From Planctomycetota bacterium (GTDB lineage Bacteria; Planctomycetota; PUPC01; DSUN01), in contig VGYW01000064.1 in assembly GCA_016872875.1 (NCBI GenBank), forward strand, positions 1 through 27,333: a DNA stretch of 27,333 nt, given 5' to 3'. The translations under genes were made by a program, and so were the position numbers. Positions 1 to 27,333 of this stretch are shown here, piece by piece; the first letter of the stretch is position 1, and each line of letters opens with the position of its first letter. The notes under the pieces were generated by a model that did not search any database, was not told where the DNA came from, and was given only the letters and a program-made list of their open reading frames with translations.

Positions 1-514
1 TCGGAAGCCGCAGATGGGCTTTTCGCGAGGGCCTTCTCTTCGTCTAGGAGGGAGAGAGCTTTGTGCGGGGCATGAGCTGAACCCCCCTGGCCGCACACGA
101 TAGCGGCTCATGGGGCAACGGGCGTGACGCTGTGCCGCGGCGTGGCTGGTGCCTTGCGGCGTGACGGCGGTCTGAGCGTGCTCAGCCGCCGGCCGCCGTG
201 TCCTGGCCCGCCACGGCACAGCGGCACGACCGTTTGCCCCTGGCTTCGCACGCTTCGTGTGCGGACTGGGGGGTGGGCGAGTGGGATGAAGCTGTGTGGT
301 TACGGCGATGGTGGCTGCCCCACGCCGCCTGCGCCTCTCAGAACTCCAACCTCTGGGCGCGATTGAGTTGGCGTTCTGGCGGCGGGGGGGCCGGGTTCGG
401 CGCGGCGTTACAGGCCGAGTTGGGCCTTGACGCGGAGCGGGCGGCGGGGGATAATGCGGCCACGCACCGTCAAGTCCTCCGGCCGCACCATGAACGCTTT
501 GCGGCGCGTCGGCG
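1..514. other. Intergenic region without a convincing gene
   Basis: I see no gene I can support here. Short open frames exist on both strands, but none has a recognisable domain, and their composition fits chance openings in GC-rich DNA. A compact hairpin lies at 166-190 (GGCGG-CTGAGC pairing with GCTCAG-CCGCC around a 2-nt loop), with no T-run after it. On the minus strand a 27-codon frame from about 491 to 408 could be a gene remnant cut by the adjacent repeat element, but I cannot name it. Confidence 0.5.
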
Positions 515-814
515 GGGGATGAATGGATGACTGGATGGGTGGATGGATGTCAGATGGCCTGAGTCCAGAACTCCTGACATACCCATCTGGAGAGGCCCAA
601 ATGGGCAATCCGGCTGGATTTACGGCTGCAGGCCGGCTGATAATTCGTGAAACATATTTCCAGGGGCCAGCCAACGCAAAAGGCTCGGAGAGCCAATCTC
701 GACCGCGTAGCGATGGTCAAGACCCCCGGATGTTTCACCATGGCCCAGCACCGTGTCAGGAGTTCTGGAGTCTTACATTCATCCATCCATCCATCCACCC
801 ATCCAATCATCCCC
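515..814. repeat. 300-bp nested inverted-repeat element with tetranucleotide arms (copy 1)
   Basis: The outer arms are degenerate tandem TGGA/TGAA units on the left (515-549) and the complementary TCCA/TTCA units on the right (776-814); both ends finish in GGGG/CCCC. Just inside, 561-578 and 755-772 form an 18-bp inverted repeat with one mismatch. Further in, GTGAAACAT at about 648 pairs with ATGTTTCAC at about 730. The core of about 175 bp has no coding frame that looks real. This is the longest of four related hairpins in the window (others at 4805, 10211 and 19112). It may be a non-autonomous mobile element or a repeat-built structured locus. It ends 37 bp before the oxidoreductase start. 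Confidence 0.8.
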
Positions 815-851
815 TTCGGTTGCGGCCGACGACCGCCATAGAGGAGAAGAC

Positions 852-1904
852 ATGGCGAAGTACAGAGTCGCACAGGTGGGCTGCGGGCATCGGGGGAGGA
901 GGCATATCGAGGGGTTTCAGAGGAACCCCGATCGGTTTGAGCTGGCGGCGATTTGCGATCTGAATCAGGAACGGCTCGATGCCCTGGCGAAGGAATATGG
1001 CGTCGAGAAGAAGTACACGAATGCCGAGGAAATGCTGGCGGCGGAGCGGCCCGATGTGTTCTGCTTCGTGACGCCGCCGAAGATTCGGATGGAGCTTGTG
1101 GAGCTTGGGCTGAAGTACGGGCCGAAGGCGATAGCGTTCGAGAAGCCGATGGCGACCTCGCTGGCCGAGGCCCGCCGCATCCACGAGGCGTGCAGCAAGG
1201 CGGGCGTGAAGTTCATCGTCTCGCATCAGCAGAAGTACGGGGAGCAGTGGCACAGGGCGAAGGCGGTGGCCGACCGCGGCGGCATCGGCCAGCTCGTCCG
1301 CATCCACGCCTCGTCGCTCGCCTGGCTCTCGCAACTGGGCACGCACCTGGTTGACTACGTGCTCTGGTTCAACGGTGCGAAGCGGGCCAAGTGGGTGGTG
1401 GGGCACGTCCACGGCCGCGAGGGGCTGGCCGACAGCCATCCCGCGCCCAACTACACGATGGGCGAGATAGCCTTCGAGAACGGCGTGCGGGCCTTCGTGG
1501 AGTTCGGCTACCTATCCCCACAGTGGCTAGTGAAGGAGAAGTTCTGGACCGATAACCGCATCACCCTCTACGGCACCCACGGCTACGCCTGGGCGAACAC
1601 GGACGGCGAGTGGCGCGCGTTCACCCGTGGCTCGGGCGGCGAGATGGTGGGCGAGCAGCTCGCCTTCTGGCCCGAGCAGGAGAACAGCCTGCTTCAAGGC
1701 CCCTACCTGCGCGACCTGGCCGACTGGCTGGACGACGAGAAGAAGGTCCACCCCTGCAATGGCGACATCAGTTGCCACGGCTACGAGATAATGGCCGCCC
1801 TCATTCTGAGCGCCCTCGACCACCGCCGGATTGACCTGCCGCTGAAGGAGATTCCCGCGGAGGATGAGATTGCCCGGCTGTCGCGCGAGCTGCCCCGCGA
1901 ATGA
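852..1904 (+). CDS. Gfo/Idh/MocA family NAD(P)-dependent oxidoreductase
   Basis: A 350-residue cytoplasmic dehydrogenase of the glucose-fructose oxidoreductase/inositol dehydrogenase/MocA family, which oxidises or reduces sugar or polyol substrates. The N-terminal Rossmann fold shows VGCGHRGRRH at residues 9-18 for dinucleotide binding. The family EKP motif is at 97-99, and GTHLVDYVLWF at 163-173 holds the usual His-x-x-x-Asp substrate/catalytic region. Length is normal for the family. The ATG at 852 is chosen because GAGGAGAAG lies just before it; the frame stays open upstream to 753, but those codons read through the tetranucleotide repeat. It stands alone between a repeat element and the TonB receptor promoter. 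The substrate cannot be told from sequence. It is not obviously the WbpB partner of the distant sugar operon. Confidence 0.9.
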   Translation: MAKYRVAQVGCGHRGRRHIEGFQRNPDRFELAAICDLNQERLDALAKEYGVEKKYTNAEEMLAAERPDVFCFVTPPKIRMELVELGLKYGPKAIAFEKPMATSLAEARRIHEACSKAGVKFIVSHQQKYGEQWHRAKAVADRGGIGQLVRIHASSLAWLSQLGTHLVDYVLWFNGAKRAKWVVGHVHGREGLADSHPAPNYTMGEIAFENGVRAFVEFGYLSPQWLVKEKFWTDNRITLYGTHGYAWANTDGEWRAFTRGSGGEMVGEQLAFWPEQENSLLQGPYLRDLADWLDDEKKVHPCNGDISCHGYEIMAALILSALDHRRIDLPLKEIPAEDEIARLSRELPRE

Positions 1905-1962
1905 GCACGGCCAGGGTCTGAAAGGCCGGCTCCGTCAGCACGTCCCCCCCTCGTCCCTCCCC

Positions 1963-1991
1963 TTGCGCTTCCCAGGCGATGGTGGTAAACT
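1963..1991 (+). promoter_or_regulatory. Predicted sigma-70-type promoter for module 1
   Basis: TTGCGC (1963-1968) and TAAACT (1986-1991) are separated by 17 bp and lie 58 bp before the receptor start. The same -35 hexamer and spacing occur upstream of aroA. An inverted repeat, CTGTGCT at 2007-2013 and AGCACAG at 2032-2038, falls in the expected leader and could be an operator or leader hairpin. Confidence 0.5.
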
Positions 1992-2049
1992 CTTGCCCGC
2001 TGGGGTCTGTGCTCGCTGAGCAGGGCGACGCAGCACAGGGGTAAGAGTC

Positions 2050-4098
2050 ATGGGGCGGCGTTCGGAGGCATGCAGCAGGAAGGCACGCGGGAGGCCGCGC
2101 TCGGCAGGCGTCGCCGCGGCAATGGGCCTGGCACTTCTCCTCTCCACAGGCGCGCTGGGCGGCGAACGGGCCGTGGACCTGACGGACCTGGACCTCGAGC
2201 GCCTGATGCAGGTCCGCATCATCTCCGCGTCGAAGCGGGAGCAGCAGTTGCTGCGGACGCCGGCCGCGGCGTTCGTCATCAGCCAGGAGGACATCCGGCG
2301 GTCCGGGGCGCGGAGCATCCCCGACCTGCTGCGCATGGTGCCCGGCATCCAGGTCGCGCGCATCAACAGCAGCGAGTGGGCCGTGAGCGCGCGCTGGTTC
2401 AACCACAGGTTCGCCAACAAGCTGCTGGTGCTGGTGGACGGGCGGACGGTCTACTCGCCGATGGTGGGCGGCACCTTCTGGGAGGCCCAGAACGTGCCGC
2501 TGGCCGACATCGAGCGGATCGAGGTCATCCGCGGCCCAGGCGGCACGGTCTGGGGCGCCAACGCCGTCAACGGCGTCATCAACATCATCACCAAGCGTGC
2601 CGAGGAGACCCAGGGGGCGCTCCTGACGCTCGGCGCGGGGAGCGAGGAGCGGGCCTTCGGCGGCTTCCGCTACGGCGGCAAGCTCGGCGAGGCCGCCTTC
2701 TACCGCCTCTACGCCGAAGGCTTCGCGCGCGACGGACAGATTGACCGCACGAACGACGACACCGCCGACGAGTGGGGCGCGGGACGCCTCGGCTTCCGGC
2801 TCGACTGGGCCACGACGGAGGCCGACTCGTTCACCGTGCAGGCGGACTTCTACAGGACGCTCGCGCACCACAAGCTCCTGGTGCCCACCCTCGCCCCTCC
2901 CTTCGGCGTGGTGCGGCACGCCGTGGCGGACTTCCACGGCGGCGACATCGTCTTCCGATGGGACCACCGCTTCTCGGAGGACTCGGTGGTCACGGTGCAG
3001 GCCTATCTCGACAAGGCGGACTTCCACGCGCGCCACGTGGGGACGAGCCGCATCCACATCTTCGACGTCGACGCTGTCCACACCTTCCGGGCCTCCGAGC
3101 GCCACCGCATCACCTGGGGCGTCGGCTACCGGAGCACCTGGCAGGCGTTCAATGGCACGGAGCTCGTGAGCTTCGACCCTGACAGGCGGCGCGACGACCT
3201 CTTCAGCGTGTTCTTCCAGGACGAGGTGACGCTCGTGCGCGACCGCCTGTGGCTGACCGCGGGCACGAAGGCCGAGCACAACGACTACACGGGCTACGAG
3301 TTCCAGCCCAGCCTGCGGCTCACCTGGGCGCCCACCGAGCGGCAGACCCTGTGGGCCGCGGCCACGCGCGCCGTCCGCGTGCCGACCCCGGCAGAGACCG
3401 ACGTGCGCATCCTCCAGGAGGCCTTCCCACTGGAGGACGGCACGCCGGCACTCGTCCCCTTCCGGGGCTCGCGCGGCCAGCCGGCCGAGGAGCACATCGC
3501 CTTCGAGCTCGGCTACCGCGCGCAGCTCAACAGCCGGCTGACGCTCGACCTGACGGCCTTCCACAGCCGCTACGACCACCTGTGGACCTCGGAGCCGGAC
3601 GCCCCGTTCCCGGAGGGCGCGCCCGTGCCCCACGTCGTCCTGCCCTTCCGCAGCGACGACCAGGCCAGGGCGTCCACCTGGGGCTTCGAGGCGGCCGCCG
3701 CCTGGCGCGTCCTCGACCACTGGCGCGTCCAGGCCGCCTACTCCTTCCTGAAGCTCCGCTTCATCCCTGAGTCGGACAGTGCCGACCCCGCGAGCGCGAC
3801 AGCCGAGAGGCAGATCCCGCGCCATATCATCTCCCTCCGCTCCTCCCACGAGCTGCCAGGGAACCTCGAGCTCGACCTCTGGGCTCGCTTCGTGGACGCC
3901 CAGCCCGCCTTCGGCGTCCCCAGCTACCTGACCCTCGACGCGCGCCTGTGCTGGAAGCCGCGCCGCGACGTCGAGCTCTTCATCGTCGGGCAGAATCTCC
4001 TCCAGCGGCACCACCGCGAGGGGGGCTCGTCCTTCATCCGCACTGAAGAGACCGAGGTCGAACGCGGCGTCTACCTGGGCGCGCGCCTGCGCTTCTAG
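2050..4098 (+). CDS. TonB-dependent outer-membrane receptor, module 1
   Basis: A 682-residue outer-membrane receptor of the TonB-dependent class. A basic N-terminus and hydrophobic stretch (residues 19-37) look like a signal peptide. A pre-plug segment (about 45-66, with LERLMQV and SKREQ) precedes the plug domain (about 68-183), recognised by FVISQEDIRRSG, LLVLVDGRTVY, IERIEVIRGPGG and NGVINIITK. The rest is beta-barrel, ending in the C-terminal Phe typical of outer-membrane proteins. The transported or sensed ligand is unknown. It is the first gene after a predicted promoter, and YfiR follows after 28 bp, so the two are probably co-transcribed. No FecA-type N-terminal signalling domain and no sigma/anti-sigma pair are present, so any signalling would have to pass through YfiR and the kinase; that is inference. 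Confidence 0.92.
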   Translation: MGRRSEACSRKARGRPRSAGVAAAMGLALLLSTGALGGERAVDLTDLDLERLMQVRIISASKREQQLLRTPAAAFVISQEDIRRSGARSIPDLLRMVPGIQVARINSSEWAVSARWFNHRFANKLLVLVDGRTVYSPMVGGTFWEAQNVPLADIERIEVIRGPGGTVWGANAVNGVINIITKRAEETQGALLTLGAGSEERAFGGFRYGGKLGEAAFYRLYAEGFARDGQIDRTNDDTADEWGAGRLGFRLDWATTEADSFTVQADFYRTLAHHKLLVPTLAPPFGVVRHAVADFHGGDIVFRWDHRFSEDSVVTVQAYLDKADFHARHVGTSRIHIFDVDAVHTFRASERHRITWGVGYRSTWQAFNGTELVSFDPDRRRDDLFSVFFQDEVTLVRDRLWLTAGTKAEHNDYTGYEFQPSLRLTWAPTERQTLWAAATRAVRVPTPAETDVRILQEAFPLEDGTPALVPFRGSRGQPAEEHIAFELGYRAQLNSRLTLDLTAFHSRYDHLWTSEPDAPFPEGAPVPHVVLPFRSDDQARASTWGFEAAAAWRVLDHWRVQAAYSFLKLRFIPESDSADPASATAERQIPRHIISLRSSHELPGNLELDLWARFVDAQPAFGVPSYLTLDARLCWKPRRDVELFIVGQNLLQRHHREGGSSFIRTEETEVERGVYLGARLRF

Positions 4099-4126
4099 GA
4101 GCCCGTCCAAGCCGAGAGGGGAGCGA

Positions 4127-4777
4127 GTGGGGCACGTCGCAGGCCACATCGTGGCGCCCAAGGCAGGCGGCACCCTGGCCGCATGCTCCGTGGCTGCATG
4201 GCTCGCGCTGCTGTGGGCGGGGCGTCTCTGCTTGTGGGCAGGGCGTCTCTGCCCCGCGGCCCACGGAGGCCCCGCCCACGGCGCTGAGCCGCCGACGGCG
4301 CCCGAGTACGAGGTCAAGGCCGCCTTCCTCTTCCACTTCGCAAGCTTCGTCTCCTGGCCGGCAGGGGCGCCCAAGGGCGGGGAAAAGCTCTTCACCATCG
4401 GCATCCTCGGCGACGACCCGTTCGGCAAGGCCCTCGACAGCATAGCCCAGGCCAAGGCGGTCGGGGGCAAGAAGATGGCCGTCCGCCGCTTCCGCGCCGT
4501 CGAGGACTACGCGCCCTGCCACATCCTCTTCATCAGTTCATCCGTCGAGAGCCATCTCCCAGCCATACTCAAGAAGGTGGCCGGCTCCGGCGCGCTCCTC
4601 GTGGGCGACGCCGCGGGCCTCGCGCGGCGGGGGGTTCACATCGGCTTCTACATCGAGGATGACCGCGTGCGATTCGAGGCGAATCCCGCGGCGGCGGAAC
4701 GCGATGGGCTGAAGCTCAGCGCGAAGCTCCTCCGCCTCGCACGCGTCGTGGAGGACGCAGAGCCGAAGAGCCCGTGA
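4127..4777 (+). CDS. YfiR family (DUF4154) periplasmic protein, module 1
   Basis: A 216-residue exported protein of the YfiR/DUF4154 family. In the Pseudomonas YfiBNR system this family is a periplasmic inhibitor of the CHASE8-bearing membrane protein YfiN. The family domain starts near residue 60 with YEVKAAFLFHFASFVSWP and continues through IGILGDDPFG, PCHILFIS, a glycine-rich LLVGD segment and FYIEDDRVRFEANPAAAERDGLKLS to the end. The GTG at 4127 follows GAGAGGGGA. The signal peptide is unusually long (about 53 residues) and contains a 21-bp tandem duplication encoding WAGRLCL-WAGRLC at residues 30-42; a later in-frame start is therefore possible, but I see none better. It lies between the TonB receptor and the CHASE8 kinase, which suits a role as the periplasmic link between them. 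Confidence 0.88.
   Translation: MGHVAGHIVAPKAGGTLAACSVAAWLALLWAGRLCLWAGRLCPAAHGGPAHGAEPPTAPEYEVKAAFLFHFASFVSWPAGAPKGGEKLFTIGILGDDPFGKALDSIAQAKAVGGKKMAVRRFRAVEDYAPCHILFISSSVESHLPAILKKVAGSGALLVGDAAGLARRGVHIGFYIEDDRVRFEANPAAAERDGLKLSAKLLRLARVVEDAEPKSP
4212..4262. repeat. 21-bp tandem duplication and hairpin inside the yfiR1 signal peptide
   Basis: TGTGGGCGGGGCGTCTCTGC (from 4212) is followed 21 bp later by a near copy differing by one base in that stretch. The second copy continues into GCCCCGCGGCCCAC, which can fold back on GTGGGC-GGGGC. The design (AGGCGTC/GCCT-like palindrome) resembles the internal hairpin of the 14178-14321 element. In protein it doubles the WAGRLC motif. Confidence 0.6.
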
Positions 4778-4804
4778 CTCGATGAGGACGTTGGCCAGAA
4801 CCAA

Positions 4805-4880
4805 GGGGGATGATTGGGTGAATGGATGATTGGATGGTTGCCTGACTCCCATCCACCCATCCATTCATCCATTCATCCAA
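4805..4880. repeat. Tetranucleotide hairpin element (copy 2)
   Basis: The left arm of TGGA/TGAA/TGAT units starts with GGGGGATGATTGGG; after a short loop (about TTGCCTGACTCCC) the complementary ATCC/ATTC units run to 4880. The arms would pair over about 30 bp in DNA or RNA. It fills the whole gap between yfiR1 and kinase 1, ending just before the AGGAAGG ribosome binding site at 4882-4888. Confidence 0.8.
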
Positions 4881-4893
4881 TAGGAAGGTTGCC

Positions 4894-7254
4894 TTGCGGT
4901 TCCTGCGTGACATGCCGCTTCGCCTCAAGCTCAGCCTGCTGCTGGCGCTCATGGGCGCCGTGCCGCTGCTCATCGCGTCCGGCATCCTGGTGACGAGCGA
5001 GATCAGGCGGGCGCAGTCGGCCTCGGAGCGCTCGCTGGCCACCCTGGCCGACACGCTGGGCACGGGCGCCGCGGCGGCCCTGGCCTTCAACGACCGGAAG
5101 ACGGCGGAGAGCGACCTCGGCGTGCTGCGCGGGCAGCCGCCCGTCGTCGCCGCGTGCGTCTACGACAAGGCGGGGCGCCCCTTCGCCACCTACCCCGCCG
5201 GCACGCCGGCCGGAACCCTCCCAGCGTCGGCCCCGCAGCCCGGCATCCGCCTGACCGAGGAGGGCTACATGGAACTCGCACGCCCTGTCGTGCTCAACGC
5301 GGAGACGATTGGCACGGTGTTCCTGCGCGCGCACACGCGCGAGGTGCGCGCGCAGGCCCGGGCGGCGCTGGCCACCATCACAGCCGTCCTCGCCGCCATG
5401 CTCCTGGTCTGCGTCGGCGTGTCGCTCCTCCTCCAACGCGTCATCTCCAATCCCATCCTGCGCCTGGCCGAAGCCGCGAGGACCGTGTCCGCACAAGGCG
5501 ACTACGCCATCAGGGTCAGCAAGGCGAGCAACGACGAGCTCGGGGTGCTCTGCGACGGCATCAACGCGATGCTGGCCCAGATACAGAGCCGCGACGCAGA
5601 GCTCGAACGCAGGCGGCAGCAGTTGGAGGCCGCCCTCACCGACGCCCAGGCCGCCAGCCGAGCCAAGAGCGAGTTCCTGGCCAACATGAGCCACGAAATC
5701 CGCACCCCCCTCAACGGCATCATCGGCATGTGCGACCTCCTCGCCAACACCCCCATGACCCCCCAGCAGAGGGAGTTCCTGGACATCGGCCGGAGCTCGG
5801 CCAACGCCCTCCTGGCCACGATCAGCGACATCCTGGACCTCTCGAAGATCGAGGCGGGACGCCTGGAGCTCGAGGCGGTGCCCTTCGACCTCGCCTCGGT
5901 GCTCCACGCGGCGACCGACTCCCTGGCGGCCAGGGCCCGCGGCAAGGGCATCGCGTTCCACTGCCACGCCGAGGCCGGCGTGCCCGCGCTCCTCATCGGC
6001 GACCCCGCACGCCTCCGCCAGGTGCTGGCGAACCTCGTGGACAACGCGGTCAAGTTCACCGACAAGGGCCAGGTGATCGTCCACGTGAGCATCGAGCCGG
6101 AGGGCGGGTCAGATTTCGGATTTGCGATTGCGGATTGCGGATTGAAATCCGAAATCCGAAATCCGAAATCCGAAATCCACGCGACCCTCCACTTCCTCGT
6201 CTCCGACACCGGCACCGGCATCCCGCCGGACAAGCTCGAAAAGGTCTTCGAGAGCTTCACGCAGGCCGACGGCTCGATCACCCGGAAGTACGGCGGCACC
6301 GGCCTCGGCACCACCATCGCAAGGAAGATCGTCGAAGGGATGGGCGGCCGCATCTGGCTCGAAAGCCAGCTCGGCAAGGGCACCGCCGTCCACGCCGTCA
6401 TCCCCTTCCTTCTCCCTTCTCCGGCAGCGGAGCGGGAGTACTACAGGCTGCCAGCCCCCGCCTCGCGGGCTGGCGGGCAAGCGGAGGCGGGCCGTGGCAC
6501 CCTGCGCATCCTCCTGGTGGAGGACAACGAGATGAGCCAGCGGGTGACGGCTGCCCTGCTGCGGCAGCAGGGCCACGCGGTCACGCTCGCCTCCAACGGC
6601 GCCGAGGCCCTGCGACTTCACCAGCCGGACGACTTCGACCTCATCCTGATGGACGTGCAGATGCCGGAGATGGACGGGCTGGCGGCGACGCAACGCATCC
6701 GCGCCCGGGAGGCCGCCAGCGGCAAGCGCACCCCAATCGTCGCCCTCACCGCCCACGCCCTGAAGGACGACCGCGAGCGCTGCCTGGCGGCCGGCATGGA
6801 CGGCTACCTGGCGAAGCCGGCCCGCCGCCAGCACTTGCTCGACGCCATCCAGGCACTCGCCGCAGGGCGCCCCTGTTCCGAGCCCCCGCCCCTCGACGAG
6901 CGCGGGGACGCCGAGCGGCCGGTCCTGGACACCGAGGGCGCCCTCCGCGGCCTGGTGGACGACCGCGAGTTGCTCCGCGACCTCGTGCAAGTCTTCATCA
7001 GCGAGACGCCTGCCCGCCTCGCAGCCGCCCGCGCCGCCTGTGGCAAGGGGGACTGCGAGCGAGTCCTGCGCATCGCCCACACCGTCGCCGGCTCGGCCAG
7101 CGTCGTGTGCGCGGCCCGCATCCACCACGCCGCCCTGGCGCTGGAGTCTGCCGCACGCGAGGGCCAGGCGGACCGCCTCGCCGGCCTCCTGGATGCCGTG
7201 GAGGCCGAGCTGCGGCTCCTGCGGGATACCGTCGAGAGGCAATCCCTTCCCTGA
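4894..7254 (+). CDS. CHASE8-type hybrid histidine kinase (HisKA-HATPase-REC-HPt), module 1
   Basis: A 786-residue inner-membrane sensor kinase. Two membrane segments (about 12-34 and 158-181) flank a periplasmic region resembling the CHASE8 sensor of YfiN ([20 protein letters not shown], residues 61-80, and [12 protein letters not shown], 89-100). HAMP follows (about 182-235), then HisKA with H267 in [12 protein letters not shown] and HATPase_c with N384, DTGTGIP (438-444) and GGTGLG (467-472). The receiver has E543/D544, D587 and K641. A C-terminal HPt has H729 but reads HTVAGSA where HTLKGSA is usual. Residues about 406-429 are a repeat-encoded insert inside the ATPase domain. The TTG at 4894 is chosen because AGGAAGG precedes it and kinase 2 begins with the matching MRILRNM; ATG at 4912 is an alternative. 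No separate output regulator is adjacent. Confidence 0.9.
6112..6178. repeat. Heptamer repeat in frame in kinase 1
   Basis: Left units of GCGATTG/CGGATTG type run into five AAATCC units spaced 7 bp apart; the right part is the reverse complement of the left in kind, so the tract can form a hairpin. It lies inside the HATPase_c domain, between the strand ending [10 protein letters not shown] and the strand [10 protein letters not shown], and is read as [20 protein letters not shown] without breaking the frame. Confidence 0.85.
6450..6474. repeat. Palindrome in the kinase 1 ATPase-receiver linker
   Basis: GCCAGCCC (6450-6457) pairs with GGGCTGGC (6467-6474) around a 9-nt loop. It is read in frame as part of the variable linker between the HATPase and receiver domains (residues about 519-528), where an insertion would be well tolerated. 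Confidence 0.5.
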
Positions 7255-7586
7255 GCGCGTGGCTGGCGCCCTGTGGAGCGCTCTCCGTAGCGCGGCGGCC
7301 ATAGGCGCGCCCGCCAGCGGTTGCGGCCCCCCCCTTAGGCGATCGCTCTCCCGGACGGCCTGGGTGCGGCCGTCCCCCCTCTTCGAGACAAGTGCTTAGG
7401 ACTCCTCGACTTCTGGCCGGCCCCAGTCCGTGGGCAATCAGACGATCGCTTCTCCCTCTCTGGAAGCGATCGCCTGAGGAGCCCGTCGGCACACCCTTTG
7501 CTCGCCGTGGGTGGTTCGTGAAGGAGCGCGCCCACCCAAGCCCACCCACATCAGACCAGGAGCCGGAAGCCCGGCGGCCGCGCGGA
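7255..7586. other. 332-bp intergenic region between the two modules
   Basis: It holds no convincing gene, although the yfiR2 frame stays open upstream to 7392. Its main content is the inverted-repeat element at 7333-7479. No clear promoter for module 2 was found, so module 2 may depend on read-through from module 1 or on a non-canonical promoter. Confidence 0.5.
7333..7479. repeat. 147-bp element with GCGATCGC-containing inverted ends
   Basis: The left end 7333-7351 (CCTTAGGCGATCGCTCTCC) and right end 7462-7479 (reverse complement CCTCAGGCGATCGCTTCC) are nearly the same. A third copy lies inside at 7438-7455 and forms a tight hairpin with the right end. A further perfect hairpin, GGACGGCC / GGCCGTCC, is at 7353-7375. 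The arrangement suggests a small non-autonomous element or a structured RNA between the modules. No T-run marks it as a simple terminator. Confidence 0.55.
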
Positions 7587-8141
7587 ATGGCCGCGGGCCG
7601 CATGGCGGGCCGTCTCGCGCTCCTTGCCGCCGCTGCGATTCCTGCCGCGGCCGCGGACCACTCGGAGCGCGAGTACGCGATCAAGGCCGCCTTTCTCTAT
7701 CACTTCGCAGAGTACGTCACCTGGCTGCCGGGCGCGCCCAAGGGCGCCGACGGGGCGCTCACCATCGGCGTCCTCGGCCCGGACCCCTTTGGCGCCACGC
7801 TCGACGAGGTCGCCGCAACCCGGTCGGCGGCCGACAGGAAGGTCGCCGTCCGCCGCTTCGGCGCCATCGAGGGCATGGAGCCGTGCCACATCCTCTTCGT
7901 GAGCGCATCCGAGGTCGAGCGCCTGGGCACCCTGCTGCGGCGGGCAGCGGAGTCGGGAGCGCTCCTCGTGGCCGACGTGCGCGGCGCCGCGGGCCAGGGC
8001 GCACACATCAACTTCTTCATCGAGAACAACAAGGTACGCTTCGAGATCAACCCGGCCGCCGCGCGGCGGGCCGGCCTCAAGATAAGCTCAAAGCTCCTCC
8101 GCCTCGCGCGCATCGTCGAGCCGCCATCGGGAGGGCAGTGA
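7587..8141 (+). CDS. YfiR family (DUF4154) periplasmic protein, module 2
   Basis: A 184-residue paralogue of the YfiR protein at 4127. A short signal peptide (about residues 1-23, ending in AAAA) leads into the DUF4154 domain: YAIKAAFLYHFAEYVTWLPG, IGVLGPDPFG, PCHILFVSASEVE, LLVADVRG and FFIENNKVRFEINPAAARRAGLKIS. The expected role is a periplasmic regulator of the CHASE8 kinase of this module. The ATG at 7587 is chosen because it gives a normal-length signal peptide; its ribosome site is weak, and ATG at 7602 is a plausible alternative. The gene is followed after one base by the TonB receptor (stop 8139-8141, ATG 8143), so the two are tightly coupled. Here YfiR precedes the receptor, the reverse of module 1. 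Confidence 0.86.
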   Translation: MAAGRMAGRLALLAAAAIPAAAADHSEREYAIKAAFLYHFAEYVTWLPGAPKGADGALTIGVLGPDPFGATLDEVAATRSAADRKVAVRRFGAIEGMEPCHILFVSASEVERLGTLLRRAAESGALLVADVRGAAGQGAHINFFIENNKVRFEINPAAARRAGLKISSKLLRLARIVEPPSGGQ

Positions 8142-8142
8142 A

Positions 8143-10176
8143 ATGGCCGGCCCTCTGATATTTGCCTTCTGCCTGCTCGCGGCGCCGCAGGCAACGGCTG
8201 CTGAACCCGCGAAAAAGGGCTCGCTCGCCTCAGAGTTCGCTCGCATGAGCCTCGACCAGTTGATGAACGTGGAGGTGGACACCGTGTACGCCGCGTCGCG
8301 CCACAAGCAGAAGCTCGCCGACGCGCCCGCCTACGTGACCATCGTCACAGCCGAGGACATCCGCAGGTTCGGCTACCGCACCCTGGCCGACATCCTCCGC
8401 AGCGTGCCCGGCTTCTACACCACCTACGACCGCAACTACCACCACCTGGGCATCCGAGGCTTCAACCGCCCAGGCGACTACGACACCCGCGTGCTCCTCC
8501 TGGTGGACGGCCACCGGCTCAACGACAACATCTACGACTGCCCGCCGATCGGCACCCAGGGGATCGTGGACGCCGGCATCATCGAGCGGGTGGAGGTCAT
8601 CCGCGGGCCGGGCTCGGCCCTCTACGGCAGCAACGCGCTCCTCGGCGTCATCAACGTCGTCACCAGACGCGGCAGGGCCATCGGCGGCGCCGAGCTCGCT
8701 GCCGAGGCCGCAAGCTTTGGCTCCTATAGGGGCAGGCTGACCTTCGGCCAGGCGTTCGCAGACAACTGCGAGATCTTCTTCTCCGCCTCCGCCTACGACT
8801 CCGCCGGGCCGCGGCGCCTCTACTACAAGGAGTACGATGACCCCGCCACGAACCGCGGCATCGCAAGGAGTTGCGATGATGACCGCTACGGCAACCTCTT
8901 CGCCACGCTCTCCTTCGGCGAGTTCACCCTCCAGGCCGCCTACGTCTCACGCGAGAAGGGCATCCCGACCGGGGCCTTCGACACCCGCTTCAACGACCCC
9001 CGCACCCGCACCGTGGACGCACGCGGGTACCTCGACCTCAAGTGGCAGCACGACCTGAGCGACCACACCAACCTCATGGCCCGCCTCTACTACGACTACT
9101 CGGGCTACCGCGGGAGCTACGCCTACGACGACGGCCCGGGCGTGCTGATGACCAAGGAGAGCTCGCGCGACCAGTGGTGGGGCGCCGAGCTGGTCTTCAC
9201 CCACACCTTCGGGAGCCCGTTGCCGGCAACGGGCGCCCCGCCCCTCGGCCCCCACCGGCTCACGTGGGGCGTCGAGTACCGCGACAACTTCCAGCAGGAC
9301 CTCCACGGCCGCCACACCGAGGTCTACCTCCACACACACAACCGCTCGCGCATCTGGGCCGCCTTCATCCAGGACGAGGTCCGCATCCTCCACAACCTCG
9401 CCCTCGTCGCCGGCGTCCGCCACGACCACTACAGCACCTTCGGCGGCTCCACCAACCCCAGGCTCTCCCTCATCTGGCAGCCCTTCGAGGCCACCACCCT
9501 CAAAGCCCTCTACGGCCGCGCCTTCCGCGCACCGAACGCCTACGAGATGTACTACAACGACGACGGCGCCACCCAGAAGGGCAACCCCGACCTCAAGCCG
9601 GAGACCATTGACACAGCCGAGCTCGTCCTCGAGCAGCGCCTCTCCGAACACCTGCGCCTCACCGCCGCCGCCTTCGCCTACAGGATGAAGGACATCATCA
9701 CCCTGGAGGAGGACCCCTCGGACGGGCTGATGGTGTTCCAGAACGGCCGTCGTGCGAGGGCGAAGGGGCTCGAGGCCGAGCTGGCCGGCGCCTGGCCCTG
9801 CGGCCTGCGCGCCAGGGCCAGCTACAGCCTCGCGCGGGCCGAGGACGGCGAGACCGGCCAGCGCCTCGTAAACTCCCCCACCCACCTCGCCAAGCTCAAC
9901 GTCAGCGTGCCGGTGGTCAGGGACAAGTTGTTCGCCAGCCTCGAGCTCCAGTACACCAGCCGCCGCGACACCCTGGCGGGCCGCCACGCCGGCGCATTCT
10001 GGCTCGCCAACTTCACCCTCCACGGCCGCGACCTCCTCAAGGGGCTCGACGCCTCGCTCGGCGTCTACAACCTCTTCGACCGGCGATACCGCGACCCCGG
10101 CTCCCGCGAGCACCGCCAGGACGCCATCGAGCAGGACGGGCGGACCTTCCGCCTTCAGATCATCAAGCGGTTCTGA
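8143..10176 (+). CDS. TonB-dependent outer-membrane receptor, module 2
   Basis: A 677-residue TonB-dependent receptor. Signal peptide about residues 1-20 (LLAAPQATAA), pre-plug segment 36-56 (SLDQLMNVEV, comparable to LERLMQV of the module 1 receptor), plug domain about 58-175 (VTAEDIRRFG, VLLLVDGHRLND, IERVEVIRGPGSALYGSNA, GVINVVTRRG). The barrel contains GNPDLKPET, a common motif of siderophore/vitamin-type receptors, and NLFDRRY, and ends in KRF. GGGAGGG at 8129-8135 is the ribosome binding site. The 20-bp perfect palindrome at 9215-9234 lies in a proline-rich loop (SPLPATGAPPLGP). The ligand is unknown. The sequence differs widely from the module 1 receptor, so the two modules probably sense different compounds. 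Confidence 0.92.
   Translation: MAGPLIFAFCLLAAPQATAAEPAKKGSLASEFARMSLDQLMNVEVDTVYAASRHKQKLADAPAYVTIVTAEDIRRFGYRTLADILRSVPGFYTTYDRNYHHLGIRGFNRPGDYDTRVLLLVDGHRLNDNIYDCPPIGTQGIVDAGIIERVEVIRGPGSALYGSNALLGVINVVTRRGRAIGGAELAAEAASFGSYRGRLTFGQAFADNCEIFFSASAYDSAGPRRLYYKEYDDPATNRGIARSCDDDRYGNLFATLSFGEFTLQAAYVSREKGIPTGAFDTRFNDPRTRTVDARGYLDLKWQHDLSDHTNLMARLYYDYSGYRGSYAYDDGPGVLMTKESSRDQWWGAELVFTHTFGSPLPATGAPPLGPHRLTWGVEYRDNFQQDLHGRHTEVYLHTHNRSRIWAAFIQDEVRILHNLALVAGVRHDHYSTFGGSTNPRLSLIWQPFEATTLKALYGRAFRAPNAYEMYYNDDGATQKGNPDLKPETIDTAELVLEQRLSEHLRLTAAAFAYRMKDIITLEEDPSDGLMVFQNGRRARAKGLEAELAGAWPCGLRARASYSLARAEDGETGQRLVNSPTHLAKLNVSVPVVRDKLFASLELQYTSRRDTLAGRHAGAFWLANFTLHGRDLLKGLDASLGVYNLFDRRYRDPGSREHRQDAIEQDGRTFRLQIIKRF
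9215..9234. repeat. 20-bp perfect palindrome inside the module 2 receptor gene
   Basis: GCCCGTTGCCGGCAACGGGC is its own reverse complement. It encodes part of SPLPATGAP in a loop between two barrel strands, a place where a small inserted palindrome would be tolerated. A related GGTTGCCGGCAAGGG occurs at about 25270, beside the nonamer hairpin upstream of mutS. Confidence 0.7.
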
Positions 10177-10210
10177 GATAGTCTCTTAGTGGCGCAGGGC
10201 CGATGGATAA

Positions 10211-10321
10211 GGGGATGAATGAATGGATGAATGGATGAATGGATGAATGGATGAATGGATGAATGGATGGGTGGATGGCTGTCTGACAATCATCCATTCA
10301 TCCACCCATCCACTCATCCCC
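10211..10321. repeat. Tetranucleotide hairpin element (copy 3)
   Basis: About six GGATGAAT octamers plus GGATGGGT/GGATGGCT form the left arm; after a loop (about GTCTGACAATC) the complementary ATCCATTC/ATCCACCC/ATCC units form the right arm. Ends are GGGGATGA and TCATCCCC. It lies between the module 2 receptor and kinase 2, matching copy 2 in front of kinase 1. The kinase frame stays open through the right arm, which would give a spurious 31-residue extension. Confidence 0.85.
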
Positions 10322-10347
10322 TGGAAGGTCAAGGAAAGGTCCTTGGT

Positions 10348-13131
10348 ATGCGCATCCTGCGGAACATGCACATCAGCACGAAGCTCACGCTGCTCCTGGC
10401 GCTCATGGGCGCGCTCGCCCTCCTGGCGTCGTCGGCGGCCTTCGTGGCCAACGAGGTCAGCTCCATCCGCTCCTCCACGGCCGCCACGCTCTCCGCGCTC
10501 GGCGACGTGGTGGGGGCCAACATGGCGGCGGCCCTGACGTTCAACGACTCCGCGGCGGCCGCGGAGCTCCTGGCCTCGCTGCGCCGGCAGCCCCTCGTCA
10601 CCGCGGCAGGCGTCTACGACCGCTACGGCAGCCTCTTCGCCACCTACCCCAGCCAGCCCGCCCCCGCGCTCCCGCCGGGTCCGCCCACCCACTTCGCGCC
10701 GAAGTTCGACGGCGCGGCCATCGAGGTCGCGCGGCCCATTGACGAGCGCGCGTGCCTGGTCGGCACCATCGTCCTGCGCGCCCAGGCCACACAGGTCCAC
10801 GCCCGCATCCGCCGCGCGCTACTCATCGTGGGCGCGGTCCTCGCCGTGTCCCTCCTCGCCGCGGTCTCGCTCTCCCTCCGCCTCCAACGGCTCATCTCCG
10901 CTCCCATTCTGCGCCTCGCCGGGGCCGCCAGGGCCGTTTCAGCTCAGGGCAACTATGCGATCCGCGTGAAGAAGGAGGGCAACGACGAGATCGGAGAGCT
11001 CTGCGACGGCTTCAACGCCATGCTCGCGCAGATTCAGGCGCGCGACGCCGAGCTCGAACTCAACCGCAAGCGGCTCGAAGAAGCCCTCCGCGACGCCACG
11101 GCGGCAAGCCAGGCCAAGAGCCAGTTCCTCGCCAACATGAGCCACGAGATCCGCACCCCCCTCAACGGCGTCATCGGCATGACGGAGCTCGTCCTCGCCA
11201 CACCACTCACCCGCGAGCAGCGCGAGTACCTCGATATGGGCCGAACCTCCGCCAACGCGCTCCTGGGCATCATCAACGACATCTTGGACTTCTCGAAGAT
11301 CGAGGCCGGCCGCCTCGAGCTCGAAGACATCCCCTTCGACCTCCGCACCGTGGTGGAGGCCACGCTGGACACCCTGGCCGCCAAGGCCCACGGCAAGGGC
11401 ATCGAGCTCGCCTGCCGCATCCCCCCCGATGTCCCCACCGCCCTCATCGGCGACCCCGAACGCCTCCGCCAGGTCCTCAGCAACCTCACCCACAACGCCG
11501 TCAAGTTCACCGAACAGGGCGAGGTCGTCCTCCACGTGGACATGGAACCCGATGGTGGGCCCGATTTCGGATCTGCGATTGCGGATTGCGGATTGAAATC
11601 CGAAATCCGAAATCCGAAATCCCCAATGCACGCAGGGCTGCACTTCCGCGTGTGCGACACCGGCATCGGCATTCCGCCGGAGAAGCTCGACACGATCTTC
11701 GAGAGCTTCACCCAGGCCGACGGCTCGATCACCCGGAAGTACGGCGGCACCGGCCTCGGCACCACCATCGCCAAGCAGATCGTGGAGAAGATGGGCGGCC
11801 GCATCTGGCTCGAAAGCCAGGTCGGCAGGGGAACCACTGCACACGTCGTCCTACGCTTCCCCCTGGCCCCGCCCCAGCCCCAACCCCTCCCCCGACGGCC
11901 AGAGGCCGACCTCACGGGCATCCGCGTCCTGATTGTGGACGACAACGCGACGAATCGGATCATCCTGCGCGAGGTCACTGCGGCCTGGGGCATGGCGCCC
12001 AGCGAGGCCCCAAGCGCCGCAGAAGGGCTCGTCGCCCTCCTCGAAGCCCAGGCCGCGGGCCGCCCCTTCCAGCTCATCCTGCTCGACGCGCACATGCCCG
12101 AAGTGTCGGGCTTCGGCTTCGCCGAGCGCGCCCGCCGCCTGCCAGGCCACGGCCGCGTGCCGATGGTCCTCCTCACCTCCGCGGGAAGCCGGGGCGACGC
12201 CGACCTGTGCGCCCGACTCGGCATCTCAGCCTACCTCATGAAGCCCGTCAAGCAGTCCGAGCTTCACAACACCATCGCCGCAGTCCTCGACCCCCGCTTC
12301 GCCCAGGGGGGCCAGGGCGCCGTCGTCACTCGCCACGCGCTCCGCGAGGCGCGGCGACGCCTCCGCGTCCTCTTCGCCGAGGACAACCCCGTGAACCAGC
12401 GCGTGGGCGCCGCAATCCTCGGAAAGCAGGGGCACTCCGTCCTCCTCGCCGCCAACGGCCGCGAGGCCCTCCGCGCGCTCGAAGGCGACACCTTCGACCT
12501 GGTGCTGATGGACGTCCAGATGCCGGAGATGGACGGCCTGGAGGCGGCTCGGCTCATCCGCGGCCGCGAGCGCGCCAGCGGGGGCCATATCCCCATCGTG
12601 GCCATGACCGCTCACGCCCTCAAGGGCGACCGCGAGCGCTGCCTCGAGGCGGGCATGGACGGCTACATCGCCAAGCCCATCCGCCCCGCCGCCCTCATCG
12701 AAACCATCGAGCGCCTCGCCGCTGGCGCGCCGGATTCTGCACTGAAATCCGAAATCCGAAATCCGAAATCCGAAATGACCCAGTGCCCAGTCTTCGACCA
12801 CGACGCCGCCCTCCAGGCCGTCGGCGGCGACACCGTCCTCCTCCGCGAGGTCACGGACATCTTCATCGAGGACTCGCCCAAGCGGCTCGAAGAGGCGCGT
12901 TCCGCCCTCGGGCGCGGCGACGCCGAGGCCCTCGCCCGCGCCGCCCACACCCTCAAGGGCGCCGCGGGCGCCGTCTGCGCCTGCCGCGTCCAGAGCGCCG
13001 CGCGCGACCTCGAGGCCGCCGCACGCGCCGGCCCAAACGGCCCCTGCGCCCATCTCCTCGAATCCCTCCAGGCTCAGTTCGACATGTTCCGAACCGCCGT
13101 CGAGAGAGAGGCTGCCGGCGCGCAGCGCTGA
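10348..13131 (+). CDS. CHASE8-type hybrid histidine kinase (HisKA-HATPase-REC-REC-HPt), module 2
   Basis: A 927-residue paralogue of kinase 1 with one extra receiver. Membrane segments about 12-34 and 158-179 flank a CHASE8-like periplasmic domain (AALTFNDSAAAAELLASLRR, 61-80). HAMP follows, then HisKA with H266 in [12 protein letters not shown] and HATPase_c with N383, DTGIGIP (437-443) and GGTGLG (466-471). Receiver 1 has D531/D532, D580 and K632; receiver 2 has E678/D679, D722 and K776. The HPt has H867 in the standard AHTLKGAA. Two repeat-encoded inserts are present: about 406-426 in the ATPase domain, at the same place as in kinase 1, and about 794-810 between receiver 2 and HPt. The ATG at 10348 is chosen because upstream codons are repeat and because it aligns with kinase 1. 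The phosphorelay would need an output regulator encoded elsewhere. Confidence 0.92.
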   Translation: MRILRNMHISTKLTLLLALMGALALLASSAAFVANEVSSIRSSTAATLSALGDVVGANMAAALTFNDSAAAAELLASLRRQPLVTAAGVYDRYGSLFATYPSQPAPALPPGPPTHFAPKFDGAAIEVARPIDERACLVGTIVLRAQATQVHARIRRALLIVGAVLAVSLLAAVSLSLRLQRLISAPILRLAGAARAVSAQGNYAIRVKKEGNDEIGELCDGFNAMLAQIQARDAELELNRKRLEEALRDATAASQAKSQFLANMSHEIRTPLNGVIGMTELVLATPLTREQREYLDMGRTSANALLGIINDILDFSKIEAGRLELEDIPFDLRTVVEATLDTLAAKAHGKGIELACRIPPDVPTALIGDPERLRQVLSNLTHNAVKFTEQGEVVLHVDMEPDGGPDFGSAIADCGLKSEIRNPKSPMHAGLHFRVCDTGIGIPPEKLDTIFESFTQADGSITRKYGGTGLGTTIAKQIVEKMGGRIWLESQVGRGTTAHVVLRFPLAPPQPQPLPRRPEADLTGIRVLIVDDNATNRIILREVTAAWGMAPSEAPSAAEGLVALLEAQAAGRPFQLILLDAHMPEVSGFGFAERARRLPGHGRVPMVLLTSAGSRGDADLCARLGISAYLMKPVKQSELHNTIAAVLDPRFAQGGQGAVVTRHALREARRRLRVLFAEDNPVNQRVGAAILGKQGHSVLLAANGREALRALEGDTFDLVLMDVQMPEMDGLEAARLIRGRERASGGHIPIVAMTAHALKGDRERCLEAGMDGYIAKPIRPAALIETIERLAAGAPDSALKSEIRNPKSEMTQCPVFDHDAALQAVGGDTVLLREVTDIFIEDSPKRLEEARSALGRGDAEALARAAHTLKGAAGAVCACRVQSAARDLEAAARAGPNGPCAHLLESLQAQFDMFRTAVEREAAGAQR
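11563..11622. repeat. Heptamer repeat in frame in kinase 2, ATPase domain
   Basis: This is the same tract as at 6112-6178 (GCGATTG, CGGATTG twice, then AAATCC units every 7 bp), but with four AAATCC units instead of five. It is read as [15 protein letters not shown] and sits at the matching place in the HATPase_c domain. The sequence around it differs more between the kinases than the repeat does. Confidence 0.85.
12731..12775. repeat. Second heptamer repeat in kinase 2, receiver-HPt linker
   Basis: CGGATTCTGCACTG is followed by AAATCCG units read as [12 protein letters not shown]. It separates receiver 2 from the HPt domain. Kinase 1 has no such tract at this linker, so this copy was gained or lost after the duplication. 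Confidence 0.8.
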
Positions 13132-13224
13132 GTGCGAAGATCACTCCAGGATTCCTGCCTCCACATCTGGGGTAGTCCCAGGCGCCCTGTGCCAACACCG
13201 GAGTCCCATTCGTCCAAGGCGCTG

Positions 13225-13253
13225 TTGAAACCCCGCGACCCCCTCCGTACAAT
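13225..13253 (+). promoter_or_regulatory. Predicted sigma-70-type promoter
   Basis: TTGAAA (13225-13230), 17-bp spacer, TACAAT (13248-13253). It lies 48 bp before the GTG start of the secreted protein gene and suggests that gene is transcribed independently of the kinase module. Confidence 0.6.
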
Positions 13254-13301
13254 CGCTGTGGGGTTGCGGATGCCGTCATCCGAACCATGGAGGAGCCAAG
13301 T

Positions 13302-14186
13302 GTGGTCAGGCACATCCTGCACTTCGTGGGCGCTCTGGGTCTGTTCTCGATCTCCTCCGCCGCAGAGCCTGCGCGCACGATCGAGTTGGCTTCCTCCGAA
13401 CTGAAGACGGTCTTCCTTGACAAGGCGTACGACCCGCCAAAGCACGAGACCTACATCGTCCCGGGCAAGCCGAGCTTCACGGTCGGTGAGTACGAGTACT
13501 GCGTCGGGAGCATCCCGGACGGCCTTCACATCCGCCACGTGCCGTCGAAGACGTTCCGACTCCTGCTGCCCTTCGCGCTGGCGGAGTCGCTCGGCGCGAA
13601 GTTCGTGGGCGACGGCTACAGGCCGGACTCGCCGCGTGGCCTCTTCAAGGCCGGCGACTACCTGTGGATGGGCACCAACGGCGTCGGCTTCCTCCGCCTC
13701 AACACCGCCAAGCAGCTCTGGAGCCGCTTCGACATCAAGGACGAGGCCGTGGCCGGCCACCACCAGTCCCTCATCTACTGCGACGACGCCTACCTCTTCG
13801 GCGAATGGGGCTGGCACAAGCGGGTCGAGGCCGCCAAGCCATCCCTCCACGTCTACTCGCACGCGAAGGGGCGCTGGGCCAACCTCGTCCGCGTCACGAC
13901 GCGGAACGGCGTGTTCGGACGCGCGCCCGACGGCGCCAGGACATCAATCGGCTGGAACTACAGCCGGCTGGCGGAGCGGCCCTACGCGGAGGTGCCCATC
14001 ATGGGCGGGGCCGCCAACTTCCCGGACCGAATCGAGCTCGACGGGAAGACTGGGGAGTACGTGCTTCGCTTCAACTCGAGCTGGAAGGAGGCCGGGGTGG
14101 AGACTCGCCTTCGCTTCCTCAGGGGCGAGCTGGACGCGCACTTCGAGCAGGCAGGCAATACCCACAGTACGTCGCCCCATAGGTAG
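13302..14186 (+). CDS. Secreted protein of unknown function
   Basis: I do not recognise the family. The 294-residue product begins with a clear signal peptide (RHILHFVGALGLFSISSAAEPA) and has mixed beta-rich sequence after it. The stretch GDYLWMGTNGVGFLRLNTAKQ, followed by WSRFD, resembles a single beta-propeller blade of the kind seen in two-component-regulator propellers, but no repeats follow. GTG at 13302 is chosen because GGAGGA (13289-13294) is 7 nt upstream; ATG at 13287 overlaps that ribosome site and would add five residues. It has its own predicted promoter. The last codons and the TAG stop (14184-14186) lie inside the inverted repeat of the element at 14178-14321, so the C-terminus may be truncated or altered. 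Confidence 0.7.
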   Translation: MVRHILHFVGALGLFSISSAAEPARTIELASSELKTVFLDKAYDPPKHETYIVPGKPSFTVGEYEYCVGSIPDGLHIRHVPSKTFRLLLPFALAESLGAKFVGDGYRPDSPRGLFKAGDYLWMGTNGVGFLRLNTAKQLWSRFDIKDEAVAGHHQSLIYCDDAYLFGEWGWHKRVEAAKPSLHVYSHAKGRWANLVRVTTRNGVFGRAPDGARTSIGWNYSRLAERPYAEVPIMGGAANFPDRIELDGKTGEYVLRFNSSWKEAGVETRLRFLRGELDAHFEQAGNTHSTSPHR

Positions 14187-14321
14187 TTCCTGTTGCGGAA
14201 AGTGGGAGGGGGCTGCTGCCCCAATCACAGGCCAGAGGCCTGTGCCACCAGGCCCCTTGTCTCAGCGGTGGCACAGGCGTCCCGCCTGTGATCGCACTTT
14301 CCGTAACAGAAACTACCTATG
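14178..14321. mobile_element. 144-bp MITE-like element with 27-bp terminal inverted repeats
   Basis: The ends 14178-14204 and 14295-14321 are 27-bp inverted repeats differing at two positions (CATAGGTAGTT...CGGAAAGTG). Inside, TCACAGGCCAGAGGCCTGTG and GGTGGCACAGGCGTCCCGCC form further nested hairpins, with GGTGGCACAGG pairing to CCTGTGCCACC. It encodes no protein. The element lies between the convergent secreted-protein gene and the aminotransferase gene and supplies the stop codon of the former. No transposase of matching type is in the window, so it would be moved in trans if mobile. Confidence 0.65.
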
Positions 14322-14330
14322 CAGAAGTCA

Positions 14331-15425
14331 TTAGCCGGTGAACTCGCGGATGCTGGCGGCCACATGGCGGGCCATCGGCTCGCTGAGCTCGGGGTAGATG
14401 GGAATGGAGAGGACTTCGCGGGCGGCCCTCTCGGCCTCGGGCAGGCTGCCAGGGGCATAGCCGAGGGCGGCGAAGCACTTCTGGAGGTGCAGCGGCACAG
14501 GGTAGTAGATGGCGTTGCCGATCTCGCGGGCGCCCAGGTGCTTCTGAAGGCCGTCGCGGTTCGCGGCGCGGATGGTGTACTGGTTGAAGACGTGGCGGCC
14601 ATAGGGCTTGGCGACGGGGGTGACGACCTTCGCCCCGGCGAGCAACTCGTCGTAGCGGCGGGCGTTCAGGGCGCGCTGCGCGCTCCAGGCGTCAAGGTAG
14701 GGCAGCTTGACGCGGAGGACGGCTGCCTGGAGGGCGTCGAGGCGGCTGTTGAGGCCCACCTCGTCGTGGTAGTACTTCTGTTTGGCGCCGTGGACGCGTA
14801 GGCAGGCGAGCCGCTCGGCGAGGGCAGCGTCGTCGGTCGTCACCGCGCCACCATCTCCGAAGCCTCCCAGGTTCTTGCTCGGGAAGAAGCTGAAGCAGGC
14901 CACGCGGCCCAGGACGCCCGACTTCCTTCCCCTGTACTCGGCGCTGAGCGACTGCGCCGCGTCCTCGATGATCGGGATGCCGCCGGCCGCGGCCAGAATC
15001 GGGTCCATGTCCGCGCACTGGCCGAAGAGGTGGACTGGGATGATGGCCTTTGTCCTCTTCGTGATCGCCTTTCCCACAAGGGCGGGGTTGATGTTGAACG
15101 TGTCGGGCTCGATGTCCACGAACACCGGCCTCGCCCCCAGGCGCGCGATGCAGCCTGCCGTGGCGAAGAAGGTGAAGGGGGTTGTTACCACCTCGTCGCC
15201 CGGCCCAACGCCGAGCGCCATGAGCGCAAGGAGGAGCGCGTCGGTGCCCGAGGCGCAGGCCACGGCGTGCCTGGCCCCCACGTAGGCCGCGAGCTCCTTC
15301 TCGAAGGCCTCCACCTCCGGGCCGAGGATGAAACACTGGCTCTCCAGCACCGCGTCCACGGCCGGCCGCACCTTGTCGCGGATCGTGGCGTACTGGGCCT
15401 TGAGGTCGAGCAAGGGGACCTTCAT
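14331..15425 (-). CDS. DegT/DnrJ/EryC1/StrS family PLP-dependent sugar aminotransferase (WbpE-like)
   Basis: A 364-residue cytoplasmic aminotransferase that uses pyridoxal phosphate and glutamate to aminate a nucleotide-linked keto-sugar. Family marks: [10 protein letters not shown] at the N-terminus, [10 protein letters not shown] (59-68), VHLFGQ (131-136), EDAAQS (154-159, D155 facing the cofactor ring nitrogen) and [15 protein letters not shown], with K184 as the Schiff-base lysine. Length is normal. ATG 15425 is chosen because AAAGGA lies about 8 nt upstream; ATG 15431 is an in-frame alternative. With the WbpD-like acetyltransferase upstream it would make an acetamido group at C3 of a UDP-sugar for polysaccharide or lipopolysaccharide. 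A 207-bp gap filled by a nonamer hairpin separates the two genes, so co-expression is likely but may be dampened. Confidence 0.9.
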
Positions 15426-15482
15426 TGGCATATCCTTTCTGTAGGAGGCGTGCCAGCCAGAGAGGCAGACGCGCCCGTGTCG

Positions 15483-15593
15483 AAGGGACCACAGGGACCA
15501 CAGGGACCCAAGGGACCTAAGTGACAACCCCTGATTGTACTCTCCCCTGGGTCCCTGTGGTCCCTGCGGTCCCTGTGGTCCCTTGGGTCCCTT
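15483..15593. repeat. Nonamer (GGGACCACA) hairpin inside the sugar operon
   Basis: The left arm has about four 9-bp units (GGGACCACA and variants); after a loop of about 28 nt (15520-15547) the right arm has the complementary TGTGGTCCC units. The arms would form a stem of about 35 bp. It lies in the gap between the acetyltransferase and aminotransferase genes and is transcribed with them. Confidence 0.85.
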
Positions 15594-15640
15594 CACACCT
15601 GCGCGGCGCGGCGCTCCGCCGCCAGACCCGCGGGGCCTCC

Positions 15641-16225
15641 TCAGTCGCCGAGCCGTCTCACCACGCCGTTCTCCAGGGCGTACTCCGTGCCCTGCCTCTC
15701 GCACCTTGCGCGGCCGCCGACGAACTCGAGCTTCTCCCCGCACTCGCACATCCAGCCGTGCTGGCGGGCGGGGACGCCGTAGACGAGAGCGTAGGGGGGC
15801 ACGTTTTTGGTGACCACGGAGCCGGCGCCGATGAAGGCGTGCTCGCCGATGGTGATGCCGCACACCACTGTGGCGTTGGCGCCAATCGTGGCACCGCGCT
15901 TCACGAGGGTGGGCAGAAAGCCGGTCTCGCGGTCGCGCGGGAACGCGCTACGCGGGTTCATCACGTTCGTGAACACCATCGAGGGGCCGCAGAAGACGTC
16001 GTCCTCGAGGGTCACTTTCTCGTAGATCGAGACGTTGTTTTGCACCTTGCAGTTGTTCCCGATCTTCACGTGTGCTCCGACGAAGGCGTTTTGGCCGAGG
16101 ACGCACCGCTCGCCGATCTCGGCCCCCGCGCACACGTGGGCGAAGTGCCAGACCTTCGTCCCCTTGCCGATCTTGCACGGCTGGTCAACCACCGCGGTCG
16201 GGTGGACGAAGAACTCATCGCCCAT
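15641..16225 (-). CDS. WbpD-like N-acetyltransferase (left-handed beta-helix)
   Basis: A 194-residue hexapeptide-repeat acyltransferase, most like UDP-2-acetamido-3-amino-2,3-dideoxyglucuronate N-acetyltransferase, which uses acetyl-CoA. The left-handed helix repeats run from about 8 to 150 ([72 protein letters not shown]) and end in the family motif VPARQHGWM. The tail has CEC (160-162) and CERQ (175-178), like a zinc ribbon in which the fourth Cys has become Gln. ATG 16225 has GAGGAA 7 nt upstream. It overlaps the galE stop by 11 bp, so translation is probably coupled. An upstream in-frame extension into galE is not credible. Confidence 0.88.
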
Positions 16226-17225
16226 GCTCGGTTCCTCTTGCCTCCCATCGCCAGGCATCGGCCACAATCGCGTCGAGGGAGGCGTGGCGCGGCGCCCAGC
16301 CCAGCACGCTCTGGGCGCGACTTGGGTCGGCCACAAGGACGGGCGCGTCGCCCGAGCGCCGGCCCTCCTCAATCACCTTTGCCTTGAGGCCCGTGATGCG
16401 CTCCGAGGCGGCGATGACCTCGCGGACGGAGTAGCCGCGGCCCACCCCGAGGTTGAGCGCGGTCGTGGCGGCGCCAGCGGCCAGGGCCTTCACGGCCAAC
16501 ACATGGGCCTCGGCCAGGTCGCTCACGTGGATGTAGTCGCGGATGCAACTGCCGTCGGGCGTCGGGTAGTCGGTGCCGAACACCTTCACGCACGCCCGCT
16601 TGCCCGCCAGGTGCTGGAGCACGATGGGGATGAGGTGGGTCTCGGGGTCGTGGCGCTCCCCTGCCCTGCCCGCCGGGTCGGCGCCCGCGGCGTTGAAATA
16701 GCGCAGGGCAATCGAGCGGATGCCGTAGGCCGCATCGAAGTCCCGGAGCACCCGCTCGAAGGCGGCCTTGGTGAAACCGTAGGGGCTGATGGGATTCAGG
16801 GCATGTTCCTCGCGGATTGGCGTCCGCTCAGGCGGCCCGTAGACTGCGGCTGACGATGAGAAGACGAACGCCTTGACGCCGTTGCGTCGCGCGGTCGCGA
16901 GCAGGTTGAGGCCGCCCGCGATGTTCACGGCGTAGCACTTCTCGGGGTCCTCGAAGGAGTGAGGCACATTGGCCAGCGCCGCGAAGTGCAGGATGGCCTG
17001 GAACGGCCCGAACTCGAACGCGCGGGCGACGTCGGCGGGGTTGCGGATGTCGCCTTCGACAATCTCTGCCCCCTCCCCCACTGCATCGCGGTAGCCTGCC
17101 TCGAAGTTGTCGAAGACCACGGCCTCAAGTCCGGCGTCGAGGAGGGCTAGAACCACGTGGCTGCCCACGTAGCCGCCGCCGCCTGTAACAAGCACTCTCG
17201 TGTGAGCCAAAGCGTTCCTCTCCAT
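16215..17225 (-). CDS. galE: UDP-glucose 4-epimerase
   Basis: A 336-residue short-chain dehydrogenase-type epimerase interconverting UDP-glucose and UDP-galactose (or the N-acetyl forms). The NAD-binding TGGGGYVG motif is at residues 14-21, the catalytic serine in FSSSAAVYG (122-130) and the YxxxK pair is Y149/K153; [12 protein letters not shown] and [15 protein letters not shown] are GalE signatures. Length matches the family (about 338). ATG 17225 has no good ribosome site, whereas TTG 17210 has GGAGAGG about 6 nt before it and gives [11 protein letters not shown]; that later start is likely the real one. It is the first gene of the operon with the acetyltransferase and aminotransferase and has the strongest promoter in the window. 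The role is probably in surface glycan precursors. Confidence 0.93.
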
Positions 17226-17287
17226 GCAACGCAACTCGCACTCCACACTCCAGCACGCCGCTACGGCGCGCATCGAAGACCGAGGAG

Positions 17288-17316
17288 ATTCTACCTGCCC
17301 CCCCTCCCACTGTCAA
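17288..17316 (-). promoter_or_regulatory. Near-consensus sigma-70 promoter for the galE operon
   Basis: On the minus strand TTGACA (17316-17311), a 17-bp spacer and TAGAAT (17293-17288). The bases after the -10 read CTCC, giving GGTAGAATCTCC, which is shared exactly with the aroA promoter. The start of transcription would be near 17280. Confidence 0.75.
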
Positions 17317-17427
17317 AGCGGACTCAGTACGCCGCACCCTCGACCTTCGGAGAGCGGTCCGCCTGCTTGGCCCGCTCGCGCGGAGACGTCTGTGGGACTC
17401 GCGGGCTTTACGAGACACTTGTTCACA

Positions 17428-17456
17428 TTTGCACGCTGGGGGCCAGAGGGTATAAT
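17428..17456 (+). promoter_or_regulatory. Predicted promoter for the membrane protein gene
   Basis: A perfect TATAAT at 17451-17456, with TTTGCA 17 bp upstream (17428-17433). The leader to the GTG at 17558 is about 95 nt and shows no gene of its own. Confidence 0.5.
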
Positions 17457-17557
17457 GCGCCCGGAAGTGCGCCGGCCCGCAACGACTCAGGAGGTGGCGC
17501 GAAGGCCCCTTGTGGGTGAAGAGCAGCCCTTCGACCTGCTGGTGAGAGGAGTCGGCC

Positions 17558-18157
17558 GTGAAGGAAGAGACCCCGTGGCTAGAGTACCTGATTATCGGTT
17601 CGCACACGTGCACTTGGCTGGTTCTCCTCCTGGCTGCCTTGTTCGACATCCAGCTCACAGGCTCACGAGTGCCCGACGCAGGACTGGTCGTGGTAGTGCT
17701 GCCATTTGCCTACCTGATCGGGATGATCGTTGATGATGCAGTCCACAAGATCCTTGACCCAATGAGAAGGGCGATCCGCGACCAGATTCTCGACGCCACG
17801 CTGTACAAAGACGAGTTGCTGGCCTATCGCTCTGAAAGGCTGTACGAGGCATACGAGTCCCGTATGCGTCGGGTCCGGATCCTCGGCACCGCGATATTCA
17901 ACTGGCCCCTGCTCGGAGCGGCGGCGCTTGCCCATGTTGGCTTCGCCAGATGGGTTCCTTCGCTGACTATCGTGGCCATTTGTGGGCTACTGTCGGTCGG
18001 GTCCTACCTTGGTTGCCGTAGCCTTTACCGGCGTGCGTACCTCTTCCGCAAGAACGCATGCGACTGCATCTTCAGCGAGGAGAGCTGCCGCCTTGCGGGG
18101 GCCGCGCGGTCGAATGGCAGTCGTGCCGCGGGCTCGGCCAACCCCCAACCTGGGTAG
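17558..18157 (+). CDS. Membrane protein of unknown function
   Basis: I do not recognise this 199-residue protein. It has four hydrophobic segments, roughly 10-30, 41-59, 108-129 and 134-152. Between the second and third is a charged, probably helical loop of about 45 residues (DPMRRAIRDQILDATLYKDE and onwards) that is likely cytoplasmic. The C-terminal 45 residues are polar and low-complexity at the end (SNGSRAAGSANPQPG). The GTG at 17558 is supported by GAGAGGAG six to seven nt upstream. It stands alone, convergent with the PHP gene (24 bp between ends) and divergent from galE. Codon use is less GC-biased than in the signalling genes, which could mean recent acquisition or weak expression. 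Confidence 0.65.
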   Translation: MKEETPWLEYLIIGSHTCTWLVLLLAALFDIQLTGSRVPDAGLVVVVLPFAYLIGMIVDDAVHKILDPMRRAIRDQILDATLYKDELLAYRSERLYEAYESRMRRVRILGTAIFNWPLLGAAALAHVGFARWVPSLTIVAICGLLSVGSYLGCRSLYRRAYLFRKNACDCIFSEESCRLAGAARSNGSRAAGSANPQPG

Positions 18158-18180
18158 CCAATGGCCGCCACGCTGCTTCA

Positions 18181-19092
18181 CTAGCGCCTGCCCGCTTCGG
18201 TCCGCGTCGAGGCGACGATGGCGGCGCGCTCCGCCCTCAGCCGCACGAGAAGGCCGTATGGCACACGCAAGTCCCCTGCGCCCCGCCCTATCTGCATTCG
18301 TGGCGCTCTGCTCATTCGGTGGAAGTCCGTCCCGCCCGTGACCACCAAGCCATGCCGCGCCCCCAGTCGTAACCACGCGCTAGTCTGGCCGGAATCAGAC
18401 CCGGGGTAGTACGCCTCTATCCCTCGAAGGCCCACATCAACGAGTCGCCGCACGAAGAGCTCGACCTCCGGGACGCTACGAAGCCCGATCCCGCCGGGGT
18501 GCGCGAGAACCGGCACGGCCCCAGACTTCAGCAGTGCTCGGATGGCCGCTGCAGCCGGCAGCTCCCCTCCCTCCACGTAGGCCGCTGCCCCCTTGGCCAG
18601 ATAGCGGTCGAATGCCTCCTGAAGGTCCTTGACGTATCCCTTGCGGATCATCAGGGCGGCCATGTGGGGCCGCCCGGGCACCCCGCCGGCCGCCTCGGCG
18701 GCCAACTCCTCGGGCGCCACTGGGCAGCCCAGCTCGGCCAGGCGCCGCAGGATGCGAGGGTTCCGCTCCTCGCGGTGCTCCCGCAGGCCCGCCAGCACCC
18801 TCTCCAACTCGACCGCCCCAGGCTGAGGGTAGTAGCCCAGGAGATGGACCGTGAGCCGCTCGTGCTGGACGCTCACTTCGACGCCCGGGACGACCTCGAC
18901 GCCGACCTCTTGGCCCCTGGCCTCGGCCTCCGCATTGCCGGCCACGGTGTCGTGGTCGGTGATCGCGATGGCCGCCAGGCCCAACTGCTTCGCCTCGTCC
19001 ACGCACGCGGCGGGCGACATGTCGCCATCGCTCGCCGTCGTGTGGACGTGCAGGTCAATCGGCCGGTTTTCCTCTTCCCAGGTGGAGCCCAC
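18181..19092 (-). CDS. PHP domain phosphoesterase (TrpH/RNase AM-like)
   Basis: A 303-residue metal-dependent phosphoesterase of the PHP family. Metal-ligand motifs are all present: DLHVHTTASDG (13-23), ITDHDT (44-49), PGVEVS (69-74, E72), RPHMA, LAHPGG and GGTDFH. Family members of this size hydrolyse 3',5'-nucleoside bisphosphates or trim short RNA 5' ends; that assignment is by family only. The start is GTG at 19092, with GGAAGG 7 nt upstream. It follows aroA on the same strand, but a tetranucleotide hairpin fills the 99-bp gap, so transcription from aroA may be partly blocked. Confidence 0.88.
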   Translation of the reverse strand: MGSTWEEENRPIDLHVHTTASDGDMSPAACVDEAKQLGLAAIAITDHDTVAGNAEAEARGQEVGVEVVPGVEVSVQHERLTVHLLGYYPQPGAVELERVLAGLREHREERNPRILRRLAELGCPVAPEELAAEAAGGVPGRPHMAALMIRKGYVKDLQEAFDRYLAKGAAAYVEGGELPAAAAIRALLKSGAVPVLAHPGGIGLRSVPEVELFVRRLVDVGLRGIEAYYPGSDSGQTSAWLRLGARHGLVVTGGTDFHRMSRAPRMQIGRGAGDLRVPYGLLVRLRAERAAIVASTRTEAGRR

Positions 19093-19111
19093 TCAGATGC
19101 CTTCCACACGC

Positions 19112-19207
19112 GGGGATGAATGGATGGGTGGATGAGTGGATGAATGAAAGACAAGGGCGCTTCTGATTCTTACATTCATCCAATCATCCATTCATCCATC
19201 CATCCCC
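19112..19207. repeat. Tetranucleotide hairpin element (copy 4)
   Basis: The left arm, GGGGATGAATGG..., and the right arm, ...ATCCATCCATCCCC, flank a loop that includes TCTGATTCTTACATTC, which shares TCTTACATTCATCC with copy 1. Its right arm overlaps the last 5 codons and stop of aroA, encoding MGMDG and the TGA. Confidence 0.82.
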
Positions 19208-20490
19208 ATCTTGGCGCCCAAACCGACCATCAGGTCCACAAAGCTCGGGAACGTCACTGCGGCGGCCTGGGCGGTGGCGATCTCGGTGCGGCCCTCGGCG
19301 GCGAGGCCGGCCACGGCGAGGGCCATCACCACGCGATGGTCGGCATGGCCGTCCACCGCGGCGCCCCGCAGGCTGCCGCCCTGGACCACCAGGCCGTCGG
19401 GCAGCTCCTCCACCCGCGCGCCCATCTTCGCAAGCTCCTCGCGCATCACCGCGATGCGGTCGGTCTCCTTGATTCTGGCCTGTGGGACATTCACGAGGCG
19501 CGTCTCGCCCTCAGCGACGCAGGCGGCCACGGCCATTGCGGGCAGGGCGTCGGGCGTGGCGTTGAGGTCGAACTCTCCGCCCGTCAGCCCGCCGCCTCGG
19601 ATGCGGACGCCCTCGGGGAGCCATTCGACCTCCGCCCCCATCGCGGCCAGGTAGTCCACCACCGCCTTGTCGCCCTGCGGGTCGTCGCGGTCGAGGCCCA
19701 GCAGCGTCAGCTCGCACCCCGTCACCGCCGCGGCGGCCAGGAAGAACGTGGCCGACGAGAAGTCGCCTGGTATCGCACGGCCGAAGGGCTTGTAGGCCTG
19801 GCCGCCTGGCACGTGGAATCGCCTGAAGCCTTCGCGCTCGTAGCGGATGCCCTGGCGGTCGAGCCAGGAGAGCGTCATCTCAACGTAGGGCCGCTCGTTC
19901 AGCAGCGGCACCTCGATCGTCGTGTCGCCCTCGGCCAGCGGGCAGTTGAGGAGCAGGCTTGTCAGATATTGCGAGGTCGGGCACTCGATGGCAACCCGTC
20001 CGCCCCGCAGCGGCCCGCGAATGACGATGGGCGCGCAGCCGTTCCCCCGCGTCGAGAAGGCGTCGGCCCCCAGCACCAGCAAGGCGTCCAGCAACGGCCC
20101 GGCCGGCCGCCGCCGCGTCTGCTCGTCCCCCGTGAACACGCTCCACCCGCGCCCCAGCGCCGCCGTGCTCAGCGTCACGTACAGCGTCGTCCCCGAGTTC
20201 CCCACGTCCAGCACGTCCGCCGGCGTCGTCAGCCTGCCCCCCGTCCCCGTCACTACCCATCTGCCCCCCTCTCCCTCGGGGAGAGGGCCGGGGTGAGGGT
20301 GTTGAATGTCCGCCCCCAGCCCCCGGCACACCCGTACGCAGGCCAGCGTGTCGAGCGAATCGAGCGGCTCGCGGATCGTGGACGTTCCCTCTGCCAGGGA
20401 CGCAATGACCACGGCGCGAATGGTGTGCGACTTCGACCCCGGGATGCGCACGCTGCCCCCCAGGGCCGAGCGCTCGACGATGAGCCTCAC
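19192..20490 (-). CDS. aroA: 3-phosphoshikimate 1-carboxyvinyltransferase (EPSP synthase)
   Basis: A 432-residue cytoplasmic enzyme of the shikimate pathway joining phosphoenolpyruvate to shikimate-3-phosphate. Marks: PGSKSHTIRA (17-26, with K20 and R25), VGNSGTT (96-102), GDEQTRRRP, PGDFSSATFFLAAAA, IKETDRIAVM and DGHADHRVVMALAV. The frame extends upstream to 20859, but that part has no homology and runs antisense to DUF4276. GTG 20490 is chosen, with GGAGAG 5 nt upstream and the family N-terminus right after it. Residues about 63-77 (QHPHPGPLPEGEGG) are a palindromic repeat read in frame. The last five residues and the stop come from the tetranucleotide repeat. It has its own predicted promoter. 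Confidence 0.94.
   Translation of the reverse strand: MRLIVERSALGGSVRIPGSKSHTIRAVVIASLAEGTSTIREPLDSLDTLACVRVCRGLGADIQHPHPGPLPEGEGGRWVVTGTGGRLTTPADVLDVGNSGTTLYVTLSTAALGRGWSVFTGDEQTRRRPAGPLLDALLVLGADAFSTRGNGCAPIVIRGPLRGGRVAIECPTSQYLTSLLLNCPLAEGDTTIEVPLLNERPYVEMTLSWLDRQGIRYEREGFRRFHVPGGQAYKPFGRAIPGDFSSATFFLAAAAVTGCELTLLGLDRDDPQGDKAVVDYLAAMGAEVEWLPEGVRIRGGGLTGGEFDLNATPDALPAMAVAACVAEGETRLVNVPQARIKETDRIAVMREELAKMGARVEELPDGLVVQGGSLRGAAVDGHADHRVVMALAVAGLAAEGRTEIATAQAAAVTFPSFVDLMVGLGAKMGMDG
20265..20305. repeat. Palindromic repeat in frame in aroA
   Basis: CCCTCTCC (20267-20274) pairs with GGAGAGGG (20280-20287), followed by CCGGGGTGAGGGTG. On the gene strand it encodes HPHPGPLPEGEGG. I know this type of CACCCC-GGCCCTCTCCC palindrome as a widespread intergenic repeat in bacteria; inside a housekeeping gene it is unusual. 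Confidence 0.8.
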
Positions 20491-20527
20491 ATCGCTCTCC
20501 AGACGGGTAGCCAGCAAGCACAGGGAG

Positions 20528-20556
20528 ATTCTACCGCTTTTCGCCGTCTGGCGCAA
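20528..20556 (-). promoter_or_regulatory. Predicted promoter for aroA
   Basis: On the minus strand TTGCGC (20556-20551), 17-bp spacer, TAGAAT (20533-20528), followed by CTCCCTG. It lies 38 bp before the GTG start, between the end of the DUF4276 gene and aroA. Confidence 0.6.
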
Positions 20557-20605
20557 CGCGGCGGCCGGTGGGCAGGGCGACGCGCACACGGTGGCCCGCT
20601 CCCGG

Positions 20606-21220
20606 CTACGGTTCGAGCGAGCCGAGCAAGCGAGAGAACAGCCGTTCGCAATGGGGGGCAGCCTGACGCACCCGGGCCACATCCACTCGGCCGAGCAGGG
20701 CCGGAGCGTGCCGCGTCTTGTGGTATTCGCCTTTCGTCGTCCCTCGCGTCGCCGCTGCCAGCGAGCGTTCGACGTCCGCCTTGGCGACCTGCTCAACGTT
20801 CGGGCTGGCCGGGATTGCGTTTGGTCGGAACCCCTGGCCATAGAACCGGGCAAGAGCATCCGGGTCAGCGATCAGCCATGCCTCCATGAGCTGCACCATC
20901 AGATGGCAATCCTCATCCGAGACGCCCGCCAGCTCCCAGCCATCGCACCCCCTGAGATGGGCACCAGGGCTTCCCAAGACAGGCCCTTCCGAGTCCACCA
21001 AGAGGATGTTGACGGCATCGGCATGTGTCCGGAGCGCAGTCTGAAACGCATCGCAGGTCGCGCTCCTTCCCCCGCACGCAATCACGGACCACCGCGCCCG
21101 CTTCGCCCGGGCTGTCTCACGGACACTACAGAGAAAGCAGCCGAAGCCGTAGCGGATGGCTGCCTTGGTGTCCTTGCCGTCCCCTCCGCCCTCGACGTAT
21201 ACCCGGATCTCCCTCACCAT
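20606..21220 (-). CDS. DUF4276 family protein (Toprim-like partner of the AAA ATPase)
   Basis: A 204-residue protein of the DUF4276 family. It starts with a beta strand and glutamate (IRVYVEGGGDGKDTKAA, E10), then NILLVDSEGP (D76, E78), and the family signature HLMVQLMEAWLIADPDAL (106-123). The early Glu and the later acidic DxE pattern resemble a Toprim metal site; the Toprim link is inference. The ATG at 21220 overlaps the end of the ATPase gene by 7 bp, so the two are translationally coupled and almost certainly work together. The frame open to 21280 lies inside the ATPase gene and is not used. Such ATPase-DUF4276 pairs are common in accessory regions. A nuclease effector in a defence or toxin-like module is the most likely role. 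Confidence 0.82.
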   Translation of the reverse strand: MVREIRVYVEGGGDGKDTKAAIRYGFGCFLCSVRETARAKRARWSVIACGGRSATCDAFQTALRTHADAVNILLVDSEGPVLGSPGAHLRGCDGWELAGVSDEDCHLMVQLMEAWLIADPDALARFYGQGFRPNAIPASPNVEQVAKADVERSLAAATRGTTKGEYHKTRHAPALLGRVDVARVRQAAPHCERLFSRLLGSLEP

Positions 21221-22434
21221 CGGTTGCCCCCGATCTCGCCCATACGCCACAGCTCGCCTAACTGGTACTTCTTGAGCCATTCCTGGAGCGAGTCCGGGGC
21301 GAGCCGCTCCATCCGCGTGCCGCTCTCGCCCCGCTCACACACCAGCACGGCTTCTGGAACGTTCGACAGGGCGGAAACCAGGACGTCAGAATGGGTCGTG
21401 ACGATAAGTTGCGTTCTGGTCGAAGCGTCCAGCAGAAGCTCGGCAATGGTGGGCAGGATATCAGGGTGAAGGCCCAGCTCAGGCTCCTCGATGCACACCA
21501 GGGGTGGCGGACTCGGATGGCAGAGAATCGCGAGCAAGGACAGGTAGCGGAGCGTGCCGTCCGAAAGACGTGTTGCGGGAATTGGGTCCTGGAGACCCCG
21601 TTCATGAAAGAAGATCTGTACGGTGCCGCCTTGGATCTTCGTCGTGAGGTCCTCCACCGCATCGTAGAATCGGCTGAGGTGTTCCAGAAGCGCCTCCTTG
21701 ATGGTGCCTCTGTGCTCAAGATCGTTCAGGACCAGGCCGAGATTTGCCGCGCTCTCCAGCAGGAAGTCCCCGGGCAGGTCGGCCGGCTGTGGGAGCCGAG
21801 GGGGCGTCTTGCGGCCAAGATTCCACTCGCGGTACACCTGGATCCTGCCGAATCGGTCAGCCACATATGTGACCTCAGGATACCTGTCCGGATCTCTCCT
21901 CTGAGAGAGAACGGACTGCTCCGGATTGAGGTCCTCACGGCGAAGGGAACGCTTGACCCGCTTCCCCAACTCCCCGCCATCCTCGTCCTCCATCGTTTTC
22001 ACATTCAGCGCGGGATGGCCGTTCTGGTAGCGGTAGTAGAAGTAGCTATCAGTTTCTCCCTGCTTGCTTGGGCGTTCGTTCTCGATGGCCTCATCAACGA
22101 CCTCCATCCGTTGGCCGGCCGTGGCTAGGGCAATCCTGTAGCGTAGCGGCATGATCCCATCCGGGTACCACACCGTCGTGTGGATCTGGGCGACTGAAGT
22201 GCTCGGTAAGCCCTTCCAGAGCCATTCTCGAAGCCCTCCCCCCTCGCGGATCGGGGCGGCCAGATCGGTCGGTGCGGCCCGCAGGAGGCTGATCGCCTCG
22301 ATCAGGTTGGATTTCCCCGAGCCGTTGGGCCCAATGAGGACGTTCAGCGGAAGGAGTTCCACCTCAACGCCGTCATCCCCGAAGGACAGGAAGTTCCTAA
22401 GCCATAGCGTGCGGAGGAATCGCTTGCCTTCCAC
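21214..22434 (-). CDS. AAA (OLD/ABC-like) ATPase paired with DUF4276
   Basis: A 406-residue ATPase of the RecF/SMC/OLD-like AAA class. The N-terminus has LRTLWLRNFLSFGDDG, typical of the family. The Walker A GPNGSGKSN is at 35-43, an ABC-type signature LSDGTLRYLSL at 290-300, Walker B LVCIEEPELGLHP at 312-323 and the switch histidine in IVTTHSD at 344-350. No nuclease domain is fused; the Toprim-like function would be supplied by DUF4276. The GTG at 22434 has AAGGAG 7 nt upstream. It lies 48 bp after mutS on the same strand. Its coding sequence is visibly less GC-rich than mutS and aroA on either side, suggesting transfer into this place. Confidence 0.88.
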   Translation of the reverse strand: MEGKRFLRTLWLRNFLSFGDDGVEVELLPLNVLIGPNGSGKSNLIEAISLLRAAPTDLAAPIREGGGLREWLWKGLPSTSVAQIHTTVWYPDGIMPLRYRIALATAGQRMEVVDEAIENERPSKQGETDSYFYYRYQNGHPALNVKTMEDEDGGELGKRVKRSLRREDLNPEQSVLSQRRDPDRYPEVTYVADRFGRIQVYREWNLGRKTPPRLPQPADLPGDFLLESAANLGLVLNDLEHRGTIKEALLEHLSRFYDAVEDLTTKIQGGTVQIFFHERGLQDPIPATRLSDGTLRYLSLLAILCHPSPPPLVCIEEPELGLHPDILPTIAELLLDASTRTQLIVTTHSDVLVSALSNVPEAVLVCERGESGTRMERLAPDSLQEWLKKYQLGELWRMGEIGGNRW

Positions 22435-22457
22435 GGCTCTGCTCCTTACCTGGCTAT

Positions 22458-22486
22458 ACCCTACAGCGTGCCAGTCCCACAGTCAA
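22458..22486 (-). promoter_or_regulatory. Possible weak promoter for the ATPase-DUF4276 pair
   Basis: On the minus strand TTGACT (22486-22481), overlapping the mutS stop codon, 17-bp spacer and a poor TAGGGT (22463-22458). The -35 is good and the -10 is weak, so this is tentative; read-through from mutS is the alternative. Confidence 0.3.
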
Positions 22487-25197
22487 GGGCCGTCCCCACG
22501 TTGCTTCTTGCCAGCCCGCTCGCGCTTGACGATGTCGCGTTGGAGGCGCTGGAGGGCGGCGAGGGCCTCCAGGGGGGTCAGGTTGTCGAGGTCGAGGCCC
22601 TTGAGCTCCTCGATGCTCTCGGCGTGCAAGGAGCCGAAGAGGGTGAGCTGGAGGGTCTTGGGGTCGGAGCCCACCTTGTCGAGCGACGGGGCGAAGCGCG
22701 GCTTGTCGTTGGGGGTGAGCGAGGCGGCCTCGAGGTTGCCCAGGATCACTTTCGCGCGGGCGATGACCTTCCTCGGAATGCCCGCGAGGCGCGCGACGTG
22801 GATGCCGTAGCTCTTGTCGCTCCCGCCCTCGACGATCTTGTGGAGGAAGACGATTTCGTCCTTCCACTCGCGCACGGCGATGTTGTAGTTCCTCACGCCG
22901 TCGAGCAGCAGGGCCAGCTCGGTCAGCTCGTGGTAGTGGGTGGCGAAGAGGGTGCGGGCGCGGACGTGCTCGTGGATGAACTCGCTGACTGCCCAGGCGA
23001 TGGAGACGCCGTCGAAGGTGCTCGTGCCACGCCCAACCTCGTCGAGGACGAGGAGGCTGCGCTCCGTGGCGTTGTTGAGGATGTTCGCCGTCTCGATCAT
23101 CTCGACCATGAAGGTGCTCTGGCCGCGGGCGAGTTCGTCGCTCGCGCCGACGCGGGTGAAGATGCGGTCGGCCACGCCGATGTGGGCCTTCTTCGCGGGC
23201 ACGAAGCTGCCCATCTGGGCCATGAGCACCAGGAGCGCCGCCTGGCGGATGTAGGTGGACTTCCCCGCCATGTTCGGCCCGGTGATGACCGCGATGCGGT
23301 TGGCCTCGCCGTCGAGGAGGACGTCGTTCGGGACGAAGCGCCCGGCCTCGAGGGTGACGTCGAGCACGGGGTGCCGCCCGTCCTCGATCTGGATGATGAG
23401 GTCGTCGGCGACCTCCGGGGCGCAATAGCCGCGCTCCGCCGCCACGTGCGCGAGCGACGCACAGCAGTCCACCTGGGCCACCAGGTTGCCGACCCTCTGG
23501 AGACGCTGCACCTGCGCGGCGACCTGGTCACGGACCCCCACGAAGAGGTCGTATTCCAGCTCCTTCGCGCGCTCGTCGGCGCCCACGATCCGCTCCTCCC
23601 ACTCCTTGAGCTCCGGCGTGATGTAGCGCTCGGCGTTCTTCAGCGTCTGCTTCCGAGTGTAGTGAGGCGGCACCTTGTCCGCGTTGGCGTTCGTCACCTC
23701 GATGTAGTAGCCGAAGACCTGGTTGTAGCCGACCTTGAGGCTCTCGATGCCGGTGCGGCGGACCTCGTCGGCCTGGAAGCGCGCGAGCCAGCTCTTGCCG
23801 TCGCGGGCCACCGAGCGCTCCTCGTCGAGCTTCGCGTCGTAGCCGGGGCGGATGATGCCGCCGTCGGTCAGCGAGGTCGGCGGGTCGGGCACGATGCTCC
23901 GCTCGACAAGCTCGCGGAGGTCATCCAGGGTGTCGAGTTGCCCTTGGATTCTGCCCAATCGCGGGCTGGCGCACGCGGCAAGGCGTTGCTTGAGTGCGGG
24001 GAGCGCCGCCGCCGACTGCTTGAGGCCAACCAGGTCGCGGGGGTTGGCGCGGCGATAGACCACTTTCGAGGCGAGCCGCTCGATGTCCTGCACGCCCCGC
24101 AAGGTCGCCCGAAGCTCGTCGCGGAGGAGGGGCTGCTGGACGAGCTCGGCCACTGCCCCCTGCCTCTCGCGGATGCGCGCCACGTCGCGCAGCGGATAGA
24201 GGAGCATCTGGCGGAAAAGGCGGCCCCCCATCGGCGTCACCGTCGCGTCGAGGACGCCCAGGAGCGTGGCGTCGTGCCGCCGCGTCCGCAGCGTCTCCAC
24301 AAGCTCAAGGCTCGCCTGGGTCGCCTTGTCGAGTATCAGGTGGTCGGTTCGCACGAAGCGTTCGAGCTTGGTGATGTTGGCGAGCGAGCCGCGCTGGGTC
24401 TCCTGGAGGTAATCGAGGACGGCGCCCGCTGCGCCGAGACCGGCCTTGAGCCCCTGGCAGCCGAAGCCGTCGAGCGAGGCCACGCCGAAGTGCTCCAGGA
24501 GCGCCTTGCGCCCGCTCGCGGGGTCGAACGCCCAGTCGGGCCGCGGCGTCCAGTGCCCGTGGAGTGCCGGGCGGAGCGGCTCGATCACGCTGTCCTCGGT
24601 CGCGTACTGGCTGTCGGGCACGAGGCACTCGGCGGCGCCGATCCGCCCCAGCTCGTCGAGCAACTGCCCCGGCTCCACCTCCTGCACCAGGAATCTCCCC
24701 GTCGAGAGGTCCACCCAGGCGATGCCATACGAGTTCGTAGTTCCGCCTTTAGGCGGTCTTCCGAACGCTGCAATCGCCGCGAGGAAATTGTTCGCCTTCG
24801 CGTCGAGGAGCGACTCCTCGGTCAGCGTCCCAGGCGTCACCACCCGCGTCACGTCCCGGTCAACGACCCCCTTCGCCTCGCGGGGGTCCTGAATCTGGTC
24901 GCACACGGCCACCTTGTAGCCCGCGGCGATGAGGCGCTTGAGATAGGTGTCAACCGAATGGTAAGGGAATCCCGCGAGCGGGATCGCCCCCTCGCCCAGC
25001 GACCGCGAGGTCAGCGTCAGCCCGCACACCCGCGAAATCGTCTTCGCGTCGTCGTAGAAAGTCTCATAGAAATCGCCCATCCTGAACAGCAGGATCGACT
25101 CCGGGTGCTGTTTCTTGAAGCGTGCGTATTGCCGCATGGCCGGGGTCGCCGGCCCGGGCATGTCCGCATCGGTGAAGAGCTTTGGGGCTTCCGGCAT
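22483..25197 (-). CDS. mutS: DNA mismatch repair protein MutS
   Basis: A 904-residue mismatch-recognition ATPase. Domain I has the mismatch-binding Phe-x-Glu (F43/E45 in GDFYETF). The C-terminal ATPase has Walker A GPNMAGKST (about 639-647), Walker B LLVLDEVGRGTSTFDG and ATHYHELT. Slightly longer than usual (about 850-880). Part of the excess is residues 144-156 (FGRPPKGGTTNS), encoded by a small palindrome between LAAIAA and YGIAWVDLSTG. ATG 25197 is preceded by GGGGAGT; the open frame further upstream reads through the nonamer hairpin and is not real. The predicted -10 ends only 7 bp before this ATG, so the mRNA may be nearly leaderless, or translation may begin at ATG 25161 or 25137. No mutL is in the window. 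Confidence 0.95.
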   Translation of the reverse strand: MPEAPKLFTDADMPGPATPAMRQYARFKKQHPESILLFRMGDFYETFYDDAKTISRVCGLTLTSRSLGEGAIPLAGFPYHSVDTYLKRLIAAGYKVAVCDQIQDPREAKGVVDRDVTRVVTPGTLTEESLLDAKANNFLAAIAAFGRPPKGGTTNSYGIAWVDLSTGRFLVQEVEPGQLLDELGRIGAAECLVPDSQYATEDSVIEPLRPALHGHWTPRPDWAFDPASGRKALLEHFGVASLDGFGCQGLKAGLGAAGAVLDYLQETQRGSLANITKLERFVRTDHLILDKATQASLELVETLRTRRHDATLLGVLDATVTPMGGRLFRQMLLYPLRDVARIRERQGAVAELVQQPLLRDELRATLRGVQDIERLASKVVYRRANPRDLVGLKQSAAALPALKQRLAACASPRLGRIQGQLDTLDDLRELVERSIVPDPPTSLTDGGIIRPGYDAKLDEERSVARDGKSWLARFQADEVRRTGIESLKVGYNQVFGYYIEVTNANADKVPPHYTRKQTLKNAERYITPELKEWEERIVGADERAKELEYDLFVGVRDQVAAQVQRLQRVGNLVAQVDCCASLAHVAAERGYCAPEVADDLIIQIEDGRHPVLDVTLEAGRFVPNDVLLDGEANRIAVITGPNMAGKSTYIRQAALLVLMAQMGSFVPAKKAHIGVADRIFTRVGASDELARGQSTFMVEMIETANILNNATERSLLVLDEVGRGTSTFDGVSIAWAVSEFIHEHVRARTLFATHYHELTELALLLDGVRNYNIAVREWKDEIVFLHKIVEGGSDKSYGIHVARLAGIPRKVIARAKVILGNLEAASLTPNDKPRFAPSLDKVGSDPKTLQLTLFGSLHAESIEELKGLDLDNLTPLEALAALQRLQRDIVKRERAGKKQRGDGP
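24733..24765. repeat. Palindromic repeat in frame in mutS
   Basis: CCGCCT (24743-24748) pairs with AGGCGG (24751-24756), and the flanking TTCG and CGAA extend the symmetry. In the gene strand it reads FGRPPKGGTTNS. I have seen the translation RRPPKGGTTN recur in predicted proteins from environmental genomes, consistent with a dispersed palindrome; that is recollection, not a search. Confidence 0.75.
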
Positions 25198-25204
25198 ACT
25201 CCCC

Positions 25205-25233
25205 AATATAGCCGGCGCCCCATCCCTGTGCAA
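25205..25233 (-). promoter_or_regulatory. Predicted promoter for mutS
   Basis: On the minus strand TTGCAC (25233-25228), 17-bp spacer, TATATT (25210-25205). The -10 lies 7 bp before the annotated ATG, with GGGGAG between. Confidence 0.55.
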
Positions 25234-25279
25234 GAGGCCAGAGGACTCGCGCCTCGCGCTCGGGCCGCCGGTTGCCGGC

Positions 25280-25408
25280 AAGGGACGACAGGGACCACAG
25301 GGACTCCAGGGACCAAAGGGACTTGACACGGGAGCCGTCTCCCGCACAATAAAGGCGGGCCACCTTGGGTCTTGTCCCTGTGGTCCCTGTGGTCCCTGTC
25401 GTCCCTTC
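25280..25408. repeat. Nonamer hairpin with an internal promoter, between mutS and the four-helix gene
   Basis: The left arm is GGGAC(G/C)ACA-type units (25280-25322) and the right arm the complementary TCCCTGTGG units (25373-25408). The loop of about 50 nt contains the TTGACA/CACAAT promoter for the four-helix gene. Divergent genes flank it on both sides. Confidence 0.8.
25323..25350 (+). promoter_or_regulatory. Promoter in the hairpin loop, for the four-helix gene
   Basis: TTGACA (25323-25328), 16-bp spacer, CACAAT (25345-25350). The spacer contains a perfect inverted repeat, CGGGAG-ccgt-CTCCCG, which could be an operator. The right hairpin arm would fall in the 5' leader of the mRNA. Confidence 0.5.
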
Positions 25409-25432
25409 TTCCCTTCGTCAGGGGGCGCCGCA

Positions 25433-26068
25433 ATGTCCCCCGGCTTCATCCCTCCCCACGGCGGCTACAAGAGCCTGCTGTCCTACCAGAAAGCCGAGGT
25501 CATCTTCGACGGCACCGTCTACTTTTGCAGGCGGTTCCTCGGCAAACGCGACCGCACCTATGATCAGATGATCCAGGGCGCGCGGTCGGGCAAACAGAAC
25601 ATCATCGAGGCCAGCCAGATTTCCGGCACCTCCAAGCAGGCGGAGATCGACCTCCTCAACTGGGCGCGCGCCAGCCTCGAGGAACTCCTCGCCGACTACC
25701 GCGACTTCCTCCGCGCCCGCGGCATCGAGGAATGGCCCAAGAACCACCCCTACGCCCGGCGGCTGGCCGCCCTGTGCCGCAAGCCCGGAGCCAACTACGA
25801 GACCTTCAAGAAGGGCATCGAGCACCCAGACCCAGCCATCTGCACCAACGTGATGATCGGCCTGATCAAAGTGGCGAAGCTGCTCCTCGACCGCCAGCTC
25901 GCGCGCCTGGAGAAGGACTTCATCGAGCAAGGCGGCATACGCGAGCGCATGACCCGGGCGCGCCTCGAACACCGCGACAAGGCCATGGGCCGGCAGCCCA
26001 ACCGCGGCGAAGCCAAGGGACCACAGGGACCTCAGGGACCACAGCGACCCCAGCGTCCACCCGCATGA
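25433..26068 (+). CDS. Four-helix-bundle suffix domain protein with repeat-encoded GPQ tail
   Basis: A 211-residue protein of the four-helix-bundle suffix family (related in fold to the 23S intervening-sequence/Avd-type four-helix proteins). Recognisable parts are SYQKAEVIFDGTVYFCRRFL (17-36), MIQGARSGKQNIIEASQ (46-62), the helix EIDLLNWARASLEELLADYRDF and CTNVMIGLIKVAKLLLDRQLARLE (137-160). Function is not known; related proteins bind nucleic acid or partner with other factors. ATG 25433 is chosen because upstream codons are repeat. Residues 195-211 ([17 protein letters not shown]) are encoded by the nonamer repeat and give a collagen-like Gly-Pro-Gln tail. The 3' third is duplicated downstream. 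Confidence 0.82.
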   Translation: MSPGFIPPHGGYKSLLSYQKAEVIFDGTVYFCRRFLGKRDRTYDQMIQGARSGKQNIIEASQISGTSKQAEIDLLNWARASLEELLADYRDFLRARGIEEWPKNHPYARRLAALCRKPGANYETFKKGIEHPDPAICTNVMIGLIKVAKLLLDRQLARLEKDFIEQGGIRERMTRARLEHRDKAMGRQPNRGEAKGPQGPQGPQRPQRPPA

Positions 26069-26334
26069 CGGCGCTTGTCGCGGTTTCTGCGCCCGTTGTT
26101 CGCCTCCCTGCTCTGCCCCATGGCCCCACCCATTGTCGCCGCGCCGCCTTGTGCCCCGCGCATGCTTTCCCCCCTTGCCCCTTCGGTCCCTGTGGTCCCT
26201 GTTGGCCCTGTGGTCCCTTTCCTCTCACGCTGGCGCCGAAGCCAGCGCCGCGCCACGGCAACCGATAGGCGCTCCACACCGCGCGTCAGCTCCACCCCGC
26301 TGTGAATCCCGTATGGTGTCCCCTCAGCGCCCTC
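25891..26334. repeat. Tandem duplication, copy 1 (includes the 3' end of the four-helix gene)
   Basis: This segment starts at CCGCCAGCTCGCGCGCCTGG and covers the last 59 codons of the four-helix gene, about 270 bp of downstream DNA with a nonamer inverted-repeat pair (arms about 26015-26054 and 26184-26219), and a tail ending near CGTATGGTGTC. It recurs from 26335 at an offset of 444 bp. Confidence 0.88.
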
Positions 26335-26793
26335 CCGCCAGCTCGCGCGCCTGGAGAAGGACTTCATCGAGCAAGGCGGCATACGCGAGCGCATGACCCG
26401 CGCGCGCCTCGAGCACCGCGACCAGGCCGCGGGCCGCCAGCCCAACCGCGGCGAAGCCAAGGGACCACAGGGACCCCAGGGACCACAGGGACCACAGCGA
26501 CAGCAGCCGCTTCCCGCATGACGGCGCTTGTCGCGGTTTCTGCGCCCGTTGTTCGCCTCCCTGCTCTGCCCCATGGCCCCACCCATTGTCGCCGCGCCGC
26601 CTTGCGCCCCGCGCATGCTTTCCCCCCTTGCCCCTTCGGTCCCTGTTGTCCCTGTGGTCCCTGTGGTCCCTTTCCTCACTCGCTGCCGCTGAAGGCCGCG
26701 CCACGCCCCGGCAACCGATAGGCGCTCCACACCGTCCGGCAGCCTGCAACAGTGCGGCGGCTCGACCCCGCTGTGAATCTCGTATGGTGTCAC
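26335..26793. repeat. Tandem duplication, copy 2
   Basis: A near-identical copy of 25891-26334. The offset grows from 444 to 453 bp after the nonamer tract, the gain of exactly one 9-bp unit, and to 471 bp near the end through a second small insertion around 26740. The nonamer arms here are about 26459-26508 and 26630-26671. The match stops near 26793. Confidence 0.88.
26336..26521 (+). pseudogene. Duplicated 3' fragment of the four-helix gene
   Basis: Sixty-one codons plus stop, matching residues 154-211 of the intact gene, in the same frame and still open. Differences are mostly silent or mild (K to Q, M to A), and the tail has one more Gly-Pro-Gln triplet. No start codon or ribosome site suits it, so I call it a non-functional fragment. 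Confidence 0.7.
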
Positions 26794-26832
26794 CTGGGGG
26801 ACAATTGGTTTCGGGCACAATGCCCACTCTCA

Positions 26833-27255
26833 TCACGGGACGATCTCAATGTCCGTGATCTCAGCAACCGCGCTGCCTTCGCTCCATTCGTCCGGGACGT
26901 TCTTCGCTTGGTAGAACTTGCCTCTCTCCATCTGCCAGATGTAGTTCGGCTTCAAAGGCTTTCCACGCTCCATGACGAAGGACGATTCCGAGACAAGCAC
27001 CGGATGATAGTCTTCCTCTGAAATCACTTTGCCGGCGGCGTCCATGAAGTAGACAGTGACCTCGACGTGCTTCAATGTGCGGTTGCCCCGGTTCCTCAGC
27101 TTGAACTCAACGCCTGGCACTCGCCCATCAATGATTGAGGTATAGTACTTAGCCTGGAAATCATGTAGATCGAGCTGTGATAAGTACGCACGTTTCTCCG
27201 ACGAGTCTAAATAGGTATTCACGATTTCGACTCGATGTAAGTCAAGTATTGACAA
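26833..27255 (-). CDS. Hypothetical protein, probably 5'-truncated
   Basis: A 140-residue frame with lower GC than the rest of the window. The segment GVEFKLRNRGNRTLKHVEV followed by TVYFMDAAG looks like the FxLYD/immunoglobulin-like folds that describe 'additional' extracellular domains, with KLRNRGNRTL as the core strand; I do not assign a family. The only start is TTG at 27255, with no ribosome site, and an in-frame TGA lies at 27270-27268. Such domains are usually anchored by an N-terminal membrane or signal segment, which is missing here. The upstream side carries a rightward promoter and hairpin, so the gene may have lost its 5' end by rearrangement. Confidence 0.5.
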   Translation of the reverse strand: MSILDLHRVEIVNTYLDSSEKRAYLSQLDLHDFQAKYYTSIIDGRVPGVEFKLRNRGNRTLKHVEVTVYFMDAAGKVISEEDYHPVLVSESSFVMERGKPLKPNYIWQMERGKFYQAKNVPDEWSEGSAVAEITDIEIVP

Positions 27256-27278
27256 GGGGTTGTGTAATCATATAGAAT
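27249..27278 (+). promoter_or_regulatory. Predicted sigma-70 promoter at the window edge
   Basis: TTGACA (27249-27254), 18-bp spacer, TAGAAT (27273-27278). It points rightward, away from the truncated hypothetical gene, and its -35 overlaps that gene's only start. Confidence 0.6.
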
Positions 27279-27279
27279 A

Positions 27280-27325
27280 GGCCCCCATGAGTGGTATTGG
27301 GTACGTTTCCATACTCACGGGGGCC
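27280..27325. repeat. 13-bp inverted repeat after the edge promoter
   Basis: GGCCCCCATGAGT (27280-27292) and ACTCACGGGGGCC (27313-27325) pair with one mismatch around a 20-nt loop. It begins right at the expected transcription start. An open frame from ATG 27287 runs off the window, but 15 codons are too few to judge. It may be the end of a mobile element or a leader hairpin. Confidence 0.6.
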
Positions 27326-27333
27326 ATGGAAAT

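Follow-up and report, generated by a model that had tools for sequence, protein, structure and literature searches.

Tandem TonB-dependent receptor, YfiR and CHASE8 kinase modules in a planctomycete contig, and a receptor N-terminal motif that accompanies YfiR

In the YfiBNR system of Pseudomonas, YfiR inhibits YfiN in the periplasm, outer-membrane YfiB releases YfiN, and the output is c-di-GMP. A planctomycete contig raises the question of what might occupy the place of YfiB where a YfiR-like protein and a CHASE8-bearing kinase are encoded beside a TonB-dependent receptor (TBDR). An earlier note on this DNA (27,333 nucleotides of contig VGYW01000064.1, hereafter the window) had described two tandem modules, each with a TBDR, a YfiR-like protein and a CHASE8-HAMP hybrid kinase (HK), and both are present, with all six gene positions correct (Table 1). 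The gene order is TBDR-YfiR-HK in module 1 and YfiR-TBDR-HK in module 2. Between the modules the YfiR proteins are 57% identical and the kinases 53%, but the receptors only 28%, TBDR1 and TBDR2 each having nearer relatives within a sample of 80 YfiR loci (45% and 49%); similar YfiR/HK pairs with divergent receptors therefore point to a paralogous YfiR-kinase core joined by two receptors of different types. On the YfiR2 frame 7392-8141, the matching database protein (P0007) begins at a point corresponding to 7602, and the HK2 start is probably 10348, because the codons upstream of it pass through an octamer repeat.

Table 1. Genes, receptor motifs and repeats of the two modules, numbered from the first nucleotide of the window.
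Feature	Positions	Strand	Basis or score
TBDR1, TonB-dependent receptor of TOL_0244 type (Plug + barrel)	2050..4098	+	Pfam, NCBIfam, AF2
TBDR1 motif DLTDLDLERLMQVRII, 16 residues, at and before TonB box; candidate YfiR-contact segment	2176..2223	+	PSSM score 23.1
YfiR1, YfiR/HmsC-like periplasmic protein	4127..4777	+	DUF4154 at 4307-4744
Octamer inverted repeat, strong RNA hairpin, between YfiR1 and HK1	4806..4879	.	Repeat I1; -46.2 kcal/mol, z -3.85
HK1, CHASE8-HAMP-HisKA-HATPase-REC-Hpt, TTG start	4894..7254	+	CHASE8 at 5023-5325
In-frame AAATCCG heptamer-repeat insertion, HATPase domain of HK1	6112..6178	+	
YfiR2, YfiR-like	7602..8141 (ORF opens 7392)	+	DUF4154 at 7674-8111
TBDR2, TonB-dependent receptor, type differs from TBDR1	8143..10176	+	Pfam Plug + barrel
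TBDR2 motif EFARMSLDQLMNVEVD	8233..8280	+	PSSM score 25.0; 23.1 with PSSM from TOL_0244-like receptors only
Octamer repeat array, arms inverted, in the gap from TBDR2 to HK2	10197..10321	.	Repeats D2 + I1; -54.7 kcal/mol, z -3.20
HK2, CHASE8-HAMP-HisKA-HATPase-REC-REC-Hpt	10348..13131 (ORF from 10255)	+	CHASE8 at 10471-10776
Heptamer-repeat insertion, HATPase domain of HK2, site identical to that in HK1	11563..11629	+	

The domains named in the earlier note were borne out by profile searches. DUF4154 (PF13689, cut-off 24.9 bits) matches YfiR1 with 144.2 and YfiR2 with 141.3 bits, CHASE8 (cut-off 27 bits) matches HK1 with 57.7 and HK2 with 54.4 bits, and the Pfam Plug and barrel models lie far over their cut-offs in both TBDR1 (73.8 and 110.9 bits) and TBDR2 (78.8 and 186.0 bits). 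YfiR1 and YfiR2 pass the cut-off of NF053591 (YfiR-like TOL_0243; 145.1 and 155.4 against 125 bits) and reach 21.5 and 25.3 against the YfiR equivalog NF053586 (cut-off 85); by these scores they are members of the YfiR superfamily outside the equivalog. The AF2 model of YfiR2 (pLDDT 89.4) has P. aeruginosa YfiR (4zhu, TMt 0.78) as its best Foldseek match, and the mature part of TBDR1 was modelled with a pLDDT of 88.6. The nearest YfiR relatives come mostly from metagenomes, and planctomycete and verrucomicrobial MAG proteins are among them.

The trio is already known as a set of neighbours, since the names of NCBIfam models NF053590, NF053591 and NF053592 tie together a receptor, a YfiR-like protein and a kinase; TOL_0243 and TOL_0244 in these names are locus tags of Thalassolituus oleivorans. 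The window shares this set, YfiR1, YfiR2 and HK2 scoring over the cut-offs, and departs from it in part: HK1 is slightly below the cut-off of NF053592 (HK_near_YfiR_like kinase N-terminal domain; 193.1 against 194, with HK2 at 197.4), TBDR1 is slightly below that of NF053590 (TBDR TOL_0244; 643.3 against 645 bits), and TBDR2, at 194.7, is from a different receptor family. Malone 2012 (PMC3375315) describes YfiR-YfiN-like pairs without YfiB as common far from Pseudomonas, includes YfiR-YfiN[PAS] pairs with histidine-kinase outputs, and aligns distant homologues from Opitutus, Acidobacteria, Geobacter and others. Those pairs, as described there, share with the window YfiR, a CHASE8/PAS domain and a kinase output; here, however, a TBDR stands beside YfiR and the kinase, whereas the word TonB has 0 occurrences in the main text of that paper. 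What is new here is a receptor motif tied to YfiR, YfiR-kinase and TonB_C-YfiR fusions, and linked response regulators of c-di-GMP type.

The recurrence of the three-gene neighbourhood, which the earlier note had expected, was found on a broad scale. Within 4.5 kb of YfiR in the best 80 of 560 YfiR relatives, a TBDR occurs at 69 loci, a CHASE8 protein at 76 and both at 66, and the outer flanks of these loci (509 kb) hold no TBDR match. The trio appears under at least 14 phylum-level labels (counted by eye from record titles), and in 25 whole genomes 35 of 46 DUF4154 matches are paired with 35 of 43 CHASE8 matches (also counted by eye); in one genome (G022) the sole Plug match genome-wide adjoins YfiR. 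A general survey of neighbour families at the 80 loci recognised REC/HK as the only large recurrent one. Against a receptor-YfiR link stand the 11 of 80 loci that have no nearby TBDR, two of which have less than 400 bp of upstream sequence. The spread of the trio across many phyla points to a widespread and little-studied envelope-spanning signalling route.

That a TBDR occupies the position expected of YfiB also held at these loci, as one strict pattern found an OmpA-motif ORF in 0 of the 80. In the Pseudomonadota, eight genomes have YfiR without a match to a motif TBDR (the motif is described below); four of them carry YfiR, a CHASE8-GGDEF protein and an OmpA-motif ORF, and no TBDR lies near YfiR in those four loci (7-12 kb each). 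Compared with Pseudomonas YfiBNR (TpbB), the modules share the YfiR fold, the CHASE8 periplasmic domain with an AAVVF-like motif and the conserved hydrophobic residues of the YfiN site, but they have a TBDR gene as outer-membrane partner, with no YfiB/OmpA partner seen, and a hybrid kinase rather than GGDEF as the CHASE8 output.

The receptors themselves carry a mark of this association. YfiR-linked receptors share an N-terminal motif at the TonB box (consensus DLKEMSLEELMNIEVT), in the form of SLEELM followed by the TonB box. It was placed relative to an HMM-located plug, a procedure that superseded a strict-anchor scan, which had reached no more than 33 loci among the cases and 18 among the controls. 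There were 65 case plugs and 57 control plugs (from 58 control loci), of which 4 and 2, respectively, were set aside for having too short an N-terminus. At a PSSM score of at least 6 the motif is found in 29 of 31 held-out YfiR-linked receptors (the exceptions being L026 and L029) as against 2 of 55 control TBDRs, and a PSSM built from 47 main-clade (TOL_0244-like) receptors alone recovers it from all 16 of the other YfiR-linked receptors, as against 2 of 55 controls. In the TBDR1 model the motif forms a helix (L49-M53) and then a strand, with low confidence (block pLDDT 33 and 45).

The motif also tracks YfiR by genome. Among 546 genomes from three phyla, YfiR is present in 76 of 83 with the motif and in 26 of 463 others (76 with both, 7 with the motif only, 26 with YfiR only, 437 with neither), although p-values for such a table overstate independence because the sampled genomes are related. 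These counts kept only A3 matches beginning at model position 7 or earlier; with the excluded matches (G048, G105, G253, G286, G320, G394 and G523) restored there are 90 motif genomes, 77 having YfiR and 13 without. Given the 7 of 83 motif genomes without detectable YfiR, the motif may have another use, and the 9 of 54 motif TBDRs of the Pseudomonadota sample that lie more than 4.5 kb from YfiR count against a receptor-YfiR link.

On the periplasmic side, the surfaces of YfiR differ in what they keep. Across 82 sequences the YfiN site stays hydrophobic at positions 151, 160, 162 and 183, although E163 of that proposed site is retained in only 47, which counts against a YfiN-type interface. The YfiB-facing residues change together: H177 has become S in 80 of 82 and P178 has become S or A in all 82, so that relative to Pseudomonas YfiR the YfiB face is remodelled; the relatives here also do not conserve the cysteines that form disulfides (71, 145 and 152). 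Of 78 CHASE8 regions, 62 contain an AAVVF-like pattern, in at least one case by chance, and the corresponding patches of the window kinases read AAALAFND and AAALTFND. Natural fusions of YfiR also occur. In four Bacteroidota loci YfiR-kinase fusion proteins immediately adjoin a TBDR; the fusion at L241 is YfiR-HK-REC, and the one at L261, CarboxypepD_reg-TonB_C-DUF4154, lies immediately upstream of a motif TBDR. Fusions were detected from open-frame lengths in genome searches and then verified by Pfam, while in a chimeric-query protein search for YfiR-CHASE8-HK fusions not one of 7991 candidates gave a score. Because YfiR is tethered to the kinase in such proteins, simple sequestration is ruled out for them.

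The reading we favour, and hold to be probable, is that each module is a trans-envelope signalling unit in which the TBDR replaces YfiB as the outer-membrane partner of YfiR; direct contact, ligand gating and the sign of the effect are parts that we infer. On the YfiR interface that the earlier note looked for, the evidence is indirect and comes from conserved residues, the receptor motif and the fusions. The signal would pass from the outer-membrane TBDR to periplasmic YfiR and on to the inner-membrane CHASE8 hybrid kinase. YfiR would dock onto CHASE8 at a YfiN-type site and set the state of the kinase, and ligand and/or TonB would shift the flexible receptor N-terminus, exposing SLEELM and the TonB box to YfiR; the exposed motif would then alter how YfiR engages the kinase. 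Phosphate could subsequently move H-D-(D)-H within the kinase to a response regulator, in relatives often a c-di-GMP enzyme.

An alternative that we regard as unlikely is that YfiR is a soluble ligand-binding protein which modulates the kinase when ligand-bound, the TBDR merely importing the same ligand within the same regulon and making no contact with YfiR. TBDR-linked two-component systems of this general kind exist, such as PfeA/PfeRS, where the kinase is thought to sense the periplasmic ligand; there too receptor and kinase genes work together, but YfiR is absent. The YfiR2 model is also similar to substrate-binding proteins (for example 6k1x from R. marinus), and binding of L-Trp or vitamin B6 by P. 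aeruginosa YfiR is described in PMC4887326. Such a scheme would, however, leave both the association of the motif with YfiR and the TonB_C-YfiR fusion unexplained.

A further alternative, likewise doubtful and placed just behind the last, takes the motif as a TonB box of a special kind, as the place where a dedicated TonB paralogue docks, or simply as a trait inherited within one old receptor lineage, with the link to YfiR an indirect result of a shared gene cluster. The motif does overlap the TonB box region (NIEVTSVSK), TonB_C is fused to YfiR in L261, and 4 of 18 motif genomes in the Bacteroidota are without YfiR. A divergent YfiR hidden in these four genomes was considered; at L266, the one of the four examined for it, the idea is unsupported (hhalign E 0.2). 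Polyphyly of the YfiR-linked receptors was also considered and dropped: the AU rejection of one clade (p 1e-9) came from three controls nested in the main clade, and without these (L161, L227 and L228) the AU test does not reject a single YfiR-linked clade (p 0.71), in line with the lineage explanation. An independent-pairs test of polyphyly yielded too few supported pairs, and all YfiR-linked receptors may share common descent. Yet between main-clade and other YfiR-linked receptors barrel identity is 0.16, at the control level (against controls, 0.17), whereas motif identity is 0.43, compared with 0.44 within one clade and 0.18 against controls, so that something holds the motif constant; moreover, the survey of neighbour families at the 80 loci, a general one, recognised no recurrent TonB gene beside the trio. 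That the trio is a hitch-hiking gene cluster without a shared signalling function is very improbable, for although co-localisation by itself never proves function, this is disfavoured by the at least 14 phylum-level labels, the genome-level association of motif and YfiR, the fusions, and the two motif-bearing receptor types beside paralogous cores in the window.

FecA/FpvA-type transducers employ an STN domain, a FecR anti-sigma factor and an ECF sigma factor; they share with the modules a TBDR N-terminus proposed to relay the signal inwards. The earlier note had envisaged a route without these factors, and in agreement with it neither TBDR1 nor TBDR2 has an STN (FecA-type) domain among its Pfam matches up to E=1, the proposed route here being YfiR and the kinase. 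One possibility, to which we give slightly less than even weight, is a third class of TonB-dependent transducer, in which an N-terminal address peptide (SLEELM and the TonB box) would act as a plug-in connector, binding YfiR once the receptor has taken on its load and thereby switching CHASE8 kinases or cyclases; STN, FecR and sigma factors would play no part. For such a connector the two modules of the window suggest that the barrel changes with the ligand, whereas the connector persists along with the YfiR-kinase core. The favoured reading, if correct, would give bacteria of many phyla a modular and direct link between an outer-membrane receptor and a cytoplasmic phosphorelay, in many cases reaching c-di-GMP. 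The SLEELM segment would then be a sequence tag for signalling receptors among the many TBDRs of unknown role, and the reading would suggest what substitutes for YfiB in YfiR-YfiN-like pairs without it.

This returns us to the output, where the proposal that a phosphorelay replaces GGDEF stood only in part. Both window kinases have the HisKA-HATPase-REC-(REC)-Hpt arrangement, and their translations contain what we take to be phospho-residue motifs, among them AHTLKGAA; but c-di-GMP is not simply replaced, as GGDEF, EAL and HD_5 domains occur on linked response regulators. Among 40 of these at relative loci, a set that leaves out downstream REC proteins also having a kinase core (14 loci), GGDEF occurs in 16, EAL in 12 and HD_5 in 3, and the ten families listed for them include none that binds DNA. 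Those with a recognised output domain are of c-di-GMP type. Two loci (L048 and L247) combine a TBDR and YfiR with a CHASE8-GGDEF protein, an identical input with a cyclase as its output.

The earlier note had described two tandem modules, each with a TonB-dependent receptor (TBDR), a YfiR protein and a CHASE8 hybrid kinase, and this arrangement is confirmed by the Pfam matches, which place DUF4154 in both YfiR proteins and CHASE8 in both kinase N-termini, and by the AlphaFold model of YfiR2 (pLDDT 89.4), whose top PDB match is Pseudomonas aeruginosa YfiR (4zhu; E 1.2e-8, TMt 0.78). The modules adjoin each other on the same strand. YfiR1 and YfiR2 are 57% identical and the kinases HK1 and HK2 53%, each pair being nearer to each other than to any of 80 comparison loci; metagenomic proteins come nearer to YfiR2 than YfiR1 does, at up to 66%. 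TBDR1 and TBDR2 share only 28% identity and have nearer relatives among the 80 loci (45%, 49%). These values fit a duplicated YfiR-kinase core to which different motif-bearing receptor types became attached.

Features of the window, with Pfam assignments
Feature	Position	Strand	Description
TBDR1 (module 1)	2050-4098	+	ORF; Plug and barrel
YfiR1 (module 1)	4127-4777	+	DUF4154, 144.2 bits
HK1 (module 1)	4894-7254	+	CHASE8-HAMP-HisKA-HATPase-REC-Hpt; CHASE8 57.7 bits
YfiR2 (module 2)	7602-8141	+	DUF4154, 141.3 bits
TBDR2 (module 2)	8143-10176	+	Plug and barrel
HK2 (module 2)	about 10348-13131	+	CHASE8-HAMP-HisKA-HATPase-REC-REC-Hpt; CHASE8 54.4 bits
Hexapeptide transferase	15641-16327	-	Downstream; no evident tie to modules
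NAD-dependent epimerase	16215-17228	-	Downstream; no evident tie to modules
MutS	22483-25230	-	Five domains; no evident tie to modules
AAATCCG heptamer repeats	6112-6178 (HK1), 11563-11629 (HK2), 12740-12772 (HK2)		In frame in the HATPase (first two); third more diverged, ahead of Hpt
Octamer arrays	517-805, 4800-4880, 10197-10321, 19106-19205		GGATGAAT / ATTCATCC; intergenic, inverted
Nonamer arrays	15474-15605, 25280-25428		GGGACCACA; opposite orientations
275-nt direct repeat	26016 and 26469 (in 26006-26743)		92% alike

The system is real and widespread. A YfiR scan with a 32-sequence alignment confirmed at least 560 relatives, of which the best 80 loci were kept, and HMMs purpose-built for this analysis found a TBDR within 4.5 kb of YfiR in 69, a CHASE8 protein in 76, and both in 66 of these 80, so that the three-gene neighbourhood recurs in other genomes. 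The remaining 509 kb of flank gave no TBDR match; two of the 11 loci lacking a nearby TBDR have less than 400 bp of upstream sequence. The commonest gene order is TBDR-YfiR-kinase, and a count by eye of the deposited labels gives at least 14 phylum-level groups for the loci with all three genes. Also counted by eye, 25 whole genomes contain 43 CHASE8 and 46 DUF4154 matches, 35 of which pair up. Plug matches are scarce in some of these genomes (one in G022; two each in G006, G010 and G017), and the sole one of G022 adjoins YfiR. A lineage expansion is seen in one pseudomonadote genome (G127, locus L243), where DUF4154 matches number seven and motif receptors eight.

A segment that leads into the TonB box (PSSM consensus DLKEMSLEELMNIEVT) lies near the N-terminus of the mature YfiR-linked receptors. 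Of 61 usable YfiR-linked receptors, 30 served to train a PSSM, which recovered the segment, at a score of at least 6, in 29 of the 31 held out (L026 and L029 were missed) and in 2 of 55 usable control receptors not near YfiR from 25 of the same genomes; TBDR1 scores 23.1 and TBDR2 25.0. A second PSSM, trained solely on 47 main-clade (TOL_0244-like) receptors, with groups taken from the tree and L006 and L035 placed by eye, found the motif in 16/16 other YfiR-linked receptors against 2/55 controls. Motif identity is 0.43 between the two YfiR-linked groups, 0.44 inside the main clade and 0.18 against controls, while between the groups the plug (0.31; controls 0.29) and barrel (0.16; controls 0.17) stand at control level, so the segment has been kept constant as the remaining receptor drifted to background. 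An origin of these receptors in several separate barrel lineages, as read from an AU test that rejected a single clade with all controls included, was dropped, since the rejection arose from three controls nested in the main clade and disappeared without them (p 0.71); an independent-pairs test favoured neither one lineage nor several. In the TBDR1 model the segment is a low-confidence short helix and strand.

The motif and YfiR also go together at the level of genomes. The genome sets searched for DUF4154 and for a profile of the segment (A3; 50 positions, built from 27 rows) were identical: 199 Pseudomonadota, 149 Acidobacteriota and 198 Bacteroidota (phylum inferred from the record title of the central genome in each set). 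A motif genome was one with an A3 match starting at model position 7 or earlier, and DUF4154 presence meant E of at most 0.001, which takes in some partial, weak matches. YfiR occurs in 36/38, 26/27 and 14/18 motif genomes, respectively, and in 8/161, 6/122 and 12/180 motif-less ones, a total of [[76,7],[26,437]] in raw counts over related genomes. Three Bacteroidota receptors (L263, L264, L265) bear an SLEDL- or SLKSL-type motif and come from genomes where DUF4154 was not detected. At L266 the expected place of YfiR, flanked by a motif TBDR on one side and a CHASE8 kinase on the other, is taken by a 220-residue ORF (2868-3530, minus strand) whose similarity to YfiR is not significant (hhalign E 0.2).

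Mapped onto P. aeruginosa numbering, 82 YfiR sequences share the hydrophobics of the YfiN site (151 I/V in 79, 160 V/I in 76, 162 F in 63, 183 L in 65), and E163 of that site is retained in 47. In contrast, the YfiB face, as given in the text of PMC4887326, differs: H177 is S in 80/82, P178 is S or A in 82/82, and R60 is E or D in 63/82 and S and T in the window proteins. Cys110 is retained in 72/82, whereas Cys71, Cys145 and Cys152 are not conserved. The side facing the kinase is thus conserved for the most part, and the side facing the outer membrane is re-specified in part, as expected from a change of partner. An OmpA-pattern ORF was found in 0/80 loci under a strict pattern, and with a TBDR near YfiR in 69/80 the receptor would indeed stand where YfiB stands, as the earlier note supposed. 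Among the eight Pseudomonadota genomes with YfiR and no motif match, four have CHASE8-GGDEF and an OmpA-pattern ORF, with no TBDR match in the inspected loci, and resemble classical YfiBNR; of the others, one has CHASE8-GGDEF but no such ORF, one has YfiR alone, and two (L245, L247) have a TBDR with a weaker motif by eye. Since OmpA-pattern ORFs occur apart from TBDRs and in none of the 80 loci, the YfiB-type and receptor-type inputs look mutually exclusive in this sample, given the strict OmpA pattern.

Natural fusions, spotted as long open frames at DUF4154 matches, bear on both proposed partners of YfiR. In four Bacteroidota loci (L257-L260) YfiR is joined to HisKA-HATPase by what by eye is a long coiled coil plus a membrane segment; three also have PAS ahead of HisKA. 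Each fusion directly adjoins a TBDR, and three of these four receptors show the N-terminal segment, at just 17 bits in L260; in that of L259 it was not detected. A further YfiR-HK-REC fusion (L241) has no TBDR in the 10 kb examined. Such fusions show that YfiR functions with kinases. Directly upstream of a motif receptor, L261 (4326-5633, minus strand) encodes a 435-residue CarboxypepD_reg-TonB_C-DUF4154 protein (51.5, 43.1 and 29.7 bits), a TonB-like protein carrying YfiR; it suggests that YfiR is located at the receptor TonB box.

For BtuB, FhuA and FecA it is established that the TBDR N-terminus moves when ligand binds. In the favoured reading the receptor, ligand-loaded or TonB-engaged, would present its N-terminal segment to YfiR; YfiR would then grip CHASE8 differently, and phosphate would be relayed by the hybrid kinase. 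A YfiB-like sequestration of YfiR is feasible in the three-protein form but not in the YfiR-kinase fusions, where YfiR is covalently joined to the kinase.

As to output, the proposal that a phosphorelay replaces GGDEF holds for the domain order of the window kinases (HisKA-HATPase-REC-Hpt, with a second REC in HK2), but in relatives a phosphorelay does not simply displace c-di-GMP. Response regulators and kinases are the sole large recurrent extra neighbour family (49 of 80 loci); other large clusters resemble shadow ORFs of the three genes by strand and position (checked for some), and one cluster of 7 loci has no assigned identity. Close 3' of the CHASE8 gene, 31/73 loci encode same-strand REC proteins that lack a kinase core, 40 in all: 16 have GGDEF, 12 EAL and 3 HD_5, and the others have nothing beyond REC, with or without PAS; among the ten families listed for these 40 none is DNA-binding. 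At L048 TBDR and YfiR are coupled directly to CHASE8-HAMP-GGDEF-EAL, and at L247 to a cyclase. By these domains, c-di-GMP remains a frequent output. Beyond 13131 in the window, seven ORFs compared with Pfam include no response regulator.

NCBI curators already know the gene neighbourhood, and the YfiR-kinase half of it has been published. NCBIfam model names tie the same three genes: NF053590 (TOL_0244 receptor), NF053591 (TOL_0243 YfiR-like) and NF053592 (kinase, YfiR-like protein-associated). YfiR1, YfiR2 and HK2 pass their cut-offs; TBDR1 (643.3 vs 645) and HK1 (193.1 vs 194) fall narrowly below, and TBDR2 (194.7 for NF053590) belongs to another receptor family. The main text of Malone 2012 (PMC3375315) describes YfiN output far from Pseudomonas as often a sensor kinase, Hpt or GGDEF-EAL, with YfiB nearly always absent, and mentions TonB nowhere. 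Among the papers listed by open-literature searches, none deals with a TBDR-YfiR link, going by titles and the opening lines of abstracts; a receptor-driven pathway with its connector motif, the apparent mutual exclusion with YfiB and the informative fusions were not found in print in these searches.

The window also contains short repeats. The in-frame heptamer occupies the same HATPase hairpin of both kinases, as 22 extra residues absent from 12 aligned relatives. Since its two copies are 93% alike and other aligned blocks of HK1 and HK2 71-77%, gene conversion or repeated insertion may have occurred. Two of the octamer arrays divide receptor and YfiR from kinase, one in each module; of the four arrays, the three that were folded form stable hairpins as RNA, with z between -3.2 and -8.2.
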